Part shown: piece by piece, positions 1-64,000 of the stretch
How the letters are laid out: the number at the start of each line of letters is the position of its first letter
Numbering within the stretch: position 1 is the stretch's first letter
Origin: a bacterium
GTDB taxonomy: Bacteria > SAR324 > XYD2-FULL-50-16
Direction of reading: 5' to 3'
Assembly (NCBI GenBank): GCA_018829445.1
Contig: JAHJTV010000043.1
Coordinates: 1 to 64,000 of the forward strand
DNA: 64,000 bases
Program-made: the position numbers and the translations under genes
The notes under the pieces: generated by a model
Database searches by the model: none
The model's input: the letters and a program-made list of their open reading frames with translations, nothing else
What the model was told of the DNA's origin: nothing

Positions 1-226
1 TTGATGGGCAACGAGTAGCCCATCCTACTTTTTCTAAACAAATAATAGCTAAAGTTAAAGTAATGGCGTCTTTGTACATTCCATTATTTTGAAAGCCGTT
101 TCTCGTTATTGTTGCAATAACCTAACCGGACATTGCTGAATACACATACAACTCGTTGAATTCCTATCAAATATCGATCGGGACTATTGATACCTTTAGA
201 GAGCCAACTTCCAACAGGAGGAAAGG

Positions 227-1465
227 GTGGATAATCAAATCACAGAAAATAAAAGAGATAGTGTTGGATCTGTAATGATGGAGACAATGAAGGGATATTT
301 TCTTGAACTGGATAAAGCTGCAAAAAGTAGATTTAGGAAGATCGCATGGTGTACCAGTATCGGACCAGCAGAACTTCTCCACAGTATGGGTTTTTTGGTT
401 TATTTTCCCGAAAACCATGGTCCGCTGTTGGGATTATCTCGAACAAGCGGCGATCTGATGCTGAATTACACAGCAGAAGGTTTTTCCCGTGATGTTCGCG
501 TGCTCCCGGCCTCGGACAGCAGGCCTTATTTTTCCGGGAAAATACCATCTCGACAGACATACGGTCTGGAAATCCCCCTACCTGATGTGTTGGTTTACAA
601 CAGCAACCAGAATCGAGATGTTAAGGACTGGTTTACCTGGTATGCCCAAAAACTGAAAAAACCGATATTGGAAGTGATAACTCCATCCAATATCGGTGAC
701 ATAAAAGATGATGAGCTAAGTGGCATCTCGCAGCAGTTAAGGGATATGATTCCAACATTGGAAAAAGTATCCGGAAACAAGTTTGATGAAGATCGTTTAA
801 AAGAGACGGTTGCTCTCAGCCGCCAATCCTCGGAATTGTGGGAAGCCTGTCTTCAGACATCGGCGTTCTTGCCGTCACCATGGAGCTTCTTCGATCAAAT
901 ACTACACATGGGGCCGGCAATAGTATTAAGGGGAACAAACGAGGCTGTGGACTATTATAATCTTTTGTTAAAGGATCTTCAAAAAAAGATCAAAGTTGGG
1001 TTTTCGGCAGTTGAACATGAGGCATTAAGAATCTATTGGGATGGAATGCCAATCTGGGGCAAACTGAGGGGTTTGGAGAAGCTTTTTCGGTCAATGAACA
1101 GTTGTGTCGTTGCCTCAACCTACTGCAATAGCTGGGTTTATAACCAATTTGATGAAGATGACCCATTTAAAGGCATGGCTCGAGCTTTTAGCGAGTTTAT
1201 AATGGTCAGAGATGATGACTACAAGGAATTTTACATCAAAAACATGTTTCGCAATTTCCGGGTCAATGGGATGATTCATTTTGACGCAAAAACCTGCCCC
1301 AACAAGAACAGTAATCGCTTCTGTATGCCGGAAGGGTTTTCAAAAAAACTGGGCATATCCACTCTGACTCTTACCGGGGATCTGCATGAGTTGTATTTTT
1401 ACAATGAGAAACAGACCGTTACCAAGATAGAGGCATTTATTGAGCAGCTCATGAAATGGAACTAA
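227..1465 (+). CDS. 2-hydroxyacyl-CoA dehydratase / benzoyl-CoA reductase subunit-like (HgdB/BcrB family)
   Basis: 412 aa ORF, GTG start after AGGAGG. Motifs such as PAELLHSMGFLVYFPENHG and CVVASTYCNSW typical of the HgdB/BcrB fold. Confidence 0.75.
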   Translation: MDNQITENKRDSVGSVMMETMKGYFLELDKAAKSRFRKIAWCTSIGPAELLHSMGFLVYFPENHGPLLGLSRTSGDLMLNYTAEGFSRDVRVLPASDSRPYFSGKIPSRQTYGLEIPLPDVLVYNSNQNRDVKDWFTWYAQKLKKPILEVITPSNIGDIKDDELSGISQQLRDMIPTLEKVSGNKFDEDRLKETVALSRQSSELWEACLQTSAFLPSPWSFFDQILHMGPAIVLRGTNEAVDYYNLLLKDLQKKIKVGFSAVEHEALRIYWDGMPIWGKLRGLEKLFRSMNSCVVASTYCNSWVYNQFDEDDPFKGMARAFSEFIMVRDDDYKEFYIKNMFRNFRVNGMIHFDAKTCPNKNSNRFCMPEGFSKKLGISTLTLTGDLHELYFYNEKQTVTKIEAFIEQLMKWN

Positions 1466-1762
1466 AGAGAAAATCCCTAAACAAGAATTAACGCAGATCG
1501 AGGCGAAGAGAGCCAAACCTCTCCATGAAGTTATATCGCAGGAATAGTCTTCTTAAACGATAATAGACTTCAATTCACAACCTTATCTATCCCGAATCAT
1601 TATTACCAATACTTTTGACACTCTATTTGTGGATAGAATCGAATTTTTATGTTCACATTGGGGTATAAAACACTAATGATTTCCATTTCTGCTGATATTG
1701 AATCTTAATGATCACCTGGGAAGAAAATCGGCTTATCAGCTTCCCGCAACAGGAGATAACAA

Positions 1763-3247
1763 ATGTACCTGAATGGTAATTTCCCCGTATTGACGGCTGA
1801 AGAAGCCGCATCATTCATTCATCACAATGACCTGGTTGCTTTCAGCGGTTTTTCCCCTGCCGGTGCTGCCAAGGTTGTTCCATCAGCTATTGCATCAAGG
1901 GCAAAAGAGTTACATCAAAAGGGAGAGGCTTTCAAGATACGAGTCTTGACAGGAGCGTCCAGCAGTAATGCCATTGACAAGGATCTGGTTGAAGCGGATG
2001 CAGTTTCATGGCGTGCACCCTATCAGGGAGTAAGTGCTATTCGACAACGGATCAACGCTCAGGACGTCGAGTACATTGACATGCACCTCTCAGCCGTTCC
2101 TCAGACTGTTGATGCGGGTTTCTTTGGCAAGGTAAATGTCGCTGTTATTGAAGCCACTGAAATAACAGCAGATGGACGAGTTTATCTGACAACTTCCATC
2201 GGTGCATCGCCAACCTTTCTGAAGTGTGCCGATAAGGTAATTATTGAGATCAATAGCTATCACTCGCCTCGATTAAGAGAAATGGCGGACATCTCCATTA
2301 TGCCACCACCACCTCGACGAAACCCCATTCCTATTTTTGAAACCATGACTCGTATCGGCTGGCCTTATGCAACAGTCGACCCTTCCAAGGTACTGGGTGT
2401 TGTCTTAACTGATAAGCCTGATGAGGTTATGGATTTTAATCTGCCCGATGATGTCAGTAAAAAAATCGCCGGTCATGTGGTAGATTTTCTGGTAAAGGAG
2501 CTGAGATTAAGGAGTAAGACTCAGAGGCTGTACCCATTTCAGGCAGGAGTAGGCAATGTGGCTAATGCTGTTTTGTCGGCCTTGGGAGAAAACGAAGCCA
2601 TTCCTCCCTTTTATATGTACACGGAGGTGATGCAGGATGCCATGGTTGACCTGATGCTTGAAGGAAAACTTCTGGGAGCCAGTGCCTGTAGTCTGACCGT
2701 TACCGCTGAAAAGCTGAAACAGATTGTTAGTCACATGGATCTGTTTGGATCACATGTGGTGTTGCGTCCCCAGGAGTTTTCAAATCATCCCGGCATTATT
2801 CGTCGTTTAGGCGTTATTGCCCTGAATACAGCATTGGAGGTGGATATTTACGGCAATGCCAATTCTTCCCACATCTATGGAACGGACGTGTTAAATGGAA
2901 TTGGTGGTAGTGGTGAGTTTACAAGGAATGCTTATCTTTCGGTTTTAATGACGCCTTCCACCGCCAAAAATGATAAAATCTCTGCTATCGTCCCCATGTG
3001 TCCTCATGTGGATAACAACGAACATTCGGTACAAGTGATAGTCACAGAGCAGGGACTGGCTGATCTCAGAGGTCTTGGACCAGCACACCGGGCTGAAGTG
3101 TTAATCGAAACCTGTGCTCATCCAAAATACAGGGATTATCTTTATCAATACGTTAAGGATTCAAGAAAAGGTCATATCCGTCATAATCTGGAGAAATGCT
3201 TTGAACTGCATCGAAACCTGATGCATACCGGACAGATGTTGCCTTAA
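1763..3247 (+). CDS. acetyl-CoA hydrolase/CoA-transferase family (succinyl-CoA:acetate CoA-transferase-like, Cat1/AarC type)
   Basis: 494 aa; VYLTTSIGASPTF, SSHIYGTDVLNGIGGSGEFTRNAYLS, VTEQGLADLRGLGP; RBS CAGGAG upstream. Confidence 0.9.
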   Translation: MYLNGNFPVLTAEEAASFIHHNDLVAFSGFSPAGAAKVVPSAIASRAKELHQKGEAFKIRVLTGASSSNAIDKDLVEADAVSWRAPYQGVSAIRQRINAQDVEYIDMHLSAVPQTVDAGFFGKVNVAVIEATEITADGRVYLTTSIGASPTFLKCADKVIIEINSYHSPRLREMADISIMPPPPRRNPIPIFETMTRIGWPYATVDPSKVLGVVLTDKPDEVMDFNLPDDVSKKIAGHVVDFLVKELRLRSKTQRLYPFQAGVGNVANAVLSALGENEAIPPFYMYTEVMQDAMVDLMLEGKLLGASACSLTVTAEKLKQIVSHMDLFGSHVVLRPQEFSNHPGIIRRLGVIALNTALEVDIYGNANSSHIYGTDVLNGIGGSGEFTRNAYLSVLMTPSTAKNDKISAIVPMCPHVDNNEHSVQVIVTEQGLADLRGLGPAHRAEVLIETCAHPKYRDYLYQYVKDSRKGHIRHNLEKCFELHRNLMHTGQMLP

Positions 3248-3363
3248 TGGATGATTAGTCTTTTCCTGACAGTCGTTTTCAAAATGATACCCCCTATTTT
3301 ATCAGCAGATATTTTCTCTGCCGCTGACTCAATAAGGGTGTGACTCCTAAAATTAGCGGCCTT

Positions 3364-5247
3364 CTACAACGCGGGCGGATTCAGGTTTTCAAAGGAAATG
3401 GTCAGGTGATACTCGCCGGGTTCCAGTTTTGCCTGAACGGATCCATAACGCTCGAAAACCTTCATCATCGATTTATTGGATGTCAACACATCAGCAACGA
3501 ATCCCTGAAGTCCTCTCTCCTTGGCTAACCGAATCAACTGACGGTAGAGATAACTGGCGATACCTTGATTCTGGTATTTTTCATCCACAAAAAAAGCGAT
3601 ATCCGCAAAAGGAGTTTTATCCAGCTTAACATAGCGAGCCTCCGCGATGATCTTCCCCTGACCAACCTCCCCTAGCAAGCCCACAATGGAAAGGGTTTGT
3701 CTGTAGTCAACATTCACATATTGCTGCATCTTGGCATGCGGCATGGATTTAATATGAGTAAAATAACGATAATAAACCGCTTCCTTGGAAAACCGGTAAA
3801 ATAAGCGTCTCATCTGCTCTTCGTCCGACGGTCTAATGGCACGGAAACGAACCTCCAGATTGTCTTTGAACCTGTTTTTAAAATTGATTTCAGAAGGATA
3901 AAGTGCTGTCGATTCAGACAGAAATATCTGATCCTTAAAGAGAATATTTGCCTGTTTGGCTTCTTCCACCAACTGCAAGCGATCCTCGGGGTGCGCCACT
4001 TCAATCATGGCCTGGGCTCTTTCCCTGACGGTACGTCCTTTCAAATAAGCAACACCATAGTCGGTAATGACCATATCCACAGATCCCCGAGAATTGAACT
4101 GATAGGGATAATTGGCTATGGAGAGATGGATATTGGACTCTTTTTTCAGGTTTCTGCTGGGAAGAGCAAAAACACTCATTCCCCCTTTTGAGAGTCTTGA
4201 TGCCATAACAAAATTGATAATTTCCCCCGGGGTTATAGCAACATTGCTTTTCCCCGCATGAATGGCAATTCCTCCTGACAGATCCACTTTGCGACACGGA
4301 GTAATAGCCACAAATCCCGGATTCTGGCCGATCGATAAGGGATTCATAACCTTTTCAGTGGACTGAAATTCCACCAGGGGGTTGCTATCCAACCAACTCA
4401 TCAGGTCTGCGCTGCCTAATGCATATGAAGTCAGTGATTTTCCTTTAAAGATGCCTTTGTAACGGTTGGAAACAGCACCACTCTCTTGGAGATCCATGAG
4501 TGCGTCAGTAAAAAACGGGGTATGAATACCAAGGTTCCGCTTTTGTTTTAGTTCTTCGGTGAGAGCTTCGAAAAGTGGCCCGATGGAAAAGGCGACACAG
4601 CTGCAATCATCGATCACGGATGCCACATTGGCAGCCAAATGTCTAAAGGTATCATCAATCGGCCAACGATCAAAGTAGATTGGCGGTTTCGTTGAGTTTA
4701 CCATTAGATCGAATTCGGATTGGTGTACAAAGGTATCTCCAAAGGTAACCGGAATTTGATGATTGATTTCACCAACAACCAGATTTGCTTTTTGCATGGC
4801 CTGCCTGGCACAATCCATGGCAACACCCAGGCTGCAATATCCTAAACGATTGGGAGGTGTAACCTGGATAAAAGCCACATCGATATTAACAAGACCCGAT
4901 TCAATCAAATGGGGAATCTGGGAAAAATAGCCCGGAATCAAATCTACACGCCCTTTTTTAATTGCATCATTGGCGACCCATCCCTGAAAAAAGGTTTTGA
5001 GCCGATATTTATTGGAATTTAATGTATCATGGGCAATGACATCTCCCAGACTGAATACCTGGATCAATTCCAGATCCGTAAGATTATAATTTCCTGAAGA
5101 TATGAGACCCGAAACCAATGTGCGAGGTTCCGCCACTCCTGTACTCAAGAAAATACTCATTCCCGGTTTCAGACGGTCAAGCACTTCTTCTAACTGAACG
5201 GTTGGAGGAACTTTACTATTTAGGGTTTGTGCAGCCATGGCTCCCAT
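3364..5247 (-). CDS. acetyl-CoA hydrolase/transferase fused to C-terminal GNAT acetyltransferase domain
   Basis: 627 aa; N-terminal 4-hydroxybutyrate CoA-transferase-like (SRGSVDMVITDYGVAYLKGRTVRERA), C-terminal GNAT (YQNQGIASYLYRQLIRLAKERGLQGF). Confidence 0.88.
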   Translation of the reverse strand: MGAMAAQTLNSKVPPTVQLEEVLDRLKPGMSIFLSTGVAEPRTLVSGLISSGNYNLTDLELIQVFSLGDVIAHDTLNSNKYRLKTFFQGWVANDAIKKGRVDLIPGYFSQIPHLIESGLVNIDVAFIQVTPPNRLGYCSLGVAMDCARQAMQKANLVVGEINHQIPVTFGDTFVHQSEFDLMVNSTKPPIYFDRWPIDDTFRHLAANVASVIDDCSCVAFSIGPLFEALTEELKQKRNLGIHTPFFTDALMDLQESGAVSNRYKGIFKGKSLTSYALGSADLMSWLDSNPLVEFQSTEKVMNPLSIGQNPGFVAITPCRKVDLSGGIAIHAGKSNVAITPGEIINFVMASRLSKGGMSVFALPSRNLKKESNIHLSIANYPYQFNSRGSVDMVITDYGVAYLKGRTVRERAQAMIEVAHPEDRLQLVEEAKQANILFKDQIFLSESTALYPSEINFKNRFKDNLEVRFRAIRPSDEEQMRRLFYRFSKEAVYYRYFTHIKSMPHAKMQQYVNVDYRQTLSIVGLLGEVGQGKIIAEARYVKLDKTPFADIAFFVDEKYQNQGIASYLYRQLIRLAKERGLQGFVADVLTSNKSMMKVFERYGSVQAKLEPGEYHLTISFENLNPPAL

Positions 5248-5351
5248 CCTGTTTTTAGATTGTTAATCGGAACTTTTGAACGAATATGGAAAAAGCATTT
5301 AAAATTGTGCCGGGTTGGTTTATAACGGTGGCTTATATACAGTTACCTTGC

Positions 5352-5367
5352 TGCAACAGCCATACCA
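5352..5367 (-). promoter_or_regulatory. candidate sigma-54 -24/-12 promoter for the acetyl-CoA hydrolase/GNAT gene
   Basis: Minus strand TGGTAT-GGCTG-TTGCA, GG-N10-GC spacing, about 100 bp upstream of the start at 5247. Confidence 0.5.
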
Positions 5368-5585
5368 TCTGTATAGCATATGGTTTAGCGCTATACGGCT
5401 AACATTCTTCGCTTTATTATGGTGATAAAGAATAGAATACAGAATAAAAAAGAGTTGTGTTACTTCATTTTACATTTTGAAAAAGAAACTGACATTATTT
5501 AGAGGAATAGTTCTTTAACACGTGAATAGATGAATGGAATACCAATAAATTAAAGGTATTAGCGCAAATACTATTTTTAGACTAA

Positions 5586-5601
5586 TGGTACAACTCATGC
5601 A
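5586..5601 (+). promoter_or_regulatory. candidate sigma-54 -24/-12 promoter upstream of hsp20
   Basis: TGGTAC-AACTC-ATGCA, GG-N10-GC spacing, about 118 bp upstream of the ATG at 5719. Confidence 0.35.
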
Positions 5602-5718
5602 CTTGGTATTCTTAGGGCCGGTCATGCCAAGGCCTGCTATTTTTTTCAATTTTACAGACTAATCCTGGGCCCACCGGAAAATCGATAACTCAGGGGGCTC
5701 AAAAAGAAGGAGGCTAAT

Positions 5719-6165
5719 ATGTATACTGATCTATACAAACCTTATCGACAAAAAGGGTCAATTATAAATGAGATGGAAAACCTGCTTCAGAAACACTTTG
5801 GTGGATTCATTAACACCGGACCGTTAGCTGGTGAATGGCTGTTACCTGAAAATATCGAGGAAACAAAAGACAGTCTGATTGTAACCGTTGACTTGCCTGG
5901 GTTGTCACCAGAAAACATTGATTTGATAATTACCGGTGACACCCTGACAATCAGAGGAGAAAGGAAAGAAAACAGTGGACAAGTGGCTTTTCAACACCTT
6001 TTAGGTGAGAAATATTACGGTTCTTTTCATCGCTCGATTAAGCTTCCTATTAGCGTACAATCAGATAAAATTGATGCCATGTTTTATAATGAGAGATTGA
6101 AAATAGTGTTGCCAAAAATGGAAGAGGGCGCAAGTAGTAAAAAGATTGAGATTAAAAGTATTTAA
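5719..6165 (+). CDS. Hsp20/alpha-crystallin small heat-shock protein
   Basis: 148 aa; VTVDLPGLSPENIDLIITGDTLTIRGERK...FHRSIKLPISV...NERLKIVLPK alpha-crystallin domain. Confidence 0.92.
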   Translation: MYTDLYKPYRQKGSIINEMENLLQKHFGGFINTGPLAGEWLLPENIEETKDSLIVTVDLPGLSPENIDLIITGDTLTIRGERKENSGQVAFQHLLGEKYYGSFHRSIKLPISVQSDKIDAMFYNERLKIVLPKMEEGASSKKIEIKSI

Positions 6166-6242
6166 CCCATTAGGCTAATAGTCAAAATGGAATATGTTTC
6201 CATTATCGATGGTATTAATCCACCTAAAAAAGAGCCAAACCC

Positions 6243-6270
6243 GCCAGAATCACCAGTTCCAGATTCTGGC
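6243..6270 (+). terminator. stem-loop downstream of hsp20 (possible terminator)
   Basis: Perfect 9-bp inverted repeat GCCAGAATC / GATTCTGGC with a 10-nt loop; no strong T-tract. Confidence 0.3.
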
Positions 6271-6450
6271 ACTCACACCATTCTCCAGCAAATAGTCGGG
6301 TCTCACTTCAATTGTTCTTACCTCCTTTTACAAAGTGTAAAACAAATCGACAACCAGGCCGAATCACTCCATGCCCGATTTTATTCTGATATGCACTAAA
6401 AGTGTTTATAAAACAATCAGTTAAAGATGTTTTGAGTTCAAAAATCCAAA

Positions 6451-6466
6451 GGGCATACAATTTGCG
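6451..6466 (+). promoter_or_regulatory. candidate sigma-54 -24/-12 promoter for CoA-transferase operon
   Basis: GGGCAT-ACAAT-TTGCG, GG-N10-GC spacing, 61 bp upstream of the ATG at 6527. Confidence 0.45.
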
Positions 6467-6526
6467 ATTAACTGTCAAAGCAAGATGATATTAACCGAAT
6501 AAGGACTCTAACAAAGGAGAATCTAC

Positions 6527-7573
6527 ATGGCACTAGCAAGGGATAAGGTAATGAGCGCCAAAGAGGCCATCCACAGGTTTGTGAACAGCGGTGATCATCT
6601 GATTATCGGTAACTACACCCTGTGTGCATGCGCTGAACTGGTTTATGAAGTTGTTAGGCAGGAGAAAAAAGGACTGACCCTGTATTCTCAATCCGGTGTT
6701 TTTGATGTGGAGGTAATGGTAGCAGCCGGATTGGTGGATCGTTTGGTTACTACTTATGTTTTACGATCTGGAGGAAAATCAGGTGGATCTGCAGTTGAAA
6801 GGGCCTTGAAAGCAGGAACCCTGGAACTGGAGGATTATACCAACTATAACTACAATGCCGGTCTAGTGGCCGGCATGCATGGCTTTTCTTTTATACAGGT
6901 ATTCGAAGGGCTGATAGTGACAGATCTCTTCAAAAAAAGAAGCTTTATGAAAGAGAACAAATATCGAATTATCAAATGCCCTTATTCCGGAAAAGATATC
7001 CTGACGGTTCCGGCCATGAATCCGGATGTCTGTATTGTCCACGTCCAAAGAGCGGATAAATTCGGGAATGCACAGTATTGGGGAGCGCTGGGTAGTGTGG
7101 CAGCTGCTGCTTTGGCCAGCAAAAGAATTATCGTTTCCTGTGAAGAAATTGTTGAACATGATGTGATTCAATCCAGCCCTCATCATACCATCATTCCGGC
7201 TTATAGAGTGGATGCCGTAGTTGAGGTTCCCTGGGGAGCTCATCCGACAGAAGTCGTGGGGTATTATAACCTTGATCGACTGGCCTATGGTTTGTTTCAA
7301 GCTGCAGCCGCAACCAAAGATGGTTTAAAAGCCTGGCTGGATGAGTGGGTATATGGCTGTAAAGACCGGAATGCCTATATTGATCATTTTATAACAAAGA
7401 TGGGAAATCAGGCGTTAAACCGCTTAAAGGCAAAAGCTTACTATTCGGCCCCGGCCAATTATGGTGCTGCTTTTACATCCCCTTGGGACTCGAATAATAA
7501 AGAGATATACATGGGTGTCACCTTGGAGGAAATGGAGAAAATTATGACAGAAAGGAGGTTGTTCCATGAATAA
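6527..7573 (+). CDS. CoA-transferase subunit alpha (glutaconate CoA-transferase-like)
   Basis: 348 aa; class I CoA-transferase pattern (MAARDKVMSAKEAIHRFVNSGDHLIIGNY-like N-terminus, DVCIVHVQRADKFGNAQYWG); overlaps the next ORF by 8 bp. Confidence 0.85.
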   Translation: MALARDKVMSAKEAIHRFVNSGDHLIIGNYTLCACAELVYEVVRQEKKGLTLYSQSGVFDVEVMVAAGLVDRLVTTYVLRSGGKSGGSAVERALKAGTLELEDYTNYNYNAGLVAGMHGFSFIQVFEGLIVTDLFKKRSFMKENKYRIIKCPYSGKDILTVPAMNPDVCIVHVQRADKFGNAQYWGALGSVAAAALASKRIIVSCEEIVEHDVIQSSPHHTIIPAYRVDAVVEVPWGAHPTEVVGYYNLDRLAYGLFQAAAATKDGLKAWLDEWVYGCKDRNAYIDHFITKMGNQALNRLKAKAYYSAPANYGAAFTSPWDSNNKEIYMGVTLEEMEKIMTERRLFHE

Positions 7574-8390
7574 AAACTATACGCTAAACGAGCTGCTAAT
7601 CATTGTGGCAGCCAGAGAGATACACGATTATGAAAATGTCATACTGGGTGTAGGCCTTCCCACCACTGCTGGGGCTTTAGCAAAAGCATTGCATGCTCCT
7701 TATGCCAATCTGATGATGGAGTCGGGTATAATCGATTTCCAGCCACTGGTGCAACCCAATCACATCGCGGATGCCATGTGTTGCCGGGGTTTTTCCTATG
7801 CCACCGATCTTTTTTCTGCCTTTACCATGACCTATCGTGGATTTGTGGATGTTTGTTTTCTTGGTGTGGCGCAGATCGATAAATATGGGAATCTGAATAC
7901 CACAGTCATTGGGGATTATTATAAACCGGATCTTAGGTTGCCCGGGGCCGGTGGAGCTGCAGACTTCATTTCCTATGCTAAGAGAACTGTACTAACAATG
8001 CGGGGAGGAGAGTTTGTGGAAGAACTGGACTACTTTACTTCACCTGGCTATCTAACTGGTGGCTCCAGTAGGGAAGATTCCGGTCTTTTCCCAAAAGATT
8101 CCGGACCTTGCATGGTTATTACCAACCAGGGGGTATTCCGGTTTGATTCCGTAACCAAGGAGATGTATCTGGCGCAACTATATCCAGGCATTTGTGTCGA
8201 TGATATTAAAAAGGCGATCCCCTGGGATCTCAAAATTGCAGATGATTTATCGGAGACAGAGCCACCCAGTCAAGAGGAGATCGATTTTATTCGGAAATTT
8301 GCGCCGGCTGAATCGATGGGAAGACCATTGACCATGGAACTGACGATCAGAAATTTTTTTAAACAACTGGAAGCAAGACAGAAAAACTGA
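7566..8390 (+). CDS. CoA-transferase subunit beta (glutaconate CoA-transferase-like)
   Basis: 274 aa; MMESGIIDFQP, VDVCFLGVAQIDKYGNLNTTVIGDY, GAGGAADFISYAKRTVLTM; translationally coupled to the alpha subunit. Confidence 0.85.
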   Translation: MNKNYTLNELLIIVAAREIHDYENVILGVGLPTTAGALAKALHAPYANLMMESGIIDFQPLVQPNHIADAMCCRGFSYATDLFSAFTMTYRGFVDVCFLGVAQIDKYGNLNTTVIGDYYKPDLRLPGAGGAADFISYAKRTVLTMRGGEFVEELDYFTSPGYLTGGSSREDSGLFPKDSGPCMVITNQGVFRFDSVTKEMYLAQLYPGICVDDIKKAIPWDLKIADDLSETEPPSQEEIDFIRKFAPAESMGRPLTMELTIRNFFKQLEARQKN

Positions 8391-8478
8391 GCACGAAATC
8401 AGCTTCGAAAAAGGAAAAAGTATCAGTAAAATGGTTTTGATAAAAACCTACCAATGGAAGACTAACAGGAGCCATAAT

Positions 8479-10704
8479 ATGGATATGCGGGAATTGTTAA
8501 AGCAAGCTAAGATAGCTGGTCATGGAGCATTGAATGAAAAGGATGCGAAAGAGTTGTTGAAGTTTTATGGGGTGCCGGTGATCAGAGAGGTAACTTCCAG
8601 TGATGTCGACACAGCAGTGGCGGCTGCCGAAGATATCGGTTTTCCGGTTGTATTAAAAGGACTAGGAACAACATTGCTCCATAAAACCGAACGTGGACTG
8701 GTTCATTTAAACCTCTGCGATATCGAAGCCGTCAAGGAAGCTGCAACATCAATCATAATATCTGCAGGTGAAGAACTGGAAGGAATACTGGTTCAACCTT
8801 ATCTGAAGGGCCGCAGGGAGTTTGTAGCCGGTTTGCTCCGGGACGATTTGTTTGGACCGGTTGTGATGTTTGGCTTGGGAGGAGTATTCACAGAAACTTT
8901 AAACGATGTATCTTTCCGTCTGGCGCCATTAACCACTGTTGATGTTGAGGAGATGCTAAGTGAGATAAGAGCACAGGCCATGTTGGGTGATTTTAGAGGT
9001 GAAGCGGCGCTTGATCGGGACTCAATCAAACGTGTACTGCTGGGACTTTCTCAGCTTGCCCTGGATCATCCGGATATTAAGGAAATTGATATCAATCCGC
9101 TGATCACTACCGCCACCGGACATATCTGCGCAGTGGATGCATTGGTATGTTTTGGAGAAGAGAAAAAAAAAGTTGGGGAAACCCAACCTGTGGACTACCA
9201 CTTGATCAACAATTTTTTTTATCCTGAGTCCATTGCCTTTATTGGTGCCTCACCAAAATTTCAGAAATGGGGATATCTGCTTCCTTTGAGCACCCTATCA
9301 TGGGATTTTAAGGGGAAAATCCATTTGGTTAATCCCAATGGGGGAAACATTCACGGTCAAAAATGCTATCAAAAGATTGCAGATATTCCGGGAAAGGTTG
9401 ACCTGGCTGTGGTTACCATACCGGCCTCCGGAGTACTGGATCTGATTCCCCAACTCAAGGCAAAGGGAACCAGGAATATGTTGATAATTACTTCGGGATT
9501 TAGGGAAATTGGGGAGTCGGGAGAAAATCTGGAAAAGACCTTGATGAAAGAGGCTGCCAAAGCGGGGATTTTGATCATCGGTCCCAATACCATGGGGATC
9601 TGCAATCCGCACATCAGCCTGACCTGCCTTCCTTTTCCCGTTACACCCAGGGCCGGTTCTACTTCGTTGGTTTGCCAATCGGGAAATATGGGGTTGCAAT
9701 TCCTTGCCTTTGCCGAGCAACAGTGCATTGGCATCCGTGGTTTCGCCGGATCAGGGAATGAAGCTATGGTGACCATTCCCGACTACCTGGATGCTTTTGA
9801 AGTGGATCCCCTGACCCGGATTGTAATGCTTTATATTGAAAGCATCAGGGATGGTCGTCGATTTTTCGAATCAGCCAGACGGGTCAGTCGTAAAAAACCT
9901 GTGGTGCTATTAAAGGGTGGACAAAGTCGTGCCGGAAAAAAGGCTGCTTCCAGTCATACCGGTGCTATCGCATCAGATACCAATGTATTCAATGCTGCCT
10001 GTCGACAAGCCGGTGTTGTTCAAGTAACAAAATCAAGAACCCTGCTGGATGTGGTTGCGGCTTTTGCTTCGCAACCTATTCCCAAGGGCAATCGAGTGGC
10101 CATCATGACATTGGGCGGTGGATGGGGAGTCCTGACTGCAGATCTTTGTACAAACCTGGGGCTGGAAATACCCGATTTAACCTCCGAAATAATAGGGAGG
10201 ATAGACCAAGTGCTGCCGGATTTCTGGAGTCGGGCTAACCCGGTCGATATCGTTGCAACTTTTGGCTTGGAAGCCCCAACCATGATATTGGAGGAGCTAC
10301 TCAAGTGGGATGGATGTGATGCTGTTATCAACCTGGGGATACTGGGGAAAAAGTTCTTCTTTAAACGGGTAATATCGGCTGCCACTTTAAACGGCAACAT
10401 TTCTGCAGGAGATAACAAAAGCCTGCTGGAAAGTGCAGAGAAATCGGAAGAAAAATATGTGGAAGACCTGGTGACTCTGATTGAAAAATACCAAAAACCG
10501 ATATTTGGCGTTACCCTTTATGATGAGAAAAAAGATCGCACTATATATCCGGTGGGAGACAGTATCTATAAGGGGCTTTTTTATCCAACACCGGCACGAG
10601 CGGTAGAAGCTTTATCAAAAATGGTGGAATACGGGAGATTCCTGAGTCAACAGCAGGAATCCAAGATTCAGAAAGAACAGACCATATTTGGAACAAAAAA
10701 CTGA
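8479..10704 (+). CDS. acyl-CoA synthetase (NDP/ADP-forming), ATP-grasp followed by CoA-binding/ligase domains
   Basis: ORF track starts at 8431; ATG at 8479 has a better RBS (ACAGGAGCC). ATP-grasp (GFPVVLKGLGTTLLHKTERGLV), CoA-binding (SIAFIGASP), SSHTGAIA phosphohistidine motif. Confidence 0.9.
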   Translation: MDMRELLKQAKIAGHGALNEKDAKELLKFYGVPVIREVTSSDVDTAVAAAEDIGFPVVLKGLGTTLLHKTERGLVHLNLCDIEAVKEAATSIIISAGEELEGILVQPYLKGRREFVAGLLRDDLFGPVVMFGLGGVFTETLNDVSFRLAPLTTVDVEEMLSEIRAQAMLGDFRGEAALDRDSIKRVLLGLSQLALDHPDIKEIDINPLITTATGHICAVDALVCFGEEKKKVGETQPVDYHLINNFFYPESIAFIGASPKFQKWGYLLPLSTLSWDFKGKIHLVNPNGGNIHGQKCYQKIADIPGKVDLAVVTIPASGVLDLIPQLKAKGTRNMLIITSGFREIGESGENLEKTLMKEAAKAGILIIGPNTMGICNPHISLTCLPFPVTPRAGSTSLVCQSGNMGLQFLAFAEQQCIGIRGFAGSGNEAMVTIPDYLDAFEVDPLTRIVMLYIESIRDGRRFFESARRVSRKKPVVLLKGGQSRAGKKAASSHTGAIASDTNVFNAACRQAGVVQVTKSRTLLDVVAAFASQPIPKGNRVAIMTLGGGWGVLTADLCTNLGLEIPDLTSEIIGRIDQVLPDFWSRANPVDIVATFGLEAPTMILEELLKWDGCDAVINLGILGKKFFFKRVISAATLNGNISAGDNKSLLESAEKSEEKYVEDLVTLIEKYQKPIFGVTLYDEKKDRTIYPVGDSIYKGLFYPTPARAVEALSKMVEYGRFLSQQQESKIQKEQTIFGTKN

Positions 10705-10753
10705 CACACCAACGGTTGTGGTCTTTTTTATAACTTGGGAGTTTAGGTTTCTC

Positions 10754-10826
10754 TGTCATGCCGAACTTGATCCGGCATCCAGCTTTTTAAAATAGTAAGG
10801 AATTCCGTGTCAAGCACGGAATGACA
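10754..10826. repeat. REP/MITE-like repeat (TGTCATGCCGAACTTGATCCGGCATCCAG ... TTCCGTGTCAAGCACGGAATGACA)
   Basis: Imperfect terminal inverted repeats TGTCATGCC/GGAATGACA with an internal palindrome; related copy at 16566-16593 in opposite orientation. Confidence 0.65.
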
Positions 10827-10947
10827 ACATATCGGCTTTCTATAGTTTTTAATTTTAATAAATTATACAAGAACTTAAAACTGCTCAGTTTATAAGTATC
10901 ATTAGTTTCCCGGTTTTGTATCAAAAACCACTCAATGGAGAATTATC

Positions 10948-11409
10948 ATGAAAAAAATCGAGAAAATATTATTCCCGGTTGACTTGTCTGAGTCGTCAGA
11001 TAAGATTGTATCCTGCGTAGTCGAATTTGCGGAGAGGTTTGAAGCGGAAGTTCATCTGTTGTTTGTGGCCCGTGTATTTGGATATTTTTCAACCATTTAT
11101 GTAAATTCAGCAATGATTTCGTCAATGGAGGAGGCAATTTGTGAAGGTGCGAGAAAGAGCCTGTTGGAGTTCAAAACCAGATATTTTATTACTCTTCCTA
11201 ACGTTTTGTCCAAGGTGGTTCCCGGCTATCCGTCCGAAGAAATCATTAGATATAGCGAAGAAGAGGGCATGGACCTTATTATCATGGGGACTCACGGCAG
11301 AAGTGGCCTGGGAAAGGTCGTCTTCGGTTCAGTGGCAGATCAGGTGGTTAAAACATCAAAAATTCCTGTGACAGTGGTAAATCCTTTTCGTAAAAGTAAT
11401 CTAAGTTGA
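10948..11409 (+). CDS. universal stress protein UspA family
   Basis: 153 aa; ILFPVDLSE and IIMGTHGRSGLGKVVFGSVADQVVK nucleotide-binding motif. Confidence 0.92.
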   Translation: MKKIEKILFPVDLSESSDKIVSCVVEFAERFEAEVHLLFVARVFGYFSTIYVNSAMISSMEEAICEGARKSLLEFKTRYFITLPNVLSKVVPGYPSEEIIRYSEEEGMDLIIMGTHGRSGLGKVVFGSVADQVVKTSKIPVTVVNPFRKSNLS

Positions 11410-11555
11410 ACGATGTGATGAAGTGTTTTTCCGGCTTTGCGTGTTCTTTTATCTAACCGGGTATTCTGGCCTGAAATAATGGTGGGTAAAAACAAGTTCA
11501 TTCTTTCAAGTGCAACCCGGTTATTCTTCAAAAAACACTAATCAAAGGAGGAGCT

Positions 11556-12236
11556 ATGCTTGTATTAAATTGGATGAGCAGAAATGTAATTACCATTGAT
11601 GTAGATGATTCATTACATACAGCCATTAAACTGCTCAAAAAGTATAAAATAAGATCGTTACCCGTAATGAAGGATCGTAAACTTGTAGGGATAGTTTCAA
11701 ATGGCGATATAAAAAGAGCTTCGGCTTCCGATGCTACATCCCTGGATATTCATGAAATTTTGTACTTGATCGATAAAATAAAGATCAGTGATATCATGAC
11801 AAAAAAACCTGTTACGGTTTTGTCATCTCTTACTGTCGATGAAGTGGCAGAAATTCTTTTGGAAAAAAATATATCCTCCGCCCCGGTCATTGATGAAAAT
11901 AATGATGTGATTGGAATCATTACCAGGAGTGATATTTTAAAAGTTTTGATTCATCTGACAGGGGTTGAAAGAAGAGGGGTCGATTTCGGTCTTAAGGTCA
12001 AAGATGAACCAGGCTCGATCAAAGGTCTTACTGATATAATACGTGCCCATAATGGAAGAATAGCCAGTATTCTGATTTCCTATGAGCAAGTGGTGGTGGG
12101 ATATCGAAATGTTTTCATCCGGGTTTATCAAACGGATCGGAAGACATTGGATCATTTAAAAAGTGAGCTTTTCCGAAACTCCCATATGTTATATATCATC
12201 GATCATCTGGAACAGAAGAGAGAGATATTTAATTGA
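11556..12236 (+). CDS. tandem CBS-domain protein with C-terminal ACT-like region
   Basis: 226 aa; two CBS repeats (MSRNVITIDVDDSL...LVGIVSNGDIKRA; MTKKPVTVLSSLTVDEVAEI...VIGIITRSDILKV). Confidence 0.9.
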   Translation: MLVLNWMSRNVITIDVDDSLHTAIKLLKKYKIRSLPVMKDRKLVGIVSNGDIKRASASDATSLDIHEILYLIDKIKISDIMTKKPVTVLSSLTVDEVAEILLEKNISSAPVIDENNDVIGIITRSDILKVLIHLTGVERRGVDFGLKVKDEPGSIKGLTDIIRAHNGRIASILISYEQVVVGYRNVFIRVYQTDRKTLDHLKSELFRNSHMLYIIDHLEQKREIFN

Positions 12237-12393
12237 ATCTAATGATCGAATACCTGTCGACAGACCGCAAGTTATTGAACTTGTCTGCGACTGCACAGAT
12301 TCAAAATCCATCCCTGGGAGAAGTTTGATTACCGGGAAGTTATACAATAGCATTGGACGCGAACCATACTCCTCCCAGGGCGGTAAATTCACG

Positions 12394-13842
12394 TTAATCA
12401 GATGCGGAATCAACCTCTGTTTTTAGAGAAAGCTGGTACTTCTCTATTTTGGAATGCAGTGTCGGACGAGAGAGTCCCAGCAATTTAGCCGCTTTGGACC
12501 GATTGCCACCCGTTAAATTAAGTGTTTCCGTTATCAGTATCTTGCAGAAGTGGTCCACATATTCATTGAATGTCTTTGTTTGACCCCCATTTGTTAACTC
12601 CTGGTGCACCCATTGCCACAGTGTTTCGTTGCCTTTCTCATGATGGAGTCTTTCCTCGGAGAGCTTTTCGCCAATTGCTTTTTGAATGTCCTCTTCACCT
12701 ATGGGAGCACCCTGATTAAAAATCAGGATCTGTTGCAGGGTGTTGGAGAGTTCTCTGACATTTCCAGGCCAGGGGTGATTAACCAGTGATTTTAATGCGT
12801 CGTTGGAAATACCGGGATTAACAATGCCCATTTCCCTTGATTTACGTCCCAGTATATATTCGACCAGAGCCGGTATATCCTCTTTTCTTTCTCTTAGAGG
12901 CGGCAGCCAGATTGTGACCACTTTCAAACGATAATAGATATCTTCGCGGAAACTCTTTTCTTCGATAGCTTCTTCCAGATTGCGATTGGTGGCGGCAATG
13001 AGTCTTACGTCAACCGGGATAGTTTCTCTGCCACCCAGGCGTTCAATACTTTTTTCCTGGAGGAGTCTTAGTATTTTTCCCTGAATACTTATGGGCATAT
13101 CACCGATCTCATCCAGAAATACGGTTCCGTTCTGAGCCTGTTCAATTTTGCCAATCCTGCGGAACGCAGCGCCCGTAAAAGCTCCCTTTTCATATCCGAA
13201 CAGTTCGCTTTCCAGGAGTGTTTCCGGTATCGCCACGCAGTTTATTACCTGAAACGGCTTATTGGTGCGAAGACTATACTGATAGATCGCCCTGGCAACA
13301 AGCTCCTTACCGGTTCCCGACTCGCCACGAATCAGAACGGTGGCATTGGTCGATGAAACACGTCCGATTGATTTGTATACTTCACGCATGGAAGGGCTTT
13401 GACCAATGATGGTTTCTGCCGCGTCATTTTCAGTATTAACATTTAAACAAACCGGAGTACGGATAAAACGGCTGGTATCCAATGCTCGTTCAATAACTGA
13501 CAACATTTCAGGGATATCAAACGGTTTGATAATATACTCAAAAGCTCCCAGTTTGGTAGCCTCAATTGCGGTATCGGTCGTTCCAAAAGCTGTCATAATA
13601 ATAACTTGAAGATGATTGTCGATCTTCTGGATAGCTTTTAGCGTATCGATTCCATTCATACCCGGTAGTTTAACATCCAGGATCACCAGATCGGGGATTT
13701 CCTTTTTTAAGGATTCAAGACCTGCTTCTCCTGATGCCGCGAGGTTGACCAAATAACCCTCCTCCTTCAGAAGTTTCTCAAAACTCTTTCTCAACTGGTC
13801 ATCATCGTCAACAATTAGTATCTTTTTCAAAACCATCTCCAT
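12394..13842 (-). CDS. NtrC-family sigma-54-dependent response regulator
   Basis: 482 aa; REC domain, GESGTGKELVARAIY Walker A, GAFTGA sigma-54 contact loop, Fis-type HTH at the C-terminus. Confidence 0.96.
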   Translation of the reverse strand: MEMVLKKILIVDDDDQLRKSFEKLLKEEGYLVNLAASGEAGLESLKKEIPDLVILDVKLPGMNGIDTLKAIQKIDNHLQVIIMTAFGTTDTAIEATKLGAFEYIIKPFDIPEMLSVIERALDTSRFIRTPVCLNVNTENDAAETIIGQSPSMREVYKSIGRVSSTNATVLIRGESGTGKELVARAIYQYSLRTNKPFQVINCVAIPETLLESELFGYEKGAFTGAAFRRIGKIEQAQNGTVFLDEIGDMPISIQGKILRLLQEKSIERLGGRETIPVDVRLIAATNRNLEEAIEEKSFREDIYYRLKVVTIWLPPLRERKEDIPALVEYILGRKSREMGIVNPGISNDALKSLVNHPWPGNVRELSNTLQQILIFNQGAPIGEEDIQKAIGEKLSEERLHHEKGNETLWQWVHQELTNGGQTKTFNEYVDHFCKILITETLNLTGGNRSKAAKLLGLSRPTLHSKIEKYQLSLKTEVDSASD

Positions 13843-15298
13843 TTATGACAAAATTGATAGTGAAAAGGGTTCCTTTTCCCACCTCTGAAGAACATTCCAA
13901 GTATCCGTTATGTTCCTCAATGATCCTGGACGCAATACTCAGTCCCAGCCCCGTGCCTTCATCTTTTGTGGTAAAAAAAGGCTGAAATATCTTTTCCAAT
14001 ATGGTGCTCTGGATACCCGGTCCGTTATCCTGTAGTTTGAGCATTAGCACTCGCCCCCTGTCATCACTTAACCGGTCTTCCTCCTCTATCCTGATCGTGC
14101 CTCCTCCGTTCATAGCCTCACAGGCATTAATAATCAGATTGGCGATGACCTCTTTTAACTGTTCCGGATCACCATCAATTTCAGGTAGCTGCTGATGTCG
14201 ATCAACCGTTACTTCGACGTTATAGGATTTTAGCCGATGCTCAAGCAATTGGAGAGCAAGATCAACCACAACAGAGGGGCTGACCCTCTGAAATTTGAGT
14301 TTGGGAGGACGGGAAAACTCCAGAAAATTTTGAACTAATGTGTCTATATGTTGAATCTCTTCTGTTATTACCTGGAAATCTTCCCGCTGGTTTTCGGTAA
14401 ATTCAACTGTTCTATTCAGCGAGAAAAGTCGCATTTTAACGGAAGTCAGCGGATTTCTTATGCTATGGGCCATCCCTGCAGCCAGCTTCCCAACCAGGGC
14501 CATTTTTTCGCTCTGCTTCAAGTGTTGACGGCTCTCTTCCAGTTTGGAGCTTTTTTGGCCAACATCGTGAAGCAACCCCTTTATATTTTGATCCAGGGTT
14601 TTTACTTCATCCCTTGGTGGAGAATCGGATGTTGCCCAATTGGAGTCCAGCATCATTCGACGTAAAGGATCAAGTATCCGCCTGGCTAAAATCATCACTA
14701 ACAGCAGACTAAGTGAGGAGATACTTAGAACCAGAACACCTGCAATAATTCGGAGCCTTCTGGCTTCTATATAGGAGCTCAAACTGGCTTGTTTCATTTT
14801 TAAGGTGTTTATGGTTTTATAACGTTCACATTCTTCTAATATGGTGGAGAACATATTTCTTACTGTTTTATGGAGTTGTAGCCCTTGCTCTCTTTCTCCG
14901 CTTTTATAAAAATCAATAACCTGATCTTTTAACGTTACATACTGCCAGTACTGCTGATTTATTGCCGCCAGTATCTCTTTTTCTTCACGTGATTGCGACA
15001 AGAGTTCGGCGTCTTTCAGCCTTTCCCTGAAGATCTGCCGGTGTTCTCCCAACTGTTTGAGCCAACCCGGATCACCATCCAGGAAATAATAGGTAACAAA
15101 CCCCTTTTGATTAACCATGGCTGTTTCCAGGTTCGCCGCAATCTGGTATGCTACCAGGTCTTCTTCTATTATAGAATAGAGAAGTCTTTCAATCTTGTAG
15201 TTGTGCCAGACAATCACCAGGCAACTCATGAACGTTATCAGAACCAGTCCTGATAAGATCAAGTATATCTGGTTTCTTAAAGACAGTTGTTTCTCCAT
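13808..15298 (-). CDS. sensor histidine kinase (membrane-bound, periplasmic helical sensor) paired with the NtrC regulator
   Basis: HisKA (GKLAAGMAHSIRNPLTSVKMRL), HATPase (DNGPGI, GTGLGLSI); overlaps the regulator gene by 35 bp. Start at 15298 preferred over the track's 15328. Confidence 0.92.
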   Translation of the reverse strand: MEKQLSLRNQIYLILSGLVLITFMSCLVIVWHNYKIERLLYSIIEEDLVAYQIAANLETAMVNQKGFVTYYFLDGDPGWLKQLGEHRQIFRERLKDAELLSQSREEKEILAAINQQYWQYVTLKDQVIDFYKSGEREQGLQLHKTVRNMFSTILEECERYKTINTLKMKQASLSSYIEARRLRIIAGVLVLSISSLSLLLVMILARRILDPLRRMMLDSNWATSDSPPRDEVKTLDQNIKGLLHDVGQKSSKLEESRQHLKQSEKMALVGKLAAGMAHSIRNPLTSVKMRLFSLNRTVEFTENQREDFQVITEEIQHIDTLVQNFLEFSRPPKLKFQRVSPSVVVDLALQLLEHRLKSYNVEVTVDRHQQLPEIDGDPEQLKEVIANLIINACEAMNGGGTIRIEEEDRLSDDRGRVLMLKLQDNGPGIQSTILEKIFQPFFTTKDEGTGLGLSIASRIIEEHNGYLECSSEVGKGTLFTINFVINGDGFEKDTNC

Positions 15299-15682
15299 GA
15301 CGTTTTTCTCAAAGTCCGACAGTATCACTCCCTTTCGGATAAAATTATTTTATCTGACACATCGATTCACTACCCGGACAATTCACCACATTCACTGGGT
15401 TGGAAGTGACCATTGTTGTTTGGGATGATGTGCGTCTTATTTTAAACCTGGAAATAAAGTTCTTCTGTTTATCAGCAATCTCCTTACCAAGAAGGAAGAA
15501 AATTGCAATCGACCTTAAACGGTACTGAATCCATTAATTTATTCTCTGCTCGTTTTAGCCATATTAAACCCCTGTTGGAATCTGTGGCAATTATAAAAAA
15601 TCGTCAGGTGATTCAAATACAAAGATTTCTTGACGCAAGAGGATTGATGAAGGATATGAAACAGGTAGCACCTGTAAATTGA

Positions 15683-15775
15683 GAAAGCCCGTGAAGAATG
15701 GATATGGAACAGGTCAAATACAAGCGGAGTTGCATGTTTTCTGTTTCCAGTCCAATTCTTCACACCGGGCTTTCT
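15683..15775. repeat. inverted repeat / potential large stem-loop
   Basis: GAAAGCCCG-TGAAGAATGGA pairs with TCCAATTCTTCACACCGGGCTTTC across about 45 nt (imperfect). Confidence 0.5.
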
Positions 15776-15850
15776 GGGGAATTAATCCAAGATCTAGTCA
15801 GATTCAATCAAGGTAAGCAGACTTGCTTATGCAAGCTGCTTCACTTTTGA

Positions 15851-16111
15851 TCAGGCAGCTTTCTTTTCTTTTAATCCGTCAGATTCCCTTTGCTTTCGGT
15901 TATCCGAGTTTACAGTCTGCTCTTTGCTTTCGACAGATCCGAAACGGCTTCTTACAAGAATGATTATGGCAGCAACAAATATCGAAAGTGGAAAAGCAAA
16001 GTAAAAAGCCAATCTGGGAAGTATATCAAACGGTCGTGCCAAAACGTCTGATAAAAAAGGGACTACCAACACAGTTAGGCTAATTATATAGCTGATTATA
16101 AAGGTTTTCAT
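15851..16111 (-). CDS. small membrane protein of unknown function
   Basis: 86 aa with two predicted hydrophobic segments and a charged tail. Confidence 0.5.
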   Translation of the reverse strand: MKTFIISYIISLTVLVVPFLSDVLARPFDILPRLAFYFAFPLSIFVAAIIILVRSRFGSVESKEQTVNSDNRKQRESDGLKEKKAA

Positions 16112-16144
16112 ATATTCTCCTGTTAAACATTGTTTATTGAAGCA

Positions 16145-16192
16145 GTCATCGAATCAATCTTATAAGGAAGCATTTAAGATTGATTCGATGAC
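16145..16192. promoter_or_regulatory. perfect 18-bp inverted repeat upstream of small membrane protein gene
   Basis: GTCATCGAATCAATCTTA / TAAGATTGATTCGATGAC, 12-nt loop, 34-81 bp upstream of the start at 16111. Confidence 0.6.
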
Positions 16193-16325
16193 TTGTTGAT
16201 TATTCATTTTGCATCAGGTGTACCAAATGGAAAAAACTTCTTTAAAACGCTAATATATAAGTATTTTATAGTTGCTTATCAGACAATGTTTCCTGAAAAT
16301 GCTTTCATCAATTTGTCAGCTAATT

Positions 16326-16338
16326 TTACAGACTGTAA
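16326..16338. promoter_or_regulatory. operator-like palindrome TTACAGACTGTAA
   Basis: 13-bp dyad; the exact reverse complement occurs at 16733-16745. Confidence 0.4.
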
Positions 16339-16461
16339 GAAATGATTGAAGGTTAATCGGATTTTATATGGTGATAGTTATTCTTTAGCTGATTTTTGTG
16401 GGGTTCCAGCAATAAACAATGCCTGTGTTACAAACACTCGCTAAATTGGGATTTTATAATT

Positions 16462-16675
16462 GAGTCCACTCCGAAAAGTTGTTTTTCTTGCCATTCCCTC
16501 GACACTGCGAGCCCCGTGCCTCACCAAGCCGGAATCCGGGTTTTTAGATTTTTGATTAAATCTTATGGATGCCGGATCAAGTCCGGCATGACAGCGATTC
16601 AGAATTTCTATGGTTTTTCGATTATTGAGTTAGCAGCCTTAAATTGAATATTGCAATACTTTTCGGAGAGGATTC
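16462..16675. mobile_element. MITE-like non-coding element with terminal inverted repeats
   Basis: GAGTCCACTCCGAAAAGT (16462-16479) vs ACTTTTCGGAGAGGATTC (16658-16675), 16/18 complementary, enclosing a TCATGCCGGACTTGATCCGGCATCC-type repeat. Confidence 0.5.
16566..16593 (-). repeat. REP-like palindromic repeat (TGTCATGCCGGACTTGATCCGGCATCCA on minus strand)
   Basis: Near-identical to 10754-10781 in opposite orientation. Confidence 0.7.
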
Positions 16676-16732
16676 AGTATTCAAATTTGGGGGGGAGTTT
16701 GGCCGTTTCGATCTTATTTGGTTTACAGTCTG

Positions 16733-16745
16733 TAAAAAAAATTGA
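16733..16745. promoter_or_regulatory. operator-like palindrome TTACAGTCTGTAA
   Basis: Second copy of the 16326-16338 dyad, upstream of the response regulator at 16901. Confidence 0.4.
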
Positions 16746-16900
16746 CAACCTGTCTGCTAGCTAAACTTCGATGCCGATCGCAATTAACCATAATAACAAT
16801 GGACTTAATGCTAAGCTCCCATCGGGGTGGGTAATGGTATGCTTGTTGCTGAATAAAAATACCGAATACTAATATTCACCATTCAATATGAGTTAATAAA

Positions 16901-17299
16901 GTGAAAGAAAATTATAACATTATTGTTGCTGACCGGGATCGTCGGGTCAGGGAGTTTTTAAACCGGGAGATGAAACTGGCTGGTTATAGAGTCTGGTTGG
17001 CGAAAAACGGTTTTGAATTGATAAATCAATTAAGCGGAATAGAACCAATGGATCTTTTGATTCTTGATCCTGATTTTCCGGATGCCGAAGAGGATTTGCT
17101 GATTAGGGAGGTTACCGAAAAATTCCCCTTGCTGCCAATTATTGTGCATACCTACAGCTTTGATAAACAGAGGATTCCTGCTTCCTGTAACACCATTGTA
17201 TTTGTAGAGAAGCGGGGAAGCAGTATTGACCTCCTGATTAAAAACGTAACAAACATTTTACGGACTAATCGAGTGGAAGAGACTATCTCATCGGGATAA
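16901..17299 (+). CDS. stand-alone response regulator receiver domain protein
   Basis: 132 aa; GTG start; REC fold with LLILDPDFPD phospho-acceptor region; no output domain. Confidence 0.7.
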   Translation: MKENYNIIVADRDRRVREFLNREMKLAGYRVWLAKNGFELINQLSGIEPMDLLILDPDFPDAEEDLLIREVTEKFPLLPIIVHTYSFDKQRIPASCNTIVFVEKRGSSIDLLIKNVTNILRTNRVEETISSG

Positions 17300-17393
17300 T
17301 CCATCTCGATTACATGTTGATTTAACCTCTCTTTTCATACATTTTATATCTATTCTCGCCAATAACCAGATAGAATTCCGGAAATTCAATTTT

Positions 17394-19712
17394 TCAGGAC
17401 AACTTTATATCCAGGGGTAATCGAATTACGAATTTCGTACCGATACCGGGTTCCGACTCAACTTCTATCATGCCATTGTGGTACCTGGAGATTATCATAT
17501 AAGAAATGGCCAGACCTAAACCTGTGCCGGTTCCAGCCGGTTTTGTCGTAAAAAACGGTTCAAAGACTCGTTTACAGACTGTGGCTTCCATTCCGGTACC
17601 GTTATCTTCTATCTCAAGACGGATCATCTTCTGTTCGGCTGCAATCCGGATCGTGATACGGGGAGACTTCTCCGCAGAAGCAATCCTTAAGGCGTGAGCA
17701 GCATTCTTGAACAGATTTAAAAGCACCTGGGCGATTTCGATTTTGTTGCAGGGGACTAATGGCAGGGCTGTTTCAAACTGTTTGATAATCTCAATTGACT
17801 GAAAATCATATCTCTTTTTCAAATCCCAATCACTGCCAGCAATATCGATTGCCGAGTTCACGATCTCAACCATGTCTGACAGGTTTTTTGTGGAGTCGCT
17901 CTTGCGGGCGAATTGAAGCATGTTTGTAATAATATCAGCCGCTCTTACCGCTGAATCCCTGATCCCATCAACAATGCGGAGTATTTTTCTTTCCTGAAGG
18001 TATCCCTGTAGTTTGGTTAAATCGACATCATATTTACGGGCAATGCTGATATTTTTATCAAAATCAGGTAGCAGACGTCTTTGCAGATTCTGGGAACCAT
18101 TGAGAATACCCCCCAATGGATTATTGATCTCGTGAGCCATGCCGGCCACTAATCCACCCAGGGATATCATCTTCTCCGACTGGATCATAATCTCTTCCAT
18201 CCGCATCTGTTCTGTGATGTCATCTATCCTTAAAACAGCCCCCTTGAAGTCTTTGGAAAACAGAGGGTATACCATTACATTCAAATGCCGGATTTGATCT
18301 GCATCTCTCCATTCCACGTTTCTGATAATTTTTTGCAGTAAACCTAATACAACATGTTTTATTCTATCATGATCAAAGGAAAGATGGGGATAGACCTGCG
18401 TTATTGCTTTTCCACATTCCAGGCCATCAGAACCATTGAGGAATTTTAATGCATTTTGATTCCACTTCGTTATTCGTAATTCCTCGTCAATACTCAGTAA
18501 TGCCGATGGCGTGGAATCAAAGATTGTACTCGTCAGATTTTGGAGTCGCATCACTTCCTTCTGAGCCTGTTTTCGACTGGTTATATTGCGGGTCGTTCCT
18601 CTCACTCCATTAAAGCCTTTTTTGTGATCATTAATCGCAACACAATTGGTTTCCAGGAATACCGGTTCGCCGTTTTTGTGATGTATTATGTTTTCCAGCC
18701 CGATAATGGGTTCACCTGTTTCTCTTATTATCAGGTACGCATCAGCCAGTCTGTTGACTTCATCCGGTGGCAGAAGATCGTGCAAAGAATAACCTGTAAT
18801 CTCCGCGGGTTGATATCCCAGATGATCCATAATCCTGGGGCTCATATAAGTAAAAACACCTTTTGCATCCATTTCCCAGATTAGGTCACTGGATGTTTCC
18901 ACCAAAGATCGAAATCGTTGTTCACTTTGTTTTAAGCTGTTTTCAGCCTCAATTCTTTTGGTTTCTTCAGTTTTGCTACGCCAGATAATATAAATGGAAA
19001 GAATTGCGACAACCATAAAAATCCCAATATGGGCATAAATCAGTTTGCGCACAACCAAATCGATCTTTTTGTTTATATCATCCATATAGATACCGGTACC
19101 GATAATCCAGTTCCAAGCCTGGAATTCTTTTACATATGCCAGTTTGGGTGATGTATTGTTGCGGCTTTCGTATTTTTGCCAGTTGTATTGTATATAACCA
19201 CTGTTATTGCTCTTAACCATCTCTGTTGATCTATCCATGATATCTTGGATGCTGTTATATCCTAGTTCTTCAATGGTTCGCCCTTCCAGCTCCGGGCGAT
19301 AGGGATGCATGATCATCCTCGAACCGGCATCCAAAATCCAAAAATAATCTTTGCCTTCCCCGCCATACGACATGGAGCGAATCCGTGCTTTTGCCCTGGA
19401 CTGGGCTTCTTCGATGGATAACTCCCCGGATTGCACCCGATGGTCATAATTGGACAATAACATCCAGACGGCATTGGTCAATTCCTTGATCATCTCCTTT
19501 TTTGAAGTTATCAGGCTCTCTTTGTGCGCCGGCAGCGCAATGGACAGAAAACTCCCGATAAACAGGGCAGCCATAAATCCTGAAGGGATGAAAAGCAAAA
19601 TGATGTTCAAAAACAAACTTTTTCTTCCATTTCGAAAAAGATTTCCGAGGCGTGTGACTGCACCCAGTGCTGCTAATTTATTTAGTAAATAGTATTTCAT
19701 GGTTCCGAACAA
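17394..19712 (-). CDS. sCache/PAS sensor histidine kinase
   Basis: 772 aa; single-Cache region (DYFWILDAGSRMIMHPYRPELEG), two PAS domains, HisKA AGMAHEINNPLGGIL, HATPase GTGTGLGLAIS. Confidence 0.94.
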   Translation of the reverse strand: MFGTMKYYLLNKLAALGAVTRLGNLFRNGRKSLFLNIILLFIPSGFMAALFIGSFLSIALPAHKESLITSKKEMIKELTNAVWMLLSNYDHRVQSGELSIEEAQSRAKARIRSMSYGGEGKDYFWILDAGSRMIMHPYRPELEGRTIEELGYNSIQDIMDRSTEMVKSNNSGYIQYNWQKYESRNNTSPKLAYVKEFQAWNWIIGTGIYMDDINKKIDLVVRKLIYAHIGIFMVVAILSIYIIWRSKTEETKRIEAENSLKQSEQRFRSLVETSSDLIWEMDAKGVFTYMSPRIMDHLGYQPAEITGYSLHDLLPPDEVNRLADAYLIIRETGEPIIGLENIIHHKNGEPVFLETNCVAINDHKKGFNGVRGTTRNITSRKQAQKEVMRLQNLTSTIFDSTPSALLSIDEELRITKWNQNALKFLNGSDGLECGKAITQVYPHLSFDHDRIKHVVLGLLQKIIRNVEWRDADQIRHLNVMVYPLFSKDFKGAVLRIDDITEQMRMEEIMIQSEKMISLGGLVAGMAHEINNPLGGILNGSQNLQRRLLPDFDKNISIARKYDVDLTKLQGYLQERKILRIVDGIRDSAVRAADIITNMLQFARKSDSTKNLSDMVEIVNSAIDIAGSDWDLKKRYDFQSIEIIKQFETALPLVPCNKIEIAQVLLNLFKNAAHALRIASAEKSPRITIRIAAEQKMIRLEIEDNGTGMEATVCKRVFEPFFTTKPAGTGTGLGLAISYMIISRYHNGMIEVESEPGIGTKFVIRLPLDIKLS

Positions 19713-19889
19713 GTTTTTTACTACACACTCATTACTGAAGAAATGGGAAATAATTAATTTCTGGCAAGCAAAGGAGAGTGTTTTAATCTATCAGCGCATT
19801 CAATAAAACCATTACAACTCTACAGATTTGAGGTTAGGCTGCCTTAAGTCCCCGTCAAATGCTTAATTCGGGAAACTCCACCTACTAGT

Positions 19890-20255
19890 TGTAAATACTC
19901 TTCTCCTCTTATTTCCTTGACTACCTTTGTACATCGAGAGGAAAAACTGTGAATCTCTTCTGTTACAATTGCAAATCCTTTACCATATCTATCTTCTCAA
20001 GCTGAATTCTCCACAGTATTTAGTGCAAACAGATTTATCTGAAGAGCTGCTTGCCTATTACTTTTTTGATTTTAGAGACGTGTTTGTTGTTTTCATCAAT
20101 ATTGCCCATGTTAGCCTACATTTTATCCAATTTTGAATACCCTCGTTCAGCTTTTTATCGGACTTTATTGATCAACATATCAGTTTAATCAGTATTGCTC
20201 GCTACTTGCTTAATCTGATTAGAAATCTTCCCAAGGAGCTTACTTGCCAGTTTCC
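19890..20255 (-). pseudogene. decayed methyl-accepting chemotaxis protein signalling domain
   Basis: Minus-strand translation across stops/frameshift gives ISNQIKQVASNTD*...KAERGYSKLDKM*ANMGNIDENNKHVSKIKKVIG..QINLFALNTVENSA*EDRYGKGFAIVTEEIHSFSSRCTKVVKEI, matching the MCP hairpin-tip consensus (QTNLLALNAAVEAARAGE.GKGFAVVAEEVR). Confidence 0.8.
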
Positions 20256-20289
20256 CCTTTGGAGGATTAACTGTAAACCGTTTCACTGA

Positions 20290-20515
20290 ATCGGGATCGG
20301 AGCACTGGTGGTTATGACTTTAACAAGGAGTTTTCACTCATCATTGAATGGAGCAGATAGAATTTCATATACGAGACTCTTCAAAATGAATTGGTCGAGG
20401 CAGGGAAAGAATTATCAGAAAATGGTCTTTCAGGTTTTAGACGGTTATGCTCTCCCGATTCACTGGATTTCATCTTGGATCAACCGGATCACTTTGCCTT
20501 TTTTACTGAATTGAT
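20290..20515 (+). pseudogene. decayed histidine kinase DHp fragment
   Basis: Plus-strand pieces in shifting frames: ES..IGALV(V) / YDFNKEFSLIIEWSR* / ETLQNELVEAGKELSENGLSGF, resembling ESIGTLAGGIAHDFNNILS...LEEILKAG.RA..LV.QIL.F. Confidence 0.45.
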
Positions 20516-20744
20516 TTGATTCTCAAAGAAACATTCAGTGTTAACTATCTGTAATATCGTAACTATCCGTGTTTTTATATTGATAAATTGGACTGCATTT
20601 GAATTATGTGATACGGCTGAAACTTCGAGGAAAAAAAGAGGGCAAGATTTGTACACAAAAAAATGTTTGATTATCAAGAAACGTCCAAATTAAAGGTGGT
20701 TTGCTTTGGGGGATATACAATCATTTTATTCGAAGGAGCGCAAT

Positions 20745-21491
20745 ATGAGGAGTAAAAGTGTCAGAGCAATAGTGTTGTTTGCCGGTCTGATTTTGTTACA
20801 AACAATATTTTTCACGGTTGGGGCAAAGCATTTAAAACTAGCTGTCGGTTTGGCCCTTCCACCGTACTTTATTTCCGAAACAAGCTCCGGCATGGAATTT
20901 GAGATAATTGAAGAAGCTCTTAAAATGAAAGGGCATTCCATCATTCCGGTCTTTTTACCATTTTCGAGAGTCACATCTGTCATGGCAGAAGGAAAGGTCG
21001 ATTGTGCCAGCCCAATCAACGAGGACTCCGGTGTCAAAGCATTTTATTCGGATAGCCATATCTCTTATCAAAATTTTGCAATCTCCTTGGCTGAAAATAA
21101 TCTTAAAATAGAAACAATCAATGATTTGGCTGACAAAACCATCGTGGGTTTTCAAAATGCCACCTTGTATCTGGGGCCGGAGTTCAAAGCGATGGCTGAA
21201 CACAACTCCGGGTATAAAGAAAAATATAATCAAAAAACACAAACCACGGATCTGTATAAGAAACGGGTTCAAATTATTGTGATGGATGTGAATATTTTTA
21301 AATATTTCAGGAAAAGAGGTGCAGGTTTTTCCACCGCTACACAGCCAATTGTTTATCATGAATTATTTCCGCAAACAAACTACAAAGTTGCTTTTAGAGA
21401 TAAGGAAATCAGGGATGATTTTAATGAAGGTTTGAAAGGGATAAGGGAGAATAGTGTTTATGATCAGGTAATTAAAAATTATACCCGTTAG
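20745..21491 (+). CDS. periplasmic substrate-binding protein (amino-acid ABC type, SBP_bac_3)
   Basis: ATG at 20745 after GGAGCG; signal peptide, then LKLAVGLALPPYFISETSSGMEFEIIEEALKMKGH...FLPFSRV. Confidence 0.8.
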   Translation: MRSKSVRAIVLFAGLILLQTIFFTVGAKHLKLAVGLALPPYFISETSSGMEFEIIEEALKMKGHSIIPVFLPFSRVTSVMAEGKVDCASPINEDSGVKAFYSDSHISYQNFAISLAENNLKIETINDLADKTIVGFQNATLYLGPEFKAMAEHNSGYKEKYNQKTQTTDLYKKRVQIIVMDVNIFKYFRKRGAGFSTATQPIVYHELFPQTNYKVAFRDKEIRDDFNEGLKGIRENSVYDQVIKNYTR

Positions 21492-21580
21492 GACTCGCTC
21501 CATAACTCCTCGGATTATTCAACTCAAAGGTTGGCGGTTGATGTAGGACACCGCCAACAGTCATCCGAAAAAGGTGAGGT

Positions 21581-23209
21581 CTAGCGGTGATATTCCGGTA
21601 GAACCCTTTCTATGTAGTTTTTACCGGTGATGGCATCGACGCATAAAAGGGCTGAATAGACCGCAGCATCCATTCCGCTTCCCCAGGTAGAGGAACCGTA
21701 CCCATCTCCTGCGAAAAAAAGGCCTTCAATACCGGGCTGGGTAGTATCGGGACGAGGCTGTCCCGGGGGTGGCCAATCGCCAAAACCTTTGTCCGAACAG
21801 GTCCAGAGTTCCCAATCAGTATCGGCTTTCAATTGCGGGAAAATTTCATTGAATTTATTTTTGGTTGCTTCTATCACTCGATCCACTTTTGTTTTATCCC
21901 TCAGTTCCCTGTCCGTTAAAGCTATGGAATAACCGAAACTGTATTTCCCCTCGGGTGCCAAAGTTGGTGAGAAATTGCTTGGCATGATGGATATAATATC
22001 CACATCACCGATGAATCCCTCTTCGGCCTTGATCAGGGAGGGAAGCAGCAACCAGCTTTTAGGATTAATCCCGGCATCAGCAAACAGATTACTCTTAACT
22101 CCTATGTACCCGGTAAGCATCCCCACGCTGAAAAAATCTTGTTTGACTGTTTTGACAAAGTCACCCTCAAATCGTTGCTCAGGCAGAAATGGCCAGATTT
22201 TTTTTATGGGAACAGTGCAGATAATGTTTTCTGCAAGGACGGTTTGCTCCCCGGAGTCTGAAACGAAACGAACTCCTGTCGCCTTGGATCCATCGAAAAT
22301 AATTTCCGAAACGCAGGCATTGTTTAAAATTGTACCGTTGTTTTTATGGATGGTCTCGGCAATGCGTTCGGTAATGCGGACAAATCCCGGCTTGGGAACA
22401 ATACCCGTTGAACCCGAAACCAGGTTCATTCCTATTCTGGCGGCGGTATGCATGAAACGGATAAAATCTCCCGCCGGAATCATGTCGGGCTCCCCCATTA
22501 CCATGTGAATAGACGCTATAGCAGCCAGGAATTCATATACCTTGCGGTCGTCGGTGCGATCGTTAAGCCATTGACCGAATGAGATGCGATCCCACTCCTT
22601 AAGTCGGTCGTCTGAGGCCATGACCATCTCTCTCAGCAACGTTTTGGCTGTCCGATTGGAGTCTTCGCTCATCCATCCGTAATTCCCTCCTTTTTCAATG
22701 GAATGGAGTTCATTCTTTTCAGGATCAACAACAGCAAACCCTTCATTTCCCGGCAGGTCAACGGGCGTTTTCAGATACTCCAGCAGATAACCGATGCGGC
22801 CCCTGTTCCCCCAGAACGTTGCATGACCCCCGGCTTCAAAGCTATAGCCATCCAGCAACCGGTTCTTAAAGATGGTATCCAGATCCGGTTCGGATCTGGA
22901 TACCCAGGTATAGACCGATGACAATACCTTCTTAAATTCGGGCACATCGAGTTCCCGGTCATGCAAGACTAACCGGTCTTCCTTACCGGTGAAACTGACG
23001 ATTCGACCCCCGAGATAGGATTCTCGTTCCAGGATCAAAACTTTCTTGTTTTCAAAGCCTGACAGCAGGGCTCCGGCTGTCAATCCGCCCAATCCGGCAC
23101 CGATAATTATTATGTCATATTCCGTATTCGTCATGAATCTCTCCTTGAGATCTGAATGCTTTAAAAGGGTGTGCTCTGCATGTACAGGGACCTGCTCCTT
23201 TTGTCCCAA
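21581..23209 (-). CDS. FAD-dependent oxidoreductase, phytoene-desaturase-like amine oxidase family
   Basis: 542 aa; DIIIIGAGLGGLTAGALLSG dinucleotide fold; C-terminal IEGLFFAGDGYGSSTWGSGMDAA. Start probably the internal ATG at 23134. Confidence 0.85.
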   Translation of the reverse strand: MGQKEQVPVHAEHTLLKHSDLKERFMTNTEYDIIIIGAGLGGLTAGALLSGFENKKVLILERESYLGGRIVSFTGKEDRLVLHDRELDVPEFKKVLSSVYTWVSRSEPDLDTIFKNRLLDGYSFEAGGHATFWGNRGRIGYLLEYLKTPVDLPGNEGFAVVDPEKNELHSIEKGGNYGWMSEDSNRTAKTLLREMVMASDDRLKEWDRISFGQWLNDRTDDRKVYEFLAAIASIHMVMGEPDMIPAGDFIRFMHTAARIGMNLVSGSTGIVPKPGFVRITERIAETIHKNNGTILNNACVSEIIFDGSKATGVRFVSDSGEQTVLAENIICTVPIKKIWPFLPEQRFEGDFVKTVKQDFFSVGMLTGYIGVKSNLFADAGINPKSWLLLPSLIKAEEGFIGDVDIISIMPSNFSPTLAPEGKYSFGYSIALTDRELRDKTKVDRVIEATKNKFNEIFPQLKADTDWELWTCSDKGFGDWPPPGQPRPDTTQPGIEGLFFAGDGYGSSTWGSGMDAAVYSALLCVDAITGKNYIERVLPEYHR

Positions 23210-23221
23210 TACTCTTCTTAC

Positions 23222-24406
23222 CTATCCCAAGACTCTTTTGCCATAAGGGATCTTCCTGAAAACAAAGTGGCTGATCAGAAAGCAAAGTGGAATACAAACC
23301 AGGGCGACGATAAAAAACTTTAGAATGCTTGGCAGGGCTATGCCGAGTAAAAACACCATGACTACTCCCACAACAGGTTGATGAATGATATAGACCGTAT
23401 AGGCGTTGGGGGACATAGACCTGGCCCATCCTTCCTGGGTGTTGATCCTTGACTTGAATATATAAAGCAGCCAGATGGAAATACTCAAACAGGAGACAGA
23501 TTCCCAGGTGGCTGTGACAAAGGACAACCAGGAGCCTCCACCCAGGCAGTCTTCAATCGTATAACCGGCAGCCATTATAAGCACAAAAAACAGCGGTAAA
23601 ACAATCGTTGCAACAATGGCAGTTTTTTTCCAGAGATTGGAATTTTCACGAGTTAAGTGATCTAGCCACTTCCCCCGATAGGACAGTATTCCAAGCCAGA
23701 AACAAAATATATAATGGACATAATGCCCAACCTGAAAGTGATAGACTTGAACACCCACCGGAAACCAGATTCTGACAATGTAGGTACCAAACGCTATAGC
23801 AGCAATGCTGATGCTGATTGAACGTACAGAAGGAAAGGAGTTATTAAAAGGGCTCGGTATCTGCTTTTTTAAAAACCGGTCAGCAAATAGTCGACAACTC
23901 ATGTAGACAAAAGTAAAGAGCAACAATGCCTCCAAAAACCACAGGGGACCTGTATTAAAGGACGGGTGTTTGAACTGATAGGAAAATACCTGGTAGAACG
24001 TAACTACCCTTCCCCGGGTATAATTCAATATAAGATAATCAACAAATTTGGAGATTATAAAAGCAAAAACCAATATCGGGATTCCCAGCCGAATCAGGCG
24101 ATCTTTTATAAAGATTGGCACCCCTTTTTTGTCCAAGGCACCCGGCACAAAAAAGCCGGACAACAGAAAAAAGAGGGACATGAAAAAACTCTGGTTCAAA
24201 GCGTTAAACAGGGTTAAAAAAACAGGGCTGATGCTGTCCGTCGGGCGTTCAATAATAATCCAATCCCCGGACCCGCCATACCCGATGGCAGTGTGATGAA
24301 GTACCACCAGGATGGTTAAAAAAATGCGGATATTGTCAATATAGAATAATCGCTTTTTCCCGCCATGCACCGATACGGTTTCTGTTTGCATGAAAATAAT
24401 CTCCAT
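23222..24406 (-). CDS. membrane acyltransferase 3 family (OafA/MdoC-like)
   Basis: 394 aa; RLFYIDNIRIFLTILVVLHHTAIGYGG and multiple TM segments. Confidence 0.85.
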   Translation of the reverse strand: MEIIFMQTETVSVHGGKKRLFYIDNIRIFLTILVVLHHTAIGYGGSGDWIIIERPTDSISPVFLTLFNALNQSFFMSLFFLLSGFFVPGALDKKGVPIFIKDRLIRLGIPILVFAFIISKFVDYLILNYTRGRVVTFYQVFSYQFKHPSFNTGPLWFLEALLLFTFVYMSCRLFADRFLKKQIPSPFNNSFPSVRSISISIAAIAFGTYIVRIWFPVGVQVYHFQVGHYVHYIFCFWLGILSYRGKWLDHLTRENSNLWKKTAIVATIVLPLFFVLIMAAGYTIEDCLGGGSWLSFVTATWESVSCLSISIWLLYIFKSRINTQEGWARSMSPNAYTVYIIHQPVVGVVMVFLLGIALPSILKFFIVALVCIPLCFLISHFVFRKIPYGKRVLG

Positions 24407-24858
24407 TTTAGTGGCTTCAATTCTGCGGGAACTAGTAACGACCCACTCATATTGATGACAGATGAGATAATAGAAACTTGCTTTTTGTGTGTCAAGATAT
24501 TCATAAGGTTTTTGGAGAAAATGAATTGGAGGCCTGAATCGGGGTTTGGAAAAATTATTCTATTTGATTCTTTTTTCCCTAACGGTCTATTGAAGTATTA
24601 TTATCAAAGGGCTGTGTGAAGATTATATGGAAAGCTCGAAAACCGAAAGAGAATGACCTCTGATAAAGTTTCCTTCCGTTTTGCCTTTAGTCAGTACCTC
24701 CAAAACAGATGTAGACAAAAGAAACCGTTGAATATCGCCTGGCTGATGCCGTTACACTTCATCCCCAAGATAATCAAAAATTTGTTACTGGCATATCCAT
24801 GCTTTTTCAATTTAATCCCAATTTTTGTATTGACAAGAGTATGAAAAAAACCAAAATA

Positions 24859-24899
24859 TAGAATATACTAGTTCAAAAGTACAAAAGTTTAATATTCTA
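24859..24899. promoter_or_regulatory. candidate TetR operator
   Basis: Perfect 8-bp inverted repeat TAGAATAT / ATATTCTA immediately upstream of the tetR-family start; TTGACA-like -35 at 24830. Confidence 0.45.
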
Positions 24900-24918
24900 A
24901 ACTCAACCTGGAAATCAG

Positions 24919-25506
24919 ATGAAACCACAAAAAAGAAAACAGATTCTGGATATTGCAGAAAAGCTCTTTAACCGGTTTGGAATCAAACGAACCGGCGTGG
25001 ACGAAATAGCACAGTTGTCCAATGTGGCCAAGGGTACCATCTACAATTATTTTGGTAGCAAAGACGGAATTTTCAAGGAATTGATGAATGACAAGCTGCA
25101 GATGTTTGAAGATTTTTTAGGAAAAACCATTGTTTCGATTAATGATCCTGTTGGCAAGCTTAGAATTGCCCTGCTGAGTCATTTAAAGATTGTTATAGAG
25201 AACCCGTTTTTGTCGGATAAAATGTTATATGGAAACTATGATGAAAAGATTCGCCTGTTTCTGGAAAAGTTGGATGAATCCTCCAGAAAGATCATCAGTA
25301 GAATCATACAAAATAATTATACCAAAAAGCTTTTACCAAAAGAGCAGCAGGCAATTGTTAATACGTTATTGTTCACCTTGAAAGGGATGAAGGAAACGAT
25401 CAGGGGGCAGCTGGAATCGATTTCCATCAAAAAGTTTGAACAGGATATAGAGTATTTAATCAATGCTCTTCTGCCCCAAAAAATTTCCAATCAAAACGGG
25501 AGTTAA
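24919..25506 (+). CDS. TetR/AcrR family transcriptional regulator
   Basis: 195 aa; ILDIAEKLFNRFGIKRTGVDEIAQLSNVAKGTIYNYFGSKDGIF HTH. Confidence 0.95.
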   Translation: MKPQKRKQILDIAEKLFNRFGIKRTGVDEIAQLSNVAKGTIYNYFGSKDGIFKELMNDKLQMFEDFLGKTIVSINDPVGKLRIALLSHLKIVIENPFLSDKMLYGNYDEKIRLFLEKLDESSRKIISRIIQNNYTKKLLPKEQQAIVNTLLFTLKGMKETIRGQLESISIKKFEQDIEYLINALLPQKISNQNGS

Positions 25507-25507
25507 G

Positions 25508-26248
25508 ATGTTTCTCAACTATATCATCCAGAATGGGCTGGTTTTTCTCAAGGTTCTGGAAAATGCGTACAGCTTGAATCAATTATTTTTTCTGTTTTTC
25601 CTTTTTTCTTATCTCGGTTGGATACTTGAATTTGTTTATCGTTCGATCTGTCAGGTTAAATTGGTCAACCCCGGTTTTCTTAAAGGACCTATTGTTCCAC
25701 TATATGGGTTTGCCGGGATTTTTATTCAAATCACCCTGTTATTTACAGCTGCTCAACCAATCCTACTGAGATTGATTATCTATTTTACCGTTATAACCCT
25801 TATGGAGTTTATCACGGGTGAATTGTTGCTCAGACTGTTTAAAAAGCGTTTCTGGGATTATTCCAAAGACTGGTTAAATTTTCGGGGACATATCTGCCTG
25901 AGGTTTTCGATTGCCTGGACAGTACTTTCTCTTGTTTTTGAGAAAACTCTCTATCCGTTGTCTTTAAAAAGTCTCAATCATTTAAATGATAACACCCTCT
26001 TACTGATCAATGTGTTTGTAATTTTTGTTCTGCAACTGGATTTCATTTATTCATCCGGAATGATAGGCAGGCTGAAGGAGGTTGCCGAAAAACGGTTTAT
26101 TATTCATCAAAAGGAGAGGTTTCTTAAAGGGGTTAACTTCTGCGGTGGTATTATTCACTCACAGAATCTGGCAATAAAAGTCAGTCAGTTACCAATTATT
26201 ATTATCAAAAAACGTAGAAGGTTTAAGTGGAATAATAAACATGATTAA
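25508..26248 (+). CDS. putative ABC transporter type IV / CmpB-like membrane protein (PF06541-like)
   Basis: ORF track starts at 25463; ATG at 25508 follows the tetR stop. FFLFSYLGWILEFVYRSICQVKLVNPGFLKGPIVPLYGFAGI motif. Confidence 0.75.
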   Translation: MFLNYIIQNGLVFLKVLENAYSLNQLFFLFFLFSYLGWILEFVYRSICQVKLVNPGFLKGPIVPLYGFAGIFIQITLLFTAAQPILLRLIIYFTVITLMEFITGELLLRLFKKRFWDYSKDWLNFRGHICLRFSIAWTVLSLVFEKTLYPLSLKSLNHLNDNTLLLINVFVIFVLQLDFIYSSGMIGRLKEVAEKRFIIHQKERFLKGVNFCGGIIHSQNLAIKVSQLPIIIIKKRRRFKWNNKHD

Positions 26249-26705
26249 CAAGTATAAGCTGGCCGACTACCCTCAGATCAAAATCGTTCTGAACCACGAT
26301 CTTTTTTTATCCCTGGAGTGTTTCCGGCATCATGCGAAAATCTCCTGTTTGCAGCATACGTTGGAGGTGGCTGAATTGACGTTCAAGATAACAAGAAGAT
26401 TGGGATTGGATTATGTATCAGCCACCCGCGGGGCATTATTGCATGATTTTTATCTTTATGATTGGCACAAAGACAGCCCGGGTCTTCATGGATTCAAGCA
26501 TCCGGCTATCGCTCTCAGGAACGCAAAGCAGGTTTTTGACCTTAATCCGGTTGAAGAAAACGCCATTCTCAGACATATGTGGCCCCTCACCCCACTTCCT
26601 CCCAGGTATCCTGAGTCCGTCATAGTATCATTGGCCGATAAGACTGTATCTATTCGGGATTATGGTTATATTTTTCTAAAACACCCGGCTTTTTCCATGT
26701 CATAA
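26241..26705 (+). CDS. HD-domain protein
   Basis: 154 aa; H...ATRGALLHDFYLYDW...HP...H; overlaps the upstream gene by 8 bp. Confidence 0.8.
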   Translation: MINKYKLADYPQIKIVLNHDLFLSLECFRHHAKISCLQHTLEVAELTFKITRRLGLDYVSATRGALLHDFYLYDWHKDSPGLHGFKHPAIALRNAKQVFDLNPVEENAILRHMWPLTPLPPRYPESVIVSLADKTVSIRDYGYIFLKHPAFSMS

Positions 26706-26876
26706 AAAAAACAGTAATTGTGAAGCCTTATATTTAATTTAAGCTGAGAAACAATATTGTTAATCATTCGAGATTAGAAAGGGCCACCTTGACACTGATC
26801 AGACAAGGGCCTATCATTATTCTTTGATGATAGTGCTGAAATGGATGTCAGTAAACATACAACATGGAGTTAAGGT

Positions 26877-27878
26877 GTGATTGAAGAAATATTGCCAAAT
26901 ATATACCGTATAGAAGTTCCCCTACCTGCAAATCCTCTAAAATCGGTGAATTCCTACTTATTGACCTCGGAAACAAGAAACCTTGTTATTGATACCGCTT
27001 TCAATCAACCTGAGTGTCTGGAAGTGTTATCACAGGCATATGAAGAAATGCAAATTGATCTGGATAAAACAGATTTTTTCTCCAGCCATCTTCACGCGGA
27101 TCACCAGGGATTGATTGCTACTTTTGCCAGGCCCGGCGCCAAAACTTACATGGGAAAAGTGGATGCCCTGCGAGTTGAAGATCAAAGCGGTTGGAAAAAA
27201 ATGTTGAAATATGCCTCCATGTCCGGATTCTCACGTGAAGCTCTGCAATCAGCAGTCAAAAATCATCCCGGACATAAGCACGGACCGGAACGATCAGTTG
27301 AATGGGATCATGTCGGGGAAGGGGATATAATAACAATCGGCGACTATACGCTAAAATGTCTGGAAACACCCGGACATACCTGGGGGCACATCTGCCTCTA
27401 TGAACCCCATCAAAAGATTGTCTTCTCGGGAGATCATATTTTAGGCGATATTACGCCCAATATCCAGGTTTGGAGTCTGGACGATGATCCCTTGAAAAGT
27501 TATATGGAAAGTCTTACAAAGATTGCTGCCCTGGATGTCAAGCTTGTTCTGCCGGGCCACCGAAGCCTGATCCATGATTGCCGAAAAAGAGTAGACGAGT
27601 TAATGACTCACCATCTGCATCGTTGTAACGAAGTACTGGATATCCTGAAATCAGGAAGTCAGCACGCAGTTCAAACGGCATCCCGGATGACATGGGATAT
27701 TAAAGCCGAATCCTGGGACCATTTTCCGTTGATGCAGCAATGGTTTGCCACAGGTGAAGCGCTTGCACACTTAAGGTTTCTTGAAAACAAGGGTTTTGTT
27801 TCCCAAGAGATCTCATCAGATGATGTCCTACTCTATTCACTGGTTACCGGCCAGGGGATACTCCACTCAATGAACTAA
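26877..27878 (+). CDS. MBL-fold metallo-hydrolase
   Basis: 333 aa; SSHLHADHQGL, TPGHTWGHICLYEP, FSGDHILGDI metal-binding motifs. Confidence 0.92.
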   Translation: MIEEILPNIYRIEVPLPANPLKSVNSYLLTSETRNLVIDTAFNQPECLEVLSQAYEEMQIDLDKTDFFSSHLHADHQGLIATFARPGAKTYMGKVDALRVEDQSGWKKMLKYASMSGFSREALQSAVKNHPGHKHGPERSVEWDHVGEGDIITIGDYTLKCLETPGHTWGHICLYEPHQKIVFSGDHILGDITPNIQVWSLDDDPLKSYMESLTKIAALDVKLVLPGHRSLIHDCRKRVDELMTHHLHRCNEVLDILKSGSQHAVQTASRMTWDIKAESWDHFPLMQQWFATGEALAHLRFLENKGFVSQEISSDDVLLYSLVTGQGILHSMN

Positions 27879-27987
27879 CCAGCAGCGAGAATAGTCAGGG
27901 GAATATTACTTCCCCCTTGTCACGCAGTCGGTTTATCCGAAATACTTTGTTACAGGCTATCTTAACTTGACCAACTCAAACCGATTA

Positions 27988-29223
27988 TTACTGTACCGGT
28001 TTCCTCTTCGTTTTCATGATGGCAGCATGGGCTTTCAAGCGAATGGCGTTGGTCTTGATAAAACCTGCGGAATCCTGCTGGTCAAAGCCTCCTTCAATAT
28101 GCATACTGGAAAGTTTTTCATCATAGAGAGAGGTTGAGGATTCTCGAGCGGTGACATAAGCATTTCCTTTGTAGAGCTTCAAATATACTTTCCCGTCAAT
28201 TACTTCCTGGCTTTTGTCAATTGCCGCCATTAGAAACTCCATTTCGGGGCTGAACCAGTATCCGTAGTAAATAATCTCCGAAATCTTGGCTGTCAGCATG
28301 TTGCGCAGTCTCATCACTTCCCTGTCCATGGCAATTCCTTCAATATCCATATGAGCGACATGAAGAATGGTTCCACCAGGTGTTTCATAAATACCGCGGG
28401 ATTTGATTCCCACATATCTATTTTCCACCATATCCATCCTACCAATACCATTTTCCATACCTACCTTATTAAGATAGGTAAACAACTCCAACGGTTTGGT
28501 TTCGACGATGCCGTCATCCAGATTTTCCACACAAACAGGGATACCGTCCTTAAACTCCAGCATGATTTTTGTTGCCGTATCCGGAGCGTTTTCGGGAGAA
28601 ACCGTTTTGGAGTAGACATCCTCTTCAGCTTCATAAAGCGGATCTTCCAGTATTCCCGCTTCATGGCTGATGTGGAAAAGATTGTCATCTTCGCTGTAAG
28701 GCTTAGATTTTGTGGCCTTAACTTCAATATTATATTTTTTGGCATAGGCGATCATCTCATCCCGTCCTTTAAACTCGTCCAGGAACTCTTTCATCTTCCA
28801 GGGAGCAAGAACCTTGATTTCAGGGTTGAGAGCGTAGTACGCCAGTTCAAAACGAACCTGGTCGTTTCCTTTACCCGTTGCACCGTGGGAGACATATTCG
28901 GCGTTTTCCATGGCGGCAATCTCAATTTGCCGTTTTGAGATAAGTGGTCTGGCCAAAGCAGTTCCCAGCAAATATCGTCCTTCATAGAGTGCATTGGCTT
29001 TGATTGAGGGAAAAATGAAATCCGTAACAAACTCATTCCGAAGGTCTTCGATGTAAACCTTGGATGCGCCTGTTTTTAGAGCTTTCTCTCTGACTTTTTC
29101 AAAATCTTCTTTTTGCCCCAGGTCTGCTACGTACGCGATGACATCAAACCCATTGTTGGCAAGCCATTTCAATATGACGGAAGTATCTAATCCACCACTG
29201 TATGCGAGTACTACTTTCTTCAT
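27988..29223 (-). CDS. argG: argininosuccinate synthase
   Basis: 411 aa; [38 protein letters not shown]. Confidence 0.98.
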
Positions 29224-29331
29224 GTCTGTTTATCCTGTTTTACGGTAGCTCGTTAATTTTTTTTATCCGGTGATAGGAGGGGTAATTCCCAGAAACGCTA
29301 ATTTAAGCAAATATACTGTTGGAGCAAGGAT

Positions 29332-29401
29332 AACGGTAGGGCAGGGTTACATCCCCGCCAACACTTTTCAAAAGGCGGCCATGTAACCCCGCCCTACCGT
29401 T
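29332..29401. repeat. MITE/REP-like hairpin repeat
   Basis: AACGGTAGGGCAGGGTTACATCCCCGCC / GGCGGCCATGTAACCCCGCCCTACCGTT, 28-nt arms with 3 mismatches, 14-nt loop. Confidence 0.7.
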
Positions 29402-29809
29402 TTTAAAATCCGTTTTTTGCACAAAAATGCCCCTAGCAAGGTGCTTATGGGTCTAACTCCCCGTCGAATCGGGAATCTTACATTGATTCATAGCTGGTTG
29501 ATATTATTATGATGTGGCAATACCAATCACATAAGCCTCTATTCAGACTTTCTGCATCTAAAATAGGTAAAACAACTTCCTGTTGTAAATGATAAAAATC
29601 CTGAATTATCTATTTTTTTTTTGATTCCACAGCAGGACATTTTTAATTCACGCCAGTTTATCTGGCAATAGATAAAATAGGGCAAATGAGTCATCCGCTA
29701 AAACCGCAATGCCTGGTGCAGATTCGGAGTTGTATAAGATGGTTGAATCTGTTAACGTTCCCCACGTACCGTCAATGAGTGGTTTTAAACGAAAAAGACA
29801 TAAAAAATA

Positions 29810-31033
29810 ATGGCAAAATCCAAGATTCCAAATATTTATCAATTACCCCAGGATATTATTGAAAGGATCGAAACAACATTAGCGGTATATTATGACAAAA
29901 CTCGAATTCACTCAATAGTTCTTGATAATCAAGGAGAGGTGGTGAGTGATTCTGGAACTCTTTGGATTTGTGATGGTTTCTACTGCAAACACACCGTCAA
30001 ATGTAAGGAAGAGCATCGTCTGGTTCTCAGGGAATCGTATCGCTTGGGCGGACCGTTTGTGCATCTGTGTCATAAGGATTTTGTAATCTGGGGAGTTTCT
30101 ATCACCCGGGATAACACTATCCTTGGAGGCGTTTTATCGGGATTTGTTCTTTTCGAGCAGCATCAGAATCTTCTGCAGGAGTATTTGTTTGAATTTCCGG
30201 GAATAAACAGGAAAGGAATGTTGATATCATCACAGACGGTTAATAGTGCATCCCAGATGTTGTTTACACTTTTCAAAAAAAACAATCTGTTTGATATTGA
30301 TCTGTTTAAAAAACTCGAAAACCGTGCGCATATTCAAAGAGAGATTGCAGAGAAGATAATCGAGAAAAAGAGCAAGGAGGAATACAGCCGTCATGTTATC
30401 TATCAAAAACAGAACAATTTAATCCAGGCCTTGCAGTTTCTGGAGGTGGAAAAAATCAGAAGTGGACTGAACGACGTATTAAGCGAGATTTTTCTGGAAG
30501 GGATAAACAATATCAGCCTATTGAAATTTCGTATGCTGGAATTGTTTGTCCTGATTTCCAGAACCATGTTGGAGATCGGTGGAAATATTGAAGAGTATTA
30601 TCATTTAACCAGCCAATATACAAAAAATACTGAGGATCTAGATGATATTTACTCATTTTCCCTGTGGTTGACAGCAATCTTAAACGATTTCATTGCAACA
30701 GTTACGACGACTCGCAAGAAGCTGGGAACTATCAATCGTGCCATCGATTATATTAAGAATAACCTGGACAAAAAACTGGTGTTGTCAGAAGTTGCACTGC
30801 TGGCTGCCATGTCAGAATCACGATTTTCTATTGCCTTCAAAATGGAGACTGGGCTCTCCTTTTCCGAATTTGTGAATATTACCAGGGTTGAGAACGCCAA
30901 GAAACTGATTCTGGAAAAGAAACTGACCTTTGTGGAGATAACAACCAAACTCGGTTTTTTCGATCAAAGTTACTTTACCAAGATTTTTAAAAAATATACC
31001 GGCAAGACTCCCCGACAATTTAGTACCTTATAA
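29810..31033 (+). CDS. PocR-sensor AraC-family transcriptional regulator
   Basis: 407 aa; PocR-like N-terminus (DSGTLWICDGFYCKHTVKCKEEHR...PFVHLCHKDFVIWGVSI) and C-terminal AraC HTH (FDQSYFTKIFKKYTGKTPRQF). Confidence 0.9.
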   Translation: MAKSKIPNIYQLPQDIIERIETTLAVYYDKTRIHSIVLDNQGEVVSDSGTLWICDGFYCKHTVKCKEEHRLVLRESYRLGGPFVHLCHKDFVIWGVSITRDNTILGGVLSGFVLFEQHQNLLQEYLFEFPGINRKGMLISSQTVNSASQMLFTLFKKNNLFDIDLFKKLENRAHIQREIAEKIIEKKSKEEYSRHVIYQKQNNLIQALQFLEVEKIRSGLNDVLSEIFLEGINNISLLKFRMLELFVLISRTMLEIGGNIEEYYHLTSQYTKNTEDLDDIYSFSLWLTAILNDFIATVTTTRKKLGTINRAIDYIKNNLDKKLVLSEVALLAAMSESRFSIAFKMETGLSFSEFVNITRVENAKKLILEKKLTFVEITTKLGFFDQSYFTKIFKKYTGKTPRQFSTL

Positions 31034-31252
31034 GTTATGTTCTGCATTTTTTGGCAGTTAATACTTAAAAGTATTTATTCACTCTGTCTGGGCTGCAAAT
31101 TGAAAGATTATTACCAAAATAAAAAGGTATAGTCCTATAATCCCCTGTTTTCGGCTTCTATAATTCCTACCAACAGCCAAGCTAAATAATTTTCAGGTAG
31201 AAGCGGTTTTGCCGTTTTTGAAGAGATTGACTTATTGGGCAGAAACTGCGAG

Positions 31253-31276
31253 CTGTCAATCTATAACTATTGACAG
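31253..31276. promoter_or_regulatory. dyad upstream of corrinoid protein gene (candidate operator)
   Basis: CTGTCAAT-N8-ATTGACAG, perfect 8-bp arms, about 30 bp upstream of the ATG at 31308. Confidence 0.35.
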
Positions 31277-31307
31277 ACACTTAATTTCATTTTTTTAGAG
31301 GTGTATT

Positions 31308-31940
31308 ATGGCATTACTACAAGAAATTTCGGAATATATCCAACAGGGTGATATGAATGAGGTCAGCAAACTCACCTCAATGGCCCTGCAACAGAATTTC
31401 AACCCCCAGGAAATCATAGATAATGGTCTTATCGTTGGAATGTCTGCTATTGGAGAGCGTTTTAAAAGAAATGAGGTCTTTGTTCCTGAGATGCTGATTG
31501 CCGCCAGAGCCATGAACAAAGCCCTCGAAATCCTTGAACCCAAAATGGTAAATGCCAAGATTAAAAAAACTGGAACTCTGGTAATCGGCACAGTTGAGGG
31601 CGATCTTCATGATATTGGAAAAAATCTGATTGGAATAATGTTCAAGGGCGCCGGTTTTAATGTTATCGACCTGGGGATTGATGTCTCTGCTGAACGTTTT
31701 CTGGAATCTGCCGTGGATCATAAAGCTGATTTTGTCGGAATTTCTGCGCTGCTCACTACTACCATGGTCAACATGGAGAAAACCATAAAGGAGCTGCGGG
31801 CTAACAACATAACAACCAAGGTCCTGGTAGGTGGTGCTCCCCTGACCGAGAAATTCGCTCATGAGATCGGAGCTGATGGCTACGCCCCGGATGCCGCTTC
31901 GGCAGTAGGTGTCGCCAAATCCTTGATGAATTCCCGTTAA
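31308..31940 (+). CDS. methyltransferase cognate corrinoid protein (B12-binding, MtbC/MttC-like)
   Basis: 210 aa; B12-binding-2 cap plus VEGDLHDIGKNLIGIMFKGAGFNVIDLG (DxHxxG) and GGAPLTEKFAHEIGADGYAPDA. Confidence 0.95.
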   Translation: MALLQEISEYIQQGDMNEVSKLTSMALQQNFNPQEIIDNGLIVGMSAIGERFKRNEVFVPEMLIAARAMNKALEILEPKMVNAKIKKTGTLVIGTVEGDLHDIGKNLIGIMFKGAGFNVIDLGIDVSAERFLESAVDHKADFVGISALLTTTMVNMEKTIKELRANNITTKVLVGGAPLTEKFAHEIGADGYAPDAASAVGVAKSLMNSR

Positions 31941-31976
31941 ACAAGTGTCATGGTTATTAGGCTTTTATTTTGACCC

Positions 31977-32099
31977 GGAAAGGGTGGTGGGTTGATCATC
32001 TGCTCTTCAAATTCGCTTCATCCCGGAGTAAACCCGGAAAACTGTATTGCCATGTTTGAAGCGACCAAGAAATACGGTCTGTATAACCATAATCACTAA
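31977..32099 (+). pseudogene. C-terminal remnant of a UroD/MtaA-family methyltransferase
   Basis: In-frame GKGGGLIICSSNSLHPGVNPENCIAMFEATKKYGLYNHNH* with a stop (TGA) 2 codons upstream. Resembles the C-terminus of UroD-family methyltransferases (GGG.I..SSNSIH.GV.PEN..AM.EA...YG.Y). Confidence 0.7.
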
Positions 32100-32116
32100 C
32101 CTCTACCTGGAGATCC

Positions 32117-33397
32117 ATGCAAAAAGATCCTGAGAACTCGAAACGATACGCTTATTATGTTTTTGGCCTGCTATTCCTGCTGTATATGTTTGATTACATC
32201 GACCGATTGGTGGTTGTTTCCCTCTTTCCCTATATTAAAGAGGATTGGGGGTTAACAGATGCCCAATGCGGCATGTTTGTTTCAACCGTTTACTGGTCCA
32301 TTTTAATCCTGTCGCTTCCCGCCTCTATCCTGGTGGATCGGTGGAGTCGTAGAAAAAGCATTGGAATCATGTCAGTGCTTTGGAGTGTTGCCGCGGTTTC
32401 CTGTGCGTTTACCAACAATTTCAAACAATTGTTCATTGCCAGAACAGCTATCGGTGTCGGTGAAGCCGGATACGCTCCCGGTGGTACCGCTTTGATTTCG
32501 ACCCTGTTTCCTGAAAAGAATCGTGCCAGAATGCTGGGGTTGTGGAATGCCTCCATTCCCTTGGGTAGCGCCCTGGGAATCGGGTTGGGAGCGTTTATTG
32601 CGGAACGATACGGCTGGCGTCATGCGTTTGGTATTATTGCATTGCCCGGTTTACTGGTAGCAATCCTGTTCTTTTTTATCAAAGATTATAAAACCATAGA
32701 ACTCACTAGAAAGGCTGTGGATATAGGGAGCGATCAAACGGTAAAAATGAATGTGCCCGATATCGCCAGACATTTTTTAACAAACAAGACACTAATCTTT
32801 AACAACCTTGCATTTGCTGCCAGTGTATTTTTAACGACGGCGATGATGACCTGGTTACCGACCTATTTTCACAGGGTAAACAATGTACCCATGACGGAAG
32901 CGGGCATCAAAGGTGGCGCCGTGATGTTATTGGCAATCGTGGGAGCGCCTTTAGGAGGATACCTGGCTGACAAGTGGTATGTCCGAAGGAAAACCGCCCG
33001 TCTTATCTTCCCTGCGCTGACCTCATTCTCATCTGCAATTTTCCTTTTTATCGCCTTCACTTTTTTTAAGGGCAATCTGCAATTCACCATCCTGATTTTA
33101 AATGGTATTTTAATTGTCGGGTTCGTTCCGGCTGCTGTCGCTGTCACTCAAGACGTTGTTCATCCGGGATTGAGAGCTGTTTCCCTAAGTCTGAATGTGA
33201 TTATTCAACATATTCTGGGGAGTTCCACCGCGCCGATCGTAATTGGAGCGTTATCAGATGCCTATGGCATCGAAACCGCCATGATATTCCTGCCCATCGC
33301 CCCCGTAATAGCAGGAACTCTCTATTTAATTGCTTCCCGGTTTTACCTGGCAGATCTGAACAGGGTGCAAAATGAGATCAGCCATTTGGCCAATTAA
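32117..33397 (+). CDS. MFS transporter
   Basis: 426 aa; 12 TM pattern, DRWSRRKSIGIMSVLWS loop and ARTAIGVGEAGYAPGG. Confidence 0.92.
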   Translation: MQKDPENSKRYAYYVFGLLFLLYMFDYIDRLVVVSLFPYIKEDWGLTDAQCGMFVSTVYWSILILSLPASILVDRWSRRKSIGIMSVLWSVAAVSCAFTNNFKQLFIARTAIGVGEAGYAPGGTALISTLFPEKNRARMLGLWNASIPLGSALGIGLGAFIAERYGWRHAFGIIALPGLLVAILFFFIKDYKTIELTRKAVDIGSDQTVKMNVPDIARHFLTNKTLIFNNLAFAASVFLTTAMMTWLPTYFHRVNNVPMTEAGIKGGAVMLLAIVGAPLGGYLADKWYVRRKTARLIFPALTSFSSAIFLFIAFTFFKGNLQFTILILNGILIVGFVPAAVAVTQDVVHPGLRAVSLSLNVIIQHILGSSTAPIVIGALSDAYGIETAMIFLPIAPVIAGTLYLIASRFYLADLNRVQNEISHLAN

Positions 33398-33429
33398 TAA
33401 CAAGTTCACTTATATTCTACAAATAAGGC

Positions 33430-35052
33430 ATGGAAGGAAAAGAACTGATAAAAGCGGCAATTGCTCTTAAGAAAACCGAGCGTGTTCCCTGGGTACCTTT
33501 TGTAGGATGTCATGGCGGATCACTGATTGGAGTTAACGCCACCGATTATCTAAAGTCGGAAAAACATATTATTCAGGGCACAGAAGAAGCAATTAAACGT
33601 TACCAACCGGATGGAATTCCCATCGTTTTTGATCTGCAAATTGAAGCTGAGATCTTGGGGTGTGACTTGCTCTGGGCGGATGAAAATCCTCCGGCGGTAT
33701 CCAGTCATCCCCTGGCCAATGGGAAGCTTTTGGCAGATCTAAAGATCCCTCAGTCTTCAGATGGTCGCTTGCCGATAGTTCTTAATGCAACCCGGGTTTT
33801 AAGGAAGCGCTACCCGGATTTGGCGCTTTATGGATTGATCACGGGGCCTTTCACTCTGGCACTTCATTTGTGCGGGTCCGATATATTTATGCAGTTGTAT
33901 CAGGATGAACAGGGAGTAAAAGAGGTCCTTGAATTCTGCAAACAGGTCTGCCTCGCCATGTCGGAATACTACATAGATGCTGGATGCGACATCATTGCCG
34001 TTGTGGACCCCATGACCAGTCAAATCGGTCCAAAACACTTTAAGCAATTCATTACCGATCCGATGAAAGAGATTTTCGCATTTATAAAAGAGAAACAAAC
34101 GCTGAGTTCTTTTTTTGTCTGTGGCCATGCACAGCAAAACATTGAAGCCATGTGTGATTGCAATCCAGATAATATTTCGGTGGACGAGAATATACCCCTG
34201 GAATATGTCCGGGACATCTGTCTTGCAAGAAACATCAGTTTTGGGGGTAACCTGCAGTTAACCATGGTACTTCTCCTGGGAAACGAAAACGATGCCATGC
34301 TAAATGCCCAGGACTGTGTCAATTCCAGCGGCGGTAAAGGATTTATCCTTGCTCCCGGTTGTGACTTACCCTACTCTACTCCCCCGAAAAATATTCAGGC
34401 TGTTACTGAGTATCTTCGTGATCCCTACCAGCGGGAGGTTGCTCTCACAATTCAGGATCATGAAAAAGCTTCGGATAGCCTTGACATGAGCGAATATGGG
34501 AAAACGGATAAGATCATCATTGATATTATCACCCTGGATTCCGAATCTTGTGCGCCTTGTCAATACATGGTCGAATCGGTACAACGGGTAATTCCTCAAT
34601 TCAAACACATTGTTGAGTGGCGGGAACATAAAATAAAATATCGTGAATCCCTTAAATTCATGGCTTCGTTAATGGTGAAGAATATACCAACCATCTGTAT
34701 TGACGGAAAAATTACGTTTGTCTCCCGTATCCCTCCCCAAGATGAACTCATTGCCGCCATTCAAAAACGGATATTTGAGAAATTAAATTATAAAATTAAG
34801 CTTAAAAAAGGCTCCTTACTGGTTTTCGGCAAAGATGCCAGTGAGTGTGAGAAAATCACGCCCAATGTAGAGCAGGCCATTAACGAATTAGGAGCCGATG
34901 TTAGTATCCAATATATAACGGATGAGAAAGAGATTCTGTCATACGGCATAGCTGTCACTCCAGCTGTTATGACGGCCAGATACAAGGTCAAATCCGAAGG
35001 AATCGTGCCTTCCATAACTGTTATCAAAGAATGGATCAAAGAAATTCACTAA
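33430..35052 (+). CDS. UroD/MtaA-family corrinoid methyltransferase fused to two C-terminal thioredoxin-like domains
   Basis: 540 aa; UroD-like (ERVPWVPFVGCHGGSLIGVNATDYL, GCDIIAVVDPMTSQIGPKHF, FILAPGCDLPYSTPPKNIQAV); then IITLDSESCAPCQYMVESVQRVIPQF (CxxC thioredoxin-like); then LLVFGKDASECEKITPNVEQAI...EILSYGIAVTPAVM. Confidence 0.85.
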   Translation: MEGKELIKAAIALKKTERVPWVPFVGCHGGSLIGVNATDYLKSEKHIIQGTEEAIKRYQPDGIPIVFDLQIEAEILGCDLLWADENPPAVSSHPLANGKLLADLKIPQSSDGRLPIVLNATRVLRKRYPDLALYGLITGPFTLALHLCGSDIFMQLYQDEQGVKEVLEFCKQVCLAMSEYYIDAGCDIIAVVDPMTSQIGPKHFKQFITDPMKEIFAFIKEKQTLSSFFVCGHAQQNIEAMCDCNPDNISVDENIPLEYVRDICLARNISFGGNLQLTMVLLLGNENDAMLNAQDCVNSSGGKGFILAPGCDLPYSTPPKNIQAVTEYLRDPYQREVALTIQDHEKASDSLDMSEYGKTDKIIIDIITLDSESCAPCQYMVESVQRVIPQFKHIVEWREHKIKYRESLKFMASLMVKNIPTICIDGKITFVSRIPPQDELIAAIQKRIFEKLNYKIKLKKGSLLVFGKDASECEKITPNVEQAINELGADVSIQYITDEKEILSYGIAVTPAVMTARYKVKSEGIVPSITVIKEWIKEIH

Positions 35053-35978
35053 ACAGTATCCCTTTCGTCTTGGTTACGGGATTCCTGGGAAGCGGGAAAA
35101 CAACTCTTCTGAAGCGTTTTCTGAATGCCCATGCGGATGAATGGAAAATAGCCGTCATTCAAAATGAGTTTGCCAACGCCAATGTTGATGGCCAGGAATT
35201 AAAAGAATCCGGGAAAACCTTTAAAATAGTAGAAATAAACAAAGGCTCGGTGTTTTGTGTCTGCCTGCTATCCAGCTTTGTTCACTCCCTGGCTGATCTG
35301 ATAGAATCATACCAACCGGATGTTATCATATTGGAAGCCACAGGTTTGGCCGATCCCATTGCAATCGGCCAACTTCTTTCAGCAAAAGAACTTAATGAAA
35401 AACTATACCTGGCCCATGTCTGGTGTGTTGTCGATTCAACCTCCTTCCTCGACTTGGAGCCCCGGGTTCAACGGATGACACATCAAGTACGAATCGCCGA
35501 CACAATTATTCTTAATAAAACAGACGTTGTATCACAGGAACATGTGACCAGAGTGGAAAAAAGAGTAGTCGAGGTAAACTCTCACGCCAATATAATTCGA
35601 GCACGTTTTTGTGAACTGCCTCATGGTATCTTAAATGAAGCGTTCATTCAAAGACCAGATGACAATAAAAATCGATCAAACACACAGGACATTAAACCCC
35701 ATGGTCCGCTATCGGTCTGTTCTGCCGTATTACGAACAACTGAGACTATTTCAAGGAGAAACCTGCAAAACTTTCTGCAACTGTATGAAAAAACCGCATA
35801 TCGTATCAAGGGATATGTCAATTTGACAGATCAAACAATAGTATCTGTACAATCCTGTTTTGGCCAAACTACCCTCCAAACCATCTTGAAAGAACCGGGT
35901 CCCACCGAATTGATCGCCTTGGGACCTCTGATTGACCCTCATGAATTCACAAGAGAGTTTAAAAAGATGACCAGATAA
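35031..35978 (+). CDS. CobW/UreG-type GTPase (metallochaperone-like)
   Basis: 315 aa; VTGFLGSGKTTLLKRFL Walker A, GSVFCVC (CxCC-like), NKTD; overlaps the upstream ORF by 22 bp. Confidence 0.93.
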   Translation: MDQRNSLNSIPFVLVTGFLGSGKTTLLKRFLNAHADEWKIAVIQNEFANANVDGQELKESGKTFKIVEINKGSVFCVCLLSSFVHSLADLIESYQPDVIILEATGLADPIAIGQLLSAKELNEKLYLAHVWCVVDSTSFLDLEPRVQRMTHQVRIADTIILNKTDVVSQEHVTRVEKRVVEVNSHANIIRARFCELPHGILNEAFIQRPDDNKNRSNTQDIKPHGPLSVCSAVLRTTETISRRNLQNFLQLYEKTAYRIKGYVNLTDQTIVSVQSCFGQTTLQTILKEPGPTELIALGPLIDPHEFTREFKKMTR

Positions 35979-36254
35979 AATTTATACTCGACTACAACTC
36001 TGAACTCCCTTCTTAATTCTGATAAAGTCATTTGATGACTCCCGGGAGGGATATTCCTGCCAAAACAAACTTTCCTTTTGGATACGCATAAGTTAATATT
36101 TTGAAGCACAAGAACAAGTGAATAAGAACAAGGTAAGTTTACTCAGCTTTTCTTAATATGAGCTGCTAAAAATATAGCAACTGCATATGTCTGGATATTG
36201 GGCTTGAACCCGGCACAGGTATTATTCAATTTTTTTTGTAGACTGAAGAAGCTT

Positions 36255-38585
36255 ATGATTCTTTCAACCCGTTTTCAGCGCATCAAAAACGAACTGCTTT
36301 CATACCCCATTCACCTCTGTATTGAAAGGGCTCGGTTGGTTACAGAGTATTTCAAACAGTTCGATAATGCCAACGAACCTATGGTGATAAGGAAAGCCAA
36401 AGCATTCCGTCATTTAATGCGAAAGAAGTCGATCAAAATCTATCCGGACGAGCTCATAGTCGGTAATATTGGCAAATACAGGAAATCAGCCATCATGCAA
36501 CCGGAGTTGTCCGGTGTATTTTCCTGTCAGGAGCTGCTTTGGATCGATAAACGCAAAACCACACCATTTAAAATCTCCTGGGGAGATCGCCTGAAATTGC
36601 TCAAAGGGGTCATTCCCTACTGGCTTCCCCGTAATATGATCATCCGCGCTTTCTGGCCCGATCTGAAACACTTAAGTCAATACATTGTCGATCAACTAAA
36701 TCCCAATTATTACCTGATAAACGAGGTTGCCGGAATCGGACATTTTATCCCCCATTATGAAAAGGCAATAAAAATAGGGCTTAAAGGTTATCTTGAACAA
36801 CTGAAAAATGGTAAAACCGATCTATTCCGGGCAATGGCGATTACAGCCGAAGCGGTTATCGACTATTCCAATCGTATGTCCTGCGAAATAGAACGATTGG
36901 TACAATTGGAAACCGACAAAAAGCGATCACAGGAACTGGTTTCCCTGGCAGAGATCTGCAAAAAGGTGCCCGAAAATCCGGCTGAAACCTTCCATGAAGC
37001 CCTGCAGGCACTTTGGATCTGCCACATGGCAGTCTGCCTGGAAGGGGTAAACTCAGCAGTTTCCTTCGGTCGACTGGATCAAATCCTATACCCCTATTAC
37101 AAAAAAGATCTGGAAACAGGCAGAATAACACCGCAACAGGCAAAGAAACTGCTGCTCTGCTTTTCCGCAAAAACAACCGAGCATGTATTCCTGATCTCCG
37201 AAAAAATGAGTAAATACCACGGAGGTTTCCTGGTTGCCCAGGCTGCCATTGTCGGGGGAATAGACAGTAGGGGAGAAAATGCCGTTAATGACCTCTCCTG
37301 GATCTTGCTTGACGTGATGGAAGAGTCGGGATTGAGAGATCCCAACTATCAGGTCAGGATTCACAAGAACACCCCCAGTGAATTTATACGACGGGCATTG
37401 GATGTTGCCAGGAAGGGAACAGGGTCGCCTGCCTTCTTTTGTGACGAGGCAACCGTCTCCTCTTTAACAGCACACGGGTATAGTGAAGAGGAAGCGAATA
37501 CCTATGGCATTGTCGGCTGTGTTGAACCCACCATACCCAGCAGAAGTTTTTGCTCCACTGATGCGGCACTGGTTAATCTGCCGGTTTGTCTTGAACTGGC
37601 TTTAAACCAGGGAAAACGGATTAACGGCAGAAAACAGATTGGTATAAACACCAGAAATCCTGGGTTGTTTCATGACATGGAAGATGTAATCACCGCTTTC
37701 GAAAAACAGGTTAGCCACTTGGTAAAAAGGCTGATAAGAGATATCCAGGTGATCGAAAAGGGCAATCGAAACTATCATCCCACTCCGTTCTCCTCCATGC
37801 TGGTAGATGGCTGTATTGAGAACAATAAAGATATTACTGCCGGCGGTGCCCAGTATAACTCAAGTGGGATACAGGGAGTTGGAGTGGCTGATGTCTCGGA
37901 TTCGCTGGCGGCCATTGAGGAAGTAGTGTTTCAAAATAAGCGGTTTTCCCTCAAAGAGATTATCGATGCCTTGAAAACAAACTTTGATCAGAACGAGCCC
38001 CTCCGGTCTTACCTGGTCAAAGCCACCAAATTCGGAAACGATCACGGTTCTGTAGACAGATTTGCAGAAAGGACAATGTGCATATTTCATGCGGCACTGG
38101 GAAACCATCAAAACTCCAGAGGAGGCCCTTATATTCCCGGGTTTTATTCGTCAACTTGTCATGTGGGATTCGGTGAACAGACAGCGGCGCTACCCAGCGG
38201 AAGGAAAGCCGGCCAGCCTTTTGCTGCCAGTATGAGCGCCGGCAATGGAATGGATCGTTCCGGTCCAACCGCTGTTTTGAATTCTGTGGCGTCAACCGAC
38301 CCCAGATTATCACCCAACGGGTACGCCCTTAATTTGAGTTTCGATCCCCATACTCTCAAAGGGGAGAAGGGAGTGATGATTCTGGATTCCCTGCTTCGCG
38401 GATATTTTGAAAAAGGAGGCATGGAACTTCAACTGAATGTACTGGATCATCAGGTTCTCGAAGACGCCTTGAATAATCCCGGTAAACACCCCGGGATCGT
38501 GGTGCGGGTGGCAGGCTATTGCGCCTTTTTTGACGACCTACCCCACGAAGTAAAAAAAGAGGTTATCAACCGCAACAGAACCTAA
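36255..38585 (+). CDS. glycyl radical enzyme (PFL-like family, eliminase/decarboxylase type, substrate unassigned)
   Basis: Active-site GIVGCVEPTIPSRSFCSTDAAL and C-terminal glycyl-radical loop VVRVAGYCAFFDDLPHEVKKEVINR. Internal ATG 36255 preferred over the track's 36198. Confidence 0.93.
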   Translation: MILSTRFQRIKNELLSYPIHLCIERARLVTEYFKQFDNANEPMVIRKAKAFRHLMRKKSIKIYPDELIVGNIGKYRKSAIMQPELSGVFSCQELLWIDKRKTTPFKISWGDRLKLLKGVIPYWLPRNMIIRAFWPDLKHLSQYIVDQLNPNYYLINEVAGIGHFIPHYEKAIKIGLKGYLEQLKNGKTDLFRAMAITAEAVIDYSNRMSCEIERLVQLETDKKRSQELVSLAEICKKVPENPAETFHEALQALWICHMAVCLEGVNSAVSFGRLDQILYPYYKKDLETGRITPQQAKKLLLCFSAKTTEHVFLISEKMSKYHGGFLVAQAAIVGGIDSRGENAVNDLSWILLDVMEESGLRDPNYQVRIHKNTPSEFIRRALDVARKGTGSPAFFCDEATVSSLTAHGYSEEEANTYGIVGCVEPTIPSRSFCSTDAALVNLPVCLELALNQGKRINGRKQIGINTRNPGLFHDMEDVITAFEKQVSHLVKRLIRDIQVIEKGNRNYHPTPFSSMLVDGCIENNKDITAGGAQYNSSGIQGVGVADVSDSLAAIEEVVFQNKRFSLKEIIDALKTNFDQNEPLRSYLVKATKFGNDHGSVDRFAERTMCIFHAALGNHQNSRGGPYIPGFYSSTCHVGFGEQTAALPSGRKAGQPFAASMSAGNGMDRSGPTAVLNSVASTDPRLSPNGYALNLSFDPHTLKGEKGVMILDSLLRGYFEKGGMELQLNVLDHQVLEDALNNPGKHPGIVVRVAGYCAFFDDLPHEVKKEVINRNRT

Positions 38586-38648
38586 GGGGTCAAGTCTCGT
38601 TTTGTTGCAACTTAGAGAGTTGCAACAAAACGAGACTTGACCCCTTAG
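38582..38648. repeat. perfect 31-bp inverted repeat (long hairpin) between GRE gene and radical SAM gene
   Basis: CTAAGGGGTCAAGTCTCGTTTTGTTGCAACT-TAGAG-AGTTGCAACAAAACGAGACTTGACCCCTTAG; contains the GRE stop codon (38583-38585). Confidence 0.95.
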
Positions 38649-38666
38649 CTTAGCATAAGGATATTT

Positions 38667-39584
38667 ATGGCGGCATTCGAACCGGTTTATCTGGAAACCA
38701 AAAGGAAGGGTTTATTGAGGGAAAAAATAAACAAAGCTCGGGCTTTGTTAAAATCGTGCACAATCTGTCCGCGGGAGTGTGAAGTAGACCGTCTTGCGGG
38801 AGAGGTGGGAGAATGTAATACAGGGGAGGATGCGTGGTTATCCAGTTTTAATTCCCACTTTGGGGAGGAACCTCCCCTGGTGGGAATGTTCGGTTCGGGT
38901 ACCATCTTTTTTACTCATTGCAATCTAAAATGTAATTTCTGCCAAAACTACGACATAAGCCATGATGGAAATGGAGCAGAGGTAGGCATGGCCCAGCTGG
39001 CAACTACGATGATGATTCTTCAGAACAACGGTTGTCACAACATCAATTTTGTCACTCCCACCCATGTGGTTCCACAGATATTGGCAGCCCTGGACATGGC
39101 AATTGAGATTGGTCTATGCGTTCCTCTAGTATACAACTCCAGTGGTTATGACAAAGTGGAAACCCTTCAGCTGTTGGATGGTGTCATTGATATCTACATG
39201 CCGGATTTTAAATTCTGGGATGCCGGAATTGCCGAATTGACCTGTCATGCTCCTGATTACCCGGAAGTAGCTCGAAACGCCCTTGTTGAGATGCATCGGC
39301 AGGTCGGGGATCTTCAGTTTGATGAAAACGGAATAGCCCAAAAAGGGTTGCTGGTGCGTCACTTGGTGATGCCATCCGGGGCTGCGGGAACCAAGGACGT
39401 TATGAAATTTATTGCAGAGAAAATTTCGCCCAACACCTATGTCAATGTTATGGATCAATATCGACCCTGTGGTAAAGCCTATCATGTGGAGCAACTGTCG
39501 AGTTCTCTTTCAAGACAGGAGTTTAAACAGGCAGTCAAGGAGGCAAAACAAGCCGGTATCTCTCGGTTTGCTGTGCCCTTGTAA
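38667..39584 (+). CDS. radical SAM protein, PflX-like (putative GRE-activating-enzyme-like family)
   Basis: 305 aa; CTICPRECEVDRLAGEVGEC N-terminal cysteines; GSGTIFFTHCNLKCNFCQN (CxxxCxxC); NSSGYDKVETLQLLDGVIDIYMPDFKF. Confidence 0.9.
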   Translation: MAAFEPVYLETKRKGLLREKINKARALLKSCTICPRECEVDRLAGEVGECNTGEDAWLSSFNSHFGEEPPLVGMFGSGTIFFTHCNLKCNFCQNYDISHDGNGAEVGMAQLATTMMILQNNGCHNINFVTPTHVVPQILAALDMAIEIGLCVPLVYNSSGYDKVETLQLLDGVIDIYMPDFKFWDAGIAELTCHAPDYPEVARNALVEMHRQVGDLQFDENGIAQKGLLVRHLVMPSGAAGTKDVMKFIAEKISPNTYVNVMDQYRPCGKAYHVEQLSSSLSRQEFKQAVKEAKQAGISRFAVPL

Positions 39585-39610
39585 AAACGTATAATATTAA
39601 AAGGATCTAA

Positions 39611-40723
39611 ATGAAGATATCCCCTTTCAAACTGGAACGATATTTTGCAAAATACGAATTCAACGCTCCCCACCTACTCTGTTGTTCGGACTGTGAATCG
39701 ATGTCCATCGGCGACCTGCTGAAACTGGGTCAGGTATCGGAAGCAACTCTGAGTAATGTCTGGTTAGGATATACCGAATCACAAGGTGATCCCGCTTTGC
39801 GTGAAGAGATAGCCCAGCTGTACAGTGGGGTGAATCCGGAACAGGTTCTGGTTCATTCCGGTGCTGAGGAACCAATTTTTAATTTCATGAACGCTATTTT
39901 GGAACCAGGCGATCATGTAATTGTGCTCTATCCCTGTTACCAATCATTAACCGAAATTGCAGAATCGATTGGTTGTGAAGTTACTTATTGGAAACTGGAG
40001 AATTGTCCGGACTGGAAGGTGGATTTTGATATTTTCAAGGATCAGATCAGGCCAAATACCAAGCTGGTTATTGTGAATACACCCCATAACCCCACGGGAT
40101 TCCAGTTTACAAAAGAGGAGTTTAAAACTCTTTCCGATCTTTCCAATGAGCATGGTTTTTTTATCTTTTCCGATGAGGTCTACCGCTATCTGGAGTATGA
40201 TGAAAATGACCGGTTGCCTTCAATCTGCGATATTAATGAAAACGGGCTGGCCCTGGGAGTTATGTCCAAGACCTTTGGATTGGCCGGATTGAGAATCGGG
40301 TGGATTGCAACGCAAAACAAAGAGATCTACCATAAGCTGGCAGCTTACAAGGATTATACGACCATCTGCAACAGTGCCCCCAGTGAATTTCTGTCGACCC
40401 TTGCCCTTAAAAACAAAGAGAAACTCATCAAAAGAAACCTCGGCATTGTTAACAACAACCTCAGTTTGTTAAATCAGTTTTTTGATCAATACCAAGACCT
40501 GTTCAGGTGGAGCATGCCAAAAGCCGGGCCAATCGCATTCCCGGAACTCAGGCGGGGAGAAATCACCAAGTTCTGTCATGATCTGGTAACTAAAGCGGGG
40601 GTTCTTCTTTTGCCGGGAACCTTGTATGACAAGTCCAGCAACAACTTTAGAATCGGATTCGGCAGAACAACCATGGAGCAGTCTTTGAACAGGCTTGAGG
40701 AGTATTTGTCTGCAACCCTTTAA
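39611..40723 (+). CDS. PLP-dependent aminotransferase class I/II
   Basis: 370 aa; NTPHNPTGFQFTKEEF, SKTFGLAGLRIGW lysine motif, RIGFGR. Confidence 0.93.
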   Translation: MKISPFKLERYFAKYEFNAPHLLCCSDCESMSIGDLLKLGQVSEATLSNVWLGYTESQGDPALREEIAQLYSGVNPEQVLVHSGAEEPIFNFMNAILEPGDHVIVLYPCYQSLTEIAESIGCEVTYWKLENCPDWKVDFDIFKDQIRPNTKLVIVNTPHNPTGFQFTKEEFKTLSDLSNEHGFFIFSDEVYRYLEYDENDRLPSICDINENGLALGVMSKTFGLAGLRIGWIATQNKEIYHKLAAYKDYTTICNSAPSEFLSTLALKNKEKLIKRNLGIVNNNLSLLNQFFDQYQDLFRWSMPKAGPIAFPELRRGEITKFCHDLVTKAGVLLLPGTLYDKSSNNFRIGFGRTTMEQSLNRLEEYLSATL

Positions 40724-40725
40724 AC

Positions 40726-40758
40726 AAAAGGGGCCAAGATGACTTGTCCCCCTTTTTC
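40726..40758 (+). terminator. Rho-independent-like terminator after aminotransferase gene
   Basis: AAAAGGGGCCAAG-ATGA-CTTGTCCCCCTTTTT stem-loop, immediately after the stop codon. Confidence 0.65.
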
Positions 40759-40810
40759 TGTATATTACTGTTTCAATATATCAGTGTTTATACCGCAGTT
40801 TATTTTAGCA

Positions 40811-41944
40811 TCACTCAATGCGATCAGGTATATGCATGGCATCGGTTGCGGTTGCCGGAAATACCGACAGTGCCGTAGTAGTTGGCCCATCAGTGAAGTA
40901 CAACAAAAAGTTAGCCAGGTCTGTTTGCTCAGCTGCTGTTAGGTCCAGATATGTGGCAACGTCAGCAGCACTGGTCCAGGTTGCGGTTTCAGCGGAGCAG
41001 TTGGCAGCATCCGCTTCCAACCGGGTTGCGTTATTGATGCAGATTCCACTGGGTGTTGCATTTGACTTTGCAAAATAATAACCGGATTCAAAGACACCTG
41101 CTGTGCTTATCCCCCCTTGTCCGGCAGCCATTACATAGTTAGAACCGGTGCCATGGAAGCGAACCAGGAATTTGCGATTTGAGAGGTTCACTATCAATAC
41201 GGTGCGAAACGTACTGTCATCAGCAGCGGTATCATTGATATTGGTGGTGTTAAAAGCAAGTACATGATCATTGCTGGCATCGGTTTTGGACAAATACGCC
41301 TGATAAATATCGGATTGATCCCAACCTGCAGTGGCCGTATCGTGTTTTCTGGTAACAATCATGACATTTTTGGCAGAGGTATCGGTTTGAGTGGCAAAAT
41401 ACTGGGTTTGTGAACTGTAAGTTGAAGATCCGATGCAGTTCAACTGGCTGAAATAGTCAATCAGGTAGGTACTCGTATCACCACTGGAATCGTCAGTCTT
41501 AAAGGAACTTGCGTTCACAGTAGCTGCCGTGCAACTTGAGGCGAAATAGTTCAGAACATTTTCCATGTACATTTCAGCATGGTAGATAACACCGATAAGG
41601 GTTGTTACCGTGTATTTATTGGTATTAATTTCAGGCGTAACTCCTGTAGGACAGTTATTATCGCTATCAGGCATATAACACTCCAGCTTGAAGAAATTGC
41701 TGATAACCTGATCGCTAATAACATCCCCAGCAGTAAGAGAAGGGGCGCTGCTTGAGGATGAACCTTCAATCGCAGGCAAGGCCCTGGCCGCAGAATTAGC
41801 AAAATCCAGACTGTTGGAGCTTGCGGTCGTACTTGTTGTCGATTCATCATCATCGTCACTCGTCGCACATCCTACTACGAAAAACAAGGATGCAATCATT
41901 GAGAGTGTTATTATGCCAAACCATAAGATTCTGTTCTTTTTCAT
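40811..41944 (-). CDS. putative secreted lipoprotein of unknown function
   Basis: Start taken at MKKNRILWFGIITLSMIASLFFVVGC (lipobox) at 41944; Ser/Thr-rich linker; no recognised domain. Confidence 0.7.
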   Translation of the reverse strand: MKKNRILWFGIITLSMIASLFFVVGCATSDDDDESTTSTTASSNSLDFANSAARALPAIEGSSSSSAPSLTAGDVISDQVISNFFKLECYMPDSDNNCPTGVTPEINTNKYTVTTLIGVIYHAEMYMENVLNYFASSCTAATVNASSFKTDDSSGDTSTYLIDYFSQLNCIGSSTYSSQTQYFATQTDTSAKNVMIVTRKHDTATAGWDQSDIYQAYLSKTDASNDHVLAFNTTNINDTAADDSTFRTVLIVNLSNRKFLVRFHGTGSNYVMAAGQGGISTAGVFESGYYFAKSNATPSGICINNATRLEADAANCSAETATWTSAADVATYLDLTAAEQTDLANFLLYFTDGPTTTALSVFPATATDAMHIPDRIE

Positions 41945-42351
41945 ATCAACTCCATTAATACTAAAAAGTGTATTATCCCTTGAATTAGAGAATGTGCCCA
42001 TTGTATCACTCCTTCAGAACAGATGTCAAAATATTGTTTTTTTGTTTCCCTGCAGGTACTTAACAAACGATAAAGGGGAAAAGAGACTATCTCCTTTAAG
42101 CCATTGATTTCTATAGGGTAAGATCAGACACTAGTGAGGCATTAGTTGGAAAATAACAACATGGATTTGAGGTACAGGGGCGTTTAGGAATAATGATAAT
42201 TTAATTCTGTCTGATTGATTTGATTGTGCTATTGCTTCTTCAATAAATCATATAAGCTTGGCGAGTTGAAGAAAAAGGGCTCAAGTTTGATATTTATGTA
42301 TTCTATGTGAGGGTAAAAACTCATGGAGAGATTTGATCCCCTTCCCAAGAC

Positions 42352-43305
42352 CTATTCGAAATTGGCAGTCCCGATGTTGTTATTGGTATTAAGCTGAATG
42401 GTTCCGCATTTACCGATTTTACAAAAATTACTCATGTCGCTGGAGATAGTATTATTTTCGATTGAATTATTTTGAAAACTCAGTTTTCCGAAATTGGCGA
42501 GTCCGCCTACCGAATTATGACTGATATTGCTGTTGTACATCTCCAGTTCTCCCATGACAGAGATTCCGCCACCCTCTTTCGTACTTTTATTATGGGTGAT
42601 GTTTGAGTTTTTAATGATTGCCTTGGTATCGCAAGATATAAACAGTCCACCTCCCCGGGAATCCGAGGTATTGTAACTGATTTCACTGTTTTCAATCACC
42701 AAAACGCCACCCTTCTCATTTTGAATACCACCACCGGCCCCGCATGCTTTCCCGATTGGACCGGCCCTCTCAGCGTAATTTCTACTGATCTTGCTGTTGA
42801 GAATGGTCAGCGTGCCCTTATTCCAGATCCCTCCCCCGGAAGTTCTTGCCAGATTTTCGATTACCAGGACATTTATGAGGGTCAAGCTTCCCAGGTTGCT
42901 GATTCCTCCCCCGGAACTCGGGTAACCTTTGGGTTTCCCGTGTCTGATGGTTAAATTTTCAAGAGTGACTTCAGCTCTCTCTTGAATCTGAAACACCCTG
43001 TCACCAGCCTTACCTGGTTGAGTGTGGGCCTGTACAATCGTACCTGGTATCGTGTCGCCTATAATCTTTATACTCTTTCCCAGTGTTATTCCACCTTCGG
43101 TGTGAATGGTGTCCTTAATGAGGATTGTATCACCTGCTCGGGTACGCTCATCATCATTTGCCGCTTGAATAGTTGTGAATTGACAACCTGCCTTACAGAC
43201 CGTTAACTCCTGCATCACTTTTAATGCGCTGTTATCTGCGTACAAGGCTGCGGACCACAATCCCAGCAGCATCAATAAACCTGGTTTGAATTTATTAATT
43301 GGCAT
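42352..43305 (-). CDS. secreted right-handed parallel beta-helix (polymorphic outer membrane/pectin-lyase-like) protein
   Basis: 317 aa; signal peptide, repeats of GGGI.N.G.L.I.NS.IS.N type. Confidence 0.8.
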   Translation of the reverse strand: MPINKFKPGLLMLLGLWSAALYADNSALKVMQELTVCKAGCQFTTIQAANDDERTRAGDTILIKDTIHTEGGITLGKSIKIIGDTIPGTIVQAHTQPGKAGDRVFQIQERAEVTLENLTIRHGKPKGYPSSGGGISNLGSLTLINVLVIENLARTSGGGIWNKGTLTILNSKISRNYAERAGPIGKACGAGGGIQNEKGGVLVIENSEISYNTSDSRGGGLFISCDTKAIIKNSNITHNKSTKEGGGISVMGELEMYNSNISHNSVGGLANFGKLSFQNNSIENNTISSDMSNFCKIGKCGTIQLNTNNNIGTANFE

Positions 43306-43330
43306 TATCTGGTTTTGATAATAGGTTAGT

Positions 43331-44533
43331 TTATTTAAAATCGGACTTTTGAATTTTAGTCACAGTCACTTCATACACAGTCTTCAAGGGTATCCCTTTT
43401 TGTTCAGCCAGTCTTTTACAGTCCTCATATTCCGGTGAAATCTTTAAGATTTTTCCGTTTTGAAGGGCAGCTTTCGCTTTGACAGGTCCGAACTCTGTTT
43501 CGATCGCCATGATTTTTCTTTCAAGGCAAGCGCGATCCACAGGAATTCTTCTGATTCCCAGGGTTGAGGTTTCATTAAAAATGATGGCTTCAAGTTTTTG
43601 AAAATCCTGTTGATCACTGAGTACATTCAATAAAACCCCGGGCCGACCTTTTTTCATGATAATATTGGTCATAAAAACATCCAGTGCCCCCTGTTCAAAT
43701 AATAGTGGCAACAGATAGGAGTATATTTCCGGGTTCATATCATCAATGTTGGTTTCCAGCATGATCAGCTTATCAACAGCTATGGTATTTTCTTCAGATT
43801 CCTCACCCCAGAATACACGCAGCAGGTTCGGGATACTGAATTCCTTTTTACCGGTTCCATATCCTGTTTTTTGGATGATCATGGCAGGGAGGGAGCCAAA
43901 TTTTTTAGCAATGGTTTTTATAATAGCAGCCCCTGTCGGCGTTACCAACTCTCCGACCACATCGGTTGAATAGATGGGAACGTTTTTGAGGATGTCTGCT
44001 GTTGCAGGGGCTGGAACCGGTAACAGTCCATGAGCGCATTTAACCGTTCCGGAACCTACGTGCAAAGCAGATGAATAGATTTTATCGGGTTTTAAAATAG
44101 AAAGGCAGATTGCCGTCCCTACAATATCAACAATCGAATCGACGGCACCGACTTCATGAAAATGGATCTCGTCGATTGACTTTCCATGGACTTTCGCTTC
44201 CGCCTTTGCAATAGTATTAAAAATCTGTTTGCTTAGGTTTTTTGCATCATTATCGATATTACTTTTGTCAATAATTCCTTCAATTATCTTCAGGTTTCTG
44301 TGTGGATGGTGGTGATTTTGGTGATGCGAATGTTCTTCGAGAATCACATCAAAATCGGTTCCCGAAATCCCGTTTTTCACCTTTTGAGTGACCTTAAGCT
44401 CATATCCAGGTAGATTAAGGGATTTTAATTGAGCAATCAGTTCTTCCTTTTTTACACCCAAATCGATGAGGGCGCCTATAGTCATATCTCCGCTAATCCC
44501 TGCGAAGCAGTCAAAATATAAGATCTTATCCAT
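43331..44533 (-). CDS. larC: nickel-pincer cofactor nickel insertion protein LarC
   Basis: 400 aa; ILYFDCFAGISGDMTIGALIDLG, His-rich HSHHQNHHHPH, ETNIDDMNPEIYSYLLPLLFEQGALDVF. Confidence 0.95.
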   Translation of the reverse strand: MDKILYFDCFAGISGDMTIGALIDLGVKKEELIAQLKSLNLPGYELKVTQKVKNGISGTDFDVILEEHSHHQNHHHPHRNLKIIEGIIDKSNIDNDAKNLSKQIFNTIAKAEAKVHGKSIDEIHFHEVGAVDSIVDIVGTAICLSILKPDKIYSSALHVGSGTVKCAHGLLPVPAPATADILKNVPIYSTDVVGELVTPTGAAIIKTIAKKFGSLPAMIIQKTGYGTGKKEFSIPNLLRVFWGEESEENTIAVDKLIMLETNIDDMNPEIYSYLLPLLFEQGALDVFMTNIIMKKGRPGVLLNVLSDQQDFQKLEAIIFNETSTLGIRRIPVDRACLERKIMAIETEFGPVKAKAALQNGKILKISPEYEDCKRLAEQKGIPLKTVYEVTVTKIQKSDFK

Positions 44534-44539
44534 GATTTC

Positions 44540-45307
44540 TTAAGATTTTATCGCTTTTTCAGCGATCTGATTAATAACAGATGCGGAGAAACCCGCACCA
44601 AAACCATTATCGATATTAACGACGGTTACACCGTTGGCGCAGCTGTTAAGCATGGTCAGCAGAGCTGCCAAACCACCAAAACTGGCTCCATAACCGACGC
44701 TGGTTGGCACTGCGATTACCGGTTTGTCGGTCAATCCAGCCACTACACTGGGAAGGGCTCCATCCATCCCGGCGACAACCACCAGAACACTGGCATCATC
44801 GATTTTACTTTTGTTGGACAGTAATCGATGAATTCCCGCCACACCAACATCAAACAACCTGGCGACCGTATTCCCCATCATCTCTGCGGTGATGGCTGCT
44901 TCTTCGGCAACCGGAATATCAGATGTTCCTGCAGTGATAATCAGAATTTTGCTAATCGTTTTCTCAACCTCCCGGTTACGGATGATTACAATTCTGGCCA
45001 GTTCGTGATAAACGGCTTTTTCGCTGAGAGATTTCAGAGCCTGATAAATCTCTTTATTTGCTCGGGTTGCCATGATATTGACATTTTTATCCAGCATATT
45101 GGCCGCAATGCTTGTGATCTGTTCAATGGTTTTGCCCTGGCTGAAAATGGTCTCCGGGTATCCGGTCCGTATCTGACGATGGTGGTCTACCATAGCAAAA
45201 CCAAGGTCTTCGAAAGGAAGATTCTTAAACTGGTCCAGAGCCGATTCAACGCTGAGACTATTCTCTTTAATCTGCTGTAATAACACTCGTATTTTATCTT
45301 CGTGCAT
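44540..45307 (-). CDS. larB: nickel-pincer cofactor biosynthesis carboxylase LarB
   Basis: 255 aa; DHHRQIRTGYPETIFSQGKT, ITAGTSDIPVAEEAAITAEMMG, VVAGMDGALPSVVAGLTDKPVIAVPTSVGYGASFGG. Confidence 0.96.
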   Translation of the reverse strand: MHEDKIRVLLQQIKENSLSVESALDQFKNLPFEDLGFAMVDHHRQIRTGYPETIFSQGKTIEQITSIAANMLDKNVNIMATRANKEIYQALKSLSEKAVYHELARIVIIRNREVEKTISKILIITAGTSDIPVAEEAAITAEMMGNTVARLFDVGVAGIHRLLSNKSKIDDASVLVVVAGMDGALPSVVAGLTDKPVIAVPTSVGYGASFGGLAALLTMLNSCANGVTVVNIDNGFGAGFSASVINQIAEKAIKS

Positions 45308-45330
45308 GTTGTCTCGTTACCTGCTGATTA

Positions 45331-46134
45331 TTAATTCAGATTACCGGTTTTATACCCTTCAAGATCAAAGGTAACATATTTGAAACCGTAGGATTTAAGA
45401 GTCCCATTTACACGGTCCATCATTTCCGGGTCAAAGAAAAACTGACGTTGAGAAACATCTACCTCTATTCTGGCTATATCCTGATGATACCTGACACGAA
45501 CCTGGATCAAGCCAAGAGATCTCAGGTAATCTTCTGATTTTTCAATCTGTAGCAGGGCTTCTTTCGTAATTTTCTGATGATAAGGAATCCTTGAAGCCAA
45601 ACATGCCAGGGATGGTTTGTTCCAGGTCGGAAGACCCAGTTCTTTTGACGCCAGACGTATTTCTGCCTTGCTGAAATCACATTCAATCAACGGGCTGACA
45701 ATGCTTAATTCCTTTAATGCTCTCATTCCCGGTCTGTAATCGGACAGATCATCGATGTTGGATCCGTCAAGAAGTATTTCGATTTTCTCTTTGTGCATCT
45801 GTTTTAATAATAGACCAAAGATATTGGTTTTACACAGATAACAGCGCTCTCTTTTATTATTAAGCACATCGTCATCAAGCTGATCAATGGTTATAATCTC
45901 ATGCCGAACTCCTATCTCTTTGGCTATCTCCCGTGACTGTCTGAGTTCTTCCCGTGGAAAAAAGATGCTGTCAACAGTCAGCGCCAGACTATTCTCTCCC
46001 AGAACCTGAAAAGCAATTTTTGTGAGGAAGGTGCTGTCAACTCCTCCGGAAAAAGCTATGGCAACACTTCCGTAAGACTTAATCAGACTCTTAAGATTAT
46101 ATATTTTTTTTTCAAGACCCATCACAAAAAACAA
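45331..46134 (-). CDS. larE: ATP-dependent sulfur transferase LarE (PP-loop)
   Basis: 267 aa; AFSGGVDSTFLTKIA PP-loop, RCYLCK, TWNKPSLACLASRIPY. Confidence 0.95.
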   Translation of the reverse strand: MFFVMGLEKKIYNLKSLIKSYGSVAIAFSGGVDSTFLTKIAFQVLGENSLALTVDSIFFPREELRQSREIAKEIGVRHEIITIDQLDDDVLNNKRERCYLCKTNIFGLLLKQMHKEKIEILLDGSNIDDLSDYRPGMRALKELSIVSPLIECDFSKAEIRLASKELGLPTWNKPSLACLASRIPYHQKITKEALLQIEKSEDYLRSLGLIQVRVRYHQDIARIEVDVSQRQFFFDPEMMDRVNGTLKSYGFKYVTFDLEGYKTGNLN

Positions 46135-46301
46135 GCTGAAGTTTTAACTTGAGAAACCGGTTCTGAGTATCTGTCGTAATAGCAAAACAATATCAATGCG
46201 GGGTGTCATTAGCAAATGGTATTGTGATTCTTTTCGATTTGTGCTTCGCTGGTAAAGAAAAACGAATGATAGCAAGCTAATCGTTATATAGAGACAACCG
46301 A

Positions 46302-47510
46302 ATGTTTAAAACTTCAACCTCAAAACTTAACGGCACCCTAGCCCTGGTAAAAACCGATATGTCCGATGTAGCCGTAATAAAGTGTGAAAGTTATGATTAC
46401 AACCTGGTGAGACAGGCTGTTAAAAAAGGAATTGACCTGCTGGGAGGAACCGGCAGTTTTGTGAAACCGGGTGAAAAAATACTGCTAAAACCAAACTTAC
46501 TGGTCGCCGAAGTCCCTGAAAAGTGTGTTACAACGCATCCGGCAGTCTTTCAAGCAGTTTGTGAGCTCTTTGGCAAAGAGGAGGTTGAGCTTTCCTTTGG
46601 TGATTCGCCGGCATTCGGGAGCATGCAGAGAGCAGCCAGGAAAGCGGGGCTTCTGGAAATTGCGGAACAGCTTGGAGTAAAACCGGCGGATTTTAAAAAC
46701 GGGGAATCGGTTTTTTTCGAAAAAGGGATTCAAAACAAGAAATTTATAATCGCCAAGGGGGTTTTGGAAGCTGATGGTCTTATCAGCCTGCCGAAATTAA
46801 AAACACACGGACTGGAAAGAATGACCGGCTGTATCAAAAACCAGTTCGGTTGTATTCCGGGAGTGCTGAAAGGAGAATTTCATGTCAAATTGCCTGGAGC
46901 TCACGATTTCGGGAAGATGCTGGTGGATCTCAATAACTTTGTTAATCCCCGGTTGTATATAATGGACGGAATTCAGGCGATGGAAGGCAACGGTCCGCGG
47001 GGCGGAAAACCTAAACAGATGAATGTATTGCTGTTTTCCAGAGATCCTGTGGCACTTGACGCTACCGTTTGTCGGCTCGTTGATCTTGATCCCCAATATG
47101 TGCCAACTATCCAGTATGGTAGTGAAACAGGGGCCGGAGTTTACCTGGCAGATGAGATAACAATCCTGGGCGACAGCATTGAAGATCTGAAGACAACGTC
47201 ATTTGATGTTAAAAAGCGACCGATAAAATCTTTTGATAAACAAGCGCGGGGATTTTCTGGGTTCATAAACAACCGCCTGGTTCCTAAACCCTTCATCAAT
47301 AAGGATATCTGCACTCAATGCGGAACCTGCGTTTCCATGTGTCCTGTTGATCCGAAAGCGGTGGACTGGTTGGACGGTAACAAAGATCTGCCTCCCGTCT
47401 ATCATTATGATGAATGCATCAGATGCTATTGCTGCCAGGAGCTTTGTCCTGATGCTGCCATTGAGCTGAAAACGCCCCTGTTACGACGAATTATGGGGCT
47501 TATTCGTTGA
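46302..47510 (+). CDS. DUF362 domain protein with two C-terminal [4Fe-4S] ferredoxin motifs
   Basis: 402 aa; ILLKPNLLVAEVPEKCVTTHPAV, CTQCGTCVSMCPVDP, CIRCYCCQELCPDAAI. Confidence 0.92.
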   Translation: MFKTSTSKLNGTLALVKTDMSDVAVIKCESYDYNLVRQAVKKGIDLLGGTGSFVKPGEKILLKPNLLVAEVPEKCVTTHPAVFQAVCELFGKEEVELSFGDSPAFGSMQRAARKAGLLEIAEQLGVKPADFKNGESVFFEKGIQNKKFIIAKGVLEADGLISLPKLKTHGLERMTGCIKNQFGCIPGVLKGEFHVKLPGAHDFGKMLVDLNNFVNPRLYIMDGIQAMEGNGPRGGKPKQMNVLLFSRDPVALDATVCRLVDLDPQYVPTIQYGSETGAGVYLADEITILGDSIEDLKTTSFDVKKRPIKSFDKQARGFSGFINNRLVPKPFINKDICTQCGTCVSMCPVDPKAVDWLDGNKDLPPVYHYDECIRCYCCQELCPDAAIELKTPLLRRIMGLIR

Positions 47511-48168
47511 TAGAACGGATTTCAAGTACCTTTATAGCGGAGTCTTCTATCTCTGCATGGGCATAATATCCCTGGTAGACAGGACTCGGATTGATAATCC
47601 TGGTTTTGCCAATGGAGTCGATCCCCCTGCCTTCATGAATGTGCCCGGTAAAGCAGAGCATCGGTTGATGGGTCTTTATAAAACTCCTGACACTGTGGGA
47701 ACCCACATGCAGATCGTCGTTAACAGCATCGGCGGTGGTATTGTATGGAGGTTGGTGGGATACCAGTATTTTTGGATACGCAGGATCCAATTCGTTTATT
47801 GCATTTTCAAGTTTTTGTTCGAGATAGGTCTCGGAAACTTCAAATGGTGTTCCTTTGAAAGGAGTCGCCAGAGAGGCTCCCAAGCCTAAAAAAGCCAGAT
47901 TGTTAATGATTTTGTGTCTACCGTTCAAGTTCACATCCATGGCATCCAGAACTTCTTCTGTTTCCGCATGGTCACAATTCCCGGGAACCGCCAGGCAATG
48001 GGCATTGATCTCCTTTACCCAGGAAACGATGGATTCCATTTCCGGTTTATGCCCAAAATTAGTGATATCCCCCAACAACAGAACCAGATCAGCTACAGCT
48101 ATCTGATTGGTAAGCTTATTAAGTTTCTTCCAGCTACCATGAATATCAGGCAATCCGAGAATGATCAT
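47500..48168 (-). CDS. calcineurin-like metallophosphoesterase
   Basis: 222 aa; LPDIHGS, LLGDITNFG, VPGNCDH, SHQPPYN, GHIHEGRG. Confidence 0.92.
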   Translation of the reverse strand: MIILGLPDIHGSWKKLNKLTNQIAVADLVLLLGDITNFGHKPEMESIVSWVKEINAHCLAVPGNCDHAETEEVLDAMDVNLNGRHKIINNLAFLGLGASLATPFKGTPFEVSETYLEQKLENAINELDPAYPKILVSHQPPYNTTADAVNDDLHVGSHSVRSFIKTHQPMLCFTGHIHEGRGIDSIGKTRIINPSPVYQGYYAHAEIEDSAIKVLEIRSINE

Positions 48169-48202
48169 CGTTTATCTCCCTTTTTTGGATATCCCCCAAA
48201 TA

Positions 48203-48817
48203 TCAAAACATCATTATCAGTTCTTTGAGTGACTTGATTTGGATGTCGGTCAGATTCTTCCAATCGTTGTTATTAAAGTAATCGACATGGATGGTTGAGG
48301 TTCCGGCAGCTTTTCCTGCCTGTAGATCAAACAGGTAATCTCCAACCATTACTGCTTCAATTGGTTTAACCCCCCATATTGACAGCAGATGTCTGATTCC
48401 CGTCGGATCGGGTTTAGGTGGCGCATCTTCACGTCCCAGGATGCAATTTTCCTTAAAGCTGGATAAAATGCCGATTTTTTCCAGTGATACTTTGGCGTTT
48501 TCTTTTGTATTTCTGGTTATTACCCCCAAGGCTACCTTATTCTTGTTCAGGGTAGATATCAATTCCATTGTACCTTCTGCAGGCTTGGACTGGTCGGCAA
48601 GCTTGACTTCAATTGAGTTGAGTGTCTCCAGTAGTTCCTTTTTCTTTTTTTCGGTTTGTTGAGAAACATGGTCGAGGATATCCATACCGTCCGGAACTCC
48701 CAGCTGTTTTCTTATCCCGGGAAAATCGTGCACCGGTATGGTCAGAGTACCATCCAGATCAAAAATCCAGAATTTTTTATTTAGAATTGATCGAATTAGA
48801 TTTGTTGGAGATAGCAT
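48203..48817 (-). CDS. HAD-superfamily hydrolase (phosphoglycolate phosphatase-like)
   Basis: 204 aa; FWIFDLDGTLT, GVITRNTKEN, KPDPTGI, VMVGDYLFDLQAGKAAG. Confidence 0.92.
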   Translation of the reverse strand: MLSPTNLIRSILNKKFWIFDLDGTLTIPVHDFPGIRKQLGVPDGMDILDHVSQQTEKKKKELLETLNSIEVKLADQSKPAEGTMELISTLNKNKVALGVITRNTKENAKVSLEKIGILSSFKENCILGREDAPPKPDPTGIRHLLSIWGVKPIEAVMVGDYLFDLQAGKAAGTSTIHVDYFNNNDWKNLTDIQIKSLKELIMMF

Positions 48818-49113
48818 GTATTAAGCCGGTAAATGAAGTGTTTTGACTTCTCTTATATAAAAAAAGTCAAAGTATGACAATTCAAATAATATATTTGAGA
48901 AATCTTGCGCAAATTGAAAGACAAAGCAGTAAATTATTGATCGGACAGCAGGTGTTTTATCCGGTCTTGTTTGCTTTTTAAAACAAAATCAGGGAAACTT
49001 AAGCCTTATTAGGAATAGTACAGCTTTTCTTCTCATTCTGGATAAACAGTGATCCTAACTTTTTATCTTTTATTCTGATTTGGCTGTAAACAGCGATAAT
49101 TATAGAACTGAAA

Positions 49114-50298
49114 ATGGAAAAAAGAATATTCAGATCATCCGCCACAAAGGCTGTCCATGCGGGTGAAACCAAAGAAAAATACGCAGACTCACTTACGACT
49201 CCCATATTTCAAACCTCAACCTATACCTTTAAAGACAGCAAGGAAATAGAAGCCTATACCAAGCATAAAAAAGAGAGATTTGAATATGGCAGATACGGAA
49301 ATCCAACGGAAAAAATTGCTGAACATAGACTGGCTGCGTTGGAAAACGCGGAGGATTGTGTACTGTTTGCTTCAGGAATGATGGCAATCACAACCACGAT
49401 TTTTGCTATTGTTCAAAGTGGTGATCATATTGTGATTACAGATGATTGTTATAAAAAGACCCTGGAATTTTGTGAATCCTATCTGAAAAGATTTGGAATC
49501 GAGTGCACCATAGTCCCTTTTGGTGATTACGACTTGATGGATAAATCCGTAAAAAAGAATACCCGGTTTATCTTTTCGGAATCTCCAACCAATCCCTATC
49601 TAAATGTTTTTGATCTTAAAAAATTCAGGGAAATTGGAAAAAAGCACAATGTGATAACCTTTATCGATAGTACTTTTGCTACTCCGGTTAATCAGAAACC
49701 CCTGGAGTATGGAATAGATCTTGTTATGCACAGTGCCACCAAATATTTCGCCGGTCATAATGATATTTTAGCAGGTGCTGTATTGGGAAATTCAGACCTG
49801 ATTGCAAAAATTCGCAGCCTGCACAAAGCCCTGGGTGGAGTAATCGATGCGAATTGTGCCTATCTTTTAATTAGGGGAATAAAAACATTCCCTTTGAGAG
49901 TAAAAAAACAAAACGAATCTACACTGGAAATCGCTCGCTTCCTGGAAAATCATCCCAAGGTTGAAAAAGTGTATTACCCGTTTTTGGAAAGCCACCGTCA
50001 TTATCAAATAGCAAAAGAGCAGATGAAAGGCGGGGGTGGTGTTGTTTCATTCAATGTTAAAGGTGATCTTGAATCGGCCAAACGGTTTATGGACTCCCTT
50101 GAGATGATTTACATAGCTCCAAGTCTGGGAGGTGTGGAGACCCTGATAACCCACCCTGCATTAGTAAGCTACTATGATTATACAAAGGAGCGACGACTTG
50201 ACCTTGGAATTACCGATACCCTCTTCAGACTGGCGGTGGGAATAGAAGAGGTCCATGATATTATTGAGGATCTGGAAAGAGGATTCGCCAATATTTAG
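49114..50298 (+). CDS. trans-sulfuration PLP enzyme (cystathionine gamma-synthase/lyase family)
   Basis: 394 aa; TKAVHAGETKEKYADSLTTPIFQTSTY, FASGMMA, SATKYFAGHNDILAGAV. Confidence 0.93.
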   Translation: MEKRIFRSSATKAVHAGETKEKYADSLTTPIFQTSTYTFKDSKEIEAYTKHKKERFEYGRYGNPTEKIAEHRLAALENAEDCVLFASGMMAITTTIFAIVQSGDHIVITDDCYKKTLEFCESYLKRFGIECTIVPFGDYDLMDKSVKKNTRFIFSESPTNPYLNVFDLKKFREIGKKHNVITFIDSTFATPVNQKPLEYGIDLVMHSATKYFAGHNDILAGAVLGNSDLIAKIRSLHKALGGVIDANCAYLLIRGIKTFPLRVKKQNESTLEIARFLENHPKVEKVYYPFLESHRHYQIAKEQMKGGGGVVSFNVKGDLESAKRFMDSLEMIYIAPSLGGVETLITHPALVSYYDYTKERRLDLGITDTLFRLAVGIEEVHDIIEDLERGFANI

Positions 50299-50304
50299 CT
50301 GAAT

Positions 50305-50835
50305 TTATTTCACCATTTCCATCTCGTATACTTTGTAGTGTGCGTCTTTCATGCCCAGGGATTCATACGTTCTTTGGGCAACCGAATTGTTTTGTTCCAC
50401 ATATAACCGAATTCCACAGACGTCACCCTGCTGTTTTGCCAGATCGCTGACTGTCTGATAGAGAAGACTGAAAACTCCCTGTCTGCGGAATTCCGACCTG
50501 ACATATACGCTTTGAATCCACCAGAAATTGCCGTCTCGCCAATCGCTCCATTCAGTCGTAATCATCAATGCTGCCATTATTTCTCCCTGTTTTTCAGCAA
50601 CCAGGTAGAATCCGTATTCAGGATTTTTTACCAGATTAAGAGCCCCAGCCAGCACTCTTTTCTCATCCAATAATTTATTCTCTGTTTCTTTGGCCATTCT
50701 CTTATTAAATTCGGTAATGACCGCAACATCCTGCAGAGTTCCTTTTCTGATGATTACTTGTTTTGTCATAAGAAGTTTTTTGTGAGCAAGAGGGTTTAAG
50801 CAAGCGGAGTCTGAATCGTTTCCCAAAAGCTCCAC
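50305..50835 (-). CDS. GNAT family N-acetyltransferase
   Basis: 176 aa; VYVRSEFRRQGVFSLLYQTV. Start may be the internal ATG at 50769. Confidence 0.88.
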   Translation of the reverse strand: MELLGNDSDSACLNPLAHKKLLMTKQVIIRKGTLQDVAVITEFNKRMAKETENKLLDEKRVLAGALNLVKNPEYGFYLVAEKQGEIMAALMITTEWSDWRDGNFWWIQSVYVRSEFRRQGVFSLLYQTVSDLAKQQGDVCGIRLYVEQNNSVAQRTYESLGMKDAHYKVYEMEMVK

Positions 50836-50893
50836 TCTATGCCAGTACCGGCATTAAATAAATGAGGCTAGTCAGAATAGACTCATTTATTGA

Positions 50894-52081
50894 CTACAAT
50901 TCTATTTTGGCTACTCTAATCAAGAAGGAAACGGCAATTCCAATGGCAAAAGCAATACTCATATTTGTTGAAACAATGGCGACAGAAGCGATCAGGACGA
51001 CCACAAAAAGATCATTTCTTTCCTTGATATCCTTAATCAGGGTGGCCAGTTCCAGACCGGCAAAAATAAGCAGTATGCCGAATATGGCATTGGGCAGAGA
51101 CGTCAACAGGGTGATACCTATTGAACCAAACAGGATGGCAATAACCAGAAAAATCAGCCCAATCATAATATTTGATCCACCTGTTCTGGCGCCAAATCTG
51201 TAATGAGCAGCCAGTCCCCCAGCTCCATGACACATGGGAACGCCACCAGTAATACCGGTAAGCAGGTTGGCAAGTCCCATGCTTATCGAAAGGTTCCGGT
51301 TGGTCACTCTTTTTGTTGCTGAACCTTTACCAAAAAGAGATTGGCTGGTATCTTTGGTGCCGATAATTGCATTGCCGATGGTTAAGGGGATCTGTGGTAT
51401 GACCAGCAGGGTTATGGCAATAAAAAAATCATTGGAGGATGGAATGTAAAACTCGATGGGAGTTGGACCAAGCGAAATGGGTATATCACCGATTGTTCCA
51501 AAGACAAATCCCAATACAAAACCGATGGATATGATTAACAATGCAGCTGGAACTTTTTTATTTGTAATCAGTACCAAGGTTATTGCACACCCGGCGATTC
51601 CTAGTATGAGATTAGCGGAGATCCCCCACAACTGGTACGCGTCTGCACCGGAATTACTGAAAAGATTGGGATCAAGAATAAATCCCATTCCCTTTTTTAC
51701 CAATATAAATCCCAGACCAAGCTGGATTCCTCTTACAATTGGCTTTGAAAACAGTTTAGCAATCCAGTCGATTAAACCGGTTAATCCTAAAAACAAGGTA
51801 ATCAATCCGAATACCATGGCTGTTGCGGCAAGCACTGACGGAGTCACCTGGGTTGGAATGGCTATGGCAATTGCTGAGACAACTTTCAAGGGTTGAACAG
51901 GCATAGGGAGTCGAAAAAATATCCCGCTGATGATATAGTAGGCTCCAGCCAGCAGAAGAACAGTTGTTATACTTAGTTTGCAGAGTACAATCAAAGCAAC
52001 AAATAAAGGGATTAACGTTCCTAAATCACCCAATGATCCGGCCAGCTCCATTCTATCGAACTTAAAACGGTTTAATTTCAT
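50894..52081 (-). CDS. MOT1-like putative sulfate/molybdate transporter
   Basis: 395 aa; ELAGSLGDLGTLIPLFVAL, QPLKVVSAIAIA, PMCHGAGGLAAHYRFGARTGGS. Confidence 0.85.
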   Translation of the reverse strand: MKLNRFKFDRMELAGSLGDLGTLIPLFVALIVLCKLSITTVLLLAGAYYIISGIFFRLPMPVQPLKVVSAIAIAIPTQVTPSVLAATAMVFGLITLFLGLTGLIDWIAKLFSKPIVRGIQLGLGFILVKKGMGFILDPNLFSNSGADAYQLWGISANLILGIAGCAITLVLITNKKVPAALLIISIGFVLGFVFGTIGDIPISLGPTPIEFYIPSSNDFFIAITLLVIPQIPLTIGNAIIGTKDTSQSLFGKGSATKRVTNRNLSISMGLANLLTGITGGVPMCHGAGGLAAHYRFGARTGGSNIMIGLIFLVIAILFGSIGITLLTSLPNAIFGILLIFAGLELATLIKDIKERNDLFVVVLIASVAIVSTNMSIAFAIGIAVSFLIRVAKIEL

Positions 52082-52578
52082 AAGATTTCAGGTTTGAATG
52101 AATCATGATCAAGCGAAAAATCAAGCTTTTAAAAGGCTTTTACTATTCATTTTTGTATGCTACTGGATTTTTTATCTTCATTCAAACTGGAAATTGAGTA
52201 TCATCCCGTTTTTCAATATTGAAGAACGATTTCAATATTGGAAAAACAGCTTCTCAATAGAGGGTAGTTTCAAATTTTTCCCTTTTTGTTAATTGGGATT
52301 TATGTTCTGGATCAATACCAAGATCTAAAATTATCCCATTCCCTAAAACGAATCAGTATGGCTTTAAATTCATAAAGCTAGTTTTTAATCAGAGATAAAC
52401 TGATCAGATCTTTTTCCTAAAATCGTTGACCAATTGTCTCGAATTAATCTGCTTATGAAGCAACGCCAAGGTTTGATTCAACGGACTGATTGATCAACCA
52501 TGGTTGACGTTAATTATAAACACTACTAATATATAGTTTAAGATGGGAATATGAGGTTAAGATTTATCACGCTATAAA

Positions 52579-52646
52579 GAATACTTTAGACCGTAGCTCC
52601 AGGGAAGATTCTTATAAACGAAAGCGATTGGTGGTCTAAAGTATTC
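52579..52646. repeat. inverted repeat with 14-bp perfect arms (possible structured RNA or small MITE)
   Basis: GAATACTTTAGACC (52579-52592) / GGTCTAAAGTATTC (52633-52646). Confidence 0.6.
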
Positions 52647-52757
52647 CGGAAGAATGTGGTTAGACAAAATGGAGTTTTAAGTCTGTTTCGGAAACAGTTT
52701 TTGTGAAATGGCTAAGAGGTAACAGGGAGTTGCATCTTTCTAACAATTGAGAAATGA

Positions 52758-53132
52758 ATGAGCGATAAATCGGGAAAGATTCCAAAAAAGAAAAAAATGA
52801 AGACCAAAGCGGTAAAACAATCCAGTCCAATCAGAGAGATTGAGTATTACTTGAGTCAGAATGGAAACGACACAAGAATAATTCGCAATATCGCTTTGTC
52901 ATCGTTAATTCCGAAAGCTGAATCGGATAAAGTGAATACCGCCAATTTTGAAGGAAATTTACTCGGGATTCCGTTTATCTTCAATCTTGAAGATGAATTT
53001 ACTGGCCACAAAGGATTCAATCCATTTTGGTCCTTCACCATGATGATCAAAGAAAGCGGCGACCATAAATTATTGTTCTCATCCGCTGATGAGGCGGAAG
53101 AGTTATATACTGAAATTTTAAAGGAGTGGTAA
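52758..53132 (+). CDS. hypothetical protein
   Basis: 124 aa charged, compositionally protein-like, followed by two terminator-like hairpins. Confidence 0.6.
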   Translation: MSDKSGKIPKKKKMKTKAVKQSSPIREIEYYLSQNGNDTRIIRNIALSSLIPKAESDKVNTANFEGNLLGIPFIFNLEDEFTGHKGFNPFWSFTMMIKESGDHKLLFSSADEAEELYTEILKEW

Positions 53133-53144
53133 TCCATCAATCCT

Positions 53145-53178
53145 AACCTTCCTGATATCATGGCAAAGCAGGAAGGTT
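53145..53178 (+). terminator. stem-loop downstream of hypothetical protein gene
   Basis: AACCTTCCTG / CAGGAAGGTT, perfect 10-bp arms. Confidence 0.5.
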
Positions 53179-53206
53179 TATCCTCAAATTAGCCATAAAA
53201 TCAAAC

Positions 53207-53241
53207 CAGCTTCAATCGAGATTCAGAAGCTGTTTTTTTTT
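53207..53241 (+). terminator. Rho-independent terminator
   Basis: CAGCTTC-N12-GAAGCTG followed by TTTTTTTTT. Confidence 0.65.
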
Positions 53242-53583
53242 GTAATCCGCCCTTTCTTCTTCATGCAATTTTCAGTACGATTTATACGGCAACGCAAAAA
53301 AGTTTAAACCAGTAAGGCAATGAACTATTATTGGATAGCATCCCCAATAGATGCCGACGTTGCTTGCTCAATTGAACATCGTTGCTTAATGATTCATAAC
53401 CTGATAAAGATCTGTTTATGGGAAATAAAAATCAATTTGCTTGTTATTGAGTTGGAAATATGGGGTAATTTAAACCGATTAATTAAAAAGATCAGTAGCT
53501 TAATTAAAAATATTGCCAAGGTGTCAATGGGTTAATAATGAGTCTTGGCCAAGATTGAAGAAAAAATTATCCGGCAAAACAAT

Positions 53584-53922
53584 ATGGATGACAAAAGAAG
53601 ACACGGCCGTTTCAAGATGTATCAGATGATTCAATTGTCCATCGGCAAAGAGAAATTTATTGCATGCGAGGGTATAAATATTAGTAAATCCGGAATGTTA
53701 TGCAAGACAAACGCTGAAGTTCATTCTTCAGCCAGATTTTATTTAATGTTTGAAGTTCCTTTAAAAACAGGAAAATATGAAATAAAATGTGAAGGTCTTG
53801 CGGCACATGTAAATCCTGTCGAAGATGGTTTTGAAGTTGGTGTCTCGTTTTGTGATCTGTGGGAAGAGGATGCCAAGATTCTGGAAATGTATATTGCAGA
53901 GTTGGCAGAAGAAGACAATTAA
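53584..53922 (+). CDS. PilZ domain protein
   Basis: MDDKRRHGRFKMYQMIQLS...GINISKSGMLCKT (RxxxR and [DN]xSxxG c-di-GMP motifs); track ORF begins at 53545. Confidence 0.8.
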   Translation: MDDKRRHGRFKMYQMIQLSIGKEKFIACEGINISKSGMLCKTNAEVHSSARFYLMFEVPLKTGKYEIKCEGLAAHVNPVEDGFEVGVSFCDLWEEDAKILEMYIAELAEEDN

Positions 53923-53946
53923 CAAGGATTCATCTTTTGGTGCAAA

Positions 53947-54615
53947 ATGTGTGGTCGATTTACACTTACGATGGACATTGAAGATCTGCAGGATGCTTTT
54001 CCCGGCGTTGATTTCGGAATGTATCTAAAACCGAATTACAATATTGCCCCATCACAAAACATTCTCGCCATTCCTGACTTTGACAAAGCAAAAGCCTCTT
54101 TGTTTCATTGGGGGTTGATACCGTCCTGGTCAAAAGACAAAGACATCAGTTATAAGATGATTAATGCCAGATCCGAAACCCTGGCAGAAAAGCCCTCTTT
54201 TAAGAAACCATTTAAAAACCAGAGATGTTTGATATTGTCTGATGGGTTTTACGAATGGAAGAGGGATAAGGAGAAAAAAATCCCAACCCATATCAGGCTT
54301 AAGTCCGGAAAACCTTTCGCGTTTGCAGGTCTTTGGGAAAAGTGGATACAGGGAGGACAACTCCCTGTTTTTTCTTGCACTATCATAACTACTAGTGCCA
54401 ATAGTCTTTTGCAGCCAGTTCATCCTCGAATGCCGGTTATTCTCAAACGGGAAGATTACAACTTATGGCTGGATTCGGATGAAAAATCGCCCGAGATATT
54501 GCAGAAACTGCTGGTACCCTTCGAACCGGATGAAATGGAATATCATCCGGTTTCCTCTTTTGTTAACAACCCGAACAACAACAGTCCGGAATGCATCAAG
54601 GCTATATCTGCCTGA
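53947..54615 (+). CDS. SOS response-associated peptidase (SRAP/YedK/HMCES family)
   Basis: 222 aa; MCGRFTL N-terminus, NARSETLAEKPSFKKPF, SDGFYEWKRD, PVHPRMPVIL. Confidence 0.96.
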   Translation: MCGRFTLTMDIEDLQDAFPGVDFGMYLKPNYNIAPSQNILAIPDFDKAKASLFHWGLIPSWSKDKDISYKMINARSETLAEKPSFKKPFKNQRCLILSDGFYEWKRDKEKKIPTHIRLKSGKPFAFAGLWEKWIQGGQLPVFSCTIITTSANSLLQPVHPRMPVILKREDYNLWLDSDEKSPEILQKLLVPFEPDEMEYHPVSSFVNNPNNNSPECIKAISA

Positions 54616-54621
54616 TTCACA

Positions 54622-55917
54622 TTAATCGTCAAAATCTCCTGCCCGCCCTTTATCCGAACTGATCAGGGCTCCCTTTTCCTTGATTTTACTGACAGTCCAT
54701 TGTTTTGGATCTTCAATTCTTTTTGCTTTAAATCCGAGATTGTAGGAGTTTGCTTTTAGAATCGCTTCGATTCCCAAGTCAGCAGAATCTTTTGCGTTAA
54801 AGACATTTACCAGCATGTCATAAACGAACTTCTCTACCCGTTGTATCATTCTCTCACGGATTTCAGCGGGTTGGGCTAAAATCCTGTTTTCAAATGGCAG
54901 ATTCAGTTTTTTATAATCCCCCTTTTTCCAGCCTTTTTTATCAGCGTAAGCTGTCATATCAGCCCAGAGTTCTTCGGTTACGCCTTCGCCCTTAACCTTA
55001 TTAAATCTACCCTGATCATCAATTATGGCATTACCATAGTCATTAACTTCCAATCCCCAGGATATCATCTGTAGAGCCGTTGCCACATTGGCTTTGGTCG
55101 TTCTGGTTTCTTTCGCTATTTTTTTTAGCCGTTCGGTACTATTGCCCGAAGTTCCATGTTGAGCTCCCGACACATGATATGGTTCAATTGCGTCATGAAT
55201 ACTGGCTGTTAATGGCACTTGAATTCCCTGATCGCTTGCTTCGATGCCGTGAGTGGTTCCATTATTGAGTGCGATCCAATCCGGAAAAACTTCATGCGCA
55301 TTCAGGCCTTTGATCAAAAAAAGCGCTTCTTCCACTGTTGATAAGCCTTCCTTTCCTTTAATTTCGCCGACTTCTGTTTCAAGTCCTGCCCAGGGAGGAA
55401 CAAATGGATTAAGTTTTAGACTGGCTAGCAGATTTTGATCATCTGGCATGTGAGATGCGTCAATGGCAATGGAGGTGATGCCGGCTTCAAATATGCTGGG
55501 TATCTCAATCTGGGCAGTAGTGATATCCTCCTCATTTTTAATGCCATAATGATCAGCATGGACCGCAACCGGAACGGTGATCTTGAGTTCATTACATGCC
55601 GCGTCCACCTGACGAGCCAAATTCCAGAAACTGCATGCACAATATGCATTGGCTCCTCCTTCCGATTTGGCTATTTCAATTATCAGAACCGAGTTAGCTT
55701 TTTGAGCAGCCTTTAATGCCCCAAAGATAACAACGTTGCTTCTTCCATTTGCTGCCATGGCAATAGCATTGCCCCTTGCAAGCATGGCTCTATCAATAAC
55801 TTTTCCACTTACAATCAAAGCTTTTGAATTTGGAAATAGTTTTACGATATTGGGAGGACGCCCGATTTCCAAAGCTTTGATAAAATCCTTTGAGTATCTG
55901 TTTTGATTCTTTTCCAT
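54622..55917 (-). CDS. class II fructose-bisphosphate aldolase
   Basis: 431 aa; VPVAVHADHYGIKN, GLETEVGEIKGKEG, SGAQHGTSGNS. Confidence 0.85.
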   Translation of the reverse strand: MEKNQNRYSKDFIKALEIGRPPNIVKLFPNSKALIVSGKVIDRAMLARGNAIAMAANGRSNVVIFGALKAAQKANSVLIIEIAKSEGGANAYCACSFWNLARQVDAACNELKITVPVAVHADHYGIKNEEDITTAQIEIPSIFEAGITSIAIDASHMPDDQNLLASLKLNPFVPPWAGLETEVGEIKGKEGLSTVEEALFLIKGLNAHEVFPDWIALNNGTTHGIEASDQGIQVPLTASIHDAIEPYHVSGAQHGTSGNSTERLKKIAKETRTTKANVATALQMISWGLEVNDYGNAIIDDQGRFNKVKGEGVTEELWADMTAYADKKGWKKGDYKKLNLPFENRILAQPAEIRERMIQRVEKFVYDMLVNVFNAKDSADLGIEAILKANSYNLGFKAKRIEDPKQWTVSKIKEKGALISSDKGRAGDFDD

Positions 55918-56338
55918 ACTAAATCCATTGGTTATAGATTATTTCTGATCTCAAAAGGGTTAAAATGTTTTCCAATTGTAAGATCTCTTTTGATACGATT
56001 TTTCTAATTGGCTAATAGTCACAAAACTATCAGAATTTCAAATGTTTTGTAAATAAAAACGTCGGGAAAGAAACAAGAGGATGGATTTTTTGAGCTTAAA
56101 TCGATAAATGTTAATCCAAAATACCCGATTCTTTCCCAAAGCTTTGTTCAATATTTTTTTCAATCACCGTCAGTTTACCACTATTACTAGTGGACTTCAC
56201 AAGTCAGCTTTGATATCTCATACATTAGTGGAATTGAAGGAATATCTGCGTTCAACTGGATTTGTAAGTTTAAATACCAAGAGCAATCATTTAACCCCCG
56301 TTATATATTTCGCAAGGGTCAAACAATAGGCATTATTT

Positions 56339-57490
56339 ATGGCAATCAGATTGGATAGTCTGGAATCACGATCAAACTGCTATGGTTTACCGAATATAAA
56401 AGTAATCGGTATCGGCGGTGGCGGCGGAAATGTCGTCAATCGTATGATCAAAGATAATGTTAGAGGAGTGGAGTACATAGCTATGAATACGGATGCCATG
56501 GCATTGAACTCCAATAAGGCAAGTATTATTGTCCCTTTAGGGAATGATATTACCAGGGGGCTGGGAGCCGGAATGAAGCCCGATATCGGTCGGGTTGCTG
56601 CCGAAGCCGAAATAGATGTGATCGAAAATGTTCTGGAGAATGCTGATATGGTTTTTCTGGCAGCAGGTATGGGAGGCGGGACCGGAACCGGGGCGATACC
56701 AATTGTTGCCGAAGTTGCAAAAAATATGAATATCCTGACAGTCGCGGTTGTGACAACTCCTTTCAGCTTTGAAGGCAGACGACGTGCCCAAATAGCCGAA
56801 GGGGGACTTGCAGAGTTGAGGAGACATATTGACACACTGGTTGTCATACCTAACACCAAGTTATTGCATCTGGCCACAGAAAAAACGACCATGACCGAAG
56901 CGTTCTCCATGGCAGATGACGTGTTAAAACAGGCTATTGCAGGCATCACCAACCTGATCAACTTGGAAGGAGTGATTAATCTCGATTTTGCGGACCTAAG
57001 AACTGTTATGGAGGATAAGGGAAGCGCCTTAATGGGAACCGGCAGTGGTTTTGGTGAAAATCGTGGATTGGAGGCTGTTAAAAAAGCGATTAACAGTCCG
57101 TTAATCAGCCAACCAATTGGTGGGGCAACCGGTATTATCATCAATATTGTGGCAGATAATGATTTCCCATTATTGGATGCTGAAGCAGCAGCAACGTATG
57201 TTCAGGAAAAAGCTCACGAAAACGCCGACGTTATTTTCGGTTTGGTGCATGACGGAACGTTGAAGAATGAAGTTTTCGTTACCGTAATTGCTACCGGTTA
57301 CGAAAAATCTCTTAAAGAAAAGAGTACCGGAAACTACAGGCGGTCACCTTTACGTGTTACCGATAGTCTTAAATACCAGGTCAAAAAGCAACAACCGGAA
57401 GTAAAATTTCAGCTTCCTAATCCAAAACCGGTAAAAGCAGCTGAAGAGATTGAGGTTCCCCATTTTATGAAACACAGGAATCAACAATAA
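56339..57490 (+). CDS. ftsZ: cell division GTPase FtsZ
   Basis: 383 aa; IKVIGIGGGGGNVVNRM, AAGMGGGTGTGAIPIVAEVAK tubulin signature, NLDFADLRTVM T7 loop; C-terminal peptide EVPHFMKHRNQ. Confidence 0.97.
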   Translation: MAIRLDSLESRSNCYGLPNIKVIGIGGGGGNVVNRMIKDNVRGVEYIAMNTDAMALNSNKASIIVPLGNDITRGLGAGMKPDIGRVAAEAEIDVIENVLENADMVFLAAGMGGGTGTGAIPIVAEVAKNMNILTVAVVTTPFSFEGRRRAQIAEGGLAELRRHIDTLVVIPNTKLLHLATEKTTMTEAFSMADDVLKQAIAGITNLINLEGVINLDFADLRTVMEDKGSALMGTGSGFGENRGLEAVKKAINSPLISQPIGGATGIIINIVADNDFPLLDAEAAATYVQEKAHENADVIFGLVHDGTLKNEVFVTVIATGYEKSLKEKSTGNYRRSPLRVTDSLKYQVKKQQPEVKFQLPNPKPVKAAEEIEVPHFMKHRNQQ

Positions 57491-57512
57491 TCCTATTTCC
57501 TTTTACAAAAGC

Positions 57513-58460
57513 ATGAAAAAAACCGATATTCTGATTGTGGGAACCGGGGCTGTAGGAAGCTATTTCGGCGGGAAACTTTTTCAAGAGGAAACCCGAGTTT
57601 CTGCTTTCTGTCGTTCCGATTATGATGTGATTAAAGAGAAGGGAATCATTGTACGCAGCTACAAGGGGGATTTTGTTGTTGAGCCTTTTGAGGTGGTTAA
57701 TGACATCAAAAACCTGTCCATGAAGCCGGATTATATTATTGTTTGCCTCAAAGTATTACCGGAAATCAACCTTCCCGACATCATCCGGCCGGCTGTGGGT
57801 GAGGATACCACCATTGTCCTCATACAAAATGGAATTGCCATTGAAAATGAGGTGGCCAGTGCTTTCCCTGAAAACGAAATTATCAGTGGCATTGCTTTTA
57901 TTGCCATCAGCCGGATTGAATTGGGTGTTGCCCGTCATACCGGGTCCGGGAAAATTGTACTGGGGAGTTATCCCAACGGGATAAGCGAAAAATGCAAAAA
58001 GCTGGCGGATCTGTTTAAAAAAGCTGAGGTTCCCTGCAGTTCCTCTTCTGAAATCACAAGGGAGCGATGGAAAAAAATGGTTTGGAACGCCTCTTTCAAT
58101 CCAATTTCAGTTCTTGGCGGAAATGCCGATTCAAAACAGATGGTTGAGGTACCTGAATCGGAAGAATTGGTGCGAAACGTAATGAACGAGGTATTGGCGG
58201 TTGCAAAATCAGATGGTTATGAGCTGAAGAATGATATCATCGAAGACGCAATAAGTGGTAACCGCAAGATGCGACCTTTTAAGACCAGCATGCTGGTTGA
58301 TTTCGAACAAAACCGCACAATGGAAATTGATGCTATTTTGGGCAATACCATTACCATCGCCAGAAATAACGGTGTCCCAACCCCTTATCTGCAATCCCTG
58401 TATTGTTTGCTGAAATTGCAAATTACGACCAGCATTAGACCGACTATCGAAGAATCCTGA
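57513..58460 (+). CDS. 2-dehydropantoate 2-reductase family (ketopantoate reductase)
   Basis: 315 aa; DILIVGTGAVGSYFGGKL, IVLIQNGIAIENEVA, RERWKKMVWNASFNPISVL. Confidence 0.92.
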   Translation: MKKTDILIVGTGAVGSYFGGKLFQEETRVSAFCRSDYDVIKEKGIIVRSYKGDFVVEPFEVVNDIKNLSMKPDYIIVCLKVLPEINLPDIIRPAVGEDTTIVLIQNGIAIENEVASAFPENEIISGIAFIAISRIELGVARHTGSGKIVLGSYPNGISEKCKKLADLFKKAEVPCSSSSEITRERWKKMVWNASFNPISVLGGNADSKQMVEVPESEELVRNVMNEVLAVAKSDGYELKNDIIEDAISGNRKMRPFKTSMLVDFEQNRTMEIDAILGNTITIARNNGVPTPYLQSLYCLLKLQITTSIRPTIEES

Positions 58461-58623
58461 TTTTTATTTTCCTATGCAGGTATAGCCAATTAGCAGCCCG
58501 GGAAATTTAATCTACTTTTGTCTTAGCTGGATTGGATAGAATCTGCAGACTTGCCCAGCAGTCACTAAACTCGGCAAATTAAACACCAGTTCCTAAGAGA
58601 GGGTTCTTTGACTTAATCCGTGA

Positions 58624-61600
58624 TTATTGTGTATCCGGTTCGCTGCAAGGGATAAAAAAACGGAAAATAGCACCGCCATTGGGATTCTGTTCTGCCCAGA
58701 TTTCGCCTTTATGATGAGAAACAATCTGTTTACAGATTGCCAGTCCTAAACCGGTACCCCCTGCTCCGGTTTTTGTTGTTGAGCTTTGAGAGAATTTATC
58801 AAAAACCAGTTTCAATTCTTCCTCCTTGATTCCAATACCATTATCAATTACAGAAAAGATTAAATCTTTGTTATCATTTATTATATTTATCTTTATTAAC
58901 CCATTCTCTTTTGAAAATTTTATAGCATTGGAGAGCAAATTACGAATTACCTGCATCATTTTATTCGCGTCCATGATTGCGATATCATCAACATCCGGCT
59001 TCTCAAAGTCGATGGTGAGGCCCCTTTGATTGCTGAAAGCTTCATATTCCCGGATAACATTGCCCACCAGAATGGAAAGTGAAACCTCTGCAAAATCGTA
59101 GTTCATTTTGCCTGATTCCAATTTGGAAAGATCAAGGAGATCATTTAACAGGGCTAATAATCTTTCGCCTGAGTAATTGATCTCTTCCAGATACCCCTTC
59201 AGTTTTTCCGGAGTAATCCGATCCATCTTGGCGATGCCCATCTTTGTAAATCCCAAAATACCATGCATAGGGGTTCGAAGTTCATGGCTGATATTGGCCA
59301 GGAATTCTGATTTTGCACTATTAGCCTGGTCCGCTTTGACCTTGGCTATTTCCAGCTTGATATTTTTCTGATTTAGTTCTTCAGTTCGAAGTTTGACTTT
59401 TTCTTCAAGGGTTCGATTATATTCGTCAAGTTGTTTGTATAAACCTGCGTTTTCGATTGAGATTGCAGCTTGTGCAGCAAGAAGATGGAGCAATTCAATC
59501 CGATCCGGTGTAAAAGCATGAGTAGTCTGGTTGTTTTCCAGATAAAGGATACCGGTCAGGTTTCCTTGGTAATGAATTGGTATACAAAGTAATGACTTGG
59601 GCTTTTTTCGGATAATGTAATTATCATCTAAAAACTGGCGATCATTGAATGCATCATTTAGCACGATGTTCTTTGATGTTCTGATAACATAGTTAACAAC
59701 TGTTTTTGCTAAATCATCGGAAAGATCGATTTTGACAGGTTGAAAAACCTGCTGTTTGTTATCCACGGACATTCCGGACGTGACTAAAAAGTCCTCCCCT
59801 TCTTTTAGTATTAGCAAACCTTTTTGGGCACCGGCATTCTCAATTACTATTTTCAGCAAGTTTTCCAGCAATTTATCAAAAACTATCTCTTTTGAAATCG
59901 CCTGAGACGCTTTGGCAACAGAGGTCAAATCCAATTGATCCACCTGCCTGTCAGCGGCGGAAGAAAGATTTGCCGGGACAGTTCCAAAAAAGCTCTCCGA
60001 TGATCTCCCGGTTGTAGGAGAGTCCGGATATTTTTTCTGCAAATCGTCCAGTTTTGTCTGAGCACCCCATTTTTGATAAAGATAGCGGGCTTTTAATAAA
60101 CTTGCGTTTGAAATCTCCTTGATTCCCAGCTTCCGGTAAAAACTGGCAGTCAACTCACAAATGATCGCCTGGTTTTGAACATATCCACTTGCTGTGGCGG
60201 ATTTCAAAGCCTGATCGTACAACCTGATCGTTTTTTCCGTATCACCGGTAATACGGGCTATTTCAGCTTTGATAAGCAGATATTTATGGAGATGATTATC
60301 GGGACAGTTTTCAGAAAGTTTTTTAAAGCGCCGTCTTATTAAGAGCAATTCGAAGCGAATCTTCAGCTTTCTTAATACAGACGATTTTGGATAAAGAGCC
60401 GTCAAAATAAGGCCATGATAAAAGTATAATTCTGCATTTTCAGGTAATCCCAGGATCGAATTTATACTTTTTTGTGCTTTACGGGTATATTTTAGCCCTT
60501 TTTCATACTCCTCATATAAATAACAGTTTTGAGCCTTATAAATATAATAAACTGTAAATCCCGACTTAAAGTCGCTTTTTACCATACGCTGAAGAGTGTT
60601 TTCTTCGTCAAAGCCAGCTGTGTTCCAGCAAGTGGCAGATTTGGTTAATCCCAGGAAACTCAGATAGGCATGGTACAAAAACTGGGCATTGTCTATCATA
60701 TTCTGATCCCTGGTAAGCCGAATGAAATCAAGATAGAAATCGGCCTCTTTAACAACCTCGCTGATAGGATCACCAATTATAAATCGGGCTGCCGGAATGC
60801 GAATCCCATTGAAACATGCCCAAATCAGGTTTCCCGAGTCAAGACAGTCCTGGTACGACTGTCTGGCAATGGGAATACACTCTCGTAGATGCACCTTCCA
60901 GTGGTTAATAATGCATTGAACATGAAACAGAACCACAGCCCGTGTTTCAGGATTTTCATACTTCCGGGTCAACTCAATGGCAAGTTTTCCAAATTCGTAT
61001 CCCTCTGCATATCGCTTAAAAATGGCTGATAAAAAAGATCCATATAGACTGTACACTACTGGTGAAAATTCAGTATTGCCGACCTTCAATAAATGATTTA
61101 ATGCCTTCAATCCCATGGTCAGGAGCAACAGGTCTTTGCCAGATAGATAGGAAGGCATTACAAGATTTTCCAGAAATTTAAGAATCCAGATATTCTCCGG
61201 GTCTGTTGCATTGGGCAGTTCCTCCAATTCGGCAGGTATTCGCCCGTATAATATCCATTTGGTCCTTATAATTAGGGATAGAATGGTAATGGGATTGGGA
61301 TATATTGAGGATTTAAACCCAAAGAGTCTCAGTCCCTCGATACCAGCTTTGATCGACTCATCGAATTTTCCAATGGCGGTATACAGTTTCAGGCGAATTC
61401 TATAGATGTCTGCTTTATCCAGTTTTGATTTGGCTTTATGCAACAGTAGTCTGAAGGTTTTTTCAGCATCTTCAAAATGCCCCATCAGGTAGTTGCATTC
61501 AGCCAGCTCTTTGTTAATGTCAAATGTCAATTGAAAATCGGTTTCCCAACTTTCACGATCCAACTGGCGGGTGGCAATTTTAAGATATTCCAGAGCCATA

Positions 61601-63918
61601 TCATAGGCAGAAGAGGTTTTCGCTTTTCTCCCTGCCCCCAGGTTCATCCCGGCCAATTCAATCTTCCTTGACTTTTCAACAAAAAGTGACAACCCCAGGT
61701 TTAATTGGTTAACAATATCAAATGGCTGCTCTTCCCGTTCACTCTCGGTAGCATTCTCATATAGCAGATAACCAATCTTATAATGGGTTTCCTGTTTCTT
61801 CTCTTCGCTGATAAAAGAATAGGCGGCTTGTTGAATCCGGTCATGAAGAAACCTGTAAGTGACAGTTTTAGACAGTTCAGATAGATTCGCACTTGAAATA
61901 CTCTCTTCTTCATTGTCGTGGTCATGGATCTGTTTGTAGGCATTTCCAACTGGCTGGATGAGTCCCTCCCGGATAGCGACTAACAGATCAGAGGCTGTTT
62001 TAAATGGGGATTTTTCCGAAATAACCGAAAGGGTTTTCAGACTGAACTGGTTGCCAATACAGGCGGATAGTTTTAAATGGTTTTGTATGTGCGGTTCCAG
62101 GTTGTTTATCTTTTCAATCATCAAGTCAACAACATTCTCCGTGGTCTCAAGTTTCCTGATCTCTTCTGTATCCCATTGCCACATTTCTGATGAAGGGTTG
62201 AACACAACCAACTCTTTTTTAAATAACGATTTTAAGAATTCATTAACAAAAAACGGATTTCCCCCGGTTTTTTCAAAGACCAATTGGCTTAATCCATAAG
62301 CCTTTGAAGCTTCGCAAAATAGCGTATCACAAATGAGTTGCTGAACAGATTCAGGTTCGAGAGGGTTGAGATAGATCCGTTCAATCGATACGTTGCTCGC
62401 GGAAAGCTCATCAAGTGTTATCATCAACGGGCTGGACTTGGAAACTTCAGTATCCCTGTATGCTCCTATGATTAAAAGATAATTTGCTTGTTGACCAGTC
62501 AGAAAAAGTTTCATCATATTCAACGAGCCGGAATCCGCCCATTGAAGGTCGTCCAGAAAGATTACAAGAGGATGCTCTTTGCAGGTAAAAACGCGAACAA
62601 AGTTTAGAAATGTCAGGTTGAATCGGTTCAGGGATTCAGCTGGAGAAAGGCCCGGGACGGGTTTTTGCTTCCCGATAATCAAACCTAATTCCGGAATTAT
62701 ATCAACAACTATCTGCCCATTTTGTCCCAACGCTTCTAACAACCGCTGTTTCCAGTTGGAAATCTGAGCCTCGTTTTCTGTAAGAATCTGCTGTATAAGA
62801 TCCCTGAACGACCTGATCAAAGCTATGTAGGGTACATTGCCCTGGAACTGATCGAACTTTCCGGAAATAAAATATCCCCTCTGCCTGACTATCGGTTTAT
62901 GGATCTCATTTATAATGGCCGACTTCCCGATACCGGGAGCTCCTGAGACAAGCATCAATTTAATATCACCCGTACAGGTTTGATCGAAAGTGGACATCAG
63001 AATCTCAATCTCTTTTTCTCGACCATACAAGGTTTCGGGAATTAAAAACCGACTCAAAACATCTTTCTTTCCCAGCGGAAAGCTTTCAATTTTGGCAGAT
63101 GTTCTCCACTGCTCAAGGCATTTTTCCAGATCCTGTTTTAAACCAAAGGCACTTTGATACCTGTCTTCAGGCATTTTGGACATCAACTTGATAACGATGT
63201 CGGATAACACTTGTGGAATATCAGGATTACGACTAATTGGGGGATCTGGCATTCTGGCGATATGACAATGAATGAGCTCCATGGGATCTGCAACCTGATA
63301 AGGCAGACTGAAAGTCAGCATCTCATACAGCGTTACCCCAAAGGAATAAAAGTCGGTGCGATAATCTATCCCCCTGTTCATACGCGCCGTTTGTTCCGGC
63401 GACATATAGGACAGTGTGCCTTCAAGAACCTGTGGACTGGTCACAGTTTGATTTTCATGAGAAAGCTGTGTAGAGATTCCAAAATCGGTAAGCTTAACTG
63501 TATAGTTATGCCGATTGACAATCAGGTTTTGAGGTTTTATATCCTTATGAATGATCTTTGAATTATGTACCTTCTCAATAGCCACTACAATTTGAACCGC
63601 CACTTCTAATGCTTCTTTGATCCCCAGTTTTTCGGTTTGCATGAGTTGATAGAGAGATATTCCATCAAAATCATCAAGAATTAAAGCGACAGTGTTCTCA
63701 TCTTGCTCAAATGAACGAACGGAAACGACCTCGTCAAATGTCAGCGACTTGGTGATGTTATATTCATGCCTGAGGCGGGCCTTTGCTGCGGGAAGAATGT
63801 GCTCCGGTTTAAGGGCTTTTAATATTACTCTTTCACCATTCTCAATTGTTACAGCACTATATACGAGGGTTAGGGGCCCCTCGTGTAGCAGCTCATTGAT
63901 CGTATATCCGGGGATCAT
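58624..63918 (-). CDS. giant Ser/Thr kinase - AAA ATPase - TPR-like - GAF - histidine kinase signalling protein
   Basis: 1764 aa; HKDIKPQNLIVN + DFG, AAA GAPGIGKSAIINEI, GAF region, HisKA KSEFLANISHELRTPMHGIL, HATPase GTGLGLAICKQI. Confidence 0.95.
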   Translation of the reverse strand: MIPGYTINELLHEGPLTLVYSAVTIENGERVILKALKPEHILPAAKARLRHEYNITKSLTFDEVVSVRSFEQDENTVALILDDFDGISLYQLMQTEKLGIKEALEVAVQIVVAIEKVHNSKIIHKDIKPQNLIVNRHNYTVKLTDFGISTQLSHENQTVTSPQVLEGTLSYMSPEQTARMNRGIDYRTDFYSFGVTLYEMLTFSLPYQVADPMELIHCHIARMPDPPISRNPDIPQVLSDIVIKLMSKMPEDRYQSAFGLKQDLEKCLEQWRTSAKIESFPLGKKDVLSRFLIPETLYGREKEIEILMSTFDQTCTGDIKLMLVSGAPGIGKSAIINEIHKPIVRQRGYFISGKFDQFQGNVPYIALIRSFRDLIQQILTENEAQISNWKQRLLEALGQNGQIVVDIIPELGLIIGKQKPVPGLSPAESLNRFNLTFLNFVRVFTCKEHPLVIFLDDLQWADSGSLNMMKLFLTGQQANYLLIIGAYRDTEVSKSSPLMITLDELSASNVSIERIYLNPLEPESVQQLICDTLFCEASKAYGLSQLVFEKTGGNPFFVNEFLKSLFKKELVVFNPSSEMWQWDTEEIRKLETTENVVDLMIEKINNLEPHIQNHLKLSACIGNQFSLKTLSVISEKSPFKTASDLLVAIREGLIQPVGNAYKQIHDHDNEEESISSANLSELSKTVTYRFLHDRIQQAAYSFISEEKKQETHYKIGYLLYENATESEREEQPFDIVNQLNLGLSLFVEKSRKIELAGMNLGAGRKAKTSSAYDMALEYLKIATRQLDRESWETDFQLTFDINKELAECNYLMGHFEDAEKTFRLLLHKAKSKLDKADIYRIRLKLYTAIGKFDESIKAGIEGLRLFGFKSSIYPNPITILSLIIRTKWILYGRIPAELEELPNATDPENIWILKFLENLVMPSYLSGKDLLLLTMGLKALNHLLKVGNTEFSPVVYSLYGSFLSAIFKRYAEGYEFGKLAIELTRKYENPETRAVVLFHVQCIINHWKVHLRECIPIARQSYQDCLDSGNLIWACFNGIRIPAARFIIGDPISEVVKEADFYLDFIRLTRDQNMIDNAQFLYHAYLSFLGLTKSATCWNTAGFDEENTLQRMVKSDFKSGFTVYYIYKAQNCYLYEEYEKGLKYTRKAQKSINSILGLPENAELYFYHGLILTALYPKSSVLRKLKIRFELLLIRRRFKKLSENCPDNHLHKYLLIKAEIARITGDTEKTIRLYDQALKSATASGYVQNQAIICELTASFYRKLGIKEISNASLLKARYLYQKWGAQTKLDDLQKKYPDSPTTGRSSESFFGTVPANLSSAADRQVDQLDLTSVAKASQAISKEIVFDKLLENLLKIVIENAGAQKGLLILKEGEDFLVTSGMSVDNKQQVFQPVKIDLSDDLAKTVVNYVIRTSKNIVLNDAFNDRQFLDDNYIIRKKPKSLLCIPIHYQGNLTGILYLENNQTTHAFTPDRIELLHLLAAQAAISIENAGLYKQLDEYNRTLEEKVKLRTEELNQKNIKLEIAKVKADQANSAKSEFLANISHELRTPMHGILGFTKMGIAKMDRITPEKLKGYLEEINYSGERLLALLNDLLDLSKLESGKMNYDFAEVSLSILVGNVIREYEAFSNQRGLTIDFEKPDVDDIAIMDANKMMQVIRNLLSNAIKFSKENGLIKINIINDNKDLIFSVIDNGIGIKEEELKLVFDKFSQSSTTKTGAGGTGLGLAICKQIVSHHKGEIWAEQNPNGGAIFRFFIPCSEPDTQ

Positions 63919-64000
63919 CTATATCCGTCCCTTAAGATTGAAATGTAGAGCAGAAACCGTTTATCTGACTGCTTCATATAACTCCTGAAATCCTTTCTTG

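Follow-up and report, generated by a model that had tools for sequence, protein, structure and literature searches.

The window analysed here is a stretch of 64,000 nucleotides from the MAG of an uncultured SAR324 bacterium, and the locus under study, on contig C30, occupies positions 29810-40723 of it. Every gene that the first-pass annotation had named there was found at its coordinates, as intact open reading frames on one strand whose Pfam-type domains fit the names given. These features, and the lar genes that lie beyond them, are as follows.

29810-31033, + strand: PocR-domain AraC-type regulator (PF10114, 46 bits; PF12833 (HTH_18), 66 bits)
31308-31940, + strand: corrinoid protein, methyl carrier (PF02607 (B12-binding_2), PF02310 (B12-binding), DLHDIG motif)
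31980-32099, + strand: C-terminal remnant of a UroD-type methyltransferase, MT-I (homology across codons 31980-32084)
32117-33397, + strand: MFS transporter, ACS-like (PF07690; TIGR00893 is the best model, below cut-off)
33430-35052, + strand: UroD protein (MtaA-like MT-II) fused to a pair of thioredoxin-like domains, CAPC being in the first of them (PF01208, PF13192)
35031-35978, + strand: CobW-type GTPase, putative metal chaperone (PF02492, PF07683)
36255-38585, + strand: glycyl radical enzyme (GRE) of the CxE type, uncharacterised (PF02901, 590 bits; PF01228, 88 bits)
38579-38651, no strand: near-perfect inverted repeat (34-nt arms, 97% complementary, 5-nt loop, z -11.7)
38667-39584, + strand: PflX-like radical SAM protein (weak PF04055 and TIGR04337; no Pfam or NCBIfam model above cut-off)
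39611-40723, + strand: PLP aminotransferase-fold protein (PF00155; best models PRK07324, GntC and VioD, all below cut-off)
43331-46134, - strand: larC, larB and larE, for nickel-pincer nucleotide synthesis (PF01969, 525 bits; PF00731; PP-loop family)

The annotation had interpreted this run as one pathway; what stands of that interpretation is that a CxE-type GRE lies beside an operon for corrinoid methyl transfer whose MT-I is destroyed, and what does not is their fusion into a single route, as SAR324 relatives split the run into three parts. The stretch is thus likely to consist of three independent modules that share a strand: a corrinoid methyl-transfer operon, presumably PocR-regulated and decayed at one point (module 1, 29810-35978); a lone CxE-type GRE (module 2, 36255-38585); and a radical SAM/aminotransferase pair that goes with the larCBE genes next to it (module 3, 38667-40723).

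In module 1, the corrinoid protein carries both B12-binding domains and the DxHxxG motif (here DLHDIG) expected of the carrier in a three-component methyltransferase system, but the operon holds no intact MT-I, of which 35 codons are left. The “methyltransferase remnant” of the annotation is real: 31 of its 35 residues are identical to the C-terminus of an intact UroD-type MT-I that this genome encodes on contig C67 (L037:5787-6869; E 2.6e-20), the two being 82% identical at the DNA level over 100 bases, and the C67 cluster also has a corrinoid protein, 71% identical to the one at 31308-31940. The intact order of corrinoid protein, MT-I and MFS is retained in the relative G047 (contig C37), where the MFS downstream of MT-I shares 60% identity with the one at 32117-33397. 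The ancestral order of module 1 was probably corrinoid protein, UroD-type MT-I, MFS importer, UroD-thioredoxin MT-II and CobW, and a deletion probably took all of MT-I except its last 35 codons.

This organization resembles that of UroD-superfamily corrinoid systems (MtaA/CmuA family; mec cassette, PMC9768040), where a corrinoid protein, UroD-type methyltransferases and a PocR-domain sensor are likewise clustered; in the mec cassette of dichloromethane fermenters, it is MecA that carries PocR (PMC9768040). In comparison, module 1 has an MT-I that is nearly deleted, encodes neither an H4folate methyltransferase nor a reductive activator, and has thioredoxin domains fused to its MT-II, which is paired with CobW. 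The Type 1 mlp gene clusters (Kountz and Balskus, PMC10418091) also combine an SCMT-like UroD with a corrinoid protein and lack an H4folate methylase; while those clusters contain genes for Mlp2 and Mlp3 and in most cases for RACE (PMC10418091), contig C30 has one SCMT-like UroD and no RACE, and falls outside this type.

From gene content, the remnant with its intact counterparts and synteny, all directly observed, we infer the reactions, the partners acting in trans and the regulation. Module 1 probably still provides the carrier, the importer and MT-II. The C67 MT-I, closely related to the lost one, would load the methyl group in trans; the UroD domain would transfer it to a thiol; CobW would load zinc, and a thioredoxin domain would give reductant or thiol. 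Re-reduction of Co(II) would fall to a RACo protein encoded elsewhere: as the annotation had noted, the window contains no RamA-like gene, and a search of the rest of the genome gave two such reductive activators (RACo, PF14574), on C75 and on C78, the latter adjoining subunits of CO-dehydrogenase/acetyl-CoA synthase. Alternatively, module 1 could be a dead remnant, its remaining genes decaying after the loss of MT-I and contributing nothing. The reduction of MT-I to 35 codons speaks for this, but the other genes of the module are all full-length open frames, 33430-35052 is the only UroD-thioredoxin gene of the genome, and C67 offers a compatible MT-I together with its closely similar corrinoid partner; a dead operon is accordingly unlikely.

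The mechanical open reading frame of the module 2 GRE opens at TTG 36198, and the ATG at 36255 agrees with the start of its ortholog. The GCVEP and RVAGY loops align with those of paralogs and place the enzyme in the CxE group. None of the NCBIfam equivalogs is reached at cut-off: the GRE scores 441 bits against 1050 for choline TMA-lyase (CutC), 529 against 1100 for hydroxyproline dehydratase, 476 against 1000 for sulfopropanediol dehydratase, 323 against 1100 for indoleacetate decarboxylase and 271 against 1150 for 4-hydroxyphenylacetate decarboxylase. It shares full-length matches of ~500 bits, the Cys-x-Glu motif and the glycyl-radical loop with enzymes of the PFL2/glycerol dehydratase type (PDB 2f3o, 1r8w), but differs from them in that no activase adjoins it and that it falls short of all NCBIfam equivalogs and of TIGR01774 (631 bits, the cut-off being 678). 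Module 2 probably encodes an eliminating lyase or dehydratase. The choline or methylamine substrate once proposed finds no support: the score is far under the CutC cut-off, the lost MT-I was of the UroD type, the stretch contains no MttB-type protein, and model comparison places the MFS transporter closest to organic-anion transporters. An AlphaFold model of the GRE built on a two-sequence alignment (mean pLDDT 33.7) was rejected as a basis for fold searches. Between the GRE and radical SAM genes sits the inverted repeat at 38579-38651, a feature absent from the first-pass annotation.

Conservation of the gene neighbourhood, which the single-pathway interpretation called for, is not seen. A search of genome contigs gave a sole ortholog of the GRE, in G047 (69% identity), so that its separation from corrinoid genes is an n = 1 observation; its neighbours there are GNAT, GxGYxYP and GPH-symporter genes, with no activase, and the corrinoid genes of G047 are on other contigs. 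A plasmid search gave GREs of 37% identity in Acinetobacter and Moraxella, and the one examined lies with a canonical activase but without corrinoid genes.

The radical SAM gene lies directly 3' of the GRE gene, as a gene for a GRE-activating enzyme might. However, the protein at 38667-39584 has no match to the activase family TIGR02494, lacks the DGPGIR of the genome's activases, and is encoded beside lar genes in relatives; that it is a dedicated activase for this GRE is improbable. In G047 the radical SAM/aminotransferase pair adjoins larC/larB/larE with no GRE next to it, in G045 the radical SAM gene adjoins lar genes, again with no GRE, and by synteny larCBE are conserved neighbours of the module. 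The TIGR02494 search found six activases in the genome, on C1, C15, C75 (two), C78 and C81, each adjoining another GRE, and none on contig C30. Three further GREs (C44, C84, C91) also lack an adjoining activase, which makes activation in trans common in this genome; the module 2 enzyme would be activated in the same manner by one of the canonical activases.

A second alternative is that the GRE and the radical SAM protein form an ancestral pair, PflX being a non-canonical activase; module 1 would then have been inserted upstream of them here, and other genes between the two in G047. The genes are 80 bp apart here, they keep the same order and strand in G047, where 18.5 kb separate the GRE from the downstream pair, and a canonical activase adjoins neither GRE copy; the linkage on one strand in G047 makes an ancestral neighbourhood possible. 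Against this, G044, G045, G046 and SAR324 genomes further removed carry the radical SAM gene but no ortholog of this GRE (in G045 and G046 no GRE of any kind adjoins it); the gene also shows lar synteny, its product is outside TIGR02494, and the three other GREs likewise have no activase beside them. An ancestral pair is, on balance, improbable.

Two further observations count against the three-module reading. The 277-bp gap between CobW and the GRE showed no terminator-like site, so read-through is possible; promoter and terminator scans gave signals not above shuffles. Moreover, and in favour of a single pathway, a second GRE-corrinoid adjacency exists in the same genome, on contig C15, as a run of GRE (HpfG type), activase, UroD and corrinoid genes; two such adjacencies compare with ~0.002 expected under uniform placement, although catabolic genes are not uniformly placed. 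Nonetheless, a single pathway, in which a methylated or choline-like compound would be imported, cleaved by a PflX-activated GRE and demethylated by the corrinoid system, its amino group going to the aminotransferase, is very improbable: co-direction of all the genes and the position of the GRE upstream of the radical SAM gene in both genomes having it weigh against a GRE ortholog without corrinoid genes, a radical SAM/aminotransferase pair found without the GRE, a radical SAM protein outside the activase family, a GRE far from CutC, a destroyed MT-I and, in G045, the one relative with a C15-type GRE, an adjacency of that enzyme to its activase but not to UroD or corrinoid genes. The in-frame TGA of this HpfG-like GRE of G045 lies at a non-cysteine position and thus makes no selenocysteine candidate. 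An Rfam search of the loci of five relatives gave a group II intron as its sole match.

With the apparent new GRE-corrinoid pathway cleared away and its missing parts traced, MT-I to a different contig and the reductive activators to other parts of the genome, the interest that remains is in the recurring UroD-thioredoxin-CobW unit, the most interesting part of the locus. The CobW frame overlaps that of the UroD-thioredoxin protein by 22 bases. The latter matches MtaA at the sequence level (structure 4ay7; E 2.6e-25), reaching 140 of the 400 bits of the MtaA equivalog. MtaA binds zinc through His-x-Cys...Cys; in an alignment of five homologs both cysteines are aligned and conserved, one homolog having an apparent selenocysteine codon. 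In the protein at 33430-35052 the histidine position is Phe, a point against the reading given here. The unit recurs fused in SAR324 (UroD-thioredoxin with CobW in G047:C42; the corrinoid protein with UroD-thioredoxin in G047:C24), as a shorter UroD-thioredoxin fusion in a gut Clostridium, and as separate genes elsewhere in SAR324 (UroD, two thioredoxins, CobW and corrinoid protein in G045:C250). Bacteria that are not known to synthesize coenzyme M commonly encode MtaA-like proteins; what accepts the methyl group is an open question (PMC10418091). It is conceivable, if doubtful, that the unit acts as a coenzyme-M-free second methyltransferase, passing the corrinoid methyl group to or via a thiol of the fused thioredoxin, with CobW loading zinc and a relative using selenocysteine as zinc ligand; if true, this would show what substitutes for coenzyme M in MtaA-like proteins of bacteria. 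The relative belongs to another SAR324 genus, where the unit consists of separate genes and the sequence suggests that a selenocysteine likely takes the place of a zinc-ligand cysteine at the catalytic metal site.

Every gene named in the first-pass annotation was found intact and co-directional by ORF and domain/profile checks; the window opens contig C30, part of a 7.67 Mb draft genome. That annotation had placed these genes in one pathway, with import of a methylated or choline-like substrate, cleavage by the glycyl radical enzyme (GRE) and corrinoid demethylation. Relatives were sought among 52 genomes of the same class (SAR324), the closest one to carry a named record being SAR324 cluster bacterium PL23b_bin.69 (JANQGX01; G047). 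The genes concerned are as follows:

29810-35978, PocR-AraC regulator, corrinoid protein, methyltransferase remnant, MFS transporter, UroD-thioredoxin protein and CobW
36255-38585, GRE
38667-39584, PflX-like radical SAM protein
39611-40723, aminotransferase

The suspected remnant of a substrate methyltransferase (MT-I) proved real: 35 residues at 31980-32084 match the C-terminus of a UroD-family protein on contig C67 (31/35 identical; 100 bases align at 82%), whose intact gene (L037:5787-6869) follows a corrinoid protein (71% identity with that of the window) and a DUF819 transporter. On G047:C37 a corrinoid protein is followed first by an MT-I (59% to its C67 counterpart) and then by an MFS transporter (60% to the window's). 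From the remnant and these two gene orders, the window most likely once read corrinoid, MT-I, MFS, the MT-I having since been nearly all lost, as assembled. The RamA-like activator, absent from the window, was sought elsewhere in the genome, which holds two RACo reductive activators, one adjoining CO-dehydrogenase/acetyl-CoA synthase subunits. As in the window, a PocR sensor lies next to UroD methyltransferases in the mec cassette, which provides a precedent (PMC9768040).

The UroD-thioredoxin gene recurs with CobW downstream on G047:C42 (72% and 54%) and with a corrinoid protein on G047:C24, while G045:C250 carries the same parts unfused (UroD, two small thioredoxin-like proteins, CobW and corrinoid protein); such repeated grouping speaks for a functional unit. 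The window's UroD domain matches MtaA (PDB 4ay7; E 2.6e-25), and both Cys positions of the MtaA zinc ligands align, the His position being Phe. Most likely, an organic-anion-type substrate would enter through the MFS transporter, the C67 MT-I would load the substrate's methyl onto the corrinoid protein, RACo would rescue oxidised cobalt and the UroD-thioredoxin protein would transfer the methyl to a thiol.

A further UroD-thioredoxin fusion (L063, OY725850.1, 119-1495; 43% identical to the window's; thioredoxin motif CAAC) occurs in a Subdoligranulum variabile plasmid record. In an MtaA-like UroD gene of G045:C250 (L021, 8342-9371, minus strand), the position of the invariant zinc-ligand cysteine (LAPG[C/U]DLP) is occupied precisely by an in-frame TGA, past which homology continues in frame, with a hairpin beginning ~14 nt downstream, making the product a candidate selenoprotein; a 2026 selenoproteome review (PMC13188914) uses neither "MtaA" nor "uroporphyrinogen" in its main text.

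The source genome has 10 PF02901 matches. A canonical TIGR02494 activase adjoins six GREs (C1, C15, C75 twice, C78, C81) and none lies beside the window's GRE or those on C44, C84 and C91. The GRE of the window shares 29-35% identity with its paralogs, reaches no NCBIfam equivalog (its score is under the TIGR01774 cut-off) and best matches A. fulgidus PFL2 (2f3o) in the PDB. The Cys-x-Glu motif of this GRE would fit an eliminating lyase or dehydratase, activities established for its family. In the 52 SAR324 genomes, in plasmids and in public genomes scanned once with a narrow pattern, its sole ortholog was in G047 (69%), flanked by two GNAT proteins, a GxGYxYP protein and a GPH symporter, with neither corrinoid gene nor activase alongside.

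On the proposed joining of GRE and corrinoid genes the evidence runs both ways. A second adjacency exists on C15 (L034, 561-7267), where one run comprises a TetR regulator, small protein, HpfG-type GRE (equivalog, 1120 bits vs cut-off 1000), activase, UroD protein and corrinoid protein. Uniform random placement would give ~0.002 such adjacencies, and two or more at 5e-6, figures that overstate the case, catabolic genes being clustered. However, the G047 ortholog lacks corrinoid neighbours, and a C15-type GRE in G045 adjoins an activase and neither UroD nor corrinoid genes. We conclude from these gene orders that the adjacency is recurrent in the source genome and unconserved where testable, with one comparison each.

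Other GREs were seen in passing. Those on C84 and C91 (L041, 6361-9408; L042, 6905-9952) are of 1015 aa and have long N-terminal extensions resembling the small protein encoded ahead of the C15 and C81 GREs. A GRE (37% to the window's) with activase (L062, NZ_CP127890.1, 7950-11325) lies on plasmids of Acinetobacter and Moraxella, mainly aerobic genera for which this is unusual. Between the window's GRE and radical SAM genes (38579-38651) is an almost perfect inverted repeat with 34-nt arms and a 5-nt loop, whose core GGGTCAAGTCTCG has no further copy in the set of loci searched for it.

The radical SAM/aminotransferase pair also occurs in G047 (79% and 67%) and G046 (77% and 65%); an ortholog of the window's GRE is absent from both G046 and G045. 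In G047 the pair directly adjoins larC, larB, larE and a DUF362 gene, the same set adjoins the radical SAM gene in G045, and in the window the lar genes begin 2.6 kb downstream of the pair. The lar link is local to this family: in SAR324 genomes that are more distant, both genes are present, on separate contigs. The PflX-like radical SAM protein is kept beside larC/larB/larE and the DUF362 ferredoxin protein in SAR324 (window 38667-47510; loci L031 and L033), accompanied by the aminotransferase in the window and G047.

Follow-up and report, generated by a model that had tools for sequence, protein, structure and literature searches.

The closest described relatives of the system analysed here are the methyltransferases MtaA, MtbA and CmuA (TIGR01463; structure 4ay7), which consist of a UroD barrel with two zinc-site cysteines and work with a stand-alone corrinoid partner. 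A His-Cys-Cys triad is the usual soft-ligand site of S-methyltransferases in the UroD superfamily (PMC10418091). It is found in the separate Mlp proteins of the type 1 mlp clusters, in which UroD proteins are encoded with a corrinoid protein and Ram/RACE in anaerobes, mostly Firmicutes, and for which methyl-sulfur and methyl-selenium chemistry and methionine recycling were proposed by Kountz and Balskus in 2023 (PMC10418091). CdmB, a chloromethane methyltransferase, is a UroD-family MT-I that acts with a corrinoid protein, works without zinc and is haloalkane-specific, with a mainly aromatic cavity (PMC13222342). MetH combines a homocysteine domain, a cobalamin-binding part, an activation domain and a methyl-THF domain. 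In Ruegeria, a corrinoid protein and its partner methyltransferase (MtgC/MtgD) serve in the demethylation of glycine betaine as well as in methionine synthesis, an example of a donor other than methyl-THF being coupled to the latter (PMC12478193).

The window analysed was a stretch of 64,000 nucleotides from a SAR324 bacterium (GenBank assembly GCA_018829445.1, contig JAHJTV010000043.1). It encodes an uncommon combination, a UroD/MtaA-type barrel followed by two thioredoxin (Trx) domains in one polypeptide, and the genes stand in the order PocR/AraC regulator, corrinoid protein, MFS transporter, fusion and overlapping CobW (Table 1).

Table 1. Features of the fusion gene, its product and its neighbours in the window; residue counts refer to aligned fusions
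Feature	Position	Strand	Basis or remark
PocR-domain/AraC regulator	29810..31033	+	Pfam PocR, HTH_18
Stand-alone corrinoid protein, MtgC/MtbC type, DLHDIG cobalt-ligand motif	31308..31940	+	Pfam B12-binding, B12-binding_2
MFS transporter, between corrinoid gene and fusion	32117..33397	+	Pfam MFS_1
UroD-Trx-Trx fusion gene, 540 aa	33430..35052	+	intact ORF without internal stop
UroD/MtaA-type barrel, residues 1-330	33430..34419	+	Pfam URO-D, Foldseek
His28, candidate replacement metal ligand	33511..33513	+	80/80; opposite a Gly of the MtbA TQTG loop
F229-V-C231-G-H233, altered H-x-C-G motif	34114..34128	+	F 80/81, C231 81/81, H233 74/81
Cys311 (APGCDLP), second zinc-type Cys	34360..34362	+	80/81; UGA (probable Sec) here in the G009 homologue
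Trx domain 1, residues 361-458, CAPC dithiol, cis-Pro motif IPT	34510..34803	+	secondary structure; 1fo5/1nho profile match
CAPC motif, Cys374 and Cys377	34549..34560	+	C374 81/81, C377 80/81
Trx domain 2, residues 461-540, MTH895/ArsE type, degenerate active site A470..C473	34810..35049	+	TIGR00412; 1ilo profile match
CobW/COG0523 GTPase	35031..35978	+	Pfam cobW, E 1.7e-42; 22-nt overlap with fusion gene

The architecture, which the initial annotation had read as a UroD barrel with two tandem thioredoxin domains, was borne out by Pfam, NCBIfam, profiles of PDB structures and AlphaFold2. The barrel belongs to the UroD superfamily (PF01208) by domain and by fold: Pfam URO-D spans residues 4-330 (E 1e-59), and the best Foldseek match of the AlphaFold2 barrel was Methanosarcina mazei MtbA (4ay7/4ay8, TM 0.89-0.90 over the target). 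In profile searches against solved structures, the first thioredoxin domain matched 1fo5/1nho and the second matched 1ilo (MTH895). The first has the CxxC, the cis-Pro and the topology of the thioredoxin fold; the Pfam Thioredoxin match at residues 370-424 was weak (16.9 bits, below its cut-off), and the domain is nevertheless taken as a thioredoxin because the NCBIfam and PDB profile searches and AlphaFold2 agree on it. Membership in the HUIPC Trx-like (seleno)proteins (NF047660) was rejected, the score being 39.8 bits against a cut-off of 105. The second domain was matched at residues 465-537 by Pfam Thioredoxin_3 (E 3.6e-16) and by TIGR00412 (MTH895/ArsE Trx-like; 69.0 bits, curated cut-off 62); the corresponding domain of the fusion in a second genome of the genus scored 59.6 bits. 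AlphaFold2 predicted the thioredoxin folds that the initial annotation had put up for checking, with two thioredoxin-type sets of secondary structure and a mean pLDDT of 87 for the whole protein. Modelled alone, the thioredoxin pair reached pLDDT 85 and matched the tandem-thioredoxin protein 1a8l and PDI. The closest sequence relatives of the two domains are the MTH895/ArsE and MJ0307-type small thioredoxins (1ilo, 1fo5) and the HUIPC Trx selenoproteins, all of which are stand-alone proteins, unlike the fusion, whose second domain has in addition lost its first Cys. A true MTH895-type thioredoxin (GSGCAKC) is encoded elsewhere in the same genome (L097:5958-7985, minus strand) beside an ArsP permease and a DGC-domain protein, probably an (organo)arsenic locus.

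Relatives were collected with an alignment-based profile scan of species genomes, which returned 335 proteins; a single-protein query of contigs gave none. The best 80 of the 335 align with the fusion over the full or almost the full length at 55-72% identity and, by the names in the record titles, come from Bacteroidota, Planctomycetota, KSB1, Calditrichota, Fibrobacterota, Sumerlaeota, Lentisphaerota, Chlamydiota, Spirochaetota, Fidelibacterota and SAR324. The fusion was found in at least nine bacterial phyla, including the cultured Mariniphaga sediminis, M. anaerophila, Draconibacterium aestuarii and Planctomycetes bacterium CA13, which answers the earlier question about its spread. A sequencing frameshift, named at the outset as a possible artefact, is ruled out as its origin by these approximately 80 independent full-length homologues, isolates included. 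The fusion is rare, with relatives in 12 of 297 sampled Planctomycetota, 2 of 398 Bacteroidota and 3 of 52 genomes of the window's own phylum, the last count including an unfused relative. A second genome of the window's genus (G001, locus L014) has the same fusion at 72% identity; three full or partial copies were seen there (contigs C42, C62 and C24; 72%, 66% and 68% identity). No relative was found in the viral sequence collection. In a Sumerlaeota MAG (L022), codon 379 of the fusion, where the family has a conserved Tyr following CAPCQ, reads TAG in frame, which may be a sequencing error, a pseudogene or recoding; one further fusion (L087) is also interrupted. The family tree was read unrooted, as the outgroup branches are very long, and one row from the window's own genome (L002) is probably mistranslated.

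Conservation was counted in an alignment of 81 fusions. The barrel motifs kept throughout are P20-W-V-P-F-V-G26-x-H28, F67-D-L-Q70-x-E72-A-E74, V192-D-P-M-T-S-Q-I, S-F-F229-V-C231-G, F-G-G-N274 and A-P-G-C311-D-L-P; Cys231, Cys311, His28, Asp68, Gln70, Glu72 and Glu74 of the barrel and the thioredoxin CAPC are invariant across the homologues. When aligned to MtbA (4ay7), FFVCG stands opposite LHICG, so that the zinc His is replaced by Phe229 and both cysteines are kept. The altered HxCG motif remarked on in the initial annotation is therefore a property of the family, which has Phe-Cys-Cys for the His-Cys-Cys of MtaA/CmuA in 80 of 81 members. Together with the TIGR01463 scores (153.7 bits for the fusion and 154-166 for its relatives, cut-off 235.4), the altered triad rules out membership in the MtaA/CmuA subfamily. 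The metal site appears to be rearranged rather than lost, with His28 as a candidate ligand; zinc itself is uncertain, because the zinc His is gone. In the first thioredoxin domain, CAPC, the IPT cis-Pro motif, His400 and Cys423 are near-invariant. In the second, the first Cys has gone, and the single Cys noted before, Cys473, proved to be the second Cys of the ancestral CxxC; it is kept in 45 of 81 fusions and the full CxxC in 6 of 81, and the dithiol typical of TIGR00412 is A470/C473 in the window protein. This domain may be a structural or monothiol helper.

Partly fused and unfused forms were also seen. Nine of the 12 Planctomycetota matches are UroD proteins with one thioredoxin domain (45-49% identity), which lack the second domain and retain the first, with FVCG, APGC or SPGC, CAPC or CPPC and, where the stretch is covered, His28. 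In a SAR324 genome of the window's family (G009), the UroD protein is encoded by its own gene (FICG, 37-38% identity), and three small Trx-like proteins, CobW, a corrinoid protein and a weak Met_synt_B12-like protein are encoded separately. The G009 UroD gene (L007:1501-2478, minus strand) has an in-frame UGA exactly at the Cys311 position (APG-U-DLP), and one thioredoxin gene (L010:6896-7200, minus strand) has one at the first Cys (UAAC). Selenocysteine is likely at both codons, since the genome encodes SelB and a hairpin follows each UGA (z -1.8 and -2.9), which suggests that the barrel and thioredoxin sites are both reactive chalcogen sites. Position 28 of the G009 protein is Asn with a Cys beside it, so the idea of His28 as a ligand need not apply there. 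Because UroD, thioredoxin and CobW co-occur in fused, half-fused and unfused form, the link between UroD and thioredoxin looks functional rather than accidental.

Neighbours within 6 kb were counted at 38 loci, the window included, whose flanks both extend for 4 kb or more. CobW was present at 33 (on the same strand), a corrinoid protein at 25, a homocysteine S-methyltransferase (HcyMT) at 18, a Met_synt_B12-like protein at 12 and a PocR-type regulator at 10. For the corrinoid protein, about 0.3 neighbours would be expected by chance, a rough figure from 34 PF02607 matches in approximately 58 Mb. CobW was the only one nearby at 8 of the 38 loci, and none of these neighbours was present at 3. 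In a count over 80 loci, HcyMT was found at 36. The typical Bacteroidota operon has a divergent PocR gene followed by corrinoid protein, fusion, HcyMT and CobW, and in most of these operons the fusion is the sole UroD protein; further UroD proteins occur near the fusion in 20 loci, and a KSB1 locus (L016) holds the fusion, CobW, corrinoid protein, two extra UroD proteins, HcyMT and an activation protein together. The CobW motif is usually GCxCC. The window copy has GSVFCVC, and nearly all neighbouring copies have GS-x-FC-x-C, which points to a distinct, probably dedicated CobW subgroup; the window CobW is probably a dedicated metallochaperone.

The MFS transporter could be a substrate importer, its membership in the system being uncertain; it lies outside the conserved core, as a homologue is near the fusion in only 3 of 81 loci. 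Downstream in the window (36198-40723), a glycyl-radical enzyme below all equivalog cut-offs, a radical-SAM protein and an aminotransferase stand in a row; they were rejected as parts of the system, with homologues near the fusion at 1 of 38 loci, the window only. The succinate dehydrogenase genes that lie downstream of the fusion in Prolixibacteraceae seem to belong to an adjacent operon. Directly upstream of the fusion in Chlamydiota-type loci (L056, L063, L069) are genes for L-rhamnose isomerase, a UroD protein with an HSDG motif and a Bac_rhamnosid6H protein, and these may hint at methylated-sugar donors.

The remaining parts of a methyl-transfer route were found in the operon or elsewhere in the genome. 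The SAR324 HcyMT is 61% identical to that of Mariniphaga and adjoins the corrinoid activator RACo on another contig; RACo, which is not in the window cluster, was detected in 8 of 9 carriers and in 1 of 14 controls. An HcyMT, a cobalamin protein and an activation or reduction protein are thus present as in MetH, with the parts on separate genes. The conserved neighbours and the UroD-type proteins would correspond to MetH without its folate domain, UroD-type proteins taking the place of the methyl-THF domain. Full-length MetH was present in all six genomes checked, so methionine synthesis is independent of the system, which would be an additional methyl entry.

The fusion differs from MtaA, MtbA and CmuA in the Phe at the zinc His, the invariant His28, Gln70 and Glu72, the thioredoxin domains and a homocysteine methyltransferase, not one for coenzyme M, as partner; CdmB differs from it in having no thioredoxin. 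The core of the present system is UroD-Trx, CobW, corrinoid protein and HcyMT; type 1 mlp clusters are characterised by Mlp2 and Mlp3 with a corrinoid protein and Ram/RACE, and their description mentions no thioredoxin or CobW partner (PMC10418091). The open-access literature, searched with partial coverage, yielded no description of a UroD-Trx-Trx fusion, and the fusion, which is real and conserved, is an apparently undescribed variant of the UroD-family corrinoid methyltransferases.

From the observed architecture, conservation and neighbourhood we infer a direction of methyl flow, a metal, a thioredoxin chemistry and a donor class, and the resulting reading, in which our confidence and our doubt are about equal, is that the fusion works on the donor side, as an MT-I-type methyltransferase, in a split corrinoid route to methionine that does not depend on folate, with the dithiol of the first thioredoxin domain handling a sulfur, selenium or arsenic substrate. 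The barrel would bind the methylated substrate, whose soft heteroatom (S, Se or As) the CAPC dithiol would reduce, or keep as an adduct, so that it can be demethylated at the Cys231/Cys311 centre, the metal of which is probably loaded by CobW. The corrinoid protein encoded nearby would take up the methyl group at its Co(I), HcyMT would move it on to homocysteine, giving methionine, and the cobalt would be re-reduced by RACo or the Met_synt_B12-like protein. Of the initial reading as a redox-controlled or thiol-acceptor methyltransferase, membership in a corrinoid methyl-transfer system is supported, as is a thioredoxin link that looks functional; the final thiol acceptor is likely homocysteine, by way of the separate HcyMT, not thioredoxin or coenzyme M. 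It is possible, though doubtful, that the fused dithiol is an obligatory carrier of the methylated heteroatom that docks on a rearranged His28/Cys231/Cys311 site and, across many anaerobic phyla, supplies a split methionine synthase that works without folate, which would make a new class of corrinoid enzyme.

The thioredoxin domains could instead act without touching the substrate, as an electron relay that re-reduces the corrinoid or as a redox switch that keeps the barrel cysteines reduced. The strict conservation of CAPC would suit such a role, and so would the M. anaerophila genome, in which neither RACo nor a stand-alone activation protein was found; yet RACo is present in most carriers, the Met_synt_B12-like protein is adjacent at 12 of the 38 loci, and typical thioredoxin potentials lie far above that of Co(II)/Co(I), which leaves this role fairly unlikely. 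A thioredoxin Cys might also be the methyl acceptor, through a Trx-S-CH3 or Trx-Se-CH3 intermediate, with the barrel as an MtaA-like second methyltransferase. The barrel does resemble the thiol methylators MtaA and MtbA, and a fused thiol could replace coenzyme M, but the cluster already has an acceptor enzyme in HcyMT and a thioether on a CxxC thioredoxin would require a second demethylation; we consider this quite improbable.

Salvage of selenium, in which methyl-selenides are demethylated for selenoprotein synthesis as proposed for the type 1 mlp clusters, would draw on the same broad classes of parts (UroD, corrinoid protein, activator), and selenide is a substrate of ClMlp2 in vitro, while growth-independent of that result the use of dimethyl selenide requires sdmC (PMC10418091). 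The SAR324 carriers have SelB and SelD. However, SelD was below cut-off in 4 of 9 carriers (both Mariniphaga, Planctomycetes CA13 and G190) in which the fusion is conserved, SelB fell short of its cut-off in the two carriers from outside SAR324 that were checked, M. anaerophila and CA13, and type 1 Mlps retain the His-Cys-Cys that the fusion family does not have. Selenium salvage is improbable, and as a general role it is disfavoured by the carriers without SelD. The window genome itself has two SelD genes, each with an in-frame TGA (G000:C80:83531-84457 and G000:C84:35377-36300), probably encoding SelD as a selenoprotein. That the barrel is a decarboxylase or a scaffold, with the methyl-transfer neighbours serving other UroD proteins, is very improbable: Asp68 is aligned with the Asp of the FSDIL motif, which is catalytic in UroD proper, the zinc His is lost and other UroD proteins are nearby in 20 loci, but both cysteines of the methyltransferase site are invariant and most Bacteroidota operons offer no other UroD protein.

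Read as a donor-side methyltransferase, the fusion brings thiol-redox domains and B12-dependent methyl transfer together in one module, conserved among bacteria most of which are uncultured. It points to an unrecognised source of the methionine methyl group, perhaps a methylated compound of sulfur, selenium or arsenic, and the cultured carriers Mariniphaga, Draconibacterium and Planctomycetes CA13 make the system open to experiment.

Follow-up and report, generated by a model that had tools for sequence, protein, structure and literature searches.

Glycyl radical enzymes (GREs) are oxygen-sensitive radical enzymes, and members lacking a known function have time and again revealed new anaerobic chemistry, as was the case for HypD, IslA, HpfG and PflD. 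The B12-independent glycerol dehydratase (GD) of Clostridium butyricum (1r8w) has a pocket whose residue roles we take to be established. GD, the propanediol dehydratases 5i2a and 9rco, HpfG and PflD all act on vicinal-diol substrates, as read from PDB titles, and the solved PflD complex 8id0 contains 1,5-anhydromannitol-6-phosphate, which PflD cleaves (PDB title). The substrates of PflD and YbiW have been described, that of YbiW being a polyol (PMC12441222). A CxE motif is common to characterised GRE eliminases, and in trans-4-hydroxy-L-proline dehydratase (HypD) mutants show Asp278, Asp339 and Phe340 to be essential (PMC7077986). In many GRE eliminases, an aromatic residue on strand 3 serves as a packing position (PMC8473560, PMC7077986).

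A full-length glycyl radical enzyme and its relatives

The window analysed, a stretch of 64,000 nucleotides, belongs to a 181-kb contig (C30) from the genome of a marine SAR324 bacterium (G000). It encodes a 776-residue GRE, here called P0001, from an ATG start and without an internal stop. Pfam placed a PFL-like domain at residues 5-640 (E 7.7e-177) and a Gly_radical domain at residues 657-759 (E 5.1e-25), which together span nearly all of the protein. The GRE fingerprint RVxG[FWY] was found as RVAGY at 751-755, with the radical glycine inside, and the mid-protein Cys loop was present, with Cys422 aligning with the catalytic cysteines of GD and HypD. That loop, GCVEPTIPSRSFCSTDAAL, carries the catalytic Cys422 and Glu424, and the CxE motif claimed in the initial annotation is therefore present as Cys422-Val423-Glu424. 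The same annotation described a glycyl loop with a cysteine adjoining the radical glycine motif; the loop, VVRVAGYCAFFDDL, and its Gly754 were recovered, whereas the cysteine, Cys756, lies at Gly+2. P0001 is an intact GRE with these catalytic residues at these aligned positions (Table 1).

We next compared P0001 with curated families. The Cys-Cys dyad of pyruvate formate-lyase was absent from the Cys loop (Gly421-Cys422-Val423), and the corresponding model reached 148 of 994 bits. Each NCBIfam equivalog model scored under half its cut-off, namely HypD (529 bits vs 1100), PflD (484 vs 1109), the sulfopropanediol dehydratases HpfG and HpsG (476 each vs 1000), CutC (441 vs 1050) and the arylacetate decarboxylases IAD (323 vs 1100) and HPAD (271 vs 1150). 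The PFL2-3 subfamily (TIGR01774, cut-off 678.2 bits) was narrowly missed, by P0001 at 631 bits and by its orthologue at 624. A sequence search matched 37 distinct PDB sequences, the best being 2f3o (E 8.7e-149, 500 bits, about 37% identity), followed by 1r8w (E 1.6e-142, about 35% identity), with the BSS and MasD structures among the weaker matches. Identity to characterised enzymes was about 30-36%, with none above ~36%, and GRE function is not transferable at that overall identity. With all equivalogs far under cut-off and the closest solved structures 35-37% identical, the earlier designation of the protein as an unassigned GRE holds; high identity to a defined GRE subgroup, which would speak against it, was looked for among these matches and was not found. 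As judged by these models, P0001 falls in no curated GRE subgroup; within this known kind of enzyme it counts as a new member at subfamily level.

An AlphaFold model of P0001, built on a thin ten-sequence alignment, was mediocre, with a mean pLDDT of 70, a pTM of 0.74 and values at 750-757 (the glycine loop) too low to support docking. A Foldseek search with this model ranked GD, 2f3o and propanediol dehydratases at the top, GD being best, and this ranking agrees with the sequence result without resolving the pocket. An Rfam search around the gene gave no match, and promoter and terminator scans there gave results at chance level.

The closest homologue of P0001 was an orthologue (L001, 69% identity) in the sister SAR324 genome PL23b_bin.69 (G047), followed by a C-terminal fragment (L004, 57-59% identity) on a Planctomycetota MAG contig, which was used for its sequence and not for its gene context; a GRE carried on plasmids in Moraxella osloensis and Acinetobacter towneri showed ~37% identity. 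Apart from the orthologue, no match at E 1e-150 was found in 52 SAR324 genomes. Likewise, no relative was found on the viral contigs searched or, at E 1e-145 (stricter than the L004 fragment would meet), in a sample of 392 Planctomycetota genomes. The P0001 and orthologue genes were 73/83/36% identical by codon position and 69% by amino acid, indicating that the gene is under purifying selection. Other genes common to the two genomes were 66-79% identical, comparable to this pair, and the codon pattern together with that similarity is as would be expected for vertical inheritance.

A maximum-likelihood tree built from 33 GREs placed P0001 and the orthologue as sister to the plasmid GRE (support 95/89); two 1015-residue SAR324 GREs (contigs C84 and C91) joined them next, followed by 2f3o (96/98). 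P0001 did not group with GD or HpfG, and PflD fell in a separate clade; the deepest branches, including those relating the P0001 clade to the GD, HypD and CutC groups, were weak. To our knowledge, no member of the clade (the plasmid GRE, C84, C91 or 2f3o) has an assigned function or substrate.

Several other GREs were seen along the way. The C84 and C91 enzymes (L057:6361-9408 and L059:7905-10952, both on the minus strand) have an N-terminal extension of approximately 215 residues, with a weak SCP2 sterol-carrier match in C84 only (E 0.028). Neither contig has a canonical activase, and the neighbours of the C84 GRE include short-chain dehydrogenases and a gene of the NAD-epimerase type; these two GREs possibly act on a hydrophobic substrate. 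On the plasmids of A. towneri (L068) and M. osloensis (L069), the GRE and a canonical activase form a transposase-flanked cassette that also has beta-propeller, CMD-family and partial molybdopterin proteins, in hosts that are largely aerobic bacteria. The SAR324 genome itself (7.67 Mb) has about ten GRE loci, among which HypD and HpfG pass the thresholds of their NCBIfam models; contig C78 has an intact HypD, and a hypD-like remnant, comprising the C-terminal part only and bearing an in-frame TAG, is on contig C51 (L053, about 8814-9125, plus strand). In a Clostridiales GRE homologue (L084), Thr replaces the radical Gly (RVATY), which fits published aminoacyl radical enzymes (PMC11528403).

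Active-site residues compared with known GREs

Table 1. Features of the P0001 locus, in window coordinates.
Feature	Position	Strand	Basis or remark
GRE P0001, 776 aa	36255..38585	+	open frame; Pfam PFL-like and Gly_radical; PDB sequence matches; AlphaFold model
His163 codon	36741..36743	+	alignment with GD His164, HypD His160
Ser267 codon	37053..37055	+	alignment with GD His281, HypD Asp278; PflD also Ser
Ala328 codon, aromatic packing position	37236..37238	+	alignment with GD Tyr339, HypD Phe340, CutC Phe395
CxE motif: thiyl Cys422, Val423, Glu424	37518..37526	+	alignment with GD C433/E435, HypD C434/E436
Asp436 codon	37560..37562	+	alignment with GD Asp447
Tyr631 codon	38145..38147	+	alignment with GD Tyr640
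Radical Gly754, Tyr755, Cys756	38514..38522	+	alignment; Cys also in L001, L004
PflX-like (COG1313-type) radical SAM protein, CxxxCxxC	38667..39584	+	82 bp downstream of P0001 gene
MtaA-like UroD methyltransferase with two fused thioredoxin-like domains	33430..35978	+	overlaps CobW GTPase gene
Block of PflX-like radical SAM, aminotransferase, LarC, LarB, LarE, DUF362	38667..47510		conserved in G047
Eight co-directional genes	29810..40723		P0001 gene included

In the alignment, the set formed by His163, Cys422, Glu424, Asp436 and Tyr631 is that of GD, both propanediol dehydratases, HpfG and PflD. The equivalent of Asp436 is missing in HypD, CutC, IslA and YbiW; since YbiW acts on a polyol without this Asp, Asp436 is suggestive and not necessary. 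In contrast to the conserved set, four pocket positions have changed relative to GD (His281 to Ser267, Ser282 to Ala268, Phe333 to His322 and Tyr339 to Ala328), so that P0001 lacks both the His281-Ser282 pair of strand 2, whose His pins the diol, and the aromatic Tyr339. The same four changes are seen in the orthologue, whereas GD and both propanediol dehydratases retain the His-Ser pair and the aromatic. The His322 in place of the usual Phe, along with Ser267/Ala268 in place of the His-Ser pair, indicates that substrate binding differs from that of GD, which is about 35% identical and lies in a different clade.

PflD (8id0, 8yjo) shares the His, CxE, Asp and Tyr residues with P0001, has Ser at the GD His281 position, and bears Gly at the aromatic position where P0001 has Ala328, both being small. 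It differs in having Phe at the His322 position, in its 33-34% identity and in its separate clade. On the alignment, the best reading is that Ser267 and Ala328 would open the P0001 pocket as in PflD. The PFL2 of Archaeoglobus fulgidus (2f3o), a member of the P0001 clade (96/98), likewise has the His, CxE, Asp and Tyr residues, but in it the positions of Ser267, His322, Ala328 and Cys756 are taken by Gln, Phe, Asn and Ser. The Cys loop of the sister plasmid GRE, GCVEPTAPGKTLASTDAAM, resembles GCVEPTIPSRSFCSTDAAL; this enzyme differs from P0001 in a Trp at the aromatic position, a Ser in the glycine loop and its link to a canonical ferredoxin-type activase.

Pocket residues of HypD, CutC and IslA were taken as named in PMC7077986 and PMC8473560. 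HypD shares His160 and the CxE motif with P0001, whereas its Asp278, Asp339, Phe340, Ser334 and Thr645 correspond to Ser267, Val327, Ala328, His322 and a Ser. Where choline TMA-lyase CutC has Asp216 (strand 1) and Phe395 (strand 3), and isethionate sulfite-lyase IslA has Gln193 and Trp374 (PMC8473560), P0001 has His163 and Ala328. Finally, the Cys at Gly+2 is shared with L001 and L004 and occurs in none of the 31 other GREs aligned; most have Ser at this position, and Asn, Ala and Thr also occur. The initial annotation had called the CxE motif typical of GRE eliminases and decarboxylases; by the alignment, the pocket resembles that of a diol dehydratase, an eliminase, more than that of a decarboxylase.

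Activation and gene neighbourhood

A cognate activase gene close to the GRE gene is usual in the superfamily, though it does not strictly define it. Consistent with the initial annotation, which had reported no canonical activase beside the gene, we found no match to the canonical GRE activase model (TIGR02494) on the 181-kb contig. Matches elsewhere in the genome mapped to contigs C75 (two), C1, C15, C78 and C81, each of which also has a GRE. Like C30, contigs C44, C84 and C91 have a GRE but no canonical activase. No activase was found within 10 kb of the orthologue in G047. Taken together, these findings make it most likely that P0001 is activated in trans, by an activase encoded elsewhere.

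We considered the PflX-like protein encoded downstream as a dedicated activase. It matched neither TIGR02494 nor TIGR02493, and it is kept at 66-79% identity in G047, G046 and G045, the latter two being without a P0001-type GRE. Its presence in such genomes, combined with the lack of an activase-model match, makes that role unlikely. The PflX-like gene adjoins aminotransferase and/or LarC/B/E and DUF362 genes; G045 also has the block listed in Table 1, but there the aminotransferase is not beside PflX.

Upstream of P0001 lie genes for a PocR-AraC regulator, an MtgC-like corrinoid protein whose nearest models are glycine-betaine MtgC, a galactonate-type MFS transporter, the MtaA-like UroD fusion and a CobW GTPase, the last separated from P0001 by a 277-bp gap. 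Taken alone, these genes would suggest a demethylation pathway. In G047, the MtaA-CobW pair is kept (L066, 72% and 54% identity) on another contig, away from the orthologue, and the PflX-aminotransferase genes lie 18.5 kb from the orthologue. We rejected an operon logic, as the blocks of neighbouring genes lie apart from one another in G047. With PflX in a separately conserved block and the methyltransferase genes unlinked to the orthologue, the neighbours provide no reliable clue to the substrate.

Downstream of the orthologue are two GNAT-like genes, then a GxGYxYP protein and a GPH sugar symporter, and genes of the lipid-export type (MMPL, LolA-like) are no farther than about 15 kb away. 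The GxGYxYP glycoside hydrolase-like protein was considered as a partner of P0001 and set aside: it occurs in the same 2 of 52 SAR324 genomes but is unlinked in G000, and because G000 and G047 are sister genomes the co-occurrence is weak evidence. The sugar-type transporters near P0001 and near its orthologue weakly fit a sugar-derived substrate, and neither genome's context names a pathway.

Proposed reaction and competing readings

The His-Cys-Glu-Asp-Tyr set and the PflD-type Ser and small-residue substitutions point to an eliminase of diols or polyols whose pocket could take a larger substrate. We infer this chemistry class and substrate type from the aligned residues, and put at about 0.55 the probability that P0001 is an eliminase-type GRE acting as a dehydratase or lyase on a vicinal diol or polyol bulkier than glycerol. 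A sugar-derived polyol or an anhydrosugar would be an example. An activase of the radical SAM type, from another locus in the genome, would abstract a hydrogen atom from Gly754, whose radical would generate a thiyl radical on Cys422. The latter would abstract a hydrogen atom from a hydroxyl-bearing substrate carbon, while Glu424, tuned by His163, would bind or deprotonate that hydroxyl. Asp436 and Tyr631 would hold the adjacent oxygen, the leaving group (water or another C-O group) would exit the neighbouring carbon, and the radical would return to Cys422 and then to Gly754. Against this reading stand the low identity to characterised enzymes, the altered pocket positions (His322, Ser267/Ala268) and the tree, in which P0001 falls with 2f3o and two further groups and apart from GD and HpfG.

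Some of the evidence can be read differently. The CxE motif is also found in arylacetate decarboxylases, and the MMPL and LolA-like genes near the orthologue, as well as the N-terminal extension and weak SCP2 match (C84) of the related C84 and C91 GREs, would suit an arylacetate-type decarboxylase or an X-succinate synthase-like enzyme with a hydrophobic substrate. We consider this unlikely given the low HPAD and IAD scores, the place of BSS and MasD among the weaker PDB matches and the polar, diol-dehydratase type of the aligned pocket residues. A glycerol or 1,2-propanediol dehydratase that has diverged but still acts on the small C3 diol would explain why GD is the best Foldseek and second-best sequence match and why His163, Glu424, Asp436 and Tyr631 are retained. 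The changes of His281/Ser282 to Ser/Ala and of Phe333/Tyr339 to His/Ala in both P0001 and its orthologue, at positions where GD and both propanediol dehydratases keep the His-Ser pair and the aromatic, make it quite unlikely, as does the position of P0001 outside the GD group.

The eight co-directional genes and the glycine-betaine affinity of the corrinoid protein, together with the existence of GREs for N-methyl-hydroxyprolines (8id1, 8iof), could instead suggest a single operon in which the GRE and the MtgC-like, MtaA-like and CobW proteins act on a methylated substrate (betaine or methoxy) and the PflX-like protein serves as activase. The dispersal of these genes in G047, the occurrence of PflX without a P0001-type GRE in G045 and G046, the gap between CobW and the GRE, and the failure of the PflX-like protein to match any GRE-activase model render this very unlikely. 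Least probable is a decaying or non-functional GRE without a working activase: although neither SAR324 genome has an activase linked to the gene, and the hypD remnant shows that GRE genes do decay in G000, the frame is full-length and the catalytic residues intact in two species at 69% identity, changes are biased to the third codon position, and canonical activases exist in the genome.

A bolder reading goes further; we offer it tentatively and hold it to be less than an even bet. P0001 and its relatives may form a new GRE subfamily that acts on a distinct substrate, marked by Ala328 in place of the strand-3 aromatic, His322 in the pocket and Cys756 in place of Ser, activated by a radical SAM enzyme that is shared or non-canonical and has its gene elsewhere, and directed at a bulky polyol not known for radical breakdown. 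The SAR324 lineage has almost no GRE literature, and a substrate for one member would open the whole P0001 clade, including the long-solved 2f3o.
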